NCBI RefSeq assembly: GCF_013911755.1
Contig: NZ_JACESP010000003.1
Location: 178,801-242,800 of the forward strand
Reading direction: 5' to 3'
DNA from: Sphingosinicella sp.
GTDB taxonomy: Bacteria > Pseudomonadota > Alphaproteobacteria > Sphingomonadales > Sphingomonadaceae
Length of the DNA: 64,000 nucleotides
Below are positions 1-64,000 of this stretch, piece by piece; within the stretch, counting starts at the first letter, position 1, and every line of letters starts with the position of its first letter. The notes under the pieces are model-generated. The model had not been told where the DNA came from. It was given only the letters and a program-made list of their open reading frames with translations, and searched no databases. The translations under genes and the position numbers were made by a program.

Positions 1-499
1 GTGCCTTCACGGCCGGCTTTGCGGCAGCGGCCTTGGGCTTCGGACCCGGTTTGCCCTTCGGCTTTGCGGGCGCCGAAGCAGCGGGCTTCGCTGCAGCTGC
101 TTTCGGCTTGGGACCGGGTTTGCCCTTCGGCTTCGGACCCGGTTTCGCCTTGGGCGCAACCTTGGCGCCGATGTTTGTCGACGCAGCAAATTTCGTGATC
201 TCGTTCGCGACGTTGCTGGCGAGTTCCTTGGCAATCTTTTCGAAGCCGGCGCGCGACTTGATGTCGTCGACAAAGGTCTGCACGCCGCTCTTGCGCAGCG
301 TCGAGGATGCCTGATCGAGCCACTGCCCGAACATCGCTTCCGCACGCGCCTGCAGCTGCGCACCGGCGGCTGCGAGATGTTCACCGAAATCCTGACCGGT
401 CGACTGCTTCTTCGCAGCCGGCTTCTTCGCAGCCGGTTTGGCAGCGCTAACCTTCTTCGGCTTCTTAGCCTTCGCTACCGTTTCTTTCTTCTTCGCCAT
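1..499 (-). CDS. Histone-like/phasin-like protein with Lys-Ala-Pro tail (C-terminus off the left edge)
   Basis: The frame is open from an ATG at 499 to the left edge, so the C-terminus is missing. The N-terminus is a lysine/alanine-rich stretch with two PAAKK-type units. A compact helical segment of about 75 residues follows (GEHLAAAGAQLQARAEAMFG onward). After it comes a low-complexity tail with repeated KPGPKPKG and KAAAAKPA units. Basic Pro/Lys tails of this kind bind nucleic acid in PhaF-type phasins and H1-like bacterial proteins; whether this protein binds DNA or polyhydroxyalkanoate granules is inference. Two ATGs are adjacent (502 and 499). The GGGAG at 506-510 is better spaced for the inner one. 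Confidence 0.6.
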   Translation of the reverse strand, partial: MAKKKETVAKAKKPKKVSAAKPAAKKPAAKKQSTGQDFGEHLAAAGAQLQARAEAMFGQWLDQASSTLRKSGVQTFVDDIKSRAGFEKIAKELASNVANEITKFAASTNIGAKVAPKAKPGPKPKGKPGPKPKAAAAKPAASAPAKPKGKPGPKPKAAAAKPAVKA

Positions 500-608
500 C
501 ATGATCTCCCATTGACGGATGGAGGACGCTAACATGTCCACAAAATTTGAAAAACTACCAACGCGCAGATAGTTCGTAATAATTGCCATATTCTTGATGG
601 AATTAGTC

Positions 609-779
609 ATGGCAAAACGCAAGATAGGATTTCTGGAGATGCGTTCGGTTCTCAGGGCCGAGGATGTAAAGCAACTGAAACCCGATCCTTGCGATCAGGA
701 TGCGAAGCTCGACATCGAACGCGGCGAGAGTTCCCCGGCAAGTGATCCGCACTCGCGGATGCAGCCGGAACATGACTGA
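609..779 (+). CDS. Possible small ORF (56 aa) just upstream of manA, doubtful
   Basis: A short open frame starts MAKRKIGFLEMRSVLRAEDV and stops 19 nt before the manA start, on the same strand. A weak GGA lies about 8 nt upstream of the ATG. No family is recognised; the residues are mostly polar and charged, and no signal peptide or membrane segment is seen. The stretch from 500 to 798 holds no other gene. It is relatively AT-rich around 540-600 and so probably contains the divergent promoters for the histone-like gene and manA. The frame may be leader sequence rather than a gene. Confidence 0.25.
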   Translation: MAKRKIGFLEMRSVLRAEDVKQLKPDPCDQDAKLDIERGESSPASDPHSRMQPEHD

Positions 780-798
780 GGGGAGGCAGGAAAATACG

Positions 799-1629
799 AT
801 GACGGTCACCAAGCTGATAACACGCCGCATCGAGAAGCCGTGGGGCAGGCGGCATCTCTCACCTTTCTTTGAAGACGTCCCGGAGAGTGATGAAAAGATT
901 GGAGAGATTTGGTTCGAGACTCCCGACGGACGTGACCCTGACCTCCTCATCAAATACCTGTTCACGAGCGAGCGATTGTCCGTGCAGGTGCACCCCGACG
1001 ACGCCGCCGCGCGCGCTGCGGGCTATGCGCGCGGCAAGGATGAAGCATGGCTCGTGCTTGCTGCCGAACCCCACGGCACGGTTGGGCTCGGCACGGTGCG
1101 ACCGCTGTCTTCAGAAGAATTGCGCGAGGCTGCGATCGACGGTTCGATCGAGCAATTGATCGACTGGAAGCCGGTGAAGGCGGGTGATTTTATTTATTCG
1201 CCGGCCGGGACCGTGCACGCGATCGGTGCCGGAGTCACCATCCTCGAGATCCAGCAGAACGTCGATCTCACCTACCGACTCTATGATTATGGACGCCCCC
1301 GCGAGCTCCACCTCGAAGAAGGAGTCGCGGTTTCGAATGCGCATCCGTTCTTCGTTTCGGACGAACGCCACGACCTTTCGCGGGGACGAACGCTGCTGTC
1401 ATCGGGGGGCAAATTCGTCGTCGAACGCTGGCGCACCGGCGCACGTTTGCACCTCCGTCCACCACGCGGACGGGCCGTGTGGATCACGGTGATCGATGGC
1501 CGAGCCGGCGATGCGAGATCGGGCGAGACGCTGCTCGTGGAAGGCGATGCCGATCTCGAAGCCGTGCCCGGCAGCGATCTCCTCGTTGCCTATCCCGGCA
1601 GCGAGGTCGCGACGATCCTGGAATTCTGA
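799..1629 (+). CDS. manA: Mannose-6-phosphate isomerase, class I (short bacterial form)
   Basis: This 276-residue cupin enzyme should interconvert mannose-6-phosphate and fructose-6-phosphate, linking glycolysis to GDP-mannose for surface polysaccharide. The expected metal ligands are visible: Q and H in QVHPDD (residues 63-68), the Glu of KDEAW (82) and the His of PAGTVHAIG (140). The EKPWG motif at the N-terminus is typical of the family. The ATG at 799 is chosen because a good GGAGG stands about 10 nt upstream; the same frame is open further upstream but without family similarity. It converges with the NUDIX gene, whose stop lies 7 nt beyond this stop. Confidence 0.88.
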   Translation: MTVTKLITRRIEKPWGRRHLSPFFEDVPESDEKIGEIWFETPDGRDPDLLIKYLFTSERLSVQVHPDDAAARAAGYARGKDEAWLVLAAEPHGTVGLGTVRPLSSEELREAAIDGSIEQLIDWKPVKAGDFIYSPAGTVHAIGAGVTILEIQQNVDLTYRLYDYGRPRELHLEEGVAVSNAHPFFVSDERHDLSRGRTLLSSGGKFVVERWRTGARLHLRPPRGRAVWITVIDGRAGDARSGETLLVEGDADLEAVPGSDLLVAYPGSEVATILEF

Positions 1630-1636
1630 AGGCGCG

Positions 1637-2416
1637 TTACGCGCGGCGTGCGGTCTCCAGCGGCTCGCGCGTCACGGGGTAGCCGATGCCTTCCGGGATG
1701 CAGAGATGGAGGCCGTCGTCGCACATGCGGACCTCGGGCTGCACGGTGACGATCGGCGTTTCCATCGCGTGCGCGATGAGCGCGTCGATGCTCGCGTGTT
1801 GCGCGAGGCGTTCGAGATTGCGGCGTGTGGGGAACATCACGTCGGCTTCCCGGCGATCCGCGCGCGCGATCGCTTCGGCCGGCGTGATCCACCATGACGT
1901 CGTCGCCTCGTTCCCGTCATGCCCCGCGTTCGCGCCTTCCGGCATCCGCGCCAGATAGAAGCGCGTGTCGTAGCGCTTGCCGTGAAGGCCGGGCGGCGGC
2001 ACCCAGCGCGCGAAGGGGACGAGCACGTCGAGATCGATCTGATGATCGTGGCGCGCAAGGAAATCGGAAAACGCGAGCGCGCGCGAAGCGATCGCGGGCT
2101 GCGCTTCAATGAAGTCCAGCGCGGCGATCTCCGGCCCGTGGGTGAGGAGCACGCCGGCCTCCTCGAAACTTTCGCGAATGGCGGCGACACGCGCGGCGAT
2201 CTCTTCAAGATCGAGATTGCCGCTGCTTGCAACGAGCCGCGACGCAGCGAGTTCCATATCGTGGGCGTCCACCTTGCCGCCCGGGAAGGCAATCATCCCC
2301 GCTCCGAAACCCATCGTCTTCGCGCGGGTCTGCATGAAAATTTCGGGTCTGCCATAGCCTTCACGCAGAAGGATCAGCGTCGCGGCGGGCATGGCGTCAT
2401 CTTTAGGCGTAGACAT
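1637..2416 (-). CDS. NUDIX hydrolase (NUDT19-like)
   Basis: The protein, about 259 residues long, carries a NUDIX box split by an insertion. [13 protein letters not shown] is followed, after roughly 30 residues, by RESFEEAG, which keeps the metal-binding RExxEE core. This split box is typical of the NUDT19-like branch, which acts on CoA or related diphosphates; the actual substrate here is unknown. [13 protein letters not shown] at 2416 is taken as the start, with MPAATL at 2395 as an alternative; neither has a clear Shine-Dalgarno. It is divergent from the DUF4126 gene, with about 64 nt between starts. Confidence 0.8.
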
Positions 2417-2480
2417 GCCGCGTATGTGGACCCGCAATGCCCGCTTGCCAAGCAGGGCAATGCCTATCATTTTCTCGCGC

Positions 2481-3074
2481 ATGGGCCCGATCGAACTGCT
2501 CGGTGTCGCCGCCAGCCTCAGCCTGCTCGCGGGATGGCGGCTCTATGCCACGGTGTTCGCTGCAGGTCTCGCGATGCGGCTGGGTGTCCTCGACCTGCCC
2601 CAGCATCTTCAAAGCCTCGATGTTTTCGCCAGTCCCTGGGTGATCGGAATTGCCGCGATCGGTCTCGTCGTGGAATTCTTCGCCGACAAGATCGCGTGGC
2701 TCGACAGCATCTGGGATGCGATCCACACCGCGATCCGTCCGCTCGGCGGCGCGCTGATCGCGCTTGCGGTCATCGATGCGGGCGACCCGGCATGGCAGGT
2801 GGCGGCGTTCCTGCTGGGCGGCGGCGCGGCGTTCGTCAGCCACAGTGCAAAGGCGAGCGGACGCGCGGTGGTGAATGCAAGCCCCGAACCCTTTTCGAAC
2901 GTGATCGTTTCGGGTTTGGAGGACGTGCTCACCATCGGCGGCCTCACGCTCACGCTTGTCGATCCGGTGCTCGCCGGGATCGTCGCGGTGTCGCTTCTCG
3001 CGGTAACCTTACTTCTTCTTTACGCAAGCTGGCGCATCCTGAAGCGCATCGACGTGGTGCTGCGGAAACTCTGA
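2481..3074 (+). CDS. DUF4126 family membrane protein
   Basis: This is a 197-residue, very hydrophobic protein with about five predicted membrane segments. The segments are at residues ~3-25, ~50-70, ~92-125 and the C-terminal ~150-187. The loop with [15 protein letters not shown] is the signature of the DUF4126 family, whose function is unknown. The chosen start (MGPIELLG) is the last Met before the first membrane helix; an upstream extension would lie inside the divergent promoter. Its stop and the ATG of the next gene are one base apart, so it is very probably cotranscribed with the PhyH-family gene. Confidence 0.8.
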
Positions 3075-3075
3075 A

Positions 3076-3888
3076 ATGACCTTCACAGAAGATTATGCCC
3101 GGGATGGTTACGCCATCGTTCGGCAGTTCCTTCCGCCTGCCGATGTCGAACGCATCGGCGCGGCGATCGACAGCATACACGCGGAAGCCGCCGCACATGG
3201 GCGCAGCTTTCGCCACGGCAATCTCTTCTACAAGATCGCGAACGGCGACGTGCGCATGGCACAGTGGCCATCATGGCGGAGCGCGGCTCTGGATGAAGCG
3301 CGAACCGATCCGCGCTTCGCGGCGCTGCTCCGCGGCATGATCGGCGGCGACATCAAGCAGATCATCAACCAGATCCACTGGAAGCGTCCGGGCGGGAAAG
3401 GCGACTTCGCCTTTCATCAGGACTCGCGCTTCCGCCGTCCGCCGGATGCCTACCGCAATCTCGGCGCGAGCTACGTGCAGACCGGCCTCGCGATCGATCC
3501 GCACACTGCGCGCTCAGGCGGAATGCGCATCCTGCCCGGCAGCCACCGGCTCGGCGCGCTCAATATGGAGATGGACGGCGCGGTGATGGACAATGCCGCC
3601 GCCGAAGATGCGCTCGTCGCGCTCGGCCTCGATCCTGCAGGGCTCATCGACCTTGAGCTCGACCCCGGCGATCTTGCGCTCTGGAGCCCCTATCTCGTGC
3701 ACGGATCGGGCGCGAACCGTGCCGATCACCAGCGGCGCTTCTATATCAACGGTTACGTCCGCGCCGCCGATTGCGACCGTGGCGAATGGGCGTTCCGGGA
3801 CGGGCAGCCTGTCCCGCTCGGGCCACAGCCGGCGCTCGTCCACTACGAACAGCTTCGCGAACGGCCGGAGCCGCACTTCGTCGATTGA
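3076..3888 (+). CDS. Phytanoyl-CoA dioxygenase (PhyH) family protein
   Basis: This 270-residue protein looks like a non-haem Fe(II)/2-oxoglutarate oxygenase. The iron triad is visible as H114 and D116 in FHQDSRF and H209 in YLVHGSGAN. Arginines near 220 are suited to bind the 2-oxoglutarate carboxylate. LPGSHRLG (154-161) is a conserved PhyH turn. The substrate cannot be told from sequence; bacterial members hydroxylate acyl-CoAs, free metabolites or natural products. Translation is probably coupled to DUF4126 one base upstream. The tRNA-Ala gene follows on the other strand. Confidence 0.85.
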   Translation: MTFTEDYARDGYAIVRQFLPPADVERIGAAIDSIHAEAAAHGRSFRHGNLFYKIANGDVRMAQWPSWRSAALDEARTDPRFAALLRGMIGGDIKQIINQIHWKRPGGKGDFAFHQDSRFRRPPDAYRNLGASYVQTGLAIDPHTARSGGMRILPGSHRLGALNMEMDGAVMDNAAAEDALVALGLDPAGLIDLELDPGDLALWSPYLVHGSGANRADHQRRFYINGYVRAADCDRGEWAFRDGQPVPLGPQPALVHYEQLRERPEPHFVD

Positions 3889-3910
3889 TGGGAAAAACAG
3901 GAAATCCGGA

Positions 3911-3986
3911 TGGTGGAGCTGAGGGGAATCGAACCCCTGACCTCTGCAGTGCGATTGCAGCGCTCTCCCATCTGAGCTACAGCCCC
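3911..3986 (-). tRNA. tRNA-Ala (anticodon CGC)
   Basis: A 76-nt cloverleaf with encoded CCA reads on the minus strand. The acceptor stem contains the G3:U70 pair that defines alanine tRNAs. The anticodon loop is ATCGCAC, giving anticodon CGC, which decodes GCG, a frequent codon in this GC-rich genome. The T-arm carries the GGTTCGATTCC pattern. Confidence 0.95.
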
Positions 3987-4000
3987 GATCCGGACGGCGC

Positions 4001-4029
4001 TCTATAACGATGCCTCCCCGCCGATGCAA
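4001..4029 (-). promoter_or_regulatory. Promoter of tRNA-Ala
   Basis: On the minus strand TTGCAT and TATAGA are separated by exactly 17 nt, and the -10 ends 14 nt before the tRNA. This is a good sigma-70-type arrangement in otherwise GC-rich DNA. Confidence 0.6.
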
Positions 4030-4059
4030 CGGGGTTTGCACGGGGGGCGAAAATCGCCT

Positions 4060-4359
4060 TCAGGACTGCTCGTTCTTGATACGCTCGTGGTGGCGGATCA
4101 CTTCCTCGATGATGAAGCGCAGGAACTTTTCGGCGAGTTCCTCGTCCAGCCGCGCGTCGGCGGCGAGCTTCCGCAGCCGCGCGATCTGGCGGGCTTCGCG
4201 GTCCGGATCGGCGGGCGGGAGGCCTGCCACGGCCTTGTATTCGCCCACCGCCTGCGTGATCTTGAAGCGCTCGGCGAGCATGTGAATGAGCGCGGCGTCT
4301 ATGTTGTCGATGCTGCTGCGATAGGCGGCGAGGCGGTCATCTGAACGGTCGTCGGTCAT
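4060..4359 (-). CDS. Chorismate mutase (AroQ type)
   Basis: This 99-residue all-helical protein has the AroQ arrangement. RSSIDNIDAALIHMLAERF gives helix 1 with its active-site region. ITQAVGEYK carries the catalytic Lys, and PPADPDREARQIARL is the typical loop. It converts chorismate to prephenate for Phe/Tyr synthesis and acts in the cytoplasm as a stand-alone mutase. MTDDRSDD at 4359 is the start closest to the family N-terminus. It is divergent from ispB. Confidence 0.88.
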   Translation of the reverse strand: MTDDRSDDRLAAYRSSIDNIDAALIHMLAERFKITQAVGEYKAVAGLPPADPDREARQIARLRKLAADARLDEELAEKFLRFIIEEVIRHHERIKNEQS

Positions 4360-4463
4360 CAGGCTCCCCAAAACGTCGGCGCGTCGATGTGGCGCGGTGA
4401 CAAAGCGCCGCGGATGTAGCATGGACGCATGACAGCGGAAACGTCGTGGGACAAGTCAGAGTC

Positions 4464-5480
4464 GTGAGCGCCACCATACACAGGTTGAATCCGGCGGAGC
4501 CTGCGCCGTCGATCGACGGGCTGATGCAGCTTGTGGCGCCCCAAATGAACTCCGTGAACCAGATCATCCTCGATCGGATGCAGAGCCCGGTGGCGGTGAT
4601 CCCGGCGCTTGCGGGGCACCTGATTTCGGGCGGCGGCAAGCGGCTGCGGCCGATGCTCACGCTCGCCTCGGCGCGCCTGCTCGGCTACTCGGGCGAGCGC
4701 CACCACAAGCTCGCGGCGAGCGTCGAGTTCATCCACACCGCTACATTGCTCCACGACGATGTGGTGGATGGGTCGGACCTCCGGCGCGGCAAAAAGGCCG
4801 CGAACCTCATCTGGGGCAACCAGGCGACGGTGCTGGTCGGCGATTTCCTGTTCAGCCGCGCCTTCGAGCTGATGGTCGAGGACGGCAGCCTCCGCGTCCT
4901 CAAGATCCTCTCGAATGCCTCCGCCGTTATCGCGCAGGGCGAGGTCGACCAGCTTATGGTCGCGCGCCAGATCGAAACGAGCGAGGAAAAATACCTGCAG
5001 GTGATCACGGCGAAGACGGCGGTGCTGTTCGCCGCCGCCTGCCAGATCGCCGCCGTGGTCGCGGAGCGCGACGAGGCGTGCGAGGCCGCGCTCGAAAGCT
5101 TCGGCCGCAACCTCGGCATCGCCTTCCAGCTCGTGGACGACGCGATCGACTACATGTCGGACGCCGAAACCATGGGCAAAGGGCAGGGCGACGACTTCCG
5201 CGAAGGCAAGCTGACGCTGCCCGTGATCCTCGCCTATCGCCGCGGCGACGACGAGGCGCGGCGCTTCTGGCGCGACGCGATGGAAGGCCGCCGCAAGTCC
5301 GACGACGACCTCGCCGAAGCGATCGAGCGGCTGAAAACATCAGGTTCGATCGCCGATACGCTGGCGCGCGCGCGGCACTATGGCGAACTCGCCATCGATG
5401 CGATTGCGGATATGCCCGCGAGCAGCGCGAAGGCGGCACTTACCGAAACCGTGCGTTTCGCGATCGCGCGGGCGTTCTGA
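4464..5480 (+). CDS. ispB: Octaprenyl/polyprenyl diphosphate synthase
   Basis: This is a trans-polyprenyl transferase of about 338 residues. It has GGGKRLRP (IPP binding), the first aspartate-rich motif LLHDDVVD and the second QLVDDAIDY. It elongates farnesyl diphosphate with IPP to make the ubiquinone side chain. The start is uncertain because no ATG is near: GTG at 4464 (VSATIHRLNP) is preferred as the family usually starts close to this sequence, and GTG at 4446 is possible. The gene is followed at 66 nt by the complex I accessory subunit, which fits a respiratory theme. Confidence 0.9.
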   Translation: MSATIHRLNPAEPAPSIDGLMQLVAPQMNSVNQIILDRMQSPVAVIPALAGHLISGGGKRLRPMLTLASARLLGYSGERHHKLAASVEFIHTATLLHDDVVDGSDLRRGKKAANLIWGNQATVLVGDFLFSRAFELMVEDGSLRVLKILSNASAVIAQGEVDQLMVARQIETSEEKYLQVITAKTAVLFAAACQIAAVVAERDEACEAALESFGRNLGIAFQLVDDAIDYMSDAETMGKGQGDDFREGKLTLPVILAYRRGDDEARRFWRDAMEGRRKSDDDLAEAIERLKTSGSIADTLARARHYGELAIDAIADMPASSAKAALTETVRFAIARAF

Positions 5481-5546
5481 CGACTTGACGCGCGGCACGC
5501 GGCTGCGCCATTGGCTTTGCGCGACGGTTTCGTGAGGACGACGACG

Positions 5547-5825
5547 ATGGCAGTGCGGATTTACCAGCGCCCGAAAAACGCGATGCAAAGCGGCAAGGCG
5601 CGCACGCAGGAGTGGGTGCTGGAGTTCGAACGCGCCGATCCGCAGCGCCCCGATCCGCTCACCGGCTGGGCAGGCTCCGCCGACACGCGCCGCCAGCTGA
5701 CGCTGTGTTTCGACAGCGCGGAAGCCGCCACGGCCTACGCCGAGCGCGAGGGCTTCGCCTACACGGTGCTGCCGCCGCGCACGCACCGGCTGAAAATCCA
5801 GACCTACGCCGACAATTTCAAATAG
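5547..5825 (+). CDS. NADH dehydrogenase accessory subunit (NDUFS4-like, 'ETC complex I subunit')
   Basis: A 92-residue soluble protein beginning AVRIYQRPKNAMQSGKART. Alphaproteobacterial and mitochondrial NDUFS4-family members share the RIY.P.k.aMQSG pattern, followed by W.leFe and GWtgSaDtr, all seen here (GWAGSADTR). In mitochondria this subunit stabilises the NADH-binding arm of complex I. The gene stands away from any nuo cluster, as is usual in this class. The chosen ATG is the one at the domain edge. tRNA-Arg follows 28 nt downstream. Confidence 0.85.
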   Translation: MAVRIYQRPKNAMQSGKARTQEWVLEFERADPQRPDPLTGWAGSADTRRQLTLCFDSAEAATAYAEREGFAYTVLPPRTHRLKIQTYADNFK

Positions 5826-5853
5826 CGCGCATTTGCGCTAAGGCCCCTTGCGG

Positions 5854-5930
5854 GCGCCCGTAGCTCAGTCGGATAGAGCACGAGCCTTCTAAGCTTGGGG
5901 TCGCAGGTTCGAATCCTGCCGGGCGCGCCA
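5854..5930 (+). tRNA. tRNA-Arg (anticodon TCT)
   Basis: A 77-nt cloverleaf with encoded CCA. The acceptor GCGCCCG pairs with CGGGCGC. The anticodon loop CTTCTAA gives TCT, which reads AGA. This is a rare codon in a GC-rich genome, so it is likely the sole reader. Confidence 0.95.
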
Positions 5931-5953
5931 TGATTTTTCGGGAGGTATTCCGC

Positions 5954-6112
5954 GTGAATCACAAACGCGGCAGGCCCAGAAACCGTCGTGCGGGCTGCAA
6001 GATGTGCAAGCCCTGGAAGGTCAACGGCCATCGCACCGAGCGTCGCGACGGGGAAAAATTCAGCGACCACCGGCGCCGCACGGGGGCGAGCGACCTGACA
6101 CGGAGCGAATAG
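5954..6112 (+). CDS. Small conserved basic protein with CxxC (52 aa)
   Basis: The start is a GTG with a near-perfect GGGAGGT 7 nt upstream; the upstream in-frame ATG would overlap the last base of tRNA-Arg and is less likely. The product is rich in Arg/Lys, with RRAGCKMCKPWKVNG in the middle. The paired cysteines and the sequence GCxxCKPxK recur in small uncharacterised bacterial proteins, from memory of the family. A zinc- or nucleic-acid-binding role is possible but unproven. Confidence 0.65.
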   Translation: MNHKRGRPRNRRAGCKMCKPWKVNGHRTERRDGEKFSDHRRRTGASDLTRSE

Positions 6113-6125
6113 GGCGCCGCAGCCG

Positions 6126-6602
6126 CTAGTCCGGCCTTTCTCGCGAATTGCCGCGTCGATCCCGGCGATCGCCCCAATCACCGCGGTCGCGGTCCGGCCG
6201 CGTGATCCGCGGGCTTTCGTGACCCCGATCGGCGTTCACGCGTCGATCCCGATCACGATCACGCCATTTCTGACGATCGGACCGGTCCCACTTTCCATCG
6301 TGCCGATCGCGATGACCGGCATAACGATCGCGTTGACGCTCCATCCAGTAATCGCGTTGCCGCGCATTCCAGCGATGGCGTTTTCCTGCGCGGTCCAGCA
6401 CATAGTAGCCGCTGCCGGGGTAATAATAGCCATCGTACCAGCCATAGCCGTAGCGGGGATAATCATAGCCGTAGCGATCGTGGTAGCCGCCGTGGCCGAC
6501 CGAAACACCCGCTCTGCCGTATCCGTCGTACATGCAGCCGCCGAGGGCGACGGCAGACAGCAGCATAAGTGCGCTCGTTACGCGTCTTCGAACAGTATTC
6601 AT
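6126..6602 (-). CDS. Lipoprotein, Gly/Tyr- and Arg/Asp-rich, RcnB-like
   Basis: The protein is 158 residues. A lipoprotein signal (MNTVRRRVTSALMLLSAVAL then GGC) gives a lipidated Cys near residue 22. A Gly/Tyr/His-rich segment follows, then a long Arg/Asp-rich hydrophilic tail. The YYVLDRAGKRHRWN motif resembles the RcnB-type periplasmic family. AGGAGA lies just upstream of the ATG. The low-complexity tail makes function prediction weak; a periplasmic or envelope-associated role is all that can be supported. Confidence 0.7.
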   Translation of the reverse strand: MNTVRRRVTSALMLLSAVALGGCMYDGYGRAGVSVGHGGYHDRYGYDYPRYGYGWYDGYYYPGSGYYVLDRAGKRHRWNARQRDYWMERQRDRYAGHRDRHDGKWDRSDRQKWRDRDRDRRVNADRGHESPRITRPDRDRGDWGDRRDRRGNSRERPD

Positions 6603-6663
6603 GGCCTTCTCCTGCAGTACAGTGGGCCATGAAGCGCCTGAACCCCAGGTGAAGGCGGTTACC

Positions 6664-6698
6664 AAAAAAACGCCGGCTCCGTTTGGGAGACCGGCGTT
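6664..6698 (-). terminator. Rho-independent terminator of the gabD operon
   Basis: On the minus strand a stem of 7 + 4 bp (ACGCCGG with CCGGCGT, inner CTCC/GGAG, one bulge, 5-nt loop) is followed directly by seven T residues. It lies 66 nt after the gabD stop, closing the patD-puuD-spuC-gabD operon. Confidence 0.85.
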
Positions 6699-6763
6699 CA
6701 GGTGTTGCATTGGGGTCAATGCACTGAACCTGAACGCCTATTGGACGAAATGTTTCCGCCGCC

Positions 6764-8206
6764 TCAGATTGTGAGGCAGAGGTACTTCATCTCGACATAC
6801 TCATCGATGCCGTAGCGCGAGCCTTCGCGGCCGAGGCCGGACTGCTTGACGCCGCCGAACGGCGCCACCTCCGTGGAGAGGATGCCCGAGTTGACACAGA
6901 CCATGCCCGACTCGATCGCTTCCGCCACGCGCCAGACGCGGGAGAGGTTGTTCGAATAGAAGTAGGAAGCGAGGCCAAACTCGCTGTCGTTCGCCATCGC
7001 GATGGCGTCCTCTTCGTTTTCGAAGCGGATGACGGGGGCGAGCGGCCCGAAAGTTTCCTCGTGCGCGACGAGCATGTCCTGCGTGACGTTCGCGAGCACA
7101 GTCGGCTCAAAGAACGTGCCGCCGAGCGCGTGGCGCTTGCCGCCCGCGAGGATCTTCGCGCCCTTGCCCGTCGCCTCGGCGATATGCTGCTCGACCTTCT
7201 CGACCGCCGCCATGTTGATGAGCGGGCCCTGTTCGGTGCCGTCCTCAAGCCCGCTGCCGACCTTCAGCTTCGCGGCGGCGGCGGCGAGCTTCTCGACGAA
7301 CTCGTCGTAAACGCCGGCCTGCACGTAGAGGCGGTTCGAGCACACGCAGGTCTGGCCCGAATTGCGGTACTTGGAGGCCATGGCGCCGACGATGGCGGCG
7401 TCCACATCCGCGTCGTCGAACACGATGAAGGGGGCGTTGCCGCCAAGCTCGAGGCTGAGCTTCTTGATGGTCTCCGCCGACTGGCGCATCAGCAGGCGGC
7501 CGATCTCGGTGGAGCCGGTGAACGACAGCTTGCGGACGATGGGGTTCGACGTGAGTTCGCCGCCGATTGCTGAGGCCTTGCCCGTCAGCACGTTGAAGAT
7601 GCCCTTGGGAAGTCCCGCCTCTTCGGCCAGCACGGCGAGCGCGATGGCGGAGTAGGGCGTCTCGGCGGCGGGCTTCAGCACGATCGGGCAGCCGGCGGCG
7701 AGTGCGGGGCCGGCCTTGCGCGTGATCATCGCGTTCGGGAAGTTCCACGGCGTGATTGCGGCAGCGACGCCGATCGGCTGCTTAAGCACAACGATGCGCT
7801 TGTCCGCCATGTGGCCGGGAATGACGTCGCCGTAGAGGCGCTTCCCTTCTTCCGCGTACCATTCGATGAACGCGGCGCCATAGGCGATCTCGCCCCGCGC
7901 TTCGGCAAGGCTCTTGCCCTGTTCGAGCGTGAGGAGCCGGGCGAGCTCGTCCTGATTGGCCATGATGAGCTCGTACCAGCGGCGGAGGATGACGGCGCGC
8001 TCCTTCGCCGTCTTTGCCCGCCACGCAGGCCATGCGCGATTCGCCGCCTCGACGGCGCGGCGGGTTTCGGCCGCGCCGCAGTTCGGAACGGTGCCGAGAA
8101 CCTCGCCAGTGGCCGGATTCGTGACGTTTATCGTCTCGCCGCTGTCTGCCTTCACCCATTCGCCGTCGATGTAGCAGGCTTCGCGAAGCAGCGGCGAACG
8201 GGTCAT
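6764..8206 (-). CDS. gabD: NAD(P)-dependent succinate-semialdehyde dehydrogenase
   Basis: This 480-residue aldehyde dehydrogenase has catalytic Glu254 in LELGGNAPF and Cys287 in SGQTCVCSNR. The second Cys two residues on is typical of GabD-type enzymes, where it can form a redox-switch disulfide. It should oxidise succinate semialdehyde to succinate, the last step of putrescine/GABA breakdown before the TCA cycle. It is the last gene of the enzyme operon, 13 nt after the aminotransferase, and is followed by a strong terminator. Confidence 0.9.
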   Translation of the reverse strand: MTRSPLLREACYIDGEWVKADSGETINVTNPATGEVLGTVPNCGAAETRRAVEAANRAWPAWRAKTAKERAVILRRWYELIMANQDELARLLTLEQGKSLAEARGEIAYGAAFIEWYAEEGKRLYGDVIPGHMADKRIVVLKQPIGVAAAITPWNFPNAMITRKAGPALAAGCPIVLKPAAETPYSAIALAVLAEEAGLPKGIFNVLTGKASAIGGELTSNPIVRKLSFTGSTEIGRLLMRQSAETIKKLSLELGGNAPFIVFDDADVDAAIVGAMASKYRNSGQTCVCSNRLYVQAGVYDEFVEKLAAAAAKLKVGSGLEDGTEQGPLINMAAVEKVEQHIAEATGKGAKILAGGKRHALGGTFFEPTVLANVTQDMLVAHEETFGPLAPVIRFENEEDAIAMANDSEFGLASYFYSNNLSRVWRVAEAIESGMVCVNSGILSTEVAPFGGVKQSGLGREGSRYGIDEYVEMKYLCLTI

Positions 8207-8219
8207 GGAGACTCTCCTT

Positions 8220-9602
8220 TTACAGGGCTTTCAGTTTCGGCATGGCCAAATCCAGCGAACGGCGGATGATGTCAACCAGGTCGTCGATTTGCTGGCGTGA
8301 GATGACGAGCGGCGGCGACATGACGATGGTGTCGCGAATGCCGCGCACCATCAGGCCGTTTTCGATGCAGAAATCGCGCACGACCGGTCCGGCGTTGCCT
8401 TCCTTGCCGCCGAAACGCGCGGCGGTCTTCTTGTCGGCGACGATCTCGACCGCGCCGAGCAGGCCGATCGAGCGCGTTTCGCCGACGAGCGGGTGGTCGT
8501 CGAGGCGCTTCAACGCGGCATTCAGATAGGGGCCGACATCGTCGCGCACCTTGCCGACGAGGTTCTCGCGCTCAATGATCTCGATGTTGCGAAGCGCGAC
8601 GGCAGCGCAGACCGGGTGGCCGGAATAGGTAAAGCCGTGGACGAAATCGCCGCCCGTCTTGAGCACATCCACGACATCCGATGACACGGCGACCGCCGAG
8701 ATGGGGAGATAGCCCGAGGAGAGCCCCTTGGCCATGGGGACGAGATCGGGCGTGAAGCCGAGCGTCTGGTGGCCGAACCACTCGCCCGTGCGCCCGAAAC
8801 CGCAGATCACCTCGTCCGCGACGAGGAGGATGCCGTATTTGCGGCAGATGCGCTCGACTTCCTGCCAATAGCCTTCGGGCGGGATGATCACGCCGCCCGC
8901 GCCCTGCACGGGTTCGCCGACGAACGCGGCGACGTTTTCGGGTCCGACTTGGAGGATGCGGTCCTCGATCGCCTGCGCGCAGAGCTTGCCGAATTCGCGC
9001 GGCTCCATGTCGCGTCCCTCGCCGAACCAGTAGGGCTGGCGGACGTGCTCGATGCCGGGGATCGGGAGGTCGCCCTGCGCGTGCATCGCCTTCATGCCGC
9101 CGAGGCTGACGCCCGCGACCGTGGAGCCGTGATAGGCGTTCCAGCGGCTGATGAAGACCTTGCGGCTCGGCTCGCCCTTCACCTGCCAGTAGTGGCGCAC
9201 CATGCGGAACACGGTGTCGTTCGCCTCTGAGCCCGAGGCGTTGAAGAACACGTGCTGGAGCTTGCCGCCGGTGAGGCCGGCGATCTTCGCGGCCAGTTCG
9301 ATCGTGGGCGGCGTCGCGGTCTTGAAGAAGGTGTTGTAGAAGGGAAGCTCGCGCATTTGCTCGGCGGCGACGTCGGCAAGCTCTTCGCGGCCGTAGCCGA
9401 CGTTGACGCACCACAGGCCCGCCATGCCGTCGAGGATGCGGTTGCCGTCGCCGTCGGTGATGTAGCAGCCTTCGGCGTGGGTCACGATGCGGCTGCCGCC
9501 CATGTCCTCGATCAGCTTGTAATCCTGCTGCGCGGGAAGGTGGTGCGCGACGTCGAGACGGCGCAGCGCGGGAATGTCGTAGTTCTTGCGGACGGCGGTC
9601 AT
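8220..9602 (-). CDS. spuC: Class III aminotransferase, putrescine-pyruvate (SpuC-like) or GABA aminotransferase
   Basis: The enzyme is a 460-residue, PLP-dependent fold type I aminotransferase. PLP contacts are visible: FFNASGSEANDT (119-130), YHG (157-159), D263 in VADEVICGFG and Schiff-base K292 in MAKGLSSGYLP. The sequence around NAYHGSTVAGVSLGGM recalls SpuC of Pseudomonas, which moves the amino group of putrescine to pyruvate. In this locus it could equally transaminate GABA, since no separate gabT is present. MTAVRKNYD is the start because AGGGGA precedes it and its ATGA overlaps the puuD stop. Confidence 0.82.
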   Translation of the reverse strand: MTAVRKNYDIPALRRLDVAHHLPAQQDYKLIEDMGGSRIVTHAEGCYITDGDGNRILDGMAGLWCVNVGYGREELADVAAEQMRELPFYNTFFKTATPPTIELAAKIAGLTGGKLQHVFFNASGSEANDTVFRMVRHYWQVKGEPSRKVFISRWNAYHGSTVAGVSLGGMKAMHAQGDLPIPGIEHVRQPYWFGEGRDMEPREFGKLCAQAIEDRILQVGPENVAAFVGEPVQGAGGVIIPPEGYWQEVERICRKYGILLVADEVICGFGRTGEWFGHQTLGFTPDLVPMAKGLSSGYLPISAVAVSSDVVDVLKTGGDFVHGFTYSGHPVCAAVALRNIEIIERENLVGKVRDDVGPYLNAALKRLDDHPLVGETRSIGLLGAVEIVADKKTAARFGGKEGNAGPVVRDFCIENGLMVRGIRDTIVMSPPLVISRQQIDDLVDIIRRSLDLAMPKLKAL

Positions 9603-10339
9603 GCTGTTCCCCTGAGAGTCTGGCCAAGCAGTTTGAAGAAGGTCTGGCTGTCCAGGTTCGATTCCGGATGCCATTCGGGATGCCACTGGACGGCGACGAC
9701 GGGCGATTTGCCGATGGTCGCCGAGTACGCCTCGACGAGGCCATCGGGCGCGGTCGCTTCCACGGTCAGGCTGTCGGCGAGGCGACCGATACCCTGAAAG
9801 TGAACAGAGTTCACATCGAGCGATGGCGTATCGTAAGTACGCGCGAGAAGGCCGCCGGGGACGAGATCGACGCGGTGGCGGTGATCGAACATGGCATCGA
9901 ACGAAACCCCGTCCGGCGCATGATGGCGGATGAGGTCGTCGCTCGCGGAGGTGTCGCGGCGCAGCGTGCCGCCGAGCGCGACGTTGATTTCCTGAAAGCC
10001 GCGGCAGATGCCGAACACGGGACGCCCACGCCCGATCATCGCGTCCACCATCGAAAGTGCGATCTCGTCACGGCCGGGATCGAACGGGCCTTCGCCACCC
10101 TCATCGTCATAGCGATTTCCCTCGATGTTCGAAGGGCTGCCGGTGAGGAGCACGCCGTCGAGACGGGGGGCGACCTCGGCCGCGGTCATCAGGTCCGGAA
10201 GCGAGGGGATCAGCAGCGCGGCAACGTCCGCATAGCGCATCGCCGCGCGCACATAGCGCTCGATGACGGCCTGCGCGGGCTCGGTGCCCACGGTGCGCTG
10301 GCAGCAGATGATACCAAGAACGGGACGGGCTGTGGTCAT
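9599..10339 (-). CDS. puuD: Gamma-glutamyl-GABA hydrolase (class I glutamine amidotransferase-like)
   Basis: This 246-residue hydrolase has nucleophile C112 in GICRGFQEINVALGG and His220/Glu222 in QWHPEWHPE, the triad of the PuuD family. It releases glutamate from gamma-glutamyl-GABA, giving GABA. It is translationally coupled to spuC through a 4-base ATGA overlap and begins 3 nt after the patD stop. The ATG at 10339 fits the family N-terminus (RPVLGIICC); the longer open frame upstream lies inside patD and is not similar to anything. Confidence 0.9.
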   Translation of the reverse strand: MTTARPVLGIICCQRTVGTEPAQAVIERYVRAAMRYADVAALLIPSLPDLMTAAEVAPRLDGVLLTGSPSNIEGNRYDDEGGEGPFDPGRDEIALSMVDAMIGRGRPVFGICRGFQEINVALGGTLRRDTSASDDLIRHHAPDGVSFDAMFDHRHRVDLVPGGLLARTYDTPSLDVNSVHFQGIGRLADSLTVEATAPDGLVEAYSATIGKSPVVAVQWHPEWHPESNLDSQTFFKLLGQTLRGTA

Positions 10340-10341
10340 AC

Positions 10342-11772
10342 TCAGTGCTTTATCATGACATGCCGCGTCGCAAGATAGTGTTCGAGGCTGTAGACCGAAA
10401 GATCGGAGCCGTAGCCCGAAGCCTTCACGCCGCCGTGCGGCATTTCGGTGGCGTTCACCGAGTGCGTGTTGATCCAGGTGACGCCGTATTGCAGGCGCGC
10501 GGCAAACGCCGCCGCCTTGCCGACATCGCGCGTCCATACCGAGGAAGCGAGGCCGTATTCGCTGTCGTTCGCCCAGTCGAGCGCCTGCGCGTTTTCATCG
10601 AAGCGCGTGACCGAGACGACCGGGCCGAACACTTCCTTCTGGACGATCTCGTCGCTGTTTTTGGCGCCCGCGATCAGTGTCGGCTGATAGAAGAAGCCGG
10701 GGCCCTCGGGCGCCTTGCCGCCGGTGACGACCTCGGCATCCGTGTCGGCGGCGGCGCGGGCGACAAACCCATCCACGCGGTCGCGCTGGCGCGCGGTGAT
10801 GAGTGGACCGAGGGCGGTGCCGGGCGCGGACGGATCGCCCATAGGGATCGCCTCGACCGCGCTCTGAAGCGCGGCGATCAGGCGGTCGTGGATGCTCGCA
10901 TGGGCATAAACGCGGCAGGCGGCGGTGCAGTCCTGCCCGGCATTATAGTAGCCGCCCTCGGCAATCGCCTCGACGGCGGCGGCGATGTCCGCGTCCGCCA
11001 GCACGATCACGGGCGCCTTGCCGCCAAGCTCGAAATGCGTGCGCTTTATGGTCGGCGCGACGGCTTCCATGATCTTGCGTCCCGTGGCGACGTCGCCGGT
11101 CAAGGACACCATGCGCACGCGCGGATGCGCGACGAGCCGCGCGCCGACGTTCGGCCCATTGCCGGTAACGACATTGACGACACCCGCCGGCAGGAACTCG
11201 GCGCACACTTCGGCGAGCCGCAGCGCTGTGAGCGGCGTGTGCTCGGATGGCTTCAGGACGACCGTATTGCCCGCGGCGATGGCAGGCGCGATCTTCCACG
11301 ACGCCATCATCAGCGGATAGTTCCACGGCGCGATGCCGACGACGACGCCAATGGGATCGCGGCGGATCATCGAGGTGTGGCCGGGCTTGTATTCGGCCGC
11401 CGCCTGACCGGGGATGGCGCGCGCTGCGCCCGCATAAAAGCGGAAGACGTCGATGGTGTTGCCCACGTCGACGGCGCGCGCGGTACCGATCGGCTTGCCG
11501 CAATTGCGCATTTCAAGCTCGGCGAATTCATCCGCCAGCGCCTCGATCCGGTCGGCGATACGGAGCATCCGCAGCGAGCGCTCCTTGGGCGACATTGCGG
11601 ACCACACCGCGAAACCGCGCTCGGCGGAAGCAATGGCGGCATCGACCTGCGCTCGGCTTGCACTGTTCAGCGTGGCGAGTGTGGCGCCTGTCGCCGGATT
11701 GAAAACCGGTTCGTGCGCGTCTTCGCCGTCGAGCGCGTGTCCGTCGATAAACTGGCTGGTCCGGTCGGTCAT
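10342..11772 (-). CDS. patD: Gamma-aminobutyraldehyde dehydrogenase (PatD/PuuC-like)
   Basis: A 476-residue aldehyde dehydrogenase with catalytic E248 in FELGGKAPV and C282 in [11 protein letters not shown]. The GQDCTAACR signature is that of YdcW/PatD, which oxidises 4-aminobutyraldehyde. In this operon it may also oxidise the gamma-glutamylated aldehyde made by PuuB, because no other puuC candidate exists apart from gabD. It is first in the four-gene operon. A LysR-type operator is centred about 94 nt upstream of its start. Confidence 0.88.
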
Positions 11773-11858
11773 GAGGGATCGGCTTTCCGCGTGAGAGATC
11801 GACCGGACGATAGGGATGGGGCTGCCTCATCGGAAATACGAAATGATACATACTATCT

Positions 11859-11873
11859 ATCGGTTTTCCCGAT
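11859..11873. promoter_or_regulatory. LysR-type operator upstream of patD (copy A)
   Basis: The core ATCGGTTTTCCCGAT sits in a perfect inverted repeat CTATCGGTTTTCCCGATAG (11857-11875). It has the ATC-N9-GAT and T-N11-A pattern of LysR regulators. A further half-site, ATCGGAAAT, lies at 11829-11837 on the promoter-proximal side and could be an activation site. It is the first of three copies in the putrescine locus. Confidence 0.65.
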
Positions 11874-11876
11874 AGC

Positions 11877-12332
11877 TTAGCGGTAATCCTCGCGCGCGAT
11901 TATTCTGGTTCGCATCCCTGCGAGCCACGCTTTCGCTTCGGGCAGGCCGGCGACCTTGGGACCGGTATTTATCGGGACTGTACGCCCGGTCTTTTCTTTC
12001 CCCACGGGCGGCGAATAGACCCACACTATGCCGCCACTGTCTGAAGCGGCCTGTTCATAAAGACGTTTTGCCTTGCGATAACTTTGTGGAACCCCGATCC
12101 CTGCCTCAAAGCGTTTTCCAAGCGCGAGTTGGGCGTATTTGTCCCCCGCCATCGCGCGCCTGGCCTCTTCCTGGACCAAGGGCGACGCCGCCCCGGGTTG
12201 CAGCGCGATATCGGCATAGGGATCAACGGCGCAGCCCACGAGCAGAGCTGCGACAGCGATGGAAAGATGATGGCGCTGCAGGACTGTGCGCCGATTCAGG
12301 ACTGCAGCACCACCGGGCTCGATCCGTGCCAC
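11877..12332 (-). CDS. Sel1-repeat-like lipoprotein at the end of the pot operon
   Basis: The product is about 151 residues, with a lipoprotein signal (SIAVAALLVGC) and one Sel1/TPR-like unit around GDKYAQLALGKRFEAGIGVP. It follows potA directly. The start is unclear: no ATG, GTG or TTG lies between the potA stop and the lipobox. GTG at 12332, 36 nt inside potA, gives a 33-residue signal and is used here. A CTG at 12299 overlapping the potA stop as CTGA is the alternative. Function is unknown; envelope location is inferred from the lipobox. Confidence 0.6.
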   Translation of the reverse strand: MARIEPGGAAVLNRRTVLQRHHLSIAVAALLVGCAVDPYADIALQPGAASPLVQEEARRAMAGDKYAQLALGKRFEAGIGVPQSYRKAKRLYEQAASDSGGIVWVYSPPVGKEKTGRTVPINTGPKVAGLPEAKAWLAGMRTRIIAREDYR

Positions 12333-13420
12333 GAGAGCCAGACCTTGTCGTCCCAGGTGAAGTCTTCCTGATCGTAGCGCGACAGGTTGGGACGAGAGAC
12401 GCGGATGACGCGGCCGGTATCCAGCTTCACCTCGTAGATCGTGATGTCGCCGAGGTAGGACATGCCGCGGATCTGGCCGTGCGCGATGTTGTCGCCTTCC
12501 GGGCATTCCGGGGCCGTCGGCTTGCCCTTCGCCTCGGGAATCATCGCGATCTTTTCGGGGCGCAGCGCGACGTGGACGTTCGCGTCATGCGGACCGGTAA
12601 CGCCGTGGTTGAGGTAAATGCGACCGATCTCCGGGCAGTCGACGACCGCCTTGTCCGGCTCGTCCACGACCAGCCTGCCGTCGAACAGGTTCACCGATCC
12701 GATGAAGTCCGCAACGAAGCGGTTCGCCGGGAACTCGTAGAGGTCGGACGGTGTCGCAAGCTGTGCGACGAGACCCCGGTTGATGACGGCGATGCGGCCC
12801 GCCATCGAGAGCGCCTCGTCCTGATCGTGCGTCACTGTGACGAAGGTGATGCCGACCTGCTCCTGAAGATCGGCAAGTTCGAACTGCATCGCGGCGCGCA
12901 GCTTCGCGTCGAGCGCGGAGAGCGGCTCGTCGAGCAGCAGCACCTTCGGGCGCATGACGAGCGAGCGGGCGAGCGCGACGCGCTGGCGCTGACCGCCCGA
13001 AAGCTGATCGGGGCGGCGGCCGCCGAAGCCGTCGAGCTTCACGAGCGCGAGCGCTTCCTCGACGCGGGATTTGATCTCCGAAGACGGCACGCGGGCAATG
13101 CGCAGGCCATAGCCGACATTCTCCGTCACCGTCATGTGCGGGAACACGGCGTAGGACTGGAACACCATGTTCACCGGGCGCTTGTTCGGCGGCACGTGCG
13201 CCATGTCCTGCCCGTCGATGACGATGCGGCCTTCGGTCGGCACTTCGAAGCCGGCAATCATCCTGAGCAGCGTGGTCTTGCCGCAGCCCGAAGGGCCAAG
13301 CAGCACGAAGAATTCACCGGGCATGATGTCGAGCGAGACATTGTCCACCGCCGCCACCGCGCCGAAGCGCTTGGTGACGTTCTGGATGCTGATGATGGGC
13401 TGTTTCGGTGCGGTCGCCAT
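12296..13420 (-). CDS. potG: Putrescine/spermidine ABC importer, ATP-binding subunit
   Basis: The 374-residue ATPase has Walker A GPSGCGKTT (42-50), signature LSGGQRQR (140-147) and Walker B VLLLDEPLSALD. A C-terminal regulatory TOBE domain follows, containing LRPEKIAMIPE. It energises polyamine import at the inner membrane face. It begins 5 nt after the second permease gene stops, as the fourth gene of the potF-H-I-G order. This is the PotG/PotA class; the attribution to putrescine rests on the surrounding puu genes. Confidence 0.9.
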   Translation of the reverse strand: MATAPKQPIISIQNVTKRFGAVAAVDNVSLDIMPGEFFVLLGPSGCGKTTLLRMIAGFEVPTEGRIVIDGQDMAHVPPNKRPVNMVFQSYAVFPHMTVTENVGYGLRIARVPSSEIKSRVEEALALVKLDGFGGRRPDQLSGGQRQRVALARSLVMRPKVLLLDEPLSALDAKLRAAMQFELADLQEQVGITFVTVTHDQDEALSMAGRIAVINRGLVAQLATPSDLYEFPANRFVADFIGSVNLFDGRLVVDEPDKAVVDCPEIGRIYLNHGVTGPHDANVHVALRPEKIAMIPEAKGKPTAPECPEGDNIAHGQIRGMSYLGDITIYEVKLDTGRVIRVSRPNLSRYDQEDFTWDDKVWLSWHGSSPVVLQS

Positions 13421-13425
13421 GGTGA

Positions 13426-14274
13426 TCAGTGGCCTTGCGGGGTTCCGCCCATCCGGCTTTGCACCTTCAGGGCTATGGTCGTGAGAATGACGGTGAGGGC
13501 GATGAGCAACGCGGAGGCGGCATTCACCTCCGGCGTCACCGAGAAGCGGACCATCGAATAGACTTTCACCGGGAAGGTGATGGTGTTCGGGCCGCTGGTG
13601 AAGAAGGTGATGACGAAATCGTCGAGGCTGAGCGTGAAGGCGAGGAGCGCGCCGGCAACGAGGCCCGGCTTCATGTGCGGCAGCAGCACGTCGCGGAACG
13701 CCTGCCATTCGCTGGCGCCAAGATCCTTCGCGGCTTCCTCTTCCTCGCGGTTGAAGCTGGTCAGGCGCGAGCGCACCACCATCGTCACGAACGGGAAGCA
13801 GAAGGTGATGTGCGCGATGATGATTGCGCCGAGGCTGAAAGGCCACGGCAGGTCGGTCGGGAAACCGATCTTGGCGAAGAACACGAGCATGGCGACGCCC
13901 ATGCAGATTTCCGGCACCACGATCGGCAGCGCCATCGCGCCTTCGGTCGCGGTCTTGCCCGGGAAGCGGAAGCGCCAGAGCATCACGGCGGCGAGCGCGC
14001 CGATGACGACGCTGACGATCGTGCTGATGAAAGCGATGGTGAGCGAGTTGCCCATCGCGACCATCAGCGAGTCGTTGTCGAGCGCTTTCTCGTAATATTT
14101 GAGCGTGAAGCCGCGCCACAGGATGTTGCGCTTGCTGTCGTTGAAGCTGAACGCGACGAGCGTGATGAGCGGCGCATAGAGGAAGAACAGCACGAGGCCG
14201 ACCCACGCGCGCATCCAGAGGCGCTTCGTGTATTCGAGCGGGGCGAGCGGGACGCGGGCCTTGAAGAGGCTCAT
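13426..14274 (-). CDS. potI: Polyamine ABC importer, permease (PotI/PotC type)
   Basis: This 282-residue inner-membrane protein has about six helices. The binding-protein-dependent transport signature EEAAKDLGASEWQAFRDVLL is at residues ~168-187, where it docks the ATPase. LPIVVPEICMG is the conserved PotC/PotI helix. The start at 14274 gives MSLFKARVPL and overlaps the upstream permease stop by 4 bases (ATGA). It forms the channel with PotH. Confidence 0.9.
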   Translation of the reverse strand: MSLFKARVPLAPLEYTKRLWMRAWVGLVLFFLYAPLITLVAFSFNDSKRNILWRGFTLKYYEKALDNDSLMVAMGNSLTIAFISTIVSVVIGALAAVMLWRFRFPGKTATEGAMALPIVVPEICMGVAMLVFFAKIGFPTDLPWPFSLGAIIIAHITFCFPFVTMVVRSRLTSFNREEEEAAKDLGASEWQAFRDVLLPHMKPGLVAGALLAFTLSLDDFVITFFTSGPNTITFPVKVYSMVRFSVTPEVNAASALLIALTVILTTIALKVQSRMGGTPQGH

Positions 14275-15173
14275 TGGCGGCGCTCCGCCTGGCGCGATTT
14301 CATGGCCTGGAACGCGATGGCGATGAAGGTTGCGTACATCAGAAGGAACGACAGCGCCGCGCCGAACGGCCAGTCGTTGGCGCGCTTGAACTGCCGCTCG
14401 ATGACGTTCGCGATCATCTGGCTGTCGGTGCCGCCGAGGAGGTCCGGTGTCAGATACGCGCCGAGCGCGGGCACGAAGGTGATGATGATGCCCGAGATGA
14501 TGCCGGGCGCGGCAAGCGGCGCGACAATGCTGAGCAGCGTGCGGACGTGCCCGGCGCCAAGATCCAGGCTCGCCTCGATGAGCGATTTGTCGAGCCGGTC
14601 GAGCGCCGCGTAGAGCGGCAGCACCATGAACGGCAGGTGGACGTAGACGAGGCCGAGGACGACGGCGAAATTGTTGTAGAGCAGCGGGAGCGGCTCGAAG
14701 GTTCCGAGCGGTTGGAGACCTGCAAAGGTCATCACCCCGCTCCATTTGTCCCACATCCAGCCGATCGTCTGGTTCGCATAACCTTCGGTCCGTAGCACCG
14801 CCATCAGCGCATAGGTGCGGATGAGGAGGTTCGTCCAGAACGGCAGCATGATCGCAAGGAGCAGCCATGGCCGCCACTTTTCCGTCGCGAAGACGATTGC
14901 GAGCGCCACCGGGAAGCCAACGACGAGGCAGATGATTGTGGTGAGCGCGGCGACTCCGACAGATTTCACGAAGATGCCGAGGTAGAGCGGTTCGAGCGCC
15001 CGCGCATAATTCGCGAACGTGCCGCTGATATCGATTTCGGTGAGGCCGACGTTTCGGCCGAAACTGTAAAGCCAGACGAGGCCGAGGGGGACGACGAAGA
15101 ACAGGAGCAGCCAGAGGATGGGCGCGCCCGCAATGGTTGCGAACAGCGCCCGGTTCAGCTTCCAGTCCTGCAT
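14271..15173 (-). CDS. potH: Polyamine ABC importer, permease (PotH/PotB type)
   Basis: The 300-residue permease starts MQDWKLNRALFATI and has about six membrane helices. PFWTNLLIRTYA is characteristic of PotB/PotH. The coupling loop EASLDLGAGHVRTLLSIVAP is in the C-terminal half. It lies 27 nt after the binding-protein gene and overlaps potI by 4 bases, so the importer genes form one operon. It is an inner-membrane heterodimer partner of PotI. Confidence 0.9.
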   Translation of the reverse strand: MQDWKLNRALFATIAGAPILWLLLFFVVPLGLVWLYSFGRNVGLTEIDISGTFANYARALEPLYLGIFVKSVGVAALTTIICLVVGFPVALAIVFATEKWRPWLLLAIMLPFWTNLLIRTYALMAVLRTEGYANQTIGWMWDKWSGVMTFAGLQPLGTFEPLPLLYNNFAVVLGLVYVHLPFMVLPLYAALDRLDKSLIEASLDLGAGHVRTLLSIVAPLAAPGIISGIIITFVPALGAYLTPDLLGGTDSQMIANVIERQFKRANDWPFGAALSFLLMYATFIAIAFQAMKSRQAERRQ

Positions 15174-15200
15174 CTCGCGCTCCCCCTCGCGCCCTGTCCG

Positions 15201-16310
15201 CTAGGCCGCGCGCACGCGGGTGAAGGCTTCCTCGAAGATCGGCTGCATCTTGCCGTCGTAGGCGGCATACTCGCATTTCGCGAGTGCTTCCGCGGGCGGG
15301 AAGATAACAGGGTTGTTCTTGTAATCGTCAGGCATCAACGCCTTCGCCGCCTCGTTCGGCGTGGGATACAGAATATATTCGGCGATCTTCTTTCCGGCTT
15401 CCGCATCGAGCAGATAATTGATGAAGGCGTGTGCGTTCAGCGGATGCGGAGCGCCCTTGGGGATGCACAGCGTATCGGAATTGAGCTGGCTGCCTTCTTT
15501 CGGAAGCACGAAGGCGATGTCGTCGTCCTCGGCCATGATCTGCGCAATGTCGCCGTTGTATTCCAGAACAAGATCAACCTCGCCCGAGAGCAGCAGATCC
15601 TGGCCGTTGTCCTCGTGGAACGCCTTTATGTTCGGCTTCTGCTTGATGAGCATCGCCTCGATCTGCTGCACGAGTTCAGGGGTAACGCCATTCACCGAAT
15701 GGCCGAGATACTTCGCGCTGAGACGGAACATGTCGCCGGCTTCCGAGAGAACGGCGATGCGGCCTTTGTACTTGTCCGAATCGAACAGCCACTTCCAGCT
15801 GTCCGGCACGCCGTCCACCTTCGATTTTCGGTAGCCGATGCCGAGCGTGAGCCAGGTGTACGGCATCGAGAACTTGCGGCCCGGATCGTAGGCGACATCT
15901 TTGAATTCGGCGCCGATGTTGGCGATGTTGGGAATCTTCGCATGGTCGAGCGGCATCAGCATGTCCGCCTGCACCATGCGCTCCACGAAGTCGTTCGAGG
16001 GCACGATCACATCGAAGCCGGGGTTGCCCGCGCGCAGCTTCGCGAAGAGTTCGTCGTTGGTCGCGAACAGGCTCATGTTGACGTCGATGCCCGACGTGTC
16101 CTTGAAATCGTCGAGCGTGGTTTCGCCGATGTACGTGTCCCAGTTGTAGAAGTTGAGCTTGGGCTCTTCGCCGGTGGAGGCTTCGCCGGCTTCCTTCTTC
16201 TCGCAGCCCGCGAGCGCGCCGGTGAAGGTGATGCCGATGGCGGCGGCGCCGAGCCCCTGCAGAAGCGAGCGGCGGCCGATGCGTTTACGGATGCTGTCGA
16301 AGCTGTTCAT
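15201..16310 (-). CDS. potF: Putrescine/spermidine-binding lipoprotein of the Pot importer
   Basis: A 369-residue periplasmic binding protein. Its N-terminus has twin arginines (RKRIGRRSLLQGLG) ahead of a hydrophobic stretch ending in ALAGC, so it appears to be a Tat-exported lipoprotein, unusual beside the Sec-exported E. coli PotF. LNFYNWDTYIGE and FDVIVPSND are family motifs; the Trp and Asp of the first contact polyamine in PotD/PotF. It is first in the transporter operon and divergent from the LysR gene. Confidence 0.9.
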   Translation of the reverse strand: MNSFDSIRKRIGRRSLLQGLGAAAIGITFTGALAGCEKKEAGEASTGEEPKLNFYNWDTYIGETTLDDFKDTSGIDVNMSLFATNDELFAKLRAGNPGFDVIVPSNDFVERMVQADMLMPLDHAKIPNIANIGAEFKDVAYDPGRKFSMPYTWLTLGIGYRKSKVDGVPDSWKWLFDSDKYKGRIAVLSEAGDMFRLSAKYLGHSVNGVTPELVQQIEAMLIKQKPNIKAFHEDNGQDLLLSGEVDLVLEYNGDIAQIMAEDDDIAFVLPKEGSQLNSDTLCIPKGAPHPLNAHAFINYLLDAEAGKKIAEYILYPTPNEAAKALMPDDYKNNPVIFPPAEALAKCEYAAYDGKMQPIFEEAFTRVRAA

Positions 16311-16483
16311 GGTCCCTGTCTCCCGTTCATCGCCCGCCAGCGATCATCCCCGGACTTCAACGCTCTGACGGCGCTCGGCGGATGCTAACGCAGCCGTGAC
16401 TGGCCGCAAGCCCCTCAGTCTCCCGAGGGTCATCAAAACCGTCTACCGCCGCCCGCGCAAATGCATTATGCAAACCGTGAGGT

Positions 16484-16498
16484 ATCGAAAAATCCGAT
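16484..16498. promoter_or_regulatory. LysR-type operator between potF and lysR (copy C)
   Basis: ATCGAAAAATCCGAT has the ATC-N9-GAT pattern. On the minus strand it reads ATCGGATTTTTCGAT, matching copies A and B in the ATCGG half and the T-rich centre. It abuts or overlaps the lysR start codon, a position suited to autorepression, and lies about 180 nt upstream of potF. Confidence 0.55.
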
Positions 16499-17402
16499 GG
16501 CAGAGATGAACATCACGTTCCGCCAGATCCGCTATTTCATCGCGGTCGCCGAGGCCCGGTCGGTCTCAGGCGGATCAAGTGCGGTCGGCATTTCGCAGTC
16601 AGCGGTGACGGATGCGATCCGCACGCTGGAGGCGGAAACCGGCGTCATGTTGTTCCACCGCCATGCCAAGGGCGTGACGCTGACGCGTGAGGGGCACCAG
16701 TTCCTGCGCCACGCGCGCTCGATCATCGACGCCATCGCCGACATGCAGGGCGGGGTCGGGCGCGAGCAGGACCTGACCGCAGGCAGCGTCCGCGTGGGCG
16801 TCACGCCCGTCGTCACCGGCTATTTCCTCTCCGACCTGCTGTCCCGCTTCAGGCGTATGTTTCCCCGCATCGAGGTCCAGCTCGTCGAAGAACGCCGCGA
16901 CTACATCGAACACTTGCTCATCAACGGCGAACTCGATCTCGCCGTCCTGATGGTGAGCAACCTCGAAGAGCGCAGCGCGATCGACCACGAGGTGCTGCTC
17001 CGATCAGAATGCCGCGCATGGGTCGCTCCCTCGCACCCGCTGTCGGACGTCGATGGCCTTAGCCTCACCGACCTCGAAAACGAGCCGGTGATCGCCCTCA
17101 CGCTCGACGAGCTCGAAGGGCTGATCGACGGCATCTGGTCCAAGTTCGACCACCCGCCGCGCGTCGCCTACCGCACCTCGTCGATGGAGGGCGTGCGCAG
17201 CCTTGTCGGCACGGGGGCGGGAATCACGCTGCTCCCCGATCTCGTCTACCGGCCCTGGAGTCTCGAAGGCGACCGCATCATCGCCAAGCGCACGCGCGAA
17301 AGCCTGCCCACCGTGGACATCGGCATCGCCTGGAGGCGCCTCACCCGCCACAGCGAAGCGGCGACATTGTTCATGGAGACGGTGCACGAGCACCGACGGT
17401 AA
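16497..17402 (+). CDS. LysR-family regulator, probable regulator of the putrescine locus
   Basis: The regulator is about 301 residues. An N-terminal winged helix-turn-helix (FRQIRYFIAVAEARSVSGGS, then SQSAVTDAIRTLE) is followed by a LysR substrate-binding domain (GSVRVGVTPVV onward). The ligand is unknown; a polyamine or glutamylated intermediate is a reasonable guess. The start is uncertain: ATG 16497 is used, but ATG 16506 (MNITFRQ) suits the family better and would leave operator C outside the coding region. The gene is divergent from potF, as LysR genes often are from their targets. Confidence 0.85.
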   Translation: MAEMNITFRQIRYFIAVAEARSVSGGSSAVGISQSAVTDAIRTLEAETGVMLFHRHAKGVTLTREGHQFLRHARSIIDAIADMQGGVGREQDLTAGSVRVGVTPVVTGYFLSDLLSRFRRMFPRIEVQLVEERRDYIEHLLINGELDLAVLMVSNLEERSAIDHEVLLRSECRAWVAPSHPLSDVDGLSLTDLENEPVIALTLDELEGLIDGIWSKFDHPPRVAYRTSSMEGVRSLVGTGAGITLLPDLVYRPWSLEGDRIIAKRTRESLPTVDIGIAWRRLTRHSEAATLFMETVHEHRR

Positions 17403-17405
17403 AGT

Positions 17406-18080
17406 TCAGGAAGGCCGCTTCGCGATCCAGATGATGTGGCGGGCGCCGCGGCGCTCGCCGTTGGTGCGGACGACGGTTTCTTCCACCTCGAAATTCGCCT
17501 TGATGAGCCGGTTCTTGAATGCGTGGTCCGGCGCGGCGGACCAGACGGCTAGGATACCGCCGGGTCGGAGCGCCTCGCGGGCGGCGATCAGGCCCTTGCG
17601 GCTGTAGAGCCGGTCGTTGTCCGGGTGGGTGAGGCCGTCGGGGCCATTGTCCACATCGAGCAGGATGGCATCGTAATGCGATCGCACGTCGCCGATCAGG
17701 TCCGCGACATCCTCCACGGCCACCGTGGCGCGAGGGTCGTCGAGACACCCGTCGAAGATGTGCGCCATCGGCCCGCGCGCCCAGGCCACCACCGAGGGGA
17801 CGAACTCGGCGACGGTGACCGACGCGTCTGCCGGAAGTTTGGCAAGTGCGGCCCTTAGCGTGAAACCCATGCCGAGGCCGCCGATCAACATCCGGGGCTG
17901 CGGGCGCGACTGGATCTTGCCGCATGACAGGGAGGCAAGGGCTTCTTCCGAGCCCTTGAGGCGGCTGTTCATCAGCTCGTTTGAACCGAGCATTATCGAG
18001 AATTCGGTGCCGCGCTGGATGAGGCGCAGTTCGCCTCCGCCGGGTATCTTCGCGGTATCGATCAGAATGCGCGGAAGCAC
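17406..18080 (-). CDS. Spermidine-synthase-like protein (SpeE fold, methyltransferase-like)
   Basis: The 224-residue protein has a Rossmann glycine loop GGLGMGFTLRAAL, then VTVAEFVPSVVAWA and YDAILLDVDNGPDG. This order is that of spermidine synthases and related class I methyltransferase folds. The acidic residue after the third strand (LDVDNGP) sits where the catalytic Asp of SpeE lies. It is shorter than true SpeE (about 280 residues) and lacks its N-terminal beta domain, so polyamine synthase activity is doubtful. It converges tail to tail with lysR, 3 nt apart. Confidence 0.65.
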   Translation of the reverse strand: MLPRILIDTAKIPGGGELRLIQRGTEFSIMLGSNELMNSRLKGSEEALASLSCGKIQSRPQPRMLIGGLGMGFTLRAALAKLPADASVTVAEFVPSVVAWARGPMAHIFDGCLDDPRATVAVEDVADLIGDVRSHYDAILLDVDNGPDGLTHPDNDRLYSRKGLIAAREALRPGGILAVWSAAPDHAFKNRLIKANFEVEETVVRTNGERRGARHIIWIAKRPS

Positions 18081-18116
18081 GGCTGTCTTTTCACCTTGCG
18101 GTCGCGTTCCGGATGA

Positions 18117-18449
18117 TCAGCGCTTCGAACGTTTTTTCCGAGCGGCGTAGCGCGCATCGCGGGCGGCTTTCTTTTCGGCCTCGGTCAGAGCGGCCGGCAC
18201 AGCGGCTGCGGTGCTTGCAGCCTCGCGCTTCTGCGCTTCACGCTCGGCCCTGGCGGCCGCGTCTGCAGCGCGGCGGGCGGCGCGCTCTTCGGCTTCGGCC
18301 GCTTCGCGCGCAAGACGCGCGGCCTTGAGCTCTGCGAGCGCAGCCTCATCCACCGGAGGCTTAGCCTTCAACTTTTCGAGGGCTTTTTGCTTCGCCTGTT
18401 TGGCGAGGGCGGCACGATCCTGGAAACTCGGAACCTTGAACGACGTCAT
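18117..18449 (-). CDS. DUF6481 family protein, Ala/Lys/Arg/Glu-rich
   Basis: The product is 110 residues, nearly all helix-forming and highly charged. It starts MTSFKVPSFQDRAALAKQAK and ends in a basic RYAARKKRSKR tail. The N-terminal motif and composition match DUF6481, a family found next to cspA in sphingomonads, as here. A coiled-coil, RNA- or ribosome-associated role is possible from the charge pattern but is not established. It is likely cotranscribed with cspA, with a strong hairpin in between. Confidence 0.7.
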   Translation of the reverse strand: MTSFKVPSFQDRAALAKQAKQKALEKLKAKPPVDEAALAELKAARLAREAAEAEERAARRAADAAARAEREAQKREAASTAAAVPAALTEAEKKAARDARYAARKKRSKR

Positions 18450-18486
18450 ATTTGGTGAAGCTCTATCCGCTGGTGGGTTGAACGAT

Positions 18487-18517
18487 CGGGCGGGCATCCG
18501 CTGGGGACACCCGCCCG
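18487..18517 (-). promoter_or_regulatory. Intercistronic hairpin between cspA and the DUF6481 gene
   Basis: CGGGCGGG and CCCGCCCG form a perfect 8-bp stem around a 15-nt loop. No T-run follows, so it is more likely an mRNA-processing or stabilising element, or a weak attenuator, than a full terminator. It lies 8 nt after the cspA stop codon. Confidence 0.5.
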
Positions 18518-18525
18518 GATACGCG

Positions 18526-18732
18526 TCAGGCGACCTGGAGGTTGACTGCCGAGGTCTTGCCGCGCTGATCGGTTTCCAGCTCGTAGGAAACGCGCTGATC
18601 CTTGTCGAGCGTGCGAAGACCGGCCTTTTCGACCGCCGAGATATGGACAAACGCATCGTTTCCGCCCGTTTCCGGCGCGATGAAGCCATAGCCCTTGTCT
18701 GCATTGAAGAATTTTACGGTTCCGGTGATCAT
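18526..18732 (-). CDS. cspA: Cold-shock protein CspA family
   Basis: This 68-residue single cold-shock domain has the two RNA-binding motifs, KGYGFI and DAFVHIS. The N-terminus is ITGTVKFFNADKGYGF. It acts as a nucleic-acid chaperone that melts RNA structure. MITGTV at 18732 is the start, with AAGGA about 8 nt upstream. A promoter is visible about 136 nt upstream, giving the long leader that cold-shock genes often use for temperature control. Confidence 0.93.
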   Translation of the reverse strand: MITGTVKFFNADKGYGFIAPETGGNDAFVHISAVEKAGLRTLDKDQRVSYELETDQRGKTSAVNLQVA

Positions 18733-18760
18733 AATGGGTATCCTTTGGCCCAATGTGTGA

Positions 18761-18789
18761 CGGGAACGCATCAACAGCGATGCTTCCCG
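18761..18789 (-). promoter_or_regulatory. Stem-loop in the cspA 5' leader
   Basis: CGGGAA and GCATC pair with GATGC and TTCCCG around a 6-nt loop, with one bulged base, giving an 11-bp stem in the untranslated leader about 30 nt from the start codon. There is no T-run. It may be a structural element of a thermoregulated leader; this is inference. Confidence 0.45.
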
Positions 18790-18867
18790 GCTTCTGTAAG
18801 GCTAGGCAGGGACAAAAGAGACCGAATCTCGGCCCGATATCCGTCGCTCGCGACGTCAGCGGGCGAA

Positions 18868-18896
18868 TCTATAACCCAAAATCACCGAAAGCGCAA
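18868..18896 (-). promoter_or_regulatory. Promoter of cspA
   Basis: TTGCGC and TATAGA are separated by exactly 17 nt on the minus strand. Transcription would start near 18861, leaving a leader of about 130 nt. It lies in the only AT-rich pocket between the puuA stop and cspA. Confidence 0.6.
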
Positions 18897-18909
18897 AACG
18901 TGCTCCGCG

Positions 18910-20301
18910 TCAGGCGTTCCTTAGGTACCATTCGTAGTCTAGCTCGGTGACCTCGCCGTAGAAACGGGCCATTTCGGTACGCTTCACGATCGAATAATAT
19001 TTCACGAAGCGCGCCCCTAGATAGTCGTTCATCAGCGGCGAGCCTTCGAAGGCGTCGTTGGCGGCAAACCAGTTGTTGGGGAGCTTTACGCCCGCGCTCG
19101 CCTCATCCTCGTAGCCGTTGCCGACGACGGCGGGGCCGGGATCGATGCGGTTCGTGATGCCGTGGTGCATCGCGGCGAGCACGGCGGCGACGGCGAGGTA
19201 AGGGTTCGCGTCCGCGCCGCAGACGCGGTGCTCTACGTGGCGCGAGGCGGGCGAGCCTGCGGGGATACGCAAGGACACCGTGCGGTTGTTGACGCCCCAT
19301 GTCGGCGCGACGGGCGCATAGCTGTTCGCCTTGAAGCGGCGGTAGCTGTTGGCATTCGGCGCGAAGACCGCCATCGATTCGCCGAGCGCGGCCTTCATGC
19401 CGCCGATGGCGTGGCGCAGGATCGGCGCGCCTTCGGGGTCTTCGCTCGCGAAGGCGTTGGAGCCGCTTTCGTCGGCCATCGAGATGTGAAGGTGCATGCC
19501 GTTGCCGGCCTCGTGCGCGAACGGCTTCGCCATGAACGTGGCCTCCAGGCCGTGTTTGACGGCGACGCCCTTCACGAGGCGCTTGTACATGACCGCGTCG
19601 TCCGTGGCGCGGAGCGCATCGGGCTTGTGGCGCAGCGTCAGTTCGAACTGGCCAGGGGCATATTCGGAAATCGCCGATTCGAGCGGAATGTTCTGGGCGT
19701 CGCACGCGGCGTAAAGATCGTCGAAGAACGGCTTGAAGTCTTCGAGCTCTCGCAGGCCATAGACCTGATTGTCGCCTGAGCGGTGGGGAGTGAGCAGGCC
19801 CTTTGCGGGGCGCGGCGTGCCGCCGGAGATGTCGAGCAGGAAGAATTCGAGCTCGACCGCGACGACGGGCGTGAGCCCGTCCGCCGCCAGCCGGTCGATG
19901 ACGCTGCCGAGGACATGGCGCGGATCGAGATCGTTCGGCGTACCGTCGAGCTCATAGAAGCTGGTGAGGAACTGGCCGGCGTTCTCGCCGAGCCAGGGCG
20001 CGCGGACGAGCGTGCCGGGGATCGGCTTCACATACCGGTCGGCGTCGCCGTCTTCCCAGACGAGGCCGGTTTCCTCGGTATCGCGGCCGGTGATATCGAC
20101 GACGACGGCCGAGCCGGGCAGGAAACGGCCGGATTCGTAGACGGCGATCACCTCGTGCTGGCGCAGGCGCTTGCCGCGCGGCACGCCGCACATGTTCGTG
20201 AAGATGATGTCGACCGCATCGATATCGGGGTTCGCCTCGAAAAAGGCGCGGGCCTCCGAAACGTCGGCGATCTTGTTGGAGGCAAGGGGCAGCTTGGTCA
20301 T
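18910..20301 (-). CDS. puuA: Glutamine-synthetase-like gamma-glutamylpolyamine synthetase (paralogue 1)
   Basis: This 463-residue glutamine synthetase-fold ligase has metal-binding ELEFFLL, then GNGMHLHISM, FAPNANSYRRF and VEHRVCGADANPYLA. In the puu setting it should join glutamate to an amine using ATP, making gamma-glutamylputrescine. It belongs to the GS branch without the adenylylation tyrosine region of GlnA. It lies 66 nt downstream of puuB, while the second paralogue precedes puuB. The two are clearly diverged, so their substrates may differ. MTKLPLASNKIAD at 20301 is the chosen start. Confidence 0.83.
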   Translation of the reverse strand: MTKLPLASNKIADVSEARAFFEANPDIDAVDIIFTNMCGVPRGKRLRQHEVIAVYESGRFLPGSAVVVDITGRDTEETGLVWEDGDADRYVKPIPGTLVRAPWLGENAGQFLTSFYELDGTPNDLDPRHVLGSVIDRLAADGLTPVVAVELEFFLLDISGGTPRPAKGLLTPHRSGDNQVYGLRELEDFKPFFDDLYAACDAQNIPLESAISEYAPGQFELTLRHKPDALRATDDAVMYKRLVKGVAVKHGLEATFMAKPFAHEAGNGMHLHISMADESGSNAFASEDPEGAPILRHAIGGMKAALGESMAVFAPNANSYRRFKANSYAPVAPTWGVNNRTVSLRIPAGSPASRHVEHRVCGADANPYLAVAAVLAAMHHGITNRIDPGPAVVGNGYEDEASAGVKLPNNWFAANDAFEGSPLMNDYLGARFVKYYSIVKRTEMARFYGEVTELDYEWYLRNA

Positions 20302-20367
20302 GGGTTCATTCCATAAGGCTTGAGAGGCATTCGCCCAAGACATTGCCGCGGGCGGCGGCGGGCGCAA

Positions 20368-21642
20368 TCACAGCCGGTCTCTCAGCGCGTACCAGAGCAT
20401 ACCGGCGACGTAGAGCGGGTGGCGCAGCAGCGGCCCGCCGGGGAAGGGCTTCACGGGCAGCGATGCGAACAGGTCAAAGCGCTCGGCGGTGCCGCGCATC
20501 GCTTCGGTGATGAGTTCGCCTGCGAGCGTCGAGAGCAGGACGCCGTGGCCCGAGTAGCCGTGTGCGTAGAAGATATTGCCCTTGCGGCCGAAGTGCGGAA
20601 GGCGGTTCATGGTGACGCCGACGAGGCCGCCCCACGCATAGTCGATGCCGATGCCTTCAAGGCCGGGGAATGCCGCCTCCATGTAAGGCCGCACGAACCC
20701 GGCGACGTCGCGCGGCGGGCGCGGCGTGTATTTCTCGCCGCCGCCGAAGATCAGGCGATTGTCGGCCGAAAGGCGATAATAATTGAGGACGAAGCGGCTT
20801 TCGGAGATTGCAGCGCCCGACGGGATGAGCGCGCGGGCGCGTTCCTCGCCGAGCGGCTGCGTCGCGACATTGTAGTTCGCCACCGGCATCGTGTAGCGGC
20901 CGAGATTGGCGTCTATCTGGCTCGTGAAGGCGTCGCACGCGAGGACTACGTGGTGGGCGGAAACGCTGCCGTGCGTGGTGGTGACGCCGGGCCGATTGCC
21001 ACCCGTGATGCGGAGGACAGGTGAACCTTCATAGAGCCGGACGCCGGCCGCGCGCGCGGCTTCGGCGAGGCCGAGCGCGTAGTTCAGCGGATGGAGGTGG
21101 CCGCCCGCCGAATCGTAGATGCCGCCGTGATAGCCCTTCGCCGAGACGATTCCCGCGGTCTGCTCCGGGCGCACAAGCTGCGCGGTGCCGTAGCCCATCA
21201 CATAGTCGAGGCATTCCAGCTCGCGCTCCATGGCGGCGAGGTCGGCGGGTTTGCAGGCGGCGGTGAAATGACCGTGGCGGAGATCGCAGGCGATGCCGTG
21301 CCGGGCGATGCGGTCGTGGACGCGCGTGCGCGCCGTGTCGGCCACGCTGAACAAGCGCTGGGCGGTTTCCTGCCCGAAGCGCTCCACGAGATCGGTCGCG
21401 GACCAGCGCAGGCCGGGGATCATCTGGCCGCCGTTGCGTCCCGAAGCGCCCCAACCGATACGGTGTGCTTCGACAAGGGTGACGGCGTAGCCGGCTTCGG
21501 CGGCGGAGAGCGCGGCAGAGAGGCCGGTGTAGCCGCCGCCGACGACGCAGACGTCTGTGGCCGCGCTGCCTGTGAGTTGCGGCTGGGCCGGGAAGGGGTT
21601 GGCGGTCGCGGCGTAGTACGACGGCGCGTGCGGCTCAGCCAA
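20368..21642 (-). CDS. puuB: Gamma-glutamylputrescine oxidoreductase (FAD, PuuB-like)
   Basis: The 424-residue DAO-family flavoenzyme has a dinucleotide fold near its start (CVVGGGYTGLSAAL, residues ~32-45). RIGWGASGRNGGQM is the FAD-covering motif of PuuB/OrdL proteins. Near the end GYSGHGVLLSTLAGELI is the second FAD contact. It oxidises gamma-glutamylputrescine to the aldehyde with release of ammonia and hydrogen peroxide. It starts 2 nt after the upstream puuA stop, so the two are translated together. Confidence 0.87.
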   Translation of the reverse strand: MAEPHAPSYYAATANPFPAQPQLTGSAATDVCVVGGGYTGLSAALSAAEAGYAVTLVEAHRIGWGASGRNGGQMIPGLRWSATDLVERFGQETAQRLFSVADTARTRVHDRIARHGIACDLRHGHFTAACKPADLAAMERELECLDYVMGYGTAQLVRPEQTAGIVSAKGYHGGIYDSAGGHLHPLNYALGLAEAARAAGVRLYEGSPVLRITGGNRPGVTTTHGSVSAHHVVLACDAFTSQIDANLGRYTMPVANYNVATQPLGEERARALIPSGAAISESRFVLNYYRLSADNRLIFGGGEKYTPRPPRDVAGFVRPYMEAAFPGLEGIGIDYAWGGLVGVTMNRLPHFGRKGNIFYAHGYSGHGVLLSTLAGELITEAMRGTAERFDLFASLPVKPFPGGPLLRHPLYVAGMLWYALRDRL

Positions 21643-21644
21643 GA

Positions 21645-22994
21645 TCAGACCCTCAAGAGGAGGTGTTCGCGCTCCCAGGAACTGATCACCGACTGATACG
21701 CGAACAGCTCGGATTCCTTGATCGCGTAGAACACGTCGAAGAAGTCCTCACCGAGATGGTTGCGGACGGCCTTGCAGTGGCTGAAGCGATCAAGCGCGCT
21801 TTCGAGCGTGCGCGGCAACGTGCGCGCGCGGTTATAGGCGCTGCCCTGCAGACTCTTGGGCGGCTGCATCCGCTCGGTCATGCCGACATAGCCGCAGATG
21901 AGCGAGGCGGCGATGGCGAGATAGGGGTTTGAATCCGCGCCGGGCAGGCGGTTTTCGATGCGCCGGTTCTTCGCGTCCGAAACCGGGATGCGCAGCCCGC
22001 AGGAGCGGTTGTCGCTGCCCCACTGCACGTTGATCGGCGCGTCGCTATCGGGCCGCATTCGGCGGAACGAATTGACGTTCGGCGCGAACATCGGCGCGAT
22101 CTGTGGCAAAAGGCGAACGAGACCTGCGATGTAGCTGCGGAACAGAGCGCTATCGCGGCCCTGCGGCGTGGTGAACAGGTTTCGGCCCGTGTCGCTATCG
22201 AGCAGCGACTGGTGGATGTGCATCGAACTGCCGGGCTGGTCCGACATCGGCTTGGCGAGGAAGGTGGCGTACACGCCATGTTCGAGCGCGACCTGACGGA
22301 CGATGCGCTTGAAGAGCAGCACCTGATCGGCAAGCGCAAGCGGATCGCCGTGGACGAAATTGATCTCGAGCTGGGCGGCGCCGGACTCGTGGATCATCGT
22401 GTCGATGTTGAGCTCTGCCTTCTCGCAGAAATCGTAGATGTGCTCGATGATGTCCTCGAACTCCCCGAGCGCTTCGAGGCCGTAAGGCTGGCTCGCGGTT
22501 TCCGACCGGCCCGACCGGCCCGCGGGCGGTGTGAGCGGAAAATCGGAATCGAGGTTCTTGGAGACGAGGTAGAATTCCAGCTCCGGCGCGATCACCGGTT
22601 TCCAGCCGCGCCGCTCGTAGAGATTCAGCACCTTTTTCAGGATCATGCGTGGCGCGATGCCGAGCGGTTTCCCCTCGCGCGTATAGGCGTCCGCGATGAC
22701 ATAGGCGGTCGGTGTCTTGAACCCGGGCGCTTCGCGGATCGTCGACGGATCGGGCACCATCACCATGTCGGGGTCATAGTCGGGAATGATGTGATTGATG
22801 TCGTCCGGATATTCACCGGTGACGGTTACGGTGTAGACGCTGCCCGGAATGCGGAGCGTCTGGTCCGTGAGCGACTTCAGGAACTTGCCGGCAGGCAGAA
22901 CCTTGCCGCGCTGAATGCCGTTCATATCGGGGACGATGCACTCGACCTCGCTGATACCGCGTTCACTGATCCAATTTGCAATTTCGGCTGACAT
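21645..22994 (-). CDS. puuA: Glutamine-synthetase-like gamma-glutamylputrescine synthetase (paralogue 2)
   Basis: The second GS-fold ligase has 449 residues. Motifs are PELEFYLVS, SSMHIHQSLLD, FAPNVNSFRRM and IENRLPGADSNPYLAIA. It opens the puuA-puuB-puuA operon and is the better candidate for the main PuuA, being directly coupled to puuB. The insertion SGRSETASQPYGLEALGEFE and the IPDYDPDMVMVPD strand are typical of PuuA-type proteins. A LysR-type operator is centred 87 nt upstream of the start. Confidence 0.85.
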   Translation of the reverse strand: MSAEIANWISERGISEVECIVPDMNGIQRGKVLPAGKFLKSLTDQTLRIPGSVYTVTVTGEYPDDINHIIPDYDPDMVMVPDPSTIREAPGFKTPTAYVIADAYTREGKPLGIAPRMILKKVLNLYERRGWKPVIAPELEFYLVSKNLDSDFPLTPPAGRSGRSETASQPYGLEALGEFEDIIEHIYDFCEKAELNIDTMIHESGAAQLEINFVHGDPLALADQVLLFKRIVRQVALEHGVYATFLAKPMSDQPGSSMHIHQSLLDSDTGRNLFTTPQGRDSALFRSYIAGLVRLLPQIAPMFAPNVNSFRRMRPDSDAPINVQWGSDNRSCGLRIPVSDAKNRRIENRLPGADSNPYLAIAASLICGYVGMTERMQPPKSLQGSAYNRARTLPRTLESALDRFSHCKAVRNHLGEDFFDVFYAIKESELFAYQSVISSWEREHLLLRV

Positions 22995-23073
22995 GATCGG
23001 ATAAACCCCCGTCTGGCATCATACTGCGCGGGCGGCACGCGATTGGCCAGAGGGATTTGCTGGAGCAGGGGGT

Positions 23074-23088
23074 ATCGGTTTTTCCGAT
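23074..23088. promoter_or_regulatory. LysR-type operator upstream of puuA (copy B)
   Basis: ATCGGTTTTTCCGAT is a perfect 5-bp inverted repeat with the ATC-N9-GAT / T-N11-A pattern. It differs from copy A at one base. It is centred 87 nt from the puuA start, close to the 94 nt seen for copy A and patD. The divergent TPR-sulfotransferase gene begins 63 nt on the other side and could also be affected. Confidence 0.65.
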
Positions 23089-23150
23089 GGGGTCAACCGC
23101 CATCGACTGACAGCTTGACCGGCAACGCGGGGCTCAGCAGGTTCAAACAC

Positions 23151-24923
23151 ATGTCAACCGCACCGGACGCCCGTCAGCGCGCTGAACGCGCCCGCACCTT
23201 TCTGAAAACGCATCCCGGCAACGCCGATGCCCTTCGCGCGCTTGGTGCCGCGCTACGCAGCATGGGGGAGGAGGCGGCCGCCGAGGAGGCCGAAATGGGC
23301 GCGATCCAAGCCTCGACGCGCGACCCGGTGCTTGTCGAGGCCGCTGCCGCGCTTCTCGACAACAATATCCCGATCGCCGAACGCATCCTGCGTGCGCGGC
23401 TGAAGGAAAAACCCACCGACGTCGCCGCCATCCGCATGATGGCGGAGATCGCCGGGCGGCTCGGGCGCTATGGGGACGCCGAAAAGCTGCTGCGCCGCGC
23501 GCTCGAACTCGCGCCCGCATTCGGTGCGGCGCGTGCCAACCTGGCGACCGTGCTCTACCGGCAAAACAATCCCGCGGATGCCGTGGCGGAGCTTGACCGA
23601 CTGCTCTCGGACGACCCCGACAATGCCGCGCACCGCAACCTCAAAGCCGCGGCGCTCGGGCGGATCGGCGGCTACGAGGAAGCGATCGCGCTTTATGAAT
23701 CCGTGCTTGCCACCCACCCGGCGCAGCCGCGCGTGTGGATGAGCTATGGCCATGTGCTGAAAACCGTGGGTCGGCAGGCGGATTCGATCGCCGCCTACCG
23801 CAAGGCGATCGAACGCGCTCCGGGGCTCGGCGAGGTGTGGTGGAGTCTTGCCAACCTCAAGACCGTGCAGTTCACCGATGCGGACGTGGCGACGATGCGT
23901 GCGGCGCTGGAGAGTGACGGCATTAGCGACGATGATCGCTTCCACCTGCATTTCGCGCTCGGCAAGGCGCTCGAAGATGCGAAGGATCGCGCAGGTTCGT
24001 TCGGCCACTATCTGCAGGGCAACGCGCTACGCAAGGCGATGCTCGATTATGATTCGGGCGAAATCAGCAGCCTCGTTCGCGAGGCGGCGGCACTGATGGA
24101 CCCAGCGTTCTTCGCGGAGCGCAAGGCACAAGGCGATCCAGCGCCCGATCCGATCTTCGTTCTTGGAATGCCGCGCGCGGGATCGACGCTCATCGAGCAG
24201 ATTCTGTCGTCGCACCCGATGATTGAAGGGACACAGGAACTGCCCGATATCGCGGCGATGGCGCGGCGGCTTGGCGGCCGTAAGATGCGCGGCGAGGAGA
24301 CCGCCTATCCGGCGTGCCTTGCGGACCTGTCCGCCGATGTGCTCGCCGAACTCGGCGCCGAATATCTGGAGCGCACGCGCATCCAGCGCAAGACCGACCG
24401 ACCGCTGTTCATCGACAAGATGCCGAACAACTGGGCGCACACGGGCTTTATCCATCTGATCCTCCCGAATGCGAAGATCATCGATGCCCGCCGACACCCG
24501 CTCGGCTGCTGTTTTTCGAACTTCAAGCAGCATTTCGCGCGGGGGCAGGCTTTCAGTTACGACCTTTCCGACCTCGGCCGTTACTACCGAGATTATGTGG
24601 CGATGATGGCGGTGATCGACGACGCGCTTCCCCGCCGCGTGCACCGTGTTTTCTACGAAGACATGGTCGAGAATACGGAAGGCGAGGTACGGCGGCTGCT
24701 GGATTACGTGGGCGTGCCGTTCGATCCGGCGTGCCTGCGCTTTTTCGAAAACGACCGCGCGGTGCGAACTGCCAGCTCCGAACAGGTACGGCGTCCGATC
24801 AACCGGGAAGGCATGGAGCAATGGCAAGCGTTTGCGCCGTGGCTGCAGCCCCTCGAAGCAAGTCTCGGGCCCGTGCTTACCGCGTATCCGGGGGTGCCGC
24901 CGGTCGCTTTGCTGTTGCAATAA
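23151..24923 (+). CDS. TPR-repeat protein with C-terminal sulfotransferase domain
   Basis: A 590-residue two-part protein. Residues ~1-270 form tetratricopeptide units (for example YGDAEKLLRRALELAPAFGA and YEEAIALYESVLATHPAQPR). From ~335 a sulfotransferase domain follows, with the PAPS 5'-phosphate loop FVLGMPRAGSTLIEQILSSH and a later RHPLGCCFSNFKQHF (3'-phosphate region). It should transfer sulfate from PAPS, substrate unknown; there is no signal peptide, so it is cytoplasmic. MSTAPDARQRAE at 23151 is the start. It precedes the TonB receptor by 118 nt, a pairing suggestive of a shared substrate. Confidence 0.85.
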   Translation: MSTAPDARQRAERARTFLKTHPGNADALRALGAALRSMGEEAAAEEAEMGAIQASTRDPVLVEAAAALLDNNIPIAERILRARLKEKPTDVAAIRMMAEIAGRLGRYGDAEKLLRRALELAPAFGAARANLATVLYRQNNPADAVAELDRLLSDDPDNAAHRNLKAAALGRIGGYEEAIALYESVLATHPAQPRVWMSYGHVLKTVGRQADSIAAYRKAIERAPGLGEVWWSLANLKTVQFTDADVATMRAALESDGISDDDRFHLHFALGKALEDAKDRAGSFGHYLQGNALRKAMLDYDSGEISSLVREAAALMDPAFFAERKAQGDPAPDPIFVLGMPRAGSTLIEQILSSHPMIEGTQELPDIAAMARRLGGRKMRGEETAYPACLADLSADVLAELGAEYLERTRIQRKTDRPLFIDKMPNNWAHTGFIHLILPNAKIIDARRHPLGCCFSNFKQHFARGQAFSYDLSDLGRYYRDYVAMMAVIDDALPRRVHRVFYEDMVENTEGEVRRLLDYVGVPFDPACLRFFENDRAVRTASSEQVRRPINREGMEQWQAFAPWLQPLEASLGPVLTAYPGVPPVALLLQ

Positions 24924-24953
24924 TGTGACGCCCGATCAGCAATATGACATCTG

Positions 24954-24959
24954 TATAAT
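24954..24959 (+). promoter_or_regulatory. Putative -10 element of the TonB-receptor promoter
   Basis: A consensus TATAAT directly after TG occurs in the gap between the sulfotransferase and the receptor, giving a leader of about 75 nt. No convincing -35 is seen at the right distance, so it may be an extended -10 or an activator-dependent promoter. Confidence 0.4.
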
Positions 24960-25041
24960 AAAGCGGCCGGACCCGAATTGACCACTGTTCCGTGCGACGC
25001 CAATCTTCACGCGGGACAGCAAAAGCTGAAGGGGGAAAAGG

Positions 25042-27453
25042 GTGCACCTGCGAAATCATGTGACGATCAGGGCTGCAGTCGCCAGTGGCGTACTGCTTGG
25101 TTCCACCATGCTCACGGCGCCGGCGCTCGCACAGGAAGCGCAAGAGGCCATCGGCGACACCATCATCATCACGGCGCAGAAGCGCGAGGAAAACCTGCAG
25201 GACGTGCCGATCGCAGTCGTCGCGCTCGGCACGCAGAAGCTCCAGCAGCTTCAGGTGCAGGATTTCGACGACTATGCACGCTACCTGCCGAGCCTTTCGT
25301 ACCAGTCGCTCGGGCCGGGCGCTTCGAATGTCTATTTCCGCGGCGTCGCTTCGGGCGAGAACGCGAACCATTCGACCTCGCTACCGTCGGTCGGCATGTA
25401 TCTCGACGAGCAGCCAATCACGACTATCCAGGGCAACCTCGACATCCATATCTACGACATTGCGCGCGTAGAGGCGCTCGCGGGTCCGCAGGGCACGCTG
25501 TACGGGGCATCGAGTCAGGCCGGTACGGTGAAGATCGTGACGAACCGCCCGGACACGAGCGGTTTCTACGGCGCTGTCGATGCCGAGGTGAACACGGTCG
25601 CGCACGGCGAGGAAGGCTATGTCCTCGAAGGTTTCATCAACGCGCCGCTTTCGGACAATGCGGCGGTGCGCGTGGTCGGTTGGTACGACAAGGACGGCGG
25701 CTATATCGACAATATCCCGGGCTCGCTGACCTTCCCGACATCGGGGATCACCTTCAACAACGCGCCCTATGTCGAGGACGACTACAACGACGTCGAGACC
25801 TACGGCGGGCGCATTGCGCTTGAGATCGATCTCAACGAGAACTGGACGGTGTTGCCGTCGCTGATGGGCCAGAAGCAGAAAAGCTACGGCTCGTTCACCC
25901 AGGAAGCCGGGCTTGGCGAGTTGCAGGTGCAGCAATTCAACCCCGAACGCTACAATGATCGCTGGTTCCAGGCCGCACTCACGATCGAAGGCAAGATCGG
26001 CAGCTGGGATCTGACCTATGCCGGCGCCTACATGAAGCGCAAGATCGACAGCGAGTCCGACTATGTCGACTACGCGTATTTCTATGATGCGCTCTTTGCG
26101 TCAGGCGGTTCATTTTACGACAATGACGATAATCTGGTGAATCCAAACCAATATATCATTGGCACCGATCGTTTCACCAAGCAGAGCCACGAGTTGCGCA
26201 TCGCTTCGCCGGCGGATCAGCCGCTGCGCTTCATCGGCGGCGTGTTCTATCAGCGGCAGTCGCACAACATCGAGCAAAACTACATCGTCGACGACATCGC
26301 CGATTCGATCACCGTGCCGGGAACGGACAGTAATATCTGGCTGACCAAGCAGCTTCGCATCGACCGTGACTATGCCGCGTTCGGCGAGGTTTCATACGAC
26401 GTGACCGAGAAGCTGACGCTGAGCGGTGGTATCCGCGTTTACAAATACAAGAACTCGCTCGAAGGCTTCTTCGGGTACAGCGATGGCTTCAGCAGTCGGA
26501 CGGGTGTTGCGGCGTGTTTCACGGACGACGAAGGTGAGTTGCTTCCGCCGACCATCAAGGGGAGCCCCTGCACAAACCTCGACAAGACGACATCGGACAC
26601 CGACTTCATCCATAAGCTGAACGCGACCTATAAGCTGACCGATGATGCGATGGTCTATGCAACATGGTCGCGCGGTTTCCGGCCGGGCGGCGTCAATCGC
26701 CGCGGCACACTGCCGCCTTACGGAGCGGACGAACTCGACAACTACGAACTTGGCTGGAAGACGACGTGGGCTGATGGCGCATTCCGCTGGAACGGCGCCG
26801 TCTATTACGAGAAGTGGACCAACATCCAGCTCTCGTTCCTTGGCGCCAACGGCCTCACCGAGGTTCGTAACGCCGGCGATGCGCGCATCTGGGGTATTGA
26901 AAGCGATATTTTCATCCGCGCGTCGGAAGGCCTGACCTTCAACGCGGGCTTCAGCTACAACGACGCGCAGAGCACCAAGGACTTCTGTCTCATCGCGAAC
27001 CCACAGTTTGATTGCACGCTGCCGGGGCCAGACGACGAGGAAAATGCATTGCTGGCGCCTTCCGGTACGCGTCTGCCCGTCTCGGCCAAGTTCAAGGGCA
27101 ACGCCTTTGCGCGCTACGAATTCCCGGTGGGCGGTCTCGAGGCGCATCTGCAGGGTGGCCTCGTCTATGAGGGCAAACGCACCAGCGATCTTCGCCTTTA
27201 TGAACGCGCACTCGTCGGTTCGTTGCCGTCTTACACGACGGTCGACATTAGCGCGGGCGTAACCAACGGATCGTGGTCGGTGGAACTCTACGCCCGCAAC
27301 CTGTTCGACTCGCGCGGGCAGGTAACGCGCACGATCCAGTGCGGCGAGAGCGTCTGCGGCGACCCCGACGGCGTGACCGATATCGGCGGCAAGTTCTACA
27401 CGGTGGTAACGACGCCGCGGACCATCGGCCTGAAGGTCGGCACCAAGTTCTGA
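25042..27453 (+). CDS. TonB-dependent outer-membrane receptor
   Basis: An 803-residue receptor starting at GTG. A signal peptide ends around APALAQ (residue ~31). A TonB-box-like DTIIITAQKREENLQDVPIA follows, then a plug domain to ~165 (GVASGENANHST, VEALAGPQGTLYGASSQAG, TVKIVTNRP). The rest is a long barrel ending in the aromatic GLKVGTKF. It imports an unknown substrate across the outer membrane using TonB energy. It resembles the large sphingomonad receptor group without known ligand. No siderophore genes flank it; sulfotransferase and peptidase neighbours argue against simple iron uptake. Confidence 0.93.
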   Translation: MHLRNHVTIRAAVASGVLLGSTMLTAPALAQEAQEAIGDTIIITAQKREENLQDVPIAVVALGTQKLQQLQVQDFDDYARYLPSLSYQSLGPGASNVYFRGVASGENANHSTSLPSVGMYLDEQPITTIQGNLDIHIYDIARVEALAGPQGTLYGASSQAGTVKIVTNRPDTSGFYGAVDAEVNTVAHGEEGYVLEGFINAPLSDNAAVRVVGWYDKDGGYIDNIPGSLTFPTSGITFNNAPYVEDDYNDVETYGGRIALEIDLNENWTVLPSLMGQKQKSYGSFTQEAGLGELQVQQFNPERYNDRWFQAALTIEGKIGSWDLTYAGAYMKRKIDSESDYVDYAYFYDALFASGGSFYDNDDNLVNPNQYIIGTDRFTKQSHELRIASPADQPLRFIGGVFYQRQSHNIEQNYIVDDIADSITVPGTDSNIWLTKQLRIDRDYAAFGEVSYDVTEKLTLSGGIRVYKYKNSLEGFFGYSDGFSSRTGVAACFTDDEGELLPPTIKGSPCTNLDKTTSDTDFIHKLNATYKLTDDAMVYATWSRGFRPGGVNRRGTLPPYGADELDNYELGWKTTWADGAFRWNGAVYYEKWTNIQLSFLGANGLTEVRNAGDARIWGIESDIFIRASEGLTFNAGFSYNDAQSTKDFCLIANPQFDCTLPGPDDEENALLAPSGTRLPVSAKFKGNAFARYEFPVGGLEAHLQGGLVYEGKRTSDLRLYERALVGSLPSYTTVDISAGVTNGSWSVELYARNLFDSRGQVTRTIQCGESVCGDPDGVTDIGGKFYTVVTTPRTIGLKVGTKF

Positions 27454-27461
27454 GGCCGCGC

Positions 27462-27496
27462 GGCGGGAGCTTCGTGTGAATAACGAGGCTCCCGCC
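27462..27496 (+). terminator. Strong hairpin after the TonB receptor
   Basis: GGCGGGAGC pairs perfectly with GCTCCCGCC, and the inner TCGT/ACGA extends the stem to about 14 bp with a 7-nt loop. It starts 9 nt after the stop codon. No T-run follows, so it may act with Rho or protect the mRNA 3' end. Confidence 0.55.
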
Positions 27497-27643
27497 CTCG
27501 GCTGCTCGGTTCTGGATAGCGCTCGTGCAGTTGATTGCCGGGCTTGTTCGTGCGCCGTCAAAAAGCAGCGCTGAATGGAGATCAGGGCGCGACAAAAGGT
27601 TAACGCGCCGATATAGGAGCCTCGCAGCTTTGGGAGGGTGAGG

Positions 27644-28270
27644 TTGGCACGCGCGCAGTTTCAACGTCTGGATCCTGATTTTCGGCGCCAGAGCCTGATC
27701 GACGCGACCGCGCATTGTCTTGCCCGCTACGGAATCGGCGGCACGTCCGTACGGGTGATTTGCGCGGAGGCGGGCGTTTCTGCCGGGCTGCTGCGCCACT
27801 ATTTCGCTGGCATCGACGAGCTCGTCGCCGAAACTTATGCTGACGTCGGCGACCGGCTGGTGGCGAACATGATTGCGGCGGCGGACAAGGCGGGGCCGGA
27901 CCCACGCGAACAGCTCCGCGCCTTCGTCATGGCAAGCTTCAAGCCACCGATCGCCGACCCTGACCTTCTGGCGACGTGGCTCGCATTCTGGAGCCTTATC
28001 AAAAGCGATGCACGCATCCGCGAGCTTCATACCGAAAACTATGCGAGCCACCGGCGGCCGGTGGAAAGGATGGTCGCGGAAATCCTGGGCCCCGAGGCGA
28101 GCCATGTGGACGTGCGGCTGACGGCCGTGGGCGTGACGGCGCTGGTCGACGGGCTCTGGCTGGAGCTTTGTCTCGACGCATCGAGCTTCACGCCCGAGGA
28201 GGCGTCACGCATTGCTGACAAGTGGCTGAACACGCTCGTTGGCGACCCGCTGAAAGTGCTTGCCGACTGA
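27644..28270 (+). CDS. TetR-family regulator (BetI-like)
   Basis: This regulator of about 208 residues has an N-terminal TetR helix-turn-helix (GGTSVRVICAEAGVSAGLLR, then HYFAGIDELVAETY) and a BetI-type C-terminal domain (LAFWSLIKSDARIRELH). A TTG start at 27644 is preferred because GGGAGG lies 6 nt upstream; the GTG at 27638 would touch that Shine-Dalgarno. BetI-type regulators usually repress neighbouring genes and respond to small cationic or aldehyde ligands. The target is probably adjacent, with the inverted repeat at 28286 as a candidate site. Confidence 0.82.
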   Translation: MARAQFQRLDPDFRRQSLIDATAHCLARYGIGGTSVRVICAEAGVSAGLLRHYFAGIDELVAETYADVGDRLVANMIAAADKAGPDPREQLRAFVMASFKPPIADPDLLATWLAFWSLIKSDARIRELHTENYASHRRPVERMVAEILGPEASHVDVRLTAVGVTALVDGLWLELCLDASSFTPEEASRIADKWLNTLVGDPLKVLAD

Positions 28271-28285
28271 GCCACTCATTTCTTA

Positions 28286-28302
28286 CACCTGTAAAACAGG
28301 TG
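28286..28302. promoter_or_regulatory. Perfect inverted repeat between tetR and the M20 peptidase
   Basis: CACCTG and CAGGTG flank a 5-nt TAAAA. The repeat directly precedes the GGGAG that serves the peptidase start. It could be a TetR operator or an RNA hairpin limiting ribosome access; the sequence alone does not decide. Confidence 0.45.
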
Positions 28303-28316
28303 GGAGATTATTTCGA

Positions 28317-29687
28317 ATGCTGAAAACCGGAACTTCGCTCGTCCTCGCAGCCCTGCTGGCGGCTGCTCCGAGGTTGGCTGCAACCCCGGCGCAGGTCGAC
28401 GACGCCAAGGCCATGCTCGGCAAATCGATTGCCTTTCCCACCGTCGCCGGGCGCGGACAGGTGCCAGTTTACGCGGCCTATCTGGCGGGCGAACTCAAAG
28501 GCGCTGGTTTCAAGGACAGCGAGATCAGCATCGAACCGCTCGGCGAAACCGCCTCGCTGATCCTGACGTGGAAAGGGGCCGGCAAGAAGAAGCCGATTGT
28601 GCTCAACGCGCATATGGATGTCGTTGAGGCGAAGCGCGAGGACTGGGAACGCGACCCGTTCGTGATGGCGGAAGACGGCGGCTATCTCTTCGGGCGCGGC
28701 ATCAGCGACAACAAGTTCGACGTCGTGATGCTCGTGCAGACGCTGATGACTCTGAAGCGCGAAGGCTTCAAACCGTCGCGTGACATCGTGCTGTTCCTGA
28801 CCGGCGACGAGGAAACCGCGCAGAAGACCGTGGCAGCGATCGCGCCCCGCTACAAGGACGCAGCGATGGTGCTGAACGGCGATGGCGGCGGCGGCACACT
28901 CGGCGCCGACGGGAAGCCACTCTATTATACGATGCAGACGGCGGAGAAGACCTACGCCGACTACAAGCTCACCGTGACTGATCCCGGCGGCCATTCGAGC
29001 GCGCCGCGTGCGGAAAACGCGATTCTGGAACTTGGCGCGGCATTGAAACGGATCGCCGATGCGCCGTTCCCGCCCGAAACGAGCGAGACGACGCGGGCCT
29101 ATTTTGCGGCGTCGGCGAAGCGGACGCCGGGAGAGGCGGGGGAGGCGATGGCGCGCTTTGCGGCCAACCCAACCGATACGGCTGCGGCGGATATCCTGGC
29201 GAAGTACCCCGAGCACATCGGGACGACACGCACGACCTGCGTGCCCACCATGATCAATGGGGGCCATGCCGAGAACGCGCTGCCGCAGCGTGTGGTGGCC
29301 AACATCAACTGCCGCATCTTCCCCGGCACGGCACCCGAAGCAGTGCGCCAGCGGCTGCAGCAGCTGGCGGGCGCCAAGGTGATGGTGACTCTCCCCGAAC
29401 CCTTCCCGCAAAGCTCCACATCGCCGCTGCTGCCGGAGCTGGACGCCGCGCTCCGCAAGGCCGTGGACGGGCGAGCAAAGGGGCTTTCGATCATTCCGAG
29501 CATGTCGGCGGGCACCACCGACAGCTTGTTCTTCCGTGCCTCCGGCATCCCGAGTTACGGCGTTTCCGGCTTGTTCATGAAGCCGGAGGACGAATATGCG
29601 CACGGCTTAAACGAGCGCGTTCCGGCGAGTGCGATCGGCCCAGCGCTCGATCACTATCGGACGCTGATCGCGTCACTAGCCCGATAA
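28317..29687 (+). CDS. Secreted M20-family metallopeptidase
   Basis: This 456-residue protein has a signal peptide (MLKTGTSLVLAALLAAAPRL, cleavage near AAT). Two-zinc site residues are seen in order: H and D in NAHMDVVEA, D in GRGISDNKFD, EE in TGDEETAQ, D in LNGDGGGG and H in YAHGLNERV. The dimerisation domain carries DPGGHSSAPR. It should act in the periplasm on peptides or acyl-amino acids. MLKTGTS is the start that gives the signal peptide. Position next to the receptor suggests processing of imported peptide-like substrates. Confidence 0.87.
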   Translation: MLKTGTSLVLAALLAAAPRLAATPAQVDDAKAMLGKSIAFPTVAGRGQVPVYAAYLAGELKGAGFKDSEISIEPLGETASLILTWKGAGKKKPIVLNAHMDVVEAKREDWERDPFVMAEDGGYLFGRGISDNKFDVVMLVQTLMTLKREGFKPSRDIVLFLTGDEETAQKTVAAIAPRYKDAAMVLNGDGGGGTLGADGKPLYYTMQTAEKTYADYKLTVTDPGGHSSAPRAENAILELGAALKRIADAPFPPETSETTRAYFAASAKRTPGEAGEAMARFAANPTDTAAADILAKYPEHIGTTRTTCVPTMINGGHAENALPQRVVANINCRIFPGTAPEAVRQRLQQLAGAKVMVTLPEPFPQSSTSPLLPELDAALRKAVDGRAKGLSIIPSMSAGTTDSLFFRASGIPSYGVSGLFMKPEDEYAHGLNERVPASAIGPALDHYRTLIASLAR

Positions 29688-29756
29688 CGCTCCTCGCTAT
29701 GCGGCCTGCCGCGCTGATGGTACTGTCCGGGCCGGGGCTAGTCTGGACATACTGCT

Positions 29757-30506
29757 ATGAAGTCGTTTCTGAAACGGGCTTTCACGGACACGCTGCGCCG
29801 GCGCGAGTATGAGCTGAAGGACGTCCAGCACCCCTTGCGGAAAGCGCCCGCCTTCTTTCGGGCCATGACACCCAAGGGTCTTAATCCGGGGACGGTTATC
29901 GATGTCGGTGTGGGGTACGGCACGCCTTGGCTGATGGAAGGCTTTCCCGATGCCTACACCGTGCTCGTGGAACCCAATGAAGGGTTTCGCGAACACATCG
30001 AACACGTGATGGCGCCCCGCAGGGGGGAAGTTCATTTCGCTGCCGCAGGGCGCGAGGCATCGGAAATGACGCTGAACCTGAACATCCGGCGCCCAACCAG
30101 TTCCACGATGTCGAAACCTTCGGCGCGTCAGGTCGATGAGTTTGCGCGCCGCGGCTGGACGCGCGAGACGCGCGCCGTCACCGTGCCGGTCAAACGCCTC
30201 GATTCATTCGACCGCACCGCTTGGCCGAAACCATACCTGTTGAAGGTCGACTCGGAAGGCTTCGAGCTGGAGGTTCTGGCCGGTGCGACCGGCCTCTTTC
30301 CCGACATTCAATGCCTTATCGCCGAGGTTTCCGTGGCCGAGCGGTATGAGGGTGGATACGAATTCGCGACCTTCATTTCGACGCTGGACGGCTATGGGTT
30401 CAAGCTGTTCGACATTACGGACATGCTTCAGTTTGGGCGCAACGGCCGCCTCTCGACGATCGATGCAGTTTTCATACAGAAGGGGTCAGCGCTCCTCAGC
30501 GCCTGA
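29757..30506 (+). CDS. FkbM-family methyltransferase
   Basis: A 249-residue protein with the SAM-binding VIDVGVGYGTPWL (residues ~46-58) and VLVEPNEGF, and the FkbM signature LKVDSEGFELEVLAGA near residue 162. FkbM enzymes O-methylate sugars or natural products. The acceptor cannot be predicted here; cell-surface glycan is most common. The gene stands alone with short gaps on both sides, on the same strand as the ABC exporter that follows. Confidence 0.85.
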   Translation: MKSFLKRAFTDTLRRREYELKDVQHPLRKAPAFFRAMTPKGLNPGTVIDVGVGYGTPWLMEGFPDAYTVLVEPNEGFREHIEHVMAPRRGEVHFAAAGREASEMTLNLNIRRPTSSTMSKPSARQVDEFARRGWTRETRAVTVPVKRLDSFDRTAWPKPYLLKVDSEGFELEVLAGATGLFPDIQCLIAEVSVAERYEGGYEFATFISTLDGYGFKLFDITDMLQFGRNGRLSTIDAVFIQKGSALLSA

Positions 30507-30551
30507 GCACGGACGGTTTTGCGTTCGTGCAAAAACGTCTAAACACGTCCG

Positions 30552-31483
<932 letters not shown>

Positions 31484-31487
<4 letters not shown>

Positions 31488-32251
31488 TCTTCAATCGCTA
31501 CGCCGTCTGGGCGATCTACAAGTTTGAACTGGCGCGCTTCCGGCGCACGATCTGGACGAGCCTGATCACGCCCGTCATCACGACGACGCTCTACTTCGTC
31601 GTGTTCGGATCGGCGATCGGCTCGCGGATGCAGGAGGTCGGCACGGTTCCCTACGGCGCGTTCATCGTGCCGGGGCTGATGCTGCTCACCATGCTGACCG
31701 AAAGCATCTCCAACGCCTCGTTCGGCATCTACATGCCGAAGTGGGTAGGAACGATCTATGAGCTGCTGTCCGCGCCGATCTCGGCGTTCGAGATCGTGCT
31801 CGCCTATGTCGGCGCGGCCGCAACGAAATCGGTGATCCTCGGCGTCGTGATTCTCGCGACTGCCAACCTCTTCGTCGACATCGATATCGTGCACCCGCTC
31901 TGGATGATACTGTTTATGGTGCTGCTGGCGGTGACGTTCTGCCTATTCGGCTTCATCATCGGCATCTGGGCGAAAAACTTCGAGCAGCTTCAGATCATTC
32001 CGCTGCTCGTGGTGATGCCGCTCACGTTCCTGGGCGGCGCCTTTTATTCGATCGATATGCTGCCCGCGGCGTGGCGCACGGCGACGCTGTTCAACCCCAT
32101 CGTCTATCTGATGAGCGGCTTCCGCTGGAGCTTCTTCGGCCAGGGCGATGTGAGCGTCGAACTCAGCCTTGCGGCGATGTTCGGTTTCCTGGCGCTTTGC
32201 CTCGCCATCGTCGGGTGGATCTTCCGGACGGGCTACCGGCTGAAGAGCTGA
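31484..32251 (+). CDS. ABC-2 type exporter, permease
   Basis: A 255-residue inner-membrane protein starting at GTG (GTGA overlap with the ATPase stop). It has about six helices, with the conserved amphipathic ABC-2 stretch after [12 protein letters not shown] and the late motif [16 protein letters not shown] before the last helices. It resembles YadH-type permeases. Its last 19 bases overlap the convergent RND gene. Confidence 0.9.
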
Positions 32252-35200
32252 GCGAAGGGTCTGCGCCGTCTCCGCGTCCGGGGCTGCGCCAGCAGCAGGT
32301 ACATGACCGGAGTGACGATGCGGCTGAGCAGCGTCGAGGAAATGAGACCCCCGATAATCACCCACGCCAGCGGCGAATAGAGCGCCGAGCCGCCGAGTGC
32401 GAGCGGCATCAGGCCGCCGATCGCCGTGACTGAGGTGAGCAGCACCGGCAGGAAGCGGATTTCGCCCGCCTGTTCGATCGCTTCGCGAAGGCCGAGCCCG
32501 CGCGCGCGAAGCTGCGAGGTGAAATCGACGAGCAGGATCGAGTTCTTGATCTCGATGCCGATGAGGGCGACGAAACCGATGATACCCATGTAGCTCATCG
32601 GATAGCCGGTGAGCAGCAGCGCGATGATGCCGCCGAACATGCCGAGCGGGATGACGCCCGCGACCACCGCGACCTCGCGGAAGCGGCCGAATTCGGCGAC
32701 GAGCACGGCCATGATGCTGAACACGGCGAGCAGCAGGATGCTGCCGATGCCGTCGAAGCTCTGCGCGCTCGCTTCCGCCTCTCCGCCGATGCCGAGCGCG
32801 TAGCCTTGCGGCAGCGTGAGGCTCTGCAGGCGCTCCACGACATCCTTGTTGACGCGCGAGGTAAGATAGCCGGCCTGCGTCCAAGCGGTGACCGTGATGT
32901 TGCGTTCGAGCTGGTAGCGATCGATGCGCGGCGGCACGCTCTTAAGATACGGCTTGGCCACTTCCGCGAGCGGGATGGCGTTGCCGCTGCTGGTGGTGAC
33001 GTAGACGGATTGCAGCGCGGAAACAGGCTGCCGCTCCTCCATGGGAAGCCGCACGACGACGGGATAAGTATCGCCTTCATCGTCGCGAAAGTTCGCGGCG
33101 CGTTCACCGGCGATGGCGAGACGCAGCGCGCGCCGGGGCTCTCCCGGCTGCACGCCGAGCAGCGCTGCCTTGTCCGCATCGAGACCAAGGTCGAGATCGA
33201 CGCGGTCGACCGCGAGGGGATTATCGATATCGCGCGTGCCGGGCGTGGCGCGAATGATCTTCGCAACTTCGCCGGCGATCATTTTCAGCACGCTGTTGTC
33301 GGGGCCGCTGATGCGGATAGCGATCGGCGCATCGATCGGCGGACCGTTCTCGAACATGCGAACCGTGATGCGGGCGTCTGGATCGGTGCTGAAAGTGCCG
33401 CGCAGCCGATCGAGCATCGCTTCGCTTTCATCGGCGATCCATTCGTTCAGCACGACGAACACCGCGCCCTTGCGCGATTCCTCGGTCAGCGAGCGCACGT
33501 TGTAATAGACTTGGGGATTGCCCGCTCCGCTGTTTTCCATGAGCGCGGCGACGTTGCCTTCCTTCGCGACTTCGGCGGCGACGCGGCGGACGACCCGGTC
33601 GGTCTGGGCAACGCTCGTCCCTTCGGGCGTTTCGACCTCCACCATGAAATAGGGCGCATCCGACGCAGGAAAGAGTTGCCAGCCCGCCACCGGGATGAGG
33701 CCGAGCGCGCCGATGCAGAGCGCCATTGAAATCGCGAGCGTGCGCTGCGGTTTTTCGAGCGCGTAGTGCAGCACTGGGCCGTAGAGCCGGTGGATACCGC
33801 GGGTGAGCGCCTTCAGGATCGCATTGCCTTCGGGATCATCGTCGCGGCGCAGAACGCGGCTGGCGAGAAAGGGGATGATCGTGAGTGAGACGACGAGCGA
33901 CGCCCCGACCGTGTAGATGACCGCAAGCGGTAGCGAGCGCGTGAACTCGCCGGCCCCGCCAGGGAGGAACACCAGCGGCAGGAACGCGAACAGCAACACG
34001 CCCGTGGAGCCGAATACGGCGGCGGTGATTTCCTTCGTACCCGAAAGCGCGGCGGCGGTGCGCTCCGCGCCCATGCGCAGGTGGCGGGAGATGTTCTCTG
34101 TCACCACGATCGAGTCATCGACGATGAGACCGAGCGCGAGGATGAAACCCGAGACAGAAAGCTGGTTCAGCGAAAAGTTGAACACGTGCAGCAGCAGCAC
34201 GCCGGTCGCGAGGCTGAGCGGGATCGAGATCATCACGATCAGCGAGGCGCGGGGGCCGAGCGGCAGCAGCGTGATGAGCACGAGGCCGAGCGCGATGCCG
34301 AAATCGCGCGCGAGCGTATCAAGCCGATTGCGGATATCGCGCGACTGATCGAAGCCGAGTTCGAGCTTGATGTCGGGCGGAAGCTGGCTGCGTGCCGCTG
34401 CGAGCGCGGTCTCGATGTCCTTGCGGATGCCGAGGACGTTGCCGTTTTCCTTCTGCATCGCGGTGACGAACACGGCGCGCTTGCCGTTGAACCGCGTGAT
34501 GTGCGTGTGTTCGGCAGTGGACCAGTTTACCTCGGCGACGTCGCCGACACGCACCAGCGTTCCATCTTCGGCGCGGATCGGCACCGCGCGAATCTCTGCC
34601 AGGTCGCGATAGGCGCCGCCGGCGTCGACGTTCAGGCGATGCTCGCCCGAATGGACGGCGCCCGCGGGCAGATCGACGCCGCCGCTCTGGAGCGCGGTGA
34701 CGAGCGACGAGGGCGGAATCTTGAGCTCTGCGAGGCGGCCGCCGTCGATGGCGATGCGGACCTCCGGGTTCGGCAGGCCGTAGATCTCGGTGGAGCGGAT
34801 GCCATCGACGCGCGAAAGACGCTCGGAAAGGTCGGTCGCATATTTTTCCATGCGCCGCCACGAGGCCGAATCGCTCACGAGTGCAAGCTGAACAACAGCC
34901 GCATCGCTGGTGCGGACTTTCAGGTATTCGAGACTGGCAAGACCGGATGGAAGCCGGTCACGAATGGCGCCGATCTCGCGCACGACCTCGTCGAAATGCT
35001 GTTCCGGATCGCCGCCCCATTCGAACTCGGCGGTGATGACCGAGGCGCCGTCCTTCGAGGTGGAATCGACGTCGACGATGCCGTCGAGGCCCTTGATCAC
35101 CTCTTCGATCGGCTTTGCGACGGTTTCCTCCATATCCTGCGCATCGGCGCCGGGCTGCGAGGCGACGACCAGCACAACGGGGATCGGCAGATGCGGATCG

Positions 35201-35307
35201 ACGGCGCGCGGAATGTTGAGGAAGGCATAGATGCCAAGCGCGGCAAGCAGCGTGAAGAGGACGAGCGTCAGCTGCCAGCGGCTGACGGCGAAGCCGGCGA
35301 GGTTCAT
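32233..35307 (-). CDS. RND-family efflux pump, inner-membrane subunit
   Basis: The 1024-residue pump has about twelve helices and two large periplasmic loops. The proton-relay residues are present: the Asp pair in [13 protein letters not shown] (helix 4) and the Lys of [13 protein letters not shown] (helix 10). It is an HAE-type drug or solvent exporter by family; the substrate is not predictable. It overlaps the upstream adaptor by 4 bases. No outer-membrane channel gene is in the window, so a TolC-like partner must be elsewhere. Confidence 0.92.
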
Positions 35308-36353
35308 GTGCCGGAGACGGTTGGGGTGACGCGGCTGCCGTCGGTAAGCTGGCTGATCCCGGTGACAGCGATACGGTCTCCGGCCTTGAGCCCCGCGAGC
35401 ACCGCGACGCCCCGGTCATTCATGGCGCCAGTGACGATGCGGCGAGCCTTTACCCGCTTGCCGCTCTCATCAAGTACATAGACGAAGGCTTCCCCGGCGC
35501 GCGCCGCGAACACCGCGCTGCTTGGCACGAGCATCGTTTCCGGGCCGCCACCGCGCATGGAGAGCGTCGCATGGCCGATCTGGCCGGATCTCAGCGCCGG
35601 ATCTGGTGGGAGTGCGAGTTCGACCGCGAAAGTTCCTGTGCGCTCATCTGCGCGGCCGGCAACCTCGATGATGCGGGCGGCACGGGGGGCGGGGCCGAGC
35701 GCGGCAATGTCGATGGGAATGCTGCCGGTGCGGATGATGCCGGCGGCCTGTACATCGGTGATGGGGACACGCAGCACGAAGCCGTCGCGATTATCGCCGA
35801 AACTGATGACCGGTGTTCCGGCGTTCACGACCTGGTTCACCTCGGCAAAGCGACGGAGGATATGGCCGTCCGCAGGCGCAGTGATACGGGCCGTGCTGGC
35901 GGCGAACTGGGCGGACGTGGTTGCGGCCGCCGCTGCGCGATAGGCGGCTTCGGTGGTGTCGAGCCGCGCGCGTGTGACCCAACCCTTCGCGAAAAGATCG
36001 CGCGCACGGGCGAGATCGGCCTGAGCGCGGGTGCGCTCGGCTGCGGCGGCGGCGAGATCTGCACCGACGGTGGTCGTGTCAAGCGCCGCGAGCAGCTGCC
36101 CCTTCCGCACGCGGTCGCCTTCCTCCACCGCGATGGCTGCGATGCGGCCCGGTGTCGTGAAGCCCAGATCGATTTCGCGGCGCAGCCGGACGGTTCCGAC
36201 CGCGCGGAACGCGTCGGCGCTCTCCACGGGGCGGGCTTCGGCCACGCGGACCGGCACGGGTGCGGCTTCGGACGGCTTTGCCGCCTCATCGTCCGCCGAA
36301 CATGCGGCGAGGGCAATGAAGAGGGCCGCTGCGAAGGGCCGAACGGAGTTCAT
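35304..36353 (-). CDS. RND periplasmic adaptor (membrane fusion protein)
   Basis: A 349-residue lipoprotein adaptor (MNSVRPFAAALFIALAACSA, lipidated Cys near 19). It has a lipoyl half-motif (GRIAAIAVEEGDRVRKGQLL), a coiled-coil hairpin rich in Ala/Arg, then TARITAPADGHILRRF and beta-barrel segments. It bridges the pump to an outer-membrane channel. ATG 36353 is preferred over TTG 36362. The gene has its own promoter with a palindrome and is coupled to the pump. Confidence 0.9.
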   Translation of the reverse strand: MNSVRPFAAALFIALAACSADDEAAKPSEAAPVPVRVAEARPVESADAFRAVGTVRLRREIDLGFTTPGRIAAIAVEEGDRVRKGQLLAALDTTTVGADLAAAAAERTRAQADLARARDLFAKGWVTRARLDTTEAAYRAAAAATTSAQFAASTARITAPADGHILRRFAEVNQVVNAGTPVISFGDNRDGFVLRVPITDVQAAGIIRTGSIPIDIAALGPAPRAARIIEVAGRADERTGTFAVELALPPDPALRSGQIGHATLSMRGGGPETMLVPSSAVFAARAGEAFVYVLDESGKRVKARRIVTGAMNDRGVAVLAGLKAGDRIAVTGISQLTDGSRVTPTVSGT

Positions 36354-36402
36354 AGCGGGCAATCCACTTCCGAGTCGTACTCAGACGCATACTGGACAGA
36401 TG

Positions 36403-36446
36403 ATTCTAAAGGAAGATAGCGCCTAAAAATCAATGACGATACGTCA
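36403..36446 (-). promoter_or_regulatory. Promoter and palindromic operator of the RND operon
   Basis: On the minus strand TTGATT (36428-36433) is followed after 17-19 nt by TTTAGA/TAGAAT (36403-36410). Touching the -35 upstream is the perfect palindrome TGACGATACGTCA (36434-36446). A regulator bound there would control pump expression; no regulator gene is adjacent. Confidence 0.5.
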
Positions 36447-36475
36447 CAGGTTCAATCTGCCGTCGCAGGCGCGGG

Positions 36476-38146
36476 CTAGCGCGCGACGCTGGGCGCCTCG
36501 GCGAGCGTATCGGGAACCAGCTCGACACTTCTCAGCGCACTACGGCCATATTCGTCCTCGGCGGCGTTCTGGATGGCGCCCGACGTTGCGCTGCGCGAAG
36601 CGACCTCGATGCCGCGGTCTTTCAGCGCCGCAGCGACAGCAGCGGCGCGGTCCTCCGCGAGTTTATCGCGGGCCTCGCCGCTGTCCGCCTCACCGCTCGC
36701 GACGCGGCCGTTGACGAGCACGGTGGTGATGCCCCAGCGCCTGAGCGCCCAGGCGGCATCCACGACGGCCTCGCGCCCCTTCGGTGACAGGGTGGCAGTC
36801 CCTTCATCGAACGGAATGAGTGGGAGCTGGCCGACCGGCGGGATCACCATCACCGTCCAGCCTGGGTGACGAACGGCGACGCGTACTTCGAGCGCGCGCC
36901 ATGCCGGAAGGCGAATGCCCGGCATTGCCTCCGCCGTCATCGAAGCGAAGCGGCGGGCGAGATCGACATTTACGGACGAGGGAGACTGAGCGCCGAGGAT
37001 CGCCAGTTCAGCGGCGACCTGCTGCGCGTCGGCTTCCGTTGCCTTGCGCAGCGATTCGCCCTGCGCGCGTTTTGCGGCTTCGAGTTCGCGCTGTTCGCGC
37101 TCCTTCAGCGTTGCATCGCTGTCGACCAGAACCTGCGCCAGGTTGATCGCCACCGGCTCGTCCAGCCGTGCACGCAGACGCGCGCTGATTTGTTGGTCGG
37201 CATCGTAGCGCCGCCGCGGGGTCTGTACCGTCGCGCGCGCGACGATCGGCTCGGCGGAAAAGTCCATCTCGAGTTGGGACACGCGTGCGTCAGGACCGAA
37301 ATAGGCGCCGATCGCCTCGCGGGTGAGGCGGCTGGCGAGGGCTTCCCATGCGATTTGGTGCAGAGAGAACAGCAGCGGCACCGAGAGCACCGTGAAGATC
37401 GCGAGGACGCCGATCGTCTGAATGCGCGTAGACCTGTCGGACATCGCAGTGCCGAACCCGTAAACTTTCGCCATCACCGCTGCGCTCAGCGCGATCGCAA
37501 GCAGATTGGTCATGAACAGGCCGAGCGCGCCGAAGAACACGGTGCCGTTCAGGGTCGCGAGGCCGTAGCCGACGACGGCGAGAGGGGGCATGAGGGCGGT
37601 GGCGATGGCAACGCCGACGATGGTTTCACCGCGCCCGCGAATCACGGCATAAGCGCCAGCGAGCGCTGAGAAGATCGCAACGAGCAGGTCGAAGAAGTTC
37701 GGGCGCGTCCGCGCGAGAATTTCGGGGGTGACGGCTTGCAGTGGGGATAGATAAACCACCACCGCGCAGAAACCGACCGCAGCGGCGACGCCGATGCCGA
37801 GCGTTGTCAGCGAGAGCTTCGCTTCGGGCAGATTGAAGCGAGCGAGGCTGAACCCCAGCGCCATGATCGGACCCATCAGCGGCGATATCAGCATTGCGCC
37901 GATGACGACCGCTGGCGACGAGAGCAGCAGGCCGAGCACCGCGATGCCCGCCGACATGATGAGCATGAAGCCGAAGCGCGCGGACCAGTGCGCTTCGCCG
38001 TCCAGCTTCGAGTTGACCTCTGCGTGATCAACCGAGCGCACTACGGAACGCCGCCAGTAGGCGCGCTGGCGGCGCCACAACGTCGATGCGTAATGGAGTG
38101 TTTTATCGAGGCGGGGCTTCAGCCCCTTGCGCGTCGTGCTATCCAA
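36476..38146 (-). CDS. DUF389 membrane protein with OmpA-like C-terminal domain
   Basis: This 556-residue protein has two parts. Residues ~55-265 are the DUF389 (TIGR00341) membrane region with about six helices, including SSPAVVIGAMLISPLMGPIM and GVAIATALMPPLAVVGYGLA. After a charged, partly coiled-coil stretch, residues 445-556 resemble an OmpA-type domain: FDEGTATLSPKGRE, VNGRVASGEADSGEARDKLA and GRSALRSVEL correspond to its F..G...L, GHTD..G....N..LS..RA and G...NRRVE pattern. Function is unknown. Its start overlaps the stop of the upstream carrier gene by 8 bases, so they share an operon. Confidence 0.78.
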   Translation of the reverse strand: MDSTTRKGLKPRLDKTLHYASTLWRRQRAYWRRSVVRSVDHAEVNSKLDGEAHWSARFGFMLIMSAGIAVLGLLLSSPAVVIGAMLISPLMGPIMALGFSLARFNLPEAKLSLTTLGIGVAAAVGFCAVVVYLSPLQAVTPEILARTRPNFFDLLVAIFSALAGAYAVIRGRGETIVGVAIATALMPPLAVVGYGLATLNGTVFFGALGLFMTNLLAIALSAAVMAKVYGFGTAMSDRSTRIQTIGVLAIFTVLSVPLLFSLHQIAWEALASRLTREAIGAYFGPDARVSQLEMDFSAEPIVARATVQTPRRRYDADQQISARLRARLDEPVAINLAQVLVDSDATLKEREQRELEAAKRAQGESLRKATEADAQQVAAELAILGAQSPSSVNVDLARRFASMTAEAMPGIRLPAWRALEVRVAVRHPGWTVMVIPPVGQLPLIPFDEGTATLSPKGREAVVDAAWALRRWGITTVLVNGRVASGEADSGEARDKLAEDRAAAVAAALKDRGIEVASRSATSGAIQNAAEDEYGRSALRSVELVPDTLAEAPSVAR

Positions 38147-39905
38147 ATCCTCTACTCAACAGCCAGGCCGCAACACCGATGACGATGACTGAAACGCCCA
38201 CCCCCATCCGCGCATAATCCGAGAACCGATAGCCGCCCGGACCCATGACGAGCAAGTTGTTCTGGTGCCCGATCGGCGTCAGAAAATCCGAAGATGCTGC
38301 GATCAGCACCATGATGAGGCCCGCATCGGGCGAAAAACCCATGTACTCCGACATCTGGATCGCGAGCGGCCCCATGATGATTGCCGTCGCCACGTTGTTG
38401 AGCAGCGCCGAGAGGAGCAGCGTCGCTGCGCCGATCGCCGCGAAGGTGACGAACGCGCTTGAACCGCCAAGCTGAGCGCTCAGCCATTCCGAGAGAATGT
38501 TGACCGCCCCGGTCGATTCGAGACTTTGGCCGACTGGGATCATCGCCGCGAGCAGAACCACGACCGGCCAATCGATCGACCGGTACACTTCCGAAGTCGG
38601 AATGAGGCGCGTCGCCGCCAATATGGCGGCGGCGGCGAAGAACGCGATGGCGGGGGAAAGATCAAACGCCACGATGCCGACGATGGCGGCGACGAATATG
38701 CCGACGATGGCGGCCGCGCGGCTCGGCTCCACCGGCGGCGTATCGAGCCGACCGATTTCGAGCAGGCGCGCGTTAGCGATGAACGCGCCCAGTTGGGTCT
38801 CCGGGCCGTGGATGAAAAGCTGGTCGCCAGGCTGGATTTCCATTTCCGAAAGCGGCAGGCGCTCATGCGCGGCGCGCGGCCCCGCCGCGACGACGCGGAG
38901 CTGCTGTCCGCTCCGCCATGTCACGGCCTCGTACCGCTGGCCGATGAGAAAGGAACCGTGCGCCACCGCGGCTCGTACCGTTGTCGCATCGGGCGCAGGA
39001 TTGCGGGTGACGGTCGGATAGGTGCCGGTCGCGTCGGACAGCTCCCACGGATCCTTGCGACTGAGCACGAGCACGCGGCGCCGGTCGCCGCCGATCGCCT
39101 GCGAATAGCCGTCGAAGCTCGCAAGGAGTCGGCTCCCTGCCTTGCGAAGCGCTGCCCGGAGTTCGGCATCGTCGGTTTCCACCGGAACATCGAGCTCGAA
39201 GATGCGCCACGGGTTAGCGAATGCGCGGACAGGCGCGCGCGCATCGGGCAGCAGCCGCCAGCCGATCACCGCCATGTAAAGCAGCCCCGCCGCCGCCACG
39301 CAGCTTGCCACCGGCGTCATCTGGAAGAAGCTGAAAGGCTCCCCGAGCGTGTTTTGCCGGATCGATGACAGGATAAGGTTTGCGGGCGTGCCGATCAGTG
39401 TCGTCATGCCGCCGAGGATGGTGGCGAAAGCGAGCGGCATCAGCGCCGCGGACGGGGAGCGCCGCGAATCGATGGCGACCTGCGTGGCGATCGGCATGGT
39501 GATGACGAGCGCGGCGATGTTATTCATGAACGCCGACAGCACGGCGCCGACCACCATCACGATGATGAGCCGGATGGCAAAGGGGGCATGGCCCGGTATC
39601 ACCCGCCGCGTGAAAGCAGCCGCCACGCCGCTAAGTTCGACCGCGCGGCCGACGATGAGCACGGCCGCAACGGCGATAACGGCGGGGTCGGAAAAGCCTT
39701 CCAGCGCCGCTTTGGGACTGACGACACCGCACACCAGCGCAGCGAGCAGCGCGATGACCGCGACAAGGTCGTGCCGCACCTTTTCGCTGATGAAGAGCAC
39801 CAGCGCGAGAGCGAGAATCGTCGAGCTGACGATCGCGGGATCGAGAGGCAGGCTCAGCCTAGTCGAACGCCGGCAGCGCCGGCGACCTCCTGCACATATT
39901 GCCAC
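38139..39905 (-). CDS. SLC13/ArsB-type ion or carboxylate carrier with TrkA-C domains
   Basis: A carrier of about 588 residues. Two membrane halves each hold a carrier motif: TLIGTPANLILSS in the first and TPIGHQNNLLVMGPGGYRFS in the second. Between them (~200-375) two TrkA-C-like regulatory domains appear (RVLVLSRKDPWE, ISEMEIQPGDQLFIHGP-like stretch). It probably moves sulfate, dicarboxylate or a related anion with Na+ or H+. The start is uncertain: GTG 39905 lies inside the DUF815 gene, and a CTG at 39857 overlapping its stop as CTGA would start just before the first helix. Confidence 0.82.
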   Translation of the reverse strand: MAICAGGRRRCRRSTRLSLPLDPAIVSSTILALALVLFISEKVRHDLVAVIALLAALVCGVVSPKAALEGFSDPAVIAVAAVLIVGRAVELSGVAAAFTRRVIPGHAPFAIRLIIVMVVGAVLSAFMNNIAALVITMPIATQVAIDSRRSPSAALMPLAFATILGGMTTLIGTPANLILSSIRQNTLGEPFSFFQMTPVASCVAAAGLLYMAVIGWRLLPDARAPVRAFANPWRIFELDVPVETDDAELRAALRKAGSRLLASFDGYSQAIGGDRRRVLVLSRKDPWELSDATGTYPTVTRNPAPDATTVRAAVAHGSFLIGQRYEAVTWRSGQQLRVVAAGPRAAHERLPLSEMEIQPGDQLFIHGPETQLGAFIANARLLEIGRLDTPPVEPSRAAAIVGIFVAAIVGIVAFDLSPAIAFFAAAAILAATRLIPTSEVYRSIDWPVVVLLAAMIPVGQSLESTGAVNILSEWLSAQLGGSSAFVTFAAIGAATLLLSALLNNVATAIIMGPLAIQMSEYMGFSPDAGLIMVLIAASSDFLTPIGHQNNLLVMGPGGYRFSDYARMGVGVSVIVIGVAAWLLSRGFG

Positions 39906-40696
39906 GCGACGCGCCCCGAACGCCCGCCGCGCCCCGTCGCCCATGTGACGGCGGCCAGCGGATCGATGTCGAGCCCATAGGCGCGGCCATAGGCGTCCAC
40001 CATCGCCAGATAAGTTGTCTGGTCGCAGGCATGGAAGCCCAGTGAGAGCCCGAAGCGGTCCGCAAGCGCAAGGCGATCATCGAGCACGTCGCGGGCGTTG
40101 ATGCTGTTCGCCAACTCGTTCTCGCGCATTTCGCGCGGCACGATATGGCGTCGGTTTGAGGTGACGTAGAAGCGGCAGTTGTCCGGCCTTGCTTCGATGC
40201 CGCCTTCGAGGACAGAGCGCAGGCGGCGATATTGGCGTTCGTCCGTATCGAAGCTGAGATCGTCGCAGAACAGAACGAAAGCGCGGTCCAGCTTCGCGAG
40301 GCGGCGGAGCAGCAGCGAAACGTCGGCGATGTCATCGCGCTCGATCTCGACGAGCGCAATGGCCTCGCCCGCCGCTTGCAGGTGCGAGACCGCCGACTTC
40401 ACGAGGCTGGACTTGCCCATCCCGCGCGAGCCCCACAGCAAAATGTCGTGGGCGGGCAGGCGTTTGGCCAGCCGCTCGGTGTTGCGGAGCAGCGCTTCAC
40501 GCTGCGCATCGATCCCGACGTAGCGGTCCAGCGGCTGCGCGCTGAGCGTCGCGACCGGCCGCAGCGTGCCATGATCCCAGGCGTAAGCGGGGGCATCGGG
40601 CAGCGCCTCGATGGCAGCCGGCGCTGGCGCAAGCCGTTCCAGCGCGTCCGCGATGCGCGCAAAAAGGCTGATTTCAGGAGATTCGGGCGTTTTCAT
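39854..40696 (-). CDS. DUF815-family AAA ATPase
   Basis: The 280-residue ATPase has Walker A GSRGMGKSSL (~95-104), a Walker B-like FVLFCDDLSFD and a sensor-like FYVTSNRRHIVPREM. These are the marks of DUF815, a cytoplasmic ATPase family of unknown role common in proteobacteria. MKTPESPEIS at 40696 is the start. It is divergent from yajC (72 nt) and opens the minus-strand run DUF815-SLC13-DUF389. Confidence 0.85.
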   Translation of the reverse strand: MKTPESPEISLFARIADALERLAPAPAAIEALPDAPAYAWDHGTLRPVATLSAQPLDRYVGIDAQREALLRNTERLAKRLPAHDILLWGSRGMGKSSLVKSAVSHLQAAGEAIALVEIERDDIADVSLLLRRLAKLDRAFVLFCDDLSFDTDERQYRRLRSVLEGGIEARPDNCRFYVTSNRRHIVPREMRENELANSINARDVLDDRLALADRFGLSLGFHACDQTTYLAMVDAYGRAYGLDIDPLAAVTWATGRGGRSGRVAWQYVQEVAGAAGVRLG

Positions 40697-40768
40697 TGCG
40701 TCTCGCTCTTGCATTTGTATAGTCGCGCGCCAAATCGCAGCCACACGCTTTCGAAAGCAAGGGTCTCA

Positions 40769-41116
40769 ATGCTCATTTCTCCAGCCTATGCGCAAGCCGC
40801 GGGGGCAGCGCCGGGAGGCGGCGCGGCTTTCCTTAACGCGATCATGCCCTTCCTCCTCATCATCCCGATCTTCTACTTCCTGCTGATCCGTCCGCAACAG
40901 CGCCGGTTGAAGCAGCACCGCGAGATGATCGCGAACGTGAAGAAGGGCGATACGGTGGTGACAGCCGGCGGCCTGATCGGCAAGGTCGCGAAGGTGACGG
41001 ACGACGAGGTCGAGGTCGAGCTTGCGCCGTCCACCAAGGTCCGCGTCGTGAAGACGACGTTGTCCGAGGTGCGCACCGCCGGGACCGGCAAACCCGCCAA
41101 CGACACGGCCGCCTGA
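40769..41116 (+). CDS. yajC: Preprotein translocase accessory subunit YajC
   Basis: A 115-residue protein with one membrane helix (AFLNAIMPFLLIIPIFYFLL, ~20-39), followed by IRPQQRRLKQHREM and the GDTVVTAGGLIGKV segment typical of YajC. It associates with SecDF at the inner membrane. It leads the yajC-secD-secF-Mth938 operon. The ATG at 40769 gives the usual short periplasmic N-terminus. Confidence 0.95.
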   Translation: MLISPAYAQAAGAAPGGGAAFLNAIMPFLLIIPIFYFLLIRPQQRRLKQHREMIANVKKGDTVVTAGGLIGKVAKVTDDEVEVELAPSTKVRVVKTTLSEVRTAGTGKPANDTAA

Positions 41117-41132
41117 AGGTTGACCCCGCGCC

Positions 41133-42725
41133 ATGCTTGAATTTTCCAAGGCGAAGATCTGGTCGATCATCGCCGTGCTCGTTGCGGGCGTGATCTTCGC
41201 GATCCCCAATGCCTTTCCCGAAGAGCAGGTTCAGGCCTGGCCGAGCTGGGCGCCCAAGAAGCAGATGAACCTCGGCCTCGACCTTCGGGGCGGGAGCCAC
41301 ATCCTGCTCGAGGCGAATGCCGAGGGTCTTGCGCGCGCCAACATCGACAAGATGGAGGAAGACGCGCTTTCCGAACTGCGCCGCGCCGAGGGCGGGGCGA
41401 TCGCGGTGGGCGACGTCAGCAACCGGGGCGGGCGGGTGAGCTTCCTCGTGCGCAATGTTGACGATGTAGACCGCGCGGTTGACCTGCTGCGCAACCTTTC
41501 CATGCCGATCGGCGTGACGGGGCAGCGCAGCTTCAACGTGGAAGTGGCGGACGGTAACCGCATTGTGCTGACGCAAACTTCGGCGGGGCGCACGCAGGCG
41601 CTGGAAGGCGCGATGACGCAGGCGGTGGAAGTGATCCGCCGCCGCATCGACGAACTCGGCACCCGTGAGCCGACGATCATCCGGCAGGGAACCGAGCGCA
41701 TCGTCGTGCAGGTGCCGGGGCTTCAGGACCCTTCGGCGCTCAAGCAGCTACTTGGCAAGACCGCGCAGCTTGAATTTAAGCTGGTCGATATCGCAGCCGA
41801 CCCGGCCGACGTCGCCGCGGGCCGCGCGCCTGCGGGCAGCCAGATACTTCAGATGGCGGATACCGGCCAGCCGATCGCGGTGAAGCGCCGCTCGATCATC
41901 ACCGGCGACCAGCTGATGGACGCGCAGCAGACGCTGCAGCAGGGCCAGTGGGTCGTGAGCTTCCGCTTCGACAGCGCGGGCGGCCGCCGTTTCGCGCGCG
42001 TGACGCAGGAGAATGTCGGCAAGCCGTTCGCGATCGTGCTCGACAACCGCGTGATCAGCGCGCCCAACATCAATGAGCCGATTCTCGGCGGATCGGGCGT
42101 CATCTCCGGCAGCTTCAACGCGGAAAGCTCGAACGAACTGGCGATCCTGCTGCGTTCGGGCAAACTTCCCGTCGAGCTGAAGGTGGTCGAGGAACGCACG
42201 GTCGGCCCCGATCTCGGCGCCGATTCGATTCGCGCCGGCACCATCGCGTCGCTCGTCTCCGTGCTCGCCGTCGGCCTGTTCATGCTCATCACCTACGGGC
42301 GGTTCGGCGTCTATGCGAACATCGCGCTCGTGCTGAACGTCATCCTGATCCTTGCGATCATGTCGCTGACGGGCGCGACGATGACGCTGCCGGGCGTGGC
42401 TGGCATGGTGCTCACCATCGGTGCCGCGGTCGACGCCAACGTGCTCATCAACGAGCGTATCCGCGAGGAACGCCGCAAGGGCCGGAACGTCAGGGCGGCT
42501 GTGGAAACCGGCTTCAAGGAAGCCAGCCGCACGATCTGGGACGCGAACACGATGAACCTGATCGTCGCGGCGGTGATGTTCGCGTTCGGCTCCGGGCCGA
42601 TCAAGGGCTTCGCCGTGGTTCTGACCATCGGCATCATCACATCGGTGTTCACCGCCGTCACCATCACGCGGCTGTTCATCTCCAATTGGCTGCACCGCAA
42701 GCGGCCCACGACCATAACAATCTGA
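41133..42725 (+). CDS. secD: Protein translocase subunit SecD
   Basis: A 530-residue inner-membrane protein: first helix IIAVLVAGVIFAIPNAF, then NLGLDLRGGSHILLEA, a large periplasmic region with the head domain, and five C-terminal helices containing VDANVLINERIREE. With SecF it uses the proton gradient to pull secreted proteins to completion. It begins 16 nt after yajC. Confidence 0.97.
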   Translation: MLEFSKAKIWSIIAVLVAGVIFAIPNAFPEEQVQAWPSWAPKKQMNLGLDLRGGSHILLEANAEGLARANIDKMEEDALSELRRAEGGAIAVGDVSNRGGRVSFLVRNVDDVDRAVDLLRNLSMPIGVTGQRSFNVEVADGNRIVLTQTSAGRTQALEGAMTQAVEVIRRRIDELGTREPTIIRQGTERIVVQVPGLQDPSALKQLLGKTAQLEFKLVDIAADPADVAAGRAPAGSQILQMADTGQPIAVKRRSIITGDQLMDAQQTLQQGQWVVSFRFDSAGGRRFARVTQENVGKPFAIVLDNRVISAPNINEPILGGSGVISGSFNAESSNELAILLRSGKLPVELKVVEERTVGPDLGADSIRAGTIASLVSVLAVGLFMLITYGRFGVYANIALVLNVILILAIMSLTGATMTLPGVAGMVLTIGAAVDANVLINERIREERRKGRNVRAAVETGFKEASRTIWDANTMNLIVAAVMFAFGSGPIKGFAVVLTIGIITSVFTAVTITRLFISNWLHRKRPTTITI

Positions 42726-42737
42726 TCGGACCCTTCC

Positions 42738-43688
42738 ATGCGGCTCCTGAAACTCGTTCCGGACAACACCAACATCGGCTTCGTGCGGGTGCGCTGGGTG
42801 GCGTTCGCCATCACCGTGGTGCTGACGCTCAGCTCGATCGCGCTCCTCGCGACTCGCGGGCTCAACCTCGGCGTCGATTTCGTCGGCGGCCTGATGATGG
42901 AGGTGAAGTTCGAGGAATCGGTGAAGCTCGACGAGCTTCGCGACACGGTGGACGGTCTCGGCTTCGGCTCCTCCGCGCTGCAGAACTTCGGCGGACCGGA
43001 CACGGTGCTCGTGCGCCTGCCGCTGCCGCCGGGCGACGATGCGGCTGTGCAGAAGGTCGTGCAGCAGGTGCAGACCGCGATCAGCGAGAATCACGAGGAC
43101 GCGACGTTCCGGCGCGTCGAAACGGTGAGCGGCAAGGTTTCCGAAGAGCTAATCCGGGACGGCATCATCGCGATCGTGCTTTCGATGGGAGCGATCGCGC
43201 TCTTCACGTGGTTCCGTTTCGAATGGCATTTCGGCGTTTCGACGATCGTCGCGCTCGTCCACGACGTGACGGTGACGCTGGGTTTCTTCGCGCTGACCCA
43301 GCTTGAATTCGACCTCAACATCGTCGCGGCGGTGCTCACCATCATCGGCTATTCGCTGAACGACAAGGTCGTCGTCGACGACCGTATCCGCGAAAATCTG
43401 AGGAAGTACCGGCAGATGGAGATCGGATCGCTGATCGACCTCTCCGTGAACGAAACGCTTTCGCGAACCGTCGCGACGACGATGGCGCTGATCCTCGCGC
43501 TCGGCTCGCTGCTGCTGCTTGGCGGCAACGTGCTGTTCGGCTTCACGGCGGCCATGCTGCTCGGCATCGTGATCGGCACCTATTCGTCGATCTTCGTGTC
43601 GTCCTCGCTGCTCATCTCGCTCGGTGTCGGGCCGCACACGTTCGCGCCCGCCGACACCGGAACCGCCGAGAAGGTCGGCAGCCGGTAG
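42738..43688 (+). CDS. secF: Protein translocase subunit SecF
   Basis: A 316-residue partner of SecD with six helices. Motifs are LGVDFVGGLMMEV, GYSLNDKVVVDDRIREN (the DRIREN element is a SecF hallmark) and NETLSRTVATTMA. It lies 12 nt after secD. The next gene, Mth938, follows almost directly, as in other alphaproteobacteria. Confidence 0.97.
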   Translation: MRLLKLVPDNTNIGFVRVRWVAFAITVVLTLSSIALLATRGLNLGVDFVGGLMMEVKFEESVKLDELRDTVDGLGFGSSALQNFGGPDTVLVRLPLPPGDDAAVQKVVQQVQTAISENHEDATFRRVETVSGKVSEELIRDGIIAIVLSMGAIALFTWFRFEWHFGVSTIVALVHDVTVTLGFFALTQLEFDLNIVAAVLTIIGYSLNDKVVVDDRIRENLRKYRQMEIGSLIDLSVNETLSRTVATTMALILALGSLLLLGGNVLFGFTAAMLLGIVIGTYSSIFVSSSLLISLGVGPHTFAPADTGTAEKVGSR

Positions 43689-43692
43689 GCGG

Positions 43693-44064
43693 GTGCCGCT
43701 GGAACTTCAGACCGGCCCGCGCGGCGTCCATCGTATCGACGCGATTCGGGGCGGCCGGTTTGTCGTGGCCGGGGAACCCCGCGCGGCAAGCATCCTCATC
43801 TGGCCGGGCGGCATCGAAGACGCGGGGGACGCGCTCACGATCGAGGCTTTCGCGCCGCTGCTTGCGCTCGATCCCGCGCGGGAGGTTCTGCTCGTCGGCA
43901 CGGGGGCTACGCTGCGCTGGCCGGATCAGGCCCTGCTCGACACGCTCGCCGCGAAGGGGGCAGGGGTTGACGTCATGACGTCGCAGCTCGCCGCGCGCAC
44001 CTACAACGTGCTTGCCGGCGAGGGCCGTCTCGTGGGCGCCTTACTGCTGGGCCTCGGCGCTTGA
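43693..44064 (+). CDS. Mth938/DUF498 domain protein
   Basis: The 123-residue protein starts at GTG (VPLELQTGPRGVHRID). It carries the Mth938 fold pattern ILIWPGGIEDAG, EVLLVGTGATLRWP and VDVMTSQLAARTYNVLAGEG. Homologues include the mitochondrial complex I assembly factor NDUFAF3; in alphaproteobacteria the gene usually follows secDF, as here. Its last 24 bases overlap the convergent glycosyltransferase gene. Confidence 0.85.
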   Translation: MPLELQTGPRGVHRIDAIRGGRFVVAGEPRAASILIWPGGIEDAGDALTIEAFAPLLALDPAREVLLVGTGATLRWPDQALLDTLAAKGAGVDVMTSQLAARTYNVLAGEGRLVGALLLGLGA

Positions 44065-45216
44065 CGCGAGCCCCCGCAGGTGCGCGTAGAGCGCATCCGT
44101 GTTGGTCTTCCAATCGAAGCGCAGTGCCGACGCGCGCACGGCCTCGGGCGCGGGCGGCGCTTCCAGCGTGGCGCGGATCGCCTCGGCGAAAACCGCGGGC
44201 TGTGCATCGTCGATAAGCGTGCCGGCCTCGGGGCGATCGACAACCTCGGCGGCGGCACCGACATTCGCCGTGACGACGGGCGTGCCGCTCGCGAGTGCTT
44301 CGACCCACACGTTGGCGAGGCCTTCGCTCGACGACGCATGAACGAACACGTCCGCCGCTGCCATCAGGGCGGGCATGTCGGTGTGGTGTACGCCGCCGAG
44401 CAGACGAACGCGTTCCGACAGGCCCCGCTCTGCGATCATCGCTTCGAGTTTCCGTCGTTCGCGGCCTTCGCCGGCGATCAGCAGCGCGGCCTCGGGCAAA
44501 AGCTCCGCCGCACCGATGACGAGATCGAAGCGTTTGAGCGCCACGAGGTTGCCGACAGCGAGGAGCAGCGGCCCGGAAACACCGAGAGCGGCCTTGGCAG
44601 CCACGCGCTCCACGGGGCGAAAACGATCGAGTTCGATGCCCGTGCGGTGCACGCGAATCTTCGCTTCGGGCATTCCGATCGCGACCATGTCCGCCTTCAG
44701 CGATTCGGAGACGGCGAGCAGGCCGTCCGCCGCGTTTGCCGCATCCACCATCAGCTTCCGCGCGGCGGGACGCTGGCCCCAAAGGCGGATATCCGACCCC
44801 CGCGCCTTGATGGAGACCGGAATCCCGAACGCGCGGCCGAGCTGCACGGCGGCGGGGCCGTCCGGCCAGAAGAATTCGCAGTCGATCACGTCCGGGCAGA
44901 AGCCGTCTGCGATGAGATCGAGGAGCACACGCCGCCCCGCCCGGTACGCGAGCGCGGGGTTGAAACGCCAGCCAACGGCGGGGAGCAGCGGAAAACGCGG
45001 CCAGAACACCGGGATGCCGTTATGCTCGCCCCGCCCCGGCACGCGCGTGAGCGCGGCGTAGGGCCCGATCGGCAGGAACATGCCGACGGGCGCCAGAACT
45101 TTCAGGTCCACATCGCTGCGCGCGGCGAGGCGCGTTGTCTGCCGCTCGACGAATCCGCCGAAATTCGGCTGCACCGCATTGGGGTACAGCGAGGAGAAGG
45201 TGAGGACGTTCAGCAC
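44041..45216 (-). CDS. Glycosyltransferase family 4 protein
   Basis: A 391-residue GT-B fold enzyme. The N-terminal acceptor half starts MLNVLTFSSLYPNAVQPNFG. The C-terminal nucleotide-sugar half carries LLAVGNLVALKRFDLVIGA, SSSEGLANVWVEALASGTPV and the E-x7-E catalytic pattern. It likely builds surface polysaccharide or a glycolipid; donor and acceptor are unknown. No other glycan genes surround it. It is divergent from bamD. Confidence 0.88.
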   Translation of the reverse strand: MLNVLTFSSLYPNAVQPNFGGFVERQTTRLAARSDVDLKVLAPVGMFLPIGPYAALTRVPGRGEHNGIPVFWPRFPLLPAVGWRFNPALAYRAGRRVLLDLIADGFCPDVIDCEFFWPDGPAAVQLGRAFGIPVSIKARGSDIRLWGQRPAARKLMVDAANAADGLLAVSESLKADMVAIGMPEAKIRVHRTGIELDRFRPVERVAAKAALGVSGPLLLAVGNLVALKRFDLVIGAAELLPEAALLIAGEGRERRKLEAMIAERGLSERVRLLGGVHHTDMPALMAAADVFVHASSSEGLANVWVEALASGTPVVTANVGAAAEVVDRPEAGTLIDDAQPAVFAEAIRATLEAPPAPEAVRASALRFDWKTNTDALYAHLRGLASSAEAQQ

Positions 45217-45302
45217 GGCGACATGCTGATAGCGTCAGTATCCCGCGCCTGCCAACCCATCAGCGCTTGGCGCACCGTTCGCGACCGGTTAAGGAGTGCC
45301 GC

Positions 45303-46100
45303 ATGACAGCTTCGTCCAGTACCGGCCGCGCGACCGGCCGCGCCCTTCTGCTTCTCGTCGCCGCCGGCCTCGCGCTGTCGGCCTGTGCCGGCAAGAAGGG
45401 GCCGAACGTCTCCGACCGCAGCTACATCGCGCGCGACGTGGAGACGCTTTACAACTTCGGCAAGGATACGCTCGACAAGGGGCGCTACAAGCAGGCGGCG
45501 CTGATCTTCGACGAAGTGGAGCGGCAGCACCCCTATTCGACATGGGCGCGCCGCGCCCAGCTGATGAGCGGATTTTCCTACTATCTGGCGAGGGATTACC
45601 AGCAGGCGATCCTGTCTTCGCAGCGCTTCCTGTCGCTGCACCCCGGCAACAAGGATGCCGCCTACGCCTATTACCTGATCGCGATCAGCTATTACGAGCA
45701 GATCGCCAACGTGCAGCGCGACCAGAAGATCACCGATCAGGCGCTCTCCGCGCTCACCGAAGTGACGCGCCGTTTCCCTGATTCGCCCTATGCGGCAGAC
45801 GCGCGGCTGAAGATGGACCTGGCCCGCGATCACCTCGCCGGCAAGGAAATGGAAATCGGCCGCTTCTATCAGCAGCGCCGTCAGTTCATCGCCGCCGCAT
45901 CGCGCTTCCGCACGGTCGTCGACAAGTACGACATCACCAGCCACACACCGGAGGCGCTGCACCGCCTCGTGGAGGTCTATCTCGCGCTCGGCCTTCGCGA
46001 AGAGGCGCGCAAGACAGCCGCGGCGCTCGGGTACAACTATCCCGGATCGAAGTGGTACGAGCGCAGCTTCGCGCTCGTCGAACGCAACACGACCGGCTGA
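45303..46100 (+). CDS. bamD: Outer-membrane assembly lipoprotein BamD
   Basis: A 265-residue lipoprotein with lipobox LALSAC and lipidated Cys near 27, followed by tandem TPR units (YNFGKDTLDKGRYKQAALIF, DYQQAILSSQRFLSLHPGNK). It is part of the BAM complex that inserts beta-barrel proteins. ATG 45303 places the signal peptide correctly. recN follows at 10 nt, the usual alphaproteobacterial order. Confidence 0.95.
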   Translation: MTASSSTGRATGRALLLLVAAGLALSACAGKKGPNVSDRSYIARDVETLYNFGKDTLDKGRYKQAALIFDEVERQHPYSTWARRAQLMSGFSYYLARDYQQAILSSQRFLSLHPGNKDAAYAYYLIAISYYEQIANVQRDQKITDQALSALTEVTRRFPDSPYAADARLKMDLARDHLAGKEMEIGRFYQQRRQFIAAASRFRTVVDKYDITSHTPEALHRLVEVYLALGLREEARKTAAALGYNYPGSKWYERSFALVERNTTG

Positions 46101-46110
46101 GGCGGCTGGC

Positions 46111-49871
<3,761 letters not shown>

Positions 49872-49989
49872 CACCTGCGGCACGTGCGCGCAGGGCCGAC
49901 CCAGTCACATAGATGACGTTTTTTTGTGGACATGGTAAAGACAGTCCGTAACCTGCTGGCGTATCGGCAGAACCGGGGGTCTGTTGAAC

Positions 49990-51225
49990 ATGAGAGGCTT
50001 GGCTGTCGCCGCGACGCATCCTGAGTCAGATGCGCTCGATGTCACGGCGAACGACTTGTACGGCGAGGGCCGCTGGCCCGAGGTTTTCGCGCGTCTGCGA
50101 CGCGACGATCCCGTTCATTTCTGTCCCACGAGCTTTTACGGGCCGTACTGGTCCGTCACGCGCCATGCCGATATCGCGCATGTCGAGGCGCTGCCGCAGC
50201 TGTTCTCGTCGTCGTGGACGCACGGCGGCATCACCATCCTGCACAACGATCCCGACATCCAGCTGCCGATGTTCATCGCGATGGATCGGCCGGAGCACAC
50301 GGCGATGCGGCGCACGGTGTCGCCCGCGTTCAGCCCGAGCGCGCTCACCGACCATTCCGAGGCGATCCGCGCGCGCACGGCCGCGCTGCTCGACAGCCTG
50401 CCAGTGGGCGAGCCGTTCGATTGGGTGGACCGCGTTTCGACCGAACTCACCACGCAGATGCTGGCGACGCTGTTCGATTTTCCATGGGAAGACCGGCGCC
50501 TGCTCGCGACCTGGGCGAACTGGGCGGGCGATTTCCGCGCTGCGGTGAGCCCCGCGCTACGTCGCAAGCGCCAGCGGATCCTGCAGCAGATGGTCGATTA
50601 TTTCGGGCGACTGTGGGCCGAGCGGCGGAACAGCGGTCTCGCGCCCGATCTTTTATCGCGGATGATTCATTCGGACGCGATGTCCAACCTCCGTCCGCAG
50701 GAATTCTGCGGCAATCTGATGCTCCTGGTGATCGGCGGGACCGATACGACGCGCAATTCAATGACCGGGCTCGTCGTCGCGCTCGATCAGTTCCCCGAAA
50801 ACCGGGCGCTGCTCGATGCGGATCGCGGGCTTGTCGTCAACGCCGTGTCGGAGCTGATCCGCTGGCAGACGCCGCTGTCGCACATGCGGCGCACGGCGAC
50901 CGAAGACACGGAGATCGGCGGCAAGCGCATCCGCAAGGATGACAAGGTCGTGCTGTGGTACAACAGCGCGAACCGCGACGAGGCCGTGTTCACCGATGCC
51001 GACCGCTTCGACGTGACGCGTGCAAACGCGCGGCGGCACATGGCGTTCGGGTTCGGCATTCACCGCTGCGTCGGCGCCCGGCTTGCCGAGCTTCAGCTCT
51101 ACATCCTCCTCGAAGAGATGTTGAACCGCGAGATGCGGGTGAAGCCGCTGCACGCGCCGATGCGGATTCCCTCGCCCTTCGCGAACGGCTACCGCAAGCA
51201 GATGGTGACGATCACCCGATCCTAG
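49990..51225 (+). CDS. Cytochrome P450, CYP153-like (first of a tandem pair)
   Basis: A 411-residue soluble P450. Haem Cys360 sits in FGFGIHRCVG, the I-helix oxygen groove is IGGTDTTRNSMTG and the ExxR motif is SELIRW. QTPLSHMRRTATEDTEIGGK resembles CYP153 terminal alkane/fatty-acid hydroxylases. It would hydroxylate a chain end using electrons from a ferredoxin; no ferredoxin or reductase gene is adjacent. ATG 49990 is preferred over the upstream TTG. It is followed after 79 nt by a close paralogue. Confidence 0.85.
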   Translation: MRGLAVAATHPESDALDVTANDLYGEGRWPEVFARLRRDDPVHFCPTSFYGPYWSVTRHADIAHVEALPQLFSSSWTHGGITILHNDPDIQLPMFIAMDRPEHTAMRRTVSPAFSPSALTDHSEAIRARTAALLDSLPVGEPFDWVDRVSTELTTQMLATLFDFPWEDRRLLATWANWAGDFRAAVSPALRRKRQRILQQMVDYFGRLWAERRNSGLAPDLLSRMIHSDAMSNLRPQEFCGNLMLLVIGGTDTTRNSMTGLVVALDQFPENRALLDADRGLVVNAVSELIRWQTPLSHMRRTATEDTEIGGKRIRKDDKVVLWYNSANRDEAVFTDADRFDVTRANARRHMAFGFGIHRCVGARLAELQLYILLEEMLNREMRVKPLHAPMRIPSPFANGYRKQMVTITRS

Positions 51226-51304
51226 CGTTTTGGAGCGCGTTACGCCGGGCTCCCTTTCCGTCATTCTCCCCTTTGCGAGGGTGAGGAAGGGAGAGGCTTC
51301 ACTT

Positions 51305-52540
51305 ATGGCGACCAGAGTGGCGGCGGACACGCGCAATCTCGCCGCGATCGACCCGGCGGATTACCACTACTTCATCGAGCAGACATGGCCCGCGATGTTC
51401 GCGCGGCTGCGCGCCGAAGACCCGGTGCATTACTGCACCGAAGGCATGTTCGCGCCTTACTGGTCGGTGACGCGCTACAAGGACATCGTGCATGTCGAGG
51501 CGCTGCCGGACATCTACTCCTCCTCGTGGGAATACGGCGGCATCACCGTGCTCGACGCGCTCGACCAGGAACTGAAGTTCCCGATGTTCATCGCGATGGA
51601 CCGGCCACAGCACACGGCCGAGCGCCGCGTTGTGGCGCCTGCCTTCACGCCGAGCGAGATGCAGCGGCTCGCAGGGCCGATCCGCGCGCGGACGGCGGCA
51701 CTGCTCGACAGCCTGCCGGTGGGCGAAACCTTCGACTGGGTCGACCGCGTGTCGATCGAACTCACCACGCAGATGCTCGCGATCCTGTTTGATTTTCCGT
51801 GGGAAGACCGGCGGCTGCTCACCAAATGGTCGGACTGGGCGGGCGATGTGCAGGCGGCGGTCGATCCAGCGATGCGCGAGGAACGCACGCGCATCCTCTA
51901 CGAGATGGGCGCCTATTTCCATGGACTGTGGCAGGCGCGCCTGAATGCGCCGCCCGCGCCCGACCTGCTTTCGATGATGATCCATTCCGAAGCGCTTTCG
52001 AAGATGGACGAGCAGGAGTTCATCGGGAACCTTGTCCTGCTGATCGTGGGCGGCAACGACACGACGCGCAACTCGATGACCGGACTCGTTCGGGTGATGA
52101 ACGAATTCCCCGGCGAGTGGGCGAAGCTGAAGGCGGACCGCAGCCTGATCCCGAACGCCGTCTCCGAACTGATCCGCTGGCAGACGCCGCTTGCGCACAT
52201 GCGGCGCACGGCGAAGGAGGACACCGAGCTTGGCGGCAAGACCATCCGCAAGGGCGACAAGGTGGTGATGTGGTACATCTCCGCCAACCGCGACACGGAG
52301 GTTTTCGAAGACCCGGACCGCGTGGATTTTTCCCGCGAGAACGCGCGCCGGCACCTGTCGTTCGGCTACGGAATCCATCGCTGTGTCGGCGCGCGTCTTG
52401 CTGAACTGCAACTCGCGATCCTGATCGAGGAAATGCTTGCGCGCGGCATGGACGTGGAAGCAGTTGCACAACCGCTGCGCGTCCCGTCTCCGTTCATCAA
52501 CGGCTACAAAGAACAGATGGTTCGGATCACCAAGTCTTAA
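51305..52540 (+). CDS. Cytochrome P450, CYP153-like (second of a tandem pair)
   Basis: Also exactly 411 residues with haem Cys360 (FGYGIHRCVG), VGGNDTTRNSMTG, ELIRW and QTPLAHMRRTAKEDTELGGK. It is similar over its whole length to the first P450, so the pair arose by duplication. The central and C-terminal substrate regions differ, which suggests different substrate preference. A GAGAGG stands about 8 nt before ATG 51305. A chain-end alkane or fatty-acid hydroxylase by family. Confidence 0.85.
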   Translation: MATRVAADTRNLAAIDPADYHYFIEQTWPAMFARLRAEDPVHYCTEGMFAPYWSVTRYKDIVHVEALPDIYSSSWEYGGITVLDALDQELKFPMFIAMDRPQHTAERRVVAPAFTPSEMQRLAGPIRARTAALLDSLPVGETFDWVDRVSIELTTQMLAILFDFPWEDRRLLTKWSDWAGDVQAAVDPAMREERTRILYEMGAYFHGLWQARLNAPPAPDLLSMMIHSEALSKMDEQEFIGNLVLLIVGGNDTTRNSMTGLVRVMNEFPGEWAKLKADRSLIPNAVSELIRWQTPLAHMRRTAKEDTELGGKTIRKGDKVVMWYISANRDTEVFEDPDRVDFSRENARRHLSFGYGIHRCVGARLAELQLAILIEEMLARGMDVEAVAQPLRVPSPFINGYKEQMVRITKS

Positions 52541-52665
52541 CAGGCGTTTAGCACGAGCTATGCATTGGGTGCATGGGCGGTAGAAGATTTCATCGACTAC
52601 TCAGTGATGTTGCACTGCACCATATGTCTCCCTGTCGCCACTAGGGGCGGCAGCAGGAGGCTTAC

Positions 52666-52818
52666 ATGATCTACGCATATGCGAAGGCCGCAACGATGGC
52701 GTTCCCGCAGGATGGGCAGACGGTGCAGCCGACCAAGCTTCGTGAAGCGCGCAGCCTCGCCGGACTTTTCAGCGAGCGCGGCCGCGACATGCAGCTGTTC
52801 CACGCCTGGCGCCCGTAA
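52666..52818 (+). CDS. Small uncharacterised protein (50 aa)
   Basis: A short frame with an ideal AGGAGG 5 nt before its ATG. It begins MIYAYAKAATMAFPQDGQTV and ends LFHAWRP. There is no signal peptide; the middle is charged and probably helical (KLREARSLAGLFSERG). No family is recognised. The strong ribosome site and high G/C at third positions support translation. It follows the second P450 by 125 nt and converges with prmA. Confidence 0.55.
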   Translation: MIYAYAKAATMAFPQDGQTVQPTKLREARSLAGLFSERGRDMQLFHAWRP

Positions 52819-52827
52819 CCACGGGCC

Positions 52828-53718
52828 TCAGGCTTTGAGGAGCCGCAAGGTCGGCCACTCGCCGATGACGGTCCTGGAGGCCGGCGTGACGCCGCAATTG
52901 CGGTACGCCGCCTCCACCGCTTCGGCCTGACCCGCGAGCAACCCGGCGAGGATTAACGTCCCGCCGGGGGCAAGCGCCGCCGCGATGGACGGCGCCATTT
53001 CAATAAGCGGCCCGGCGAGAATATTCGCCACGACAAGATCGAACGGTCCGCGCGCGGCCAGCGCCGCATCTTCCAGACCATCGGCTACGTAGAGCGCGAT
53101 TTCGCCGGCGGCCTCCCCGATGTTAACCATGTTTACTTCGGTATTCTCGCGCGAAACCTTGATCGCGACGGGATCGATGTCGCTTGCGGTGACCACCGCT
53201 TCGGGCCACGCCTTGGCGACCGCGAGCGCAAGGATCGCCGTTCCGGTGCCGAGGTCGAGCGCGTTCCTCGGCACGAAATCGAGCGCATCAAGCGTCAGCA
53301 GGCAGCCCGTCGTGGTGGCGTGCTGGCCGGTGCCGAAGGCGAGACCGGCTTCGATCTGAAGCCCGATGCGGCCCTGTGGCAGGCGTTTCGCATCCGCAGC
53401 GGTGTGGACGAAGAAACGCCCGGCTTCCACCGGATCGAGCCCCGCCTGGCTCATCGTCACCCAATCCTCGTCGGCCAGCTCGACAAGCGTATGCGCCCCC
53501 CCGGCGCTCGGCAGCAGCGCAGAGACCGCCTCGATCAGCGCCTGCGGCGGGTGCTCCTCGGTATAGACATCGAGCTGCCAGTCGTCGGGCTTCGATTCAT
53601 CAGGCTCGCTCGTCATTACGACGGGCGGCGGGTCGAAGTCGGCGAGTTCGGGCACATCGCCGGTGAAGAGATCGGCTTCGGCACGCTTGCAGGCGAAGGT
53701 GAGTTTCCATGTCGTCAT
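52828..53718 (-). CDS. prmA: Ribosomal protein L11 methyltransferase PrmA
   Basis: A 296-residue SAM methyltransferase. The substrate-recognition N-terminal domain is followed by AFGTGQHATTTGCLLTLD, ALDLGTGTAILALA (SAM loop), ASDIDPVAI and VVANILAGPLIEMA (the PrmA catalytic loop). It trimethylates ribosomal protein L11. The ATG at 53718 gives the family N-terminus MTTWKLTFAC. It is divergent from the DUF885 gene. Confidence 0.92.
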   Translation of the reverse strand: MTTWKLTFACKRAEADLFTGDVPELADFDPPPVVMTSEPDESKPDDWQLDVYTEEHPPQALIEAVSALLPSAGGAHTLVELADEDWVTMSQAGLDPVEAGRFFVHTAADAKRLPQGRIGLQIEAGLAFGTGQHATTTGCLLTLDALDFVPRNALDLGTGTAILALAVAKAWPEAVVTASDIDPVAIKVSRENTEVNMVNIGEAAGEIALYVADGLEDAALAARGPFDLVVANILAGPLIEMAPSIAAALAPGGTLILAGLLAGQAEAVEAAYRNCGVTPASRTVIGEWPTLRLLKA

Positions 53719-53834
53719 ACCCGCGGGGAATAGGCCGCGCCGGGGCGGGTGGCAATGTTTCGACGAACGGCTCTTGGCAGCGGTGGCCGTGCTCGTCATG
53801 CTGCGCCGATCCTGTTCCCTTCGAGGGCCGATCC

Positions 53835-55541
53835 ATGAAACTCCGCACGCTTCTGCCGCTTCTTCTTATGGGTGTCGCCGCCTGCGATTCTGCGCCGAAT
53901 GCGCCGCCCAAGGCGGACTGGAAGGCGTTTTCCGACGCCTACATCGAGGCGACGTTCAAGGCCGACCCCTATTTCGCGGTGTATCAGGGCCGCCATGAGT
54001 ACGACGGCATCCTGCCGGACTGGTCGAAGGCCGGGATCGAGGCGGAGATCGCACGGCTGAAAACGGCGCTTGCCGACGCGGGGGCGCTTGATACTTCGGG
54101 CTTCAGCGATGCCGAGCGGTTCGAGCATGATTACCTTGTTGCTGTGACGCGCGGTCGCCTGTTCTGGCTGGATACGGCGCGCTGGCCCTATCGCAATCCG
54201 GCATTCTACACCGGCGCGGGGCTTGATCCGAACGTCTATATCACGCGGCCCTATGCGGCGCCGGATGTGCGCCTGAAGGCCTTCGTGAAATATGCGAACG
54301 CGCTTCCCAAGGCGGCGGAGCAGATCAAGGCGAACCTCGCCGGACCGATGCCGCGCACGTACATCGATTACGGGCTGGCGGCGTTCAACGGCTACGCCGA
54401 TTATTTCGCGAAGGACGTGAAGATGGCCTTCGCGGAGGTGAAGGACGAGGCACTCCAGAAGGAACTGGACACGGCGAGCGCCGCGGGCGCGAAGGCGATG
54501 CGTGACCTTGCCGCGTTCATGGAAACCAAGCGTGCCGGCCAGACCGAGGACTTCGTGCTGGGGCCGGAGACGTTCGCGGCGATGGTGCGCGAGACCGAGG
54601 GCGTCGATATCAGCCTCGATGAACTCGAACGCATCGGCGAGGCGGACCTGAAGCGCAATCAGGCCGCGCTGAAATCGGCGTGCGACAAGCTCGCACCGGG
54701 CAAGTCGATCCCCGATTGCATGGCTGTGGTTGCGAACGACAAGCCTGCGGACGGCCCGGTCGCGGAGGCGCGGCGCCAGCTGCCGGATCTGAGGGCATTT
54801 CTGGTGAAGGCGGACCTCGTGACCATTCCGGGTACGGAGGAAGCGCTCGTCGAGGAATCGCCCCCGTTCAACCGGCAGAATAGCGCCTATATCGACATTC
54901 CGGGGCCGTATGAGAAAGGTCTGCCTTCGGTCTATTACATCTCGCCGCCCGATCCTTCCTGGCCCAAGGACGTGCAGGACGGGTTCGTGCCCGGCAAGCT
55001 CGACCTGCTGTTCACCTCGGTGCACGAGGTCTGGCCGGGGCATTTCCTCAATTTCCTGCACGCGAACCGCGCGAAATCGCAGTTCGGCAAGGTGTTCGTC
55101 GGCTATGCCTTCGCGGAAGGCTGGGCGCATTATACCGAGGAGATGATGTGGGAAGCGGGGCTGGGGAACGGCGACCCCGCGACGCACGTCGGCCAGCTTT
55201 CGAACGCGCTGCTGCGCGATTGCCGCTACCTTTCGGCGATCGGGATGCACGCGCGCGGCATGAGCGTGGAACAGTCCCGCCAGATGTTCCGCGACCAGTG
55301 CTATCAGGACGAAGGCAACGCCCGCCAGCAATCGGCACGTGGCACATACGATCCTGCCTATCTCAACTACACGATGGGCAAGCTGCTGATCCTGAAGCTC
55401 CGCGAGGACTGGACGGCATCACGCGGAGGTCGCGAGGCATGGAAGGCGTTCCACGACGAATTCCTTGGGTATGGCGGGCCGCCGATTCCGCTGGTGCGCA
55501 AGGCGATGATGAAGGAAGTTGAGGCAAAGGCGGTGTTTTGA
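53835..55541 (+). CDS. DUF885 lipoprotein, putative metallopeptidase
   Basis: A 568-residue lipoprotein (MKLRTLLPLLLMGVAACDSA, lipidated Cys near 17). The DUF885 signature is present: an HE..PGH motif in SVHEVWPGHFLNFLH, followed by a downstream acidic residue in EGWAHYTEEMMWEAG. These are presumed zinc ligands and catalytic residues by analogy with M32-like peptidases. Activity and substrate are unproven. It probably acts in the periplasm on peptides. A hairpin with T-run closes the unit at 55550-55585. Confidence 0.83.
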   Translation: MKLRTLLPLLLMGVAACDSAPNAPPKADWKAFSDAYIEATFKADPYFAVYQGRHEYDGILPDWSKAGIEAEIARLKTALADAGALDTSGFSDAERFEHDYLVAVTRGRLFWLDTARWPYRNPAFYTGAGLDPNVYITRPYAAPDVRLKAFVKYANALPKAAEQIKANLAGPMPRTYIDYGLAAFNGYADYFAKDVKMAFAEVKDEALQKELDTASAAGAKAMRDLAAFMETKRAGQTEDFVLGPETFAAMVRETEGVDISLDELERIGEADLKRNQAALKSACDKLAPGKSIPDCMAVVANDKPADGPVAEARRQLPDLRAFLVKADLVTIPGTEEALVEESPPFNRQNSAYIDIPGPYEKGLPSVYYISPPDPSWPKDVQDGFVPGKLDLLFTSVHEVWPGHFLNFLHANRAKSQFGKVFVGYAFAEGWAHYTEEMMWEAGLGNGDPATHVGQLSNALLRDCRYLSAIGMHARGMSVEQSRQMFRDQCYQDEGNARQQSARGTYDPAYLNYTMGKLLILKLREDWTASRGGREAWKAFHDEFLGYGGPPIPLVRKAMMKEVEAKAVF

Positions 55542-55549
55542 GGGTTGCG

Positions 55550-55585
55550 CGTGCCTCGACTTCGCTCGGGATGAGGCACGTTTTT
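55550..55585 (+). terminator. Terminator derived from a dispersed repeat
   Basis: CGTGCCTC pairs with GAGGCACG and is followed by five T residues, directly after the DUF885 gene. The loop holds GACTTCGCTCGGGAT, the same core that recurs in the repeat at 61123-61203; flanking GTCGAGGGACGCACAGCA (from about 55611) is also shared. It looks like a degenerate copy doing terminator duty. Confidence 0.65.
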
Positions 55586-55630
55586 ACGTGGCACAAGGCC
55601 CTTGATTCGCAGTCGAGGGACGCACAGCAA

Positions 55631-57922
55631 CTACCCCTGCACCTCGACGAAACTGTCGAGCACCCGCTTTTCGCCCGCGTGATCGAACGCGACTTCGAGC
55701 TTGTTGCCCTCGATCGCCTTGATCGTGCCGCCGCCAAATTTCTGATGGAAGACGCGCATCCCGACGGAAAGGTCGCGGCGCGGGGCGGCGCCGACAGTGA
55801 CCGAGACGGGCTTTGCGTCGATCTGCGTCGCGGTGCGCGTGGGGCGACCGTAGGTTTGGGCGCGTTGCCAGCCGGGGCCATGGCCGCGCTGCGTGGCGCG
55901 GTGGACGTCGGCGAAGGGGTCGCGCTCGTCGAGCGCGGCGCGCCAGAGCGAGGCGCCGCCGGAGAGCGAGGTTTCAGCCTCGATATGCTCGCGCGGGAGT
56001 TCGTTCACGAAACGTGAGGGGATCGACGAGGTCCACTGGCCGTAAACGCGGCGGTTCGCGGCGTGGAGGATCGTCGCCTCCTGCTTGGCGCGCGTGATGC
56101 CGACGTAGGCGAGGCGGCGTTCCTCCTCCAGGCTCTTGAGGCCGCCTTCGTCGAGCGAACGCTGCGAGGGGAAGACGCCTTCCTCCCAGCCGACGAGGAA
56201 GACGTGGTCGAACTCGAGGCCTTTGGCGCCGTGCAGCGTCATGATCGTGACCTTGGGTTCGTCGCGCGACTCCTCATTGTCCATCACGAGGCTGACGTGT
56301 TCGAGAAACGCCTCCATCGATTCGAACTCTTCCATCGCGCGGGTGAGTTCGAGGAGGTTTTCGACGCGGCCCTGCGCCTCCGTCGAGCGGTCGGCCTGCC
56401 ACATGGCGAGGTAGCCCGATTCCTCGATGATGATGCGGGCAAGCTCCGGGTGGGGCATCTTGTCCGCGTGGTGCCCGCGCCAGCGGCGGAAATCCTCGGA
56501 AAGCTGGGCAAGCGCCTTGCGCGCGGCGGGCGGGATTTCGTTCGTGCCGGCGATGTCCGACGCGGCGACCGAAAGCGGCGCGCCGGTGGCGGCGGCGAAC
56601 TGGTGCAGGCGCTGCAGGCTCTTGTCGCCAAGGCCGCGCTTGGGCGTGTTGACGATGCGCTCGAACGCGAGGTCGTCGGCGGGCTGCACCACAACGCGGA
56701 AGTAGGCGAGGGCGTCGCGGATTTCGAGGCGGGCGAAGAAGCGCGGGCCGCCGATGATGCGGAAGGGAATGCCGACGCGCACGAAGCGTTCTTCGAACTC
56801 CAGCATCTGATACTGCGCGCGCACGAGGATGGCGATGTGGTCCACGGAGACGCCGCGGCGCTGGAGGCTTTCGATCTCCTCGCCGACGCGGCGGGCCTCC
56901 TCCGGGCCGTCCCACACGCCGAGCACGCGTACCTTTTCGCCGCTGTCGGCCTCGGTCCACAGCGTCTTGCCGAGGCGGTCGGCGTTCTGCGCGATGAGGC
57001 CACCCGCCGCGCCGAGGATGTGGCCGGTGGAGCGGTAGTTCTGTTCGAGGCGGATCACCTTGGCGCCGGGGAAATCCTGCTCGAAGCGCAGGATGTTGGC
57101 GACCTCGGCCCCGCGCCAGGAATAGATCGACTGGTCGTCATCGCCCACGCAGCAGATGTTCTTGTGCTTCTGCGCGAGCAGGCGCAGCCAGAGATACTGC
57201 GAGACGTTGGTGTCCTGATACTCGTCGACGAGGATGTAGCGGAAGCGCGTCTGGTACTGCTCCAGCACATCGCGGTGCTTCGCGAAGATGGTGAGCATAT
57301 GCAGCAGCAGGTCGCCGAAATCGGTGGCGTTCAGCGCGACCAAGCGGGCCTGATAGGCGGCGTAGAGCGCGCCGGCCTTGCCGTCCGCGAACGCCCACAC
57401 TTCTTCTTTGGGGAGCGATTCGGGCGTCCAGCCGCGGTTCTTCCACTTGTCGATGAGGCCTGCGAACTGGCGCGCGGGCCAACGCTTCTCGTCGAGATCG
57501 GCGGCGGTGATGATCTGCTTCAGCAGGCGGATCTGGTCGTCGGTATCGAGAATCGAGAAGTTGGACTTGAGCCCGACCAGCTCGGCGTGGCGGCGGAGCA
57601 TCTTTGCGGCGACTGCGTGGAAGGTGCCGAGCCAGCCCAGCCCCTCCGACACGTCGCCGATCACGCTATGCATCCGCTCCCGCATCTCGCGCGCCGCCTT
57701 GTTGGTGAAGGTGACGGCGAGGATTTCCGAAGGCCACGCGCGCTGCGTGTAGATGATGTGCGCAAGGCGCGCGGTGAGCGCACGCGTTTTCCCGGTGCCC
57801 GCGCCTGCGAGCATCAGCACGGGACCTTCCGTCGTCAGCACGGCATCGCGCTGCGGCGCATTCAGGCCGCCGAGATAGGGCGGTTCATCGCGGGTCGAGG
57901 TCGGAACGGATACACTCATCAT
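55631..57922 (-). CDS. uvrD: UvrD/PcrA-type DNA helicase
   Basis: A 763-residue superfamily 1A helicase: motif I LAGAGTGKTRAL, motif II VDEYQDTN, motif III GDDDQSIYSWRGA, motif IV RLEQNYRST, and motif VI VGITRAK. It ends with a Tudor-like RNA-polymerase-binding tail (GMRVFHQKFGGGTI). It unwinds DNA in excision repair and clears stalled forks or polymerase. The start is MMSVSV; either Met is possible. It is divergent from the AsmA gene. Confidence 0.94.
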   Translation of the reverse strand: MMSVSVPTSTRDEPPYLGGLNAPQRDAVLTTEGPVLMLAGAGTGKTRALTARLAHIIYTQRAWPSEILAVTFTNKAAREMRERMHSVIGDVSEGLGWLGTFHAVAAKMLRRHAELVGLKSNFSILDTDDQIRLLKQIITAADLDEKRWPARQFAGLIDKWKNRGWTPESLPKEEVWAFADGKAGALYAAYQARLVALNATDFGDLLLHMLTIFAKHRDVLEQYQTRFRYILVDEYQDTNVSQYLWLRLLAQKHKNICCVGDDDQSIYSWRGAEVANILRFEQDFPGAKVIRLEQNYRSTGHILGAAGGLIAQNADRLGKTLWTEADSGEKVRVLGVWDGPEEARRVGEEIESLQRRGVSVDHIAILVRAQYQMLEFEERFVRVGIPFRIIGGPRFFARLEIRDALAYFRVVVQPADDLAFERIVNTPKRGLGDKSLQRLHQFAAATGAPLSVAASDIAGTNEIPPAARKALAQLSEDFRRWRGHHADKMPHPELARIIIEESGYLAMWQADRSTEAQGRVENLLELTRAMEEFESMEAFLEHVSLVMDNEESRDEPKVTIMTLHGAKGLEFDHVFLVGWEEGVFPSQRSLDEGGLKSLEEERRLAYVGITRAKQEATILHAANRRVYGQWTSSIPSRFVNELPREHIEAETSLSGGASLWRAALDERDPFADVHRATQRGHGPGWQRAQTYGRPTRTATQIDAKPVSVTVGAAPRRDLSVGMRVFHQKFGGGTIKAIEGNKLEVAFDHAGEKRVLDSFVEVQG

Positions 57923-57988
57923 TCGCTGTGATAATCTCTATGGTGCTGTCTTGGCCAGCGTGAAGAACATTTTGTGAACGGAAGCGCA

Positions 57989-60900
57989 ATGCGGAAGACG
58001 TGGATCGGTTTCGGTGCAGTGGCGGGAACGGCGGCGCTGGTCGCGATCGTGCCCTATTTCATAGACTGGAACTGGTTCAAGCCGCAGCTTGTTTCGGCTG
58101 TGGAAGAGGCGACCGGCTATGACGTGGAGGTGGCCGGAGACATCGGCTTCTCGCTGCTCCCAAGCCCGCGCCTTTCCGCCGAGGGACTGACCGTCACGGG
58201 GTTCGGGCCAAGCCGCGAACCGCTGGTGAAGGCCGATAAACTCTCCGCCGCCGTTGCCTTCCTGCCGCTGCTCTCGAAGCGCGCGGAGGTGAAATACATC
58301 GCGCTCGAAGCGCCCATTGTGCGCATCATCAGCTATGCCGACGGCACCACCAACTGGTCCGATCCGGCGAAGGCGAAGACGGAATCGTCGGGCGGGGAGC
58401 TCTCGATCGAGGATTTCCGCATCGAGAAGGGCACCTTCATCCTGCAGTCGCCGGAAGGCGAGCCGACGCGTGTGGACGACATCGACATGAACGTCGCCAT
58501 CGCAAGCGCGGCGGGGCCGTACACGGTCGAAGGCTCGCTGCGCTACGGCGCGATGCCGGTGACGCTGAAGGCGGAATACGAGCAGGGCGGCCTCAAGCTC
58601 GATGCGACGCTCGCGAAGGCGGGGACGATCGCCTTCGGGGGCCGGGTCGGCGAAGCGGAGGGCGATGCCGCTACGCCTGTGTCGGGCAGGCTCACCGTGA
58701 GTGGTGAAAAACTCGGTGATCTGCTTGTCGCGTTCAGCGGAGGAGAGGCGTCCAAGGCGCCCGCCTACGCCAAGCCCGTCCAGCTCAAGGCCTCCGTCGA
58801 GGGCACGACCGACCAGCTTCGCCTGGCCGATGTCAGCGGCACGGTGGCGGGATCGAAGTTCGGCGGCGCGTTCGATGTGAAGCGCGGCGCGCGGACGGCG
58901 ATCAGCGGGCGGCTCATCGTCGATGCTCTGAACGCGGCGGACTGGATGTCCGACGAACAGAAGGACGACAAGGAGCCGTTCGAGCTTCCCGAAACGATCG
59001 ATGCCGATGTGATCGTGCGCGTGAACGATGCGCGTTACGGCACGATGCAGCTCGGCGCGGTGAATGCGCCGGTGAAGCTCGCGAACCGGGTGGTCACGCT
59101 TGGCGATACGCGTCTCGCGCTTGCGGGTGGGGGAAGCGCTGTTGTGCGCGGGCTCCTTGATGCGGCGGACGGCGAACCGCGTTTCCGCGGGCGCTTCGGC
59201 ACCAGCCTGCCGCGCCCGGCGCGGACGCTCGCCGCATTCGGGACGGATGGATACGCATCGCTGCCGCCCGCGACACTCGGCGGTACGATCGAATACCGCG
59301 ACGATGCCGTGACGCTCGGCGACCTGCGCGGTACGCTGGACGGGAAGGCCGTGGGCGGCAAGGTTCACTACCCGCTGGAGGAAGGGCTGCCGATCGACGT
59401 GGCGCTCGGGCTCCAGAGCCTCAACTGGGACCGCGTCGTTTCGAAGCCCGCGTCGACCGCCAAGGCGGACGATGCCTTCGCGCGCACGGTGAACTTTGAC
59501 GTGCGGCTCGGCGAGCTTCTGATGGGTGGCAGCCGCTACGGCGGCATCACCGCAGAGGGCAGCTACGCCGCCGACAAGGTGACGCTGGCGCAGGCGGTGG
59601 TGCAGGAAGCGATGGGCTTCGGGATCACCGCGAAGGGCAGCATCGACAAGCTTTCGGCCGACCGCCGCGCAGACCTTGCGCTCGGGCTGGCGGGCGAGGG
59701 CGTGAAGGGCGCGATCACGGTAAAGGGACCGATGTCGAAGCTCGATGTCGGCGGCGCGGTCACCTATGCGGGCGCGGAAATCGGTCTGAGCGGCTGGGTG
59801 CGGACGGAGCCGGACGTTGCCTATCAGCTTGCGGCCTCGGCCAAGGCGCCCGAGGCAGGCGCCGTGCTCGCGCGGCTGCAGGATGAGCCGCGCGCGGCAA
59901 AGCTCGGCCCGCTCGATCTCGGGATGCAGATCGCAGGCGCGGGCGATGTCGCGAAGATCAGCGGCATCGCGGGCAAGATCGGCAGCATGACGCTTTCGGG
60001 CGACGCGTCCGTCAACACGGGCGGATCGGTGCCGGTGGTGAACGCCGTGCTGAAGGCGGGTGTCGTGCCCGTGCTGGCGTTGATGGGTGACGACGGGACG
60101 GGCGCGGCCGAGGCGGCGAGCGGGAAGGGCGCGCGCTGGTCTTCAGAGCCGCTGTCGTTCGACTGGATTCGCAATTTCAATGGCCGCATTTCGCTGACGG
60201 CGGAGCGGGCGCTTTATGATGCCTACGTGCTCGACAAGCCGTCGCTCGCGCTTGTCAGCAAGGGCGGGACGCTCAGCATCGAAGGCTTGAAAGGCGGTCT
60301 CTACGGCGGCACCTTCACAGCGTCCGGCACGCTCACCTCCGGCGACGCGCAGGGCATGGCGATGAAGCTCGCGCTGAGCGGTGTGCCGGTGGAGCCGTTC
60401 CTGAAAGCCGCGATGGCGAGCGCGCCCGCGACCGGCACCGTCGACATAACCGCGAATGTCACCGCGCGTGGGCCCTCGCAGAAGGCGCTGATGTCCTCGC
60501 TCGCCGGGCCGGTGCGCATGGCCGCGACGAACGGCGTGATCCGCAAGGTCAACCTGAAGGCGCTCGACGAGGAACTGAACGATCTGCGCTCGCTCGACAG
60601 CTTCGCGCGCTTCGCGGGGACGGCGCTGAAAGGCGGAGAGACACAGTACCGCACGCTCGCGATCGACGCGACGGGCAAGGGCGGACGCTTCAACATCGAC
60701 AAGGTGACGAGCGACATGGACGGCGGCAGTGTGACCGCGAAGGGCTATGTCGATATGGGCGCATGGTACGCGGACAGCGTCGCCACCATCCGGCTCGGCA
60801 GCCACAAGGATGCGCCCGCGATCCCCGCGACCATCAAGGGGCCGCTGCCGGTGCCGGAGGTCAAATATTCGCTCGGCCCGCTGCAGGCGTGGTTCGGCAA

Positions 60901-61117
60901 GCGCATCGCGCTTGTCGGCATCAAAGCGGCGGTCGGCGGCGACAAGCTTGATCTTGGCAGCCTCATCGGCGGCAAGAAGGCGCAGACGCCCGCGGTCGCG
61001 GAAGGTGAAGCCCCTGCCGAAGCGGCGCCGCAGAAGACCGTGGAGGAAGAGCTCGGCACCGCGCTCGGCAAGGGGCTCGGCAAGCTGTTCGGGAAGAAAA
61101 AACCGGCGGAAGAGTAG
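57989..61117 (+). CDS. AsmA-family envelope protein
   Basis: A 1042-residue protein with one N-terminal membrane anchor (TWIGFGAVAGTAALVAIVPY), then the AsmA N-terminal motif (PQLVSAVEEATGYDVEVAGD). A long beta-strand-rich region follows, ending with the AsmA C-terminal domain (VTARGPSQKALMSSLAGPVR, FARFAGTALKGGE). AsmA-like proteins form hydrophobic grooves between the membranes and are thought to move phospholipid. The C-terminus is rich in Lys/Glu/Ala. ATG 57989 is preferred over GTG 57974. A repeat element closes the gene. Confidence 0.88.
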   Translation: MRKTWIGFGAVAGTAALVAIVPYFIDWNWFKPQLVSAVEEATGYDVEVAGDIGFSLLPSPRLSAEGLTVTGFGPSREPLVKADKLSAAVAFLPLLSKRAEVKYIALEAPIVRIISYADGTTNWSDPAKAKTESSGGELSIEDFRIEKGTFILQSPEGEPTRVDDIDMNVAIASAAGPYTVEGSLRYGAMPVTLKAEYEQGGLKLDATLAKAGTIAFGGRVGEAEGDAATPVSGRLTVSGEKLGDLLVAFSGGEASKAPAYAKPVQLKASVEGTTDQLRLADVSGTVAGSKFGGAFDVKRGARTAISGRLIVDALNAADWMSDEQKDDKEPFELPETIDADVIVRVNDARYGTMQLGAVNAPVKLANRVVTLGDTRLALAGGGSAVVRGLLDAADGEPRFRGRFGTSLPRPARTLAAFGTDGYASLPPATLGGTIEYRDDAVTLGDLRGTLDGKAVGGKVHYPLEEGLPIDVALGLQSLNWDRVVSKPASTAKADDAFARTVNFDVRLGELLMGGSRYGGITAEGSYAADKVTLAQAVVQEAMGFGITAKGSIDKLSADRRADLALGLAGEGVKGAITVKGPMSKLDVGGAVTYAGAEIGLSGWVRTEPDVAYQLAASAKAPEAGAVLARLQDEPRAAKLGPLDLGMQIAGAGDVAKISGIAGKIGSMTLSGDASVNTGGSVPVVNAVLKAGVVPVLALMGDDGTGAAEAASGKGARWSSEPLSFDWIRNFNGRISLTAERALYDAYVLDKPSLALVSKGGTLSIEGLKGGLYGGTFTASGTLTSGDAQGMAMKLALSGVPVEPFLKAAMASAPATGTVDITANVTARGPSQKALMSSLAGPVRMAATNGVIRKVNLKALDEELNDLRSLDSFARFAGTALKGGETQYRTLAIDATGKGGRFNIDKVTSDMDGGSVTAKGYVDMGAWYADSVATIRLGSHKDAPAIPATIKGPLPVPEVKYSLGPLQAWFGKRIALVGIKAAVGGDKLDLGSLIGGKKAQTPAVAEGEAPAEAAPQKTVEEELGTALGKGLGKLFGKKKPAEE

Positions 61118-61122
61118 GGCGT

Positions 61123-61203
61123 TGTGCGTCCATCGACTTCGCTCGGGATGATGGACGTAGAGCAAAAAGCTAATTCATCCCGAGCGAAGTCGAGGGACGC
61201 ACA
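61123..61203. repeat. Long inverted repeat (REP-like dispersed element)
   Basis: Two 29-bp arms (61123-61151 and 61175-61203) are complementary at all but one base and enclose 23 bp. The arm core TCGACTTCGCTCGGGATGA is also present at 55557-55573. As RNA it would fold into a very stable hairpin between the AsmA and rsmD genes, and could serve as a bidirectional terminator for these convergent genes. Confidence 0.8.
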
Positions 61204-61220
61204 GCAGATGCAAGCGGGCC

Positions 61221-61763
61221 CTACGCTAGCCGCAGCACGTGCAGCCGTGCCTTGCCGACATCGCGCACGGCATCGATCATGAAGCCTTCGGCCGCCAGCG
61301 TCTCATCACGCCGCGTCTCCACGCTGACCCAGGCGCCCGGTGCCAGCCAGCCGCCCTGCCGCAATGCTGCGAGCGCCCGCTCGCCAAGGCCCTTGCCGTA
61401 AGGCGGATCGAGCAGCACAAGGTCGTACGGCGCGATCGCCGTTCCCGGTGCATCCGCGCTCCGCGCCAGCACGTCGGTTCGCTCGGCAGCGCCGAGCTTC
61501 GCGATATTGGCCTTGAGCGCGGCGAGCGCGGCACGATCCGTCTCAATGAACGTCGCATGCGCTGCGCCGCGTGACAGGGCTTCGAGGCCAAGCGCGCCGG
61601 TGCCCGCGAAGAGATCGGCAACGCGCAGCCCTTCGAAGGTGCCGAGGCGGCTCGTGAGCATCGAGAACAAGGTTTCGCGCGCCCGATCGGCGGTGGGCCG
61701 CGTTTCGGCACCCACAGGCGCGACGAGCGGCCGTCCGCGCCATGCGCCGGCGATAATCCTCAT
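61221..61763 (-). CDS. rsmD: 16S rRNA guanine-N2 methyltransferase RsmD
   Basis: A 180-residue SAM methyltransferase with MRIIAGAWRGRPL at the start, RPTADRARETLFSML, DLFAGTGALGLEALSRGA (SAM loop) and LLDPPYGKG (catalytic DPPY). It methylates G966 of 16S rRNA. It is translationally coupled to the upstream pseudouridine synthase by an ATGA overlap. The pairing with an RluB-type gene is common in alphaproteobacteria. Confidence 0.93.
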   Translation of the reverse strand: MRIIAGAWRGRPLVAPVGAETRPTADRARETLFSMLTSRLGTFEGLRVADLFAGTGALGLEALSRGAAHATFIETDRAALAALKANIAKLGAAERTDVLARSADAPGTAIAPYDLVLLDPPYGKGLGERALAALRQGGWLAPGAWVSVETRRDETLAAEGFMIDAVRDVGKARLHVLRLA

Positions 61764-62953
61764 TTGCCGGGAAGGCGGCTCCGCAGCCGCGACACCGCAT
61801 CGTCGGGTATCTGATCGACGCCGCGGACCGGCAGGTCGTCCAGATCGAACGGACCGTAGCTGACGCGGATCAGCCGCGTGACCTGAAGGCCGAGATGTTC
61901 GAGAACCTTGCGAACCTCGCGGTTCTTGCCCTCGGTGATGCTGATCAGCAGCCACGAATAGGCGCCAGACTTGTGCTCGATATCGGCGTTGATCGAGCCG
62001 TAGCGCACGCCTTCGATGGTGACGCCCTCGGCGAGCGCCTCCAACTGGCGGGCGTTCACGGCGCCGAACACACGCACGCGGTAGCGCCGCACAAACGCAT
62101 TCGCGGGCAGCTCCATCGCGCGCTTCAGTTCGCCATCGTTGGTGAGCAGCAGCAGGCCCTCGGTGTTCATGTCGAGCCGACCGATGGTGACGAGGCGCGG
62201 CAGGTCCTTCGGCAGCAGATCGTAGATCGTGGCGCGGCCCTTCGGATCGCGCGCCGTCGTCAGGCAGCCGGTGGGCTTGTGGAAGCGGTAGAGCCGCGTC
62301 GCGCTGGTCACGGCGACGGGGTTGCCGTCCACTGTCACCTCGGCAAGCGAAGTAAGGTTGAGCGCGGGCGAGGTGAGCACCGTGCCGGCGACGGCGACTC
62401 GACCCTCGGCGATCATCCGCTCAATATCCCGCCGCGAGCCGACGCCGGCGCGCGCCAGCAGCTTGGCGATGCGCTGCGGCGCGCCCGTGCGGTGCGTGGC
62501 CGGGGCGGCGGGGCCTTCGGAGCGACGCGTCGGGCGCTCGTCCGTATCCGCGCGCCGGACCGGGCGCTGGCCCATGCCGCCGCCCGGGCGCGGACGACGC
62601 TCGCTGCGTTCGCCCGTGCGTGTGGTCTCGCGCTCACCTGTGCGTTCGTTGGCGCTTCGTTCACCGGTCGGCCGTTCACGGCGTGTCCGTTCCCGGGTCT
62701 GTTCAGGGGGCGTCCGCTCCTCGGGCGTCCGGACCCGGAGCGTCCGTTCGCGGACAGGTCGCCCGGGTCCACGCTCGCCGCCGCGTTCGCCGGTTCGTTG
62801 AGCAGCACGCGGCCCTTCGGGCGTGCGATCGTCAGTTCGGTGATCGGTGGGGCGGCGCGGGCGCTGCGGTTTGCCGTCCAGCGGCGGACGTGCGGGCCCG
62901 CCCGCCTTCGATGGGCGACGTGGCGGACCGGAGCGGCGAGGGGGTTTCGACAT
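61760..62953 (-). CDS. rluB: RluB/RsuA-type pseudouridine synthase with long Arg/Glu-rich N-terminus
   Basis: A 397-residue protein. Residues 1-~155 are low complexity, rich in Arg, Gly, Glu, Pro and Thr, with many RTGER-like units. An S4 RNA-binding domain then follows (QRIAKLLARAGVGSRRDIER), and the catalytic domain with the active Asp in GRLDMNTEGLLLLTNDGEL and KNREVRKVLEHLG. It probably modifies 23S rRNA (RluB site). MSKPPRRSGPP at 62953 is the start. The basic tail may aid rRNA binding. Confidence 0.88.
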   Translation of the reverse strand: MSKPPRRSGPPRRPSKAGGPARPPLDGKPQRPRRPTDHRTDDRTPEGPRAAQRTGERGGERGPGRPVRERTLRVRTPEERTPPEQTRERTRRERPTGERSANERTGERETTRTGERSERRPRPGGGMGQRPVRRADTDERPTRRSEGPAAPATHRTGAPQRIAKLLARAGVGSRRDIERMIAEGRVAVAGTVLTSPALNLTSLAEVTVDGNPVAVTSATRLYRFHKPTGCLTTARDPKGRATIYDLLPKDLPRLVTIGRLDMNTEGLLLLTNDGELKRAMELPANAFVRRYRVRVFGAVNARQLEALAEGVTIEGVRYGSINADIEHKSGAYSWLLISITEGKNREVRKVLEHLGLQVTRLIRVSYGPFDLDDLPVRGVDQIPDDAVSRLRSRLPGK

Positions 62954-62981
62954 GCCGCTCAACTGGACCGGAAGCAGGGAA

Positions 62982-63010
62982 TTGGCAAGCCCGCCGCTTT
63001 CCGCTAGTGC
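62982..63010 (+). promoter_or_regulatory. Possible promoter of tRNA-Leu
   Basis: TTGGCA is followed after 17 nt by TAGTGC, ending 11 nt before the tRNA. The -35 is good and the -10 weak. Confidence 0.35.
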
Positions 63011-63021
63011 CTTCCCGCCGT

Positions 63022-63106
63022 GCCCCCGTGGCGGAATTGGTAGACGCGCTCGACTCAAAATCGAGTTTCGCAAGAAGTGTCGGTTCGAGTCCGACCGGGG
63101 GTACCA
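63022..63106 (+). tRNA. tRNA-Leu (anticodon CAA)
   Basis: An 85-nt class II tRNA with a long variable arm and encoded CCA. The anticodon loop CTCAAAA gives CAA, reading UUG. The acceptor stem GCCCCCG pairs with CGGGGGT. An integrase start lies 160 nt beyond its 3' end, so this tRNA is a likely attachment site of an integrated element. Confidence 0.95.
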
Positions 63107-63217
63107 TCGACCGTCCGTGGACGTCCATTTTCGTCCGCCAAGTGACTGGTTTTGCTTCGTTATTTCTGTTATGGTGTCCGCAGGAATTCGGGCTCGTCGA
63201 TACCATACCGCGTCAAG

Positions 63218-63238
63218 TTCTTGGTACTTTTCTTGGTA
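63218..63238 (+). repeat. Direct repeats ahead of the integrase start
   Basis: TTCTTGGTA occurs at 63218-63226 and 63230-63238, a 12-bp period close to one helical turn. GATACC (63199-63204) and GGTATC (63235-63240) form an inverted pair around them. They may be binding sites for integrase or an excisionase. Confidence 0.4.
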
Positions 63239-63265
63239 TCGAGTTGCCCTCCTGAAGGAGGTACC

Positions 63266-63319
63266 ATGCGACTCTCGGCGCTGGCGATCCGCAACGCGAA
63301 AGCGCGTGAGACGCCATAC
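63266..63319 (+). pseudogene. Tyrosine integrase, N-terminal fragment cut by an IS
   Basis: After a strong AAGGAGG the frame reads MRLSALAIRNAKARETPY, the start of the DUF4102 arm-binding domain found in P4-type integrases that use tRNA genes. The similarity stops after 18 codons, exactly where an IS3-type end (TGTTCCCC) begins; the frame then ends at 63352. The rest of the integrase, if kept, lies beyond the right edge. The element to the right of tRNA-Leu is therefore probably unable to excise by itself. Confidence 0.65.
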
Positions 63320-63404
63320 TGTTCCCCGTCAGCGCCAATGGCACAGATTTGAGGTTGTGATTTGAGGAGGGTTGGGTCTTCGTCGCAGTGACGAAGGAAC
63401 GAAG

Positions 63405-63791
63405 ATGAAGACCCAACCCTCCTTGAAAAAATCGCTAGCAAAGGCCCCTGCTGAGCGGGTGGTGAAGGACATCCGGCGGCAGACGCGTCGCCATTTCTCG
63501 GCCGAGGACAAGATCCGCATCGTGCTCGATGGACTGCGCGGCGAGGACAGCATTGCCGAGCTGTGCCGCAAGGAAGGCATCGCGCAGAGCCTGTATTACA
63601 CCTGGTCAAAGGAGTTCATGGAAGCGGGCAAGCGCCGCCTGGCCGGCGATACCGCGCGTGCCGCGACCACCGGCGAGGTGCAGGACCTGCGCCGCGAAGC
63701 CCGCGCATTGAAGGAGTGCGTCGCCGAGCTGACGCTCGAGAACCGTCTGCTGAAAAAAAGCATGATCGCGGATGGGGGCGACGACGAATGA
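63405..63791 (+). CDS. IS3-family transposase OrfA
   Basis: The 128-residue protein has a helix-turn-helix (SAEDKIRIVLDGLRGEDSIA, then ELCRKEGIAQSLYYTW) and a C-terminal leucine-zipper-like helix (LKECVAELTLENRLLKKS). It recognises the IS ends and regulates transposition. ATG 63405 has AAGGAA 5 nt upstream. Its stop overlaps the orfB start as ATGA. Confidence 0.88.
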   Translation: MKTQPSLKKSLAKAPAERVVKDIRRQTRRHFSAEDKIRIVLDGLRGEDSIAELCRKEGIAQSLYYTWSKEFMEAGKRRLAGDTARAATTGEVQDLRREARALKECVAELTLENRLLKKSMIADGGDDE

Positions 63792-64000
63792 GGTATCCTG
63801 CATCCGAGAAGCTCGAGATCATCAGGATCGTCGAGCGATCGCATCTGCCCGCCAAGCGCACGCTGGACCAGCTCGGTATCCCTCGCCGGACATTCTACCG
63901 CTGGTATGATCGCTACCTCGAAGGCGGGCCGGAGGCGCTGGAGGATCGACCATCGGCGCCGAGCCGGGTGTGGAACCGCATCGCGCCTGAGGTGCAGGAC
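63788..64000 (+). CDS. IS3-family transposase OrfB (5' part)
   Basis: The frame opens MRYPASEKLEIIRIVERSHL and continues to the right edge. A second helix-turn-helix (RTLDQLGIPRRTFYRWYDRY) and GGPEALEDRPSAPSRVWNRI are visible; the DDE catalytic core would lie outside. The direct ATGA overlap suggests coupling of a separate OrfB rather than the usual frameshift fusion. Confidence 0.82.
   Translation, partial: MRYPASEKLEIIRIVERSHLPAKRTLDQLGIPRRTFYRWYDRYLEGGPEALEDRPSAPSRVWNRIAPEVQD

What the first reader, a model, noticed from the sequence alone, without database searches (positions are those of the whole stretch)
11857..23088. Three copies of one LysR-type operator define a putrescine regulon
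The 15-mers ATCGGTTTTCCCGAT (11859), ATCGGTTTTTCCGAT (23074) and, on the minus strand, ATCGGATTTTTCGAT (16484) share the form ATC-N9-GAT. Each lies in an intergenic region of the putrescine locus: before patD, before the first puuA, and between potF and lysR. Copies A and B are 94 and 87 nt from their start codons. LysR proteins bind T-N11-A sites, and a LysR gene sits beside copy C. The simplest reading is that this LysR, not a PuuR-type repressor, controls both enzyme operons and the importer.
Basis: partly seen in the sequence, partly recalled or inferred. Interest (0 to 1): 0.78.

Follow-up and report, generated by a model that had tools for sequence, protein, structure and literature searches.

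The report
LysR regulator's putrescine-gene control sites
Three near-identical short DNA sites beside a bacterium's putrescine uptake and breakdown genes are very probably the landing sites of the LysR-type regulator encoded between them, a local switch kept in about two dozen related genomes and not found beside the same genes in the relatives examined that lack the regulator.

Summary
In detail: the three 15-mers are where stated, 0 of 100 window shuffles gave three exact matches, and the 3.63-Mb genome has one other. In 24 loci with the LysR ortholog, ATCG-N7-CGAT recurs upstream of the puuA operon (18 of 18 covered; 3 with one mismatch), before patD (16 of 21; in the 5 misses patD follows potG within 76 bp) and at the lysR start (20 of 24 exact). 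The conserved operator is longer than 15 bp. A profile trained without this genus finds these three copies and nothing else at E<=5 in the genome (150 of 392 candidates scored). Of 149 family genomes, 7 of 7 with the LysR have at least two profile hits; of 21 with a close PotF but no LysR, one has a single hit, away from its pot genes. Corrections: copy C overlaps the probable lysR start codon, so autoregulation is its clearest role; control of potF is unproven; PuuR-like proteins exist elsewhere in the genome. No binding or expression data. Ordinary in kind, apparently undescribed.

The parts
11859..11873 (-). Operator copy A (patD sense ATCGGGAAAACCGAT)
   Evidence: exact ATCG-N7-CGAT in 16 of 16 loci where the potG-patD gap is at least 105 bp
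11833..11843 (-). Second conserved element of operator A (TTTCGTATTTC)
11807..11812 (-). Putative -10 (TATCGT) of the patD promoter; implied site centre at -66
   Evidence: TAnnnT at this spacing in 13 of 16 loci; inference
16484..16498 (-). Operator copy C (potF sense ATCGGATTTTTCGAT), overlapping the probable lysR start codon ATG 16497-16499
   Evidence: best profile hit in the genome (E 3.7e-11 with R1, 1.8e-8 with R2)
16442..16483 (-). Rest of the extended operator C, with the conserved GCATAAT element
23074..23088 (-). Operator copy B (puuA sense ATCGGAAAAACCGAT)
   Evidence: present in 18 of 18 loci that cover the stretch upstream of puuA1, 3 with one mismatch
23032..23073 (-). Rest of the extended operator B, with a conserved AAATC...TGG element
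23018..23023 (-). Putative -10 (TATGAT) of the puuA promoter; implied site centre at -70
   Evidence: such a hexamer is in range in only 5 of 14 loci; inference
16497..17402 (+). lysR: LysR-type regulator (start 16497 or 16506; longest ORF from 16461)
   Evidence: Pfam HTH_1 and LysR_substrate; orthologs at 77-100% and one at 60%
15201..16310 (-). potF-type putrescine/spermidine binding protein
   Evidence: below the equivalog cut-offs
14271..15173 (-). potH/potB-type permease
   Evidence: below the equivalog cut-offs
13426..14286 (-). potI-type permease (start approximate)
12296..13420 (-). potG/potA-type ATPase
   Evidence: above the PotA subfamily cut-off
10342..11772 (-). patD: aminobutyraldehyde dehydrogenase subfamily
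   Evidence: NF010000 727.8 bits, cut-off 615
9599..10339 (-). puuD-type gamma-glutamyl-GABA hydrolase (Peptidase C26)
   Evidence: 35% to E. coli PuuD
8220..9596 (-). class III aminotransferase (PRK07480 type; spuC-like name is mine)
6764..8206 (-). gabD: succinate-semialdehyde dehydrogenase
   Evidence: NF008415 829.5 bits, cut-off 828
21645..22994 (-). puuA1: glutamine-synthetase-like, gamma-glutamylputrescine synthetase candidate
   Evidence: below cut-offs; 32% to E. coli PuuA
20368..21642 (-). puuB: FAD oxidoreductase, 44% to E. coli PuuB
18910..20367 (-). puuA2, 40% to E. coli PuuA

Best explanation
The three 15-mers are the high-affinity halves (LysR recognition sites, T-N11-A type, ATCG-N7-CGAT) of about 50-bp bipartite operators of the LysR-type regulator encoded at 16497-17402. 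Each operator continues towards its operon with a second, looser element 15-25 bp on. The likely working: a LysR tetramer binds both elements. At A, and probably B, the recognition site is centred about 66-70 bp before the inferred transcription start, the place from which LysR regulators activate when an inducer (putrescine or a pathway intermediate) shifts the tetramer. At C the bound tetramer covers the likely lysR -10 region and start codon, so it represses lysR; it may also act on potFHIG in the other direction. Shown here: sequence, conservation, specificity, and co-occurrence with the regulator. Inferred: binding, tetramer geometry, activation, autorepression, effector.
For: Position and rarity. 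In 24 loci: A in 16/16 where the potG-patD gap is at least 105 bp and 0/5 where it is 20-76 bp; B in 18/18 covered, 15 exact and 3 with one mismatch; C in 20/24 exact. Shared extended architecture. Profile R2, trained on 31 sites of other genera, finds all three copies and nothing else at E<=5 in the own genome (E 1.8e-8, 0.012, 0.016). R1 also hits sites it was not trained on: G136:C189 (8.1e-9, exact arms, upstream of the Gcw_chp and puuA1 homologs), G003:C47 (2.2e-6), G090 B (2.9e-5). Co-occurrence: 7 of 7 LysR-bearing genomes of 149 have at least two hits; of 142 without it, 3 have one each. 28 of 149 have a close PotF, 21 of them without LysR; 1 of the 21 has any hit, on another contig from its PotF. 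Three syntenic puu-pot loci without lysR (L180-L182) have no exact AT-centred site. TAnnnT puts A at -66 in 13 of 16 loci. The HTH is 88-100% identical in 22 of 23 other orthologs.
Against: No binding or expression data. B has a TAnnnT hexamer at the right distance in only 5 of 14 loci and C (potF direction) in 2 of 23. In 12 of the 18 loci B is not directly before puuA1 but 0.9-2.9 kb away. R2's E-values for A and B in the own genome are modest, and its match to A is on the strand opposite to patD. Profile searches score only part of the first-look candidates (36-150 per genome in most cases), so weak sites could be missed. Most R1 hits in LysR-bearing genomes are its own training sites. Loci share ancestry, so 24 are not 24 independent events. 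In L073 (60% LysR) copy C is degenerate and displaced and B lacks the AGC extension; in L078 the downstream arm of C is broken.
Confidence: 0.88

Rival explanations
1. The sites belong to a different transcription factor (for example a PuuR-like protein) that happens to be kept in the same genomes; the LysR is a neighbour with another task.
For: Two PuuR-like proteins are encoded elsewhere in the genome, and PuuR-like genes sit near puu genes of two LysR-less relatives (L142, L143).
Against: Site C sits on the start of lysR itself in 22 of 24 loci, the usual autoregulatory arrangement of LysR genes (recalled). The sites are missing from three otherwise syntenic loci without lysR. The T-N11-A dyad with a second element is LysR-like, and no PuuR match at E<=0.001 lies on the contig that holds this locus.
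Confidence: 0.07
2. LysR binds all three sites but works mainly as a repressor of all targets, relieved by putrescine, rather than as an activator.
For: E. coli PtrR, another LysR protein in putrescine use, is reported as a repressor of sad (PMC9068703, passages read). In the potF direction a TATAAT-like hexamer (mean 4.65 of 6 matches) would place site C at about -33.
Against: At A the site is at -66 relative to a -10-like hexamer in 13 of 16 loci, the activating geometry (position rule recalled).
Confidence: 0.2
3. The 15-mers act as RNA hairpins or terminators (5-bp stem, 5-base loop), not as protein-binding DNA.
For: Each is a perfect or near-perfect inverted repeat; copy A starts three bases after the stop codon of the Sel1-like gene.
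Against: ATCG and CGAT stay fixed instead of changing in pairs, while the centre varies. Non-palindromic elements nearby are conserved with them, no long T-run follows the three copies, and the sites track the lysR gene.
Confidence: 0.01

Closest known systems
LysR-type regulators with T-N11-A recognition sites (family in general; features recalled; one search gave listings only)
   Same: Dyad arms ATC...GAT, T-N11-A spacing, site near -66 of a target promoter at A, site beside the regulator's own gene
   Different: Local polyamine regulon in Sphingomonadales; operator overlaps the regulator's probable start codon
E. coli PtrR (YneJ), LysR-type regulator of sad in putrescine use (PMC9068703, passages read)
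   Same: LysR protein tied to putrescine catabolism, acting on a neighbouring operon
   Different: Reported site TTCACnAATnGAGAA, targets sad and (predicted) fnrS, not the puu/pot operons
E. coli PuuR and P. aeruginosa PauR (PuuR: PMC9397018 passages; PauR: title in its reference list, and listings)
   Same: Dedicated regulator of gamma-glutamyl-putrescine catabolism
   Different: Another protein family; PuuR is a repressor; not encoded in this locus

Membership tests
LysR-type transcriptional regulator (protein) | N-terminal LysR HTH and LysR substrate-binding domain | tested here: met
   Pfam HTH_1 67.5 bits, LysR_substrate 133.3 bits
LysR-type operator | T-N11-A inside an interrupted dyad | tested here: met
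   ATCG-N7-CGAT in all three copies
LysR-type operator | Second (activation) element at set distance from the recognition site | tested here: met
   Conserved downstream columns shared by B and C and, more loosely, A; by sequence only
LysR-type operator | Recognition site near -65 of the target promoter | tested here: inconclusive
   A: 13 of 16 at -66; B: 5 of 14 within -58 to -74; C (potF sense): 2 of 23. Start sites are inferred
LysR-type operator | Regulator binds it | not testable with these tools
   Needs gel shift or footprint
PuuR-type regulation | PuuR-like gene in the puu locus | tested here: not met
   The six PuuR matches at E<=0.001 are on other contigs, the best two on C7 and C32, and not beside puu genes
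PtrR (YneJ) regulon | Site TTCACnAATnGAGAA and a divergent sad gene | tested here: not met
   The three sites have other letters and lysR's divergent neighbour is potF; the PtrR site was not searched for and the two proteins were not compared

The most novel reading that the evidence does not exclude
In a scattered set of Sphingomonadales a LysR activator has taken over, as a unit with its operators, the whole putrescine uptake and gamma-glutamylation regulon that PuuR-type repressors run elsewhere. Its autoregulatory operator is fused to its own initiation codon, so one 15-bp element is kept both for binding and for starting translation, and the regulon gains or loses promoters as operons split or fuse (patD has its own operator only when it does not closely follow the pot genes).
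Probability: 0.5. Interest if true: 0.5.

Novelty: new member of a known kind. Interest (0 to 1): 0.42.

Why it matters
It gives an unnamed LysR protein a precise, testable regulon, operator and likely inducer class, in a group for which the listings seen here showed no described polyamine-catabolism regulator. It is also a clear natural case of a regulator and its operators being present or absent together in an otherwise syntenic pathway locus. A putrescine-responsive LysR promoter could be useful as a sensor.

Tried and rejected
The fourth exact match in the genome (C16:87) ends on the start codon of another LysR-family gene (L090:100-1002). R1 and R2 did not report it at E<=5, so I do not count it as part of the regulon. 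Of the 46 places with up to one mismatch, I looked beyond the four exact ones only at C28:5751, which lies upstream of a TonB receptor gene and was not reported by R1 or R2 either.

That PuuR is simply absent from the genome was tested and rejected. An RNA-hairpin reading was rejected because the arms are fixed rather than covarying. A search for solved relatives gave LysR regulators of other systems, which do not name the effector. No structure was predicted; it would not decide binding.

Rows left out: R1 used 44 of the 55 sites listed (near-duplicates and L073 left out), R2 31. The -10 counts leave out L073 and do not include the three one-mismatch B sites. The LysR of G198 (42%, L079, another context) and the remote loci L075-L077 are not among the 24. 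Some patD starts (L038, L058, L072, L078) are extrapolated from partial matches.

Among LysR-less relatives, L178 and L179 hold pot genes without recognisable puu genes beside them, so they are weaker controls than L180-L182. One-mismatch matches with an AT-rich centre do occur in L180 (4), L181 (10), L182 (4) and L144 (11), much as in nine LysR-bearing loci counted the same way (4-15, true sites included). These counts alone do not separate the two groups. The whole-genome profile search reported none at E<=0.01 in those four loci (G063's one hit is on C3).

One profile hit outside the locus was kept as a lead: G264:C31:35608 (E 1.3e-4), upstream of an amino-acid permease gene. The G063:C3 hit (E 2.0e-4) shows no exact AT-centred ATCG-N7-CGAT at its place and was read as chance. 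G045 and G070 (E 0.0028, 0.0062) were not followed up.

Papers: PMC9068703, PMC9397018 and PMC5343134 were seen as found passages; all others as search listings with the start of the abstract. The canonical LysR features (T-N11-A, -65 position, tetramer with two elements) are recalled.
Full report
OBSERVATION. The three 15-mers are at 11859 (+), 16484 (-) and 23074 (+) as stated. Exact ATCGGNTTTNNCGAT is expected 0.02 times in the window and 0 of 100 shuffles gave three. The whole genome (3,633,286 bases, 48 contigs) has four exact matches, three of them here, against none for the reversed control; a first-order model of the window predicts 0.85 for a sequence as long as the genome and 0.015 for the window. 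The pattern was drawn from the three copies, so these numbers are optimistic. The bare arms ATCG-N7-CGAT are expected about four times per 64 kb and occur six times.

SETTING. On the minus strand lie patD, puuD, an aminotransferase and gabD (behind copy A); potF, potH, potI and potG (beside copy C); and puuA1, puuB and puuA2 (behind copy B). The lysR gene is on the plus strand. Names rest on family profiles and on 32-44% identity of PuuA1, PuuA2, PuuB and PuuD to the E. coli Puu proteins; several equivalog cut-offs are not reached, so exact substrates are inferred. Among named records the most similar LysR genes (99-100%) are in Sphingosinicella.

FOOTPRINTING. I collected 24 loci with the LysR ortholog: the window, 5 of the same genus, and 18 others, one of them with a LysR of only 60% identity. 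Exact ATCG-N7-CGAT occurs at the lysR start in 20 of 24. The other four have mismatches or a shift: L066, L067, L078, L073. Before patD it occurs in 16 of the 21 loci that include the patD start. All 16 have at least 105 bp between potG and patD; the five without (L050, L051, L070, L071, L072) have 20-76 bp, so there patD may ride on the pot transcript. Upstream of puuA1 it occurs in all 18 loci that reach far enough, 15 exact and 3 with one mismatch. Its distance from puuA1 varies: 87-208 bp in 6 loci, 0.9-1.05 kb in 11, and 2.9 kb in L073. In all 11 of the middle group a homolog of one outer-membrane-type gene (Gcw_chp) lies between site and puuA1; in L073 a TonB receptor gene does. So the site marks the head of the presumed operon. 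G136, whose lysR contig ends before puuA1, has the site exactly there on another contig (L146).

THE FULL OPERATOR. Aligned in the sense of the enzyme and transporter operons, A, B and C share ATCG-N7-CGATA and usually ATAGC, then a second element: TTTCGTATTTC in A, AAATC...TGG in B, ATAATC...TGG in C. The window's copies B and C have ATACC, and its copy A ATAGA. Mean pairwise identity 21-60 bases downstream is 0.39-0.51, against 0.67-0.72 in the first 20 bases after the site and 0.96-1.0 in the arms; arm identities of A and B are 1.0 by construction, since those sites were picked as exact matches. The counts above are not affected.

SPECIFICITY. Profile R1 (44 sites) over 11 genomes gave 31 matches at E<=1e-3, 30 of them in the pot-puu locus; most are its own training sites. 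The exception, G264:C31, is upstream of an amino-acid permease gene. R2 was built from 31 sites of other genera only. Over the own genome it finds copies C (1.8e-8), A (0.012, on the strand opposite to patD) and B (0.016), and nothing else at E<=5. Over six genomes of the genus 20 of 22 rows fall in the pot-puu loci, some being one site read on both strands. Only 107-150 first-look candidates per genome were scored.

CO-OCCURRENCE. Of 40 relatives, 6 have the LysR at E<=1e-60, and all 6 have two or three R1 hits at E<=1.5e-4; all 6 contributed training sites. Of the 34 without it, 4 have hits at E<=0.05, the best 0.0046. Of 149 genomes of the family, 7 have the LysR at E<=1e-40 and all 7 have two or three hits; of 142 without it, 3 have one each (2.0e-4, 0.0028, 0.0062) (stricter filters, 36 candidates scored per genome). 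The two sets overlap. Of the 28 with a PotF at E<=1e-120, 7 have the LysR and 21 do not; one of the 21 (G063) has a hit, on another contig from its PotF. I fetched the wider loci of 6 of the 21. Three (L180, L181, L182) keep the order puuA1-puuB-(aminotransferase-like)-puuA2-potFHIG without the LysR and hold no exact ATCG-N7-CGAT with four or more A/T in the centre. L178 and L179 have pot genes only. L144 (G008) has pot and puu genes, no LysR, and no such site near them. One-mismatch matches occur there at a rate like that of other loci.

MECHANISM. At A, a TAnnnT hexamer stands at one fixed place in 13 of 16 loci (one more is a base off), which puts the site centre at -66, the textbook LysR activating position (rule recalled). 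At B the window itself has TATGAT (-70), but only 5 of 14 loci have such a hexamer in range. At C 2 of 23 have one in range towards potF. Site C overlaps an in-frame ATG of lysR in 22 of 24 loci and its second element covers a likely lysR -10 (read), so autorepression is the better-supported role. Activation by an inducer is inference.

REGULATOR IDENTITY. The HTH region (64 residues) is 88-100% identical in 22 of the 23 other orthologs and 75% in L073. PuuR-like proteins are present in this genome on other contigs, one near an MFS and one near an M20 peptidase gene, and not next to puu genes; PuuR-like genes stand near puu genes of two LysR-less relatives.

KNOWN WORK. E. coli PtrR is a LysR protein of putrescine use with another site and target (PMC9068703, passages). 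PuuR represses puu genes in E. coli (PMC9397018, passages). A large regulon reconstruction in Proteobacteria (PMC5343134, passages) mentions putrescine genes only under ArgR in the passages seen. The listings showed no LysR regulon for puu/pot genes in Sphingomonadales; most listed papers were not opened and subscription papers are not in the library.

VERDICT. A conserved, locus-restricted LysR regulon, very probably real: ordinary in kind, apparently undescribed, directly testable.

Noticed in passing
own genome C7:19410-19955 and C32:7637-8164 (L087, L088): Two PuuR-like regulators (39% and 35% to E. coli PuuR) away from puu genes, one beside an MFS transporter gene and one beside an M20 peptidase gene.
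   Followed up: partly
own genome C16:87-101 (L090): Exact ATCGGCTTTTTCGAT ending on the start codon of a different LysR-family gene, the same arrangement as copy C; the profiles did not report it.
   Followed up: partly
own genome C28:5751-5765 (L089): ATCGATTTTTTCGAT about 170 bp upstream of a TonB-dependent receptor gene; perhaps chance.
   Followed up: partly
L145:4608-4648 (G264:C31): Extended operator (profile E 1.3e-4) about 100 bp upstream of an APC-type amino-acid permease gene: a possible extra regulon member in that genome.
   Followed up: partly
L060:16459-17181 and L073:15507-17882: Between operator B and puuA1, 11 of 18 loci carry a Gcw_chp outer-membrane-type gene, and L073 a TonB receptor gene: candidate outer-membrane routes for polyamines.
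   Followed up: partly
17406-18080: Spermine-synthase-domain protein gene convergent with lysR, matched in 4 of the 24 loci (window, L056, L057, L074), all of this genus.
   Followed up: no
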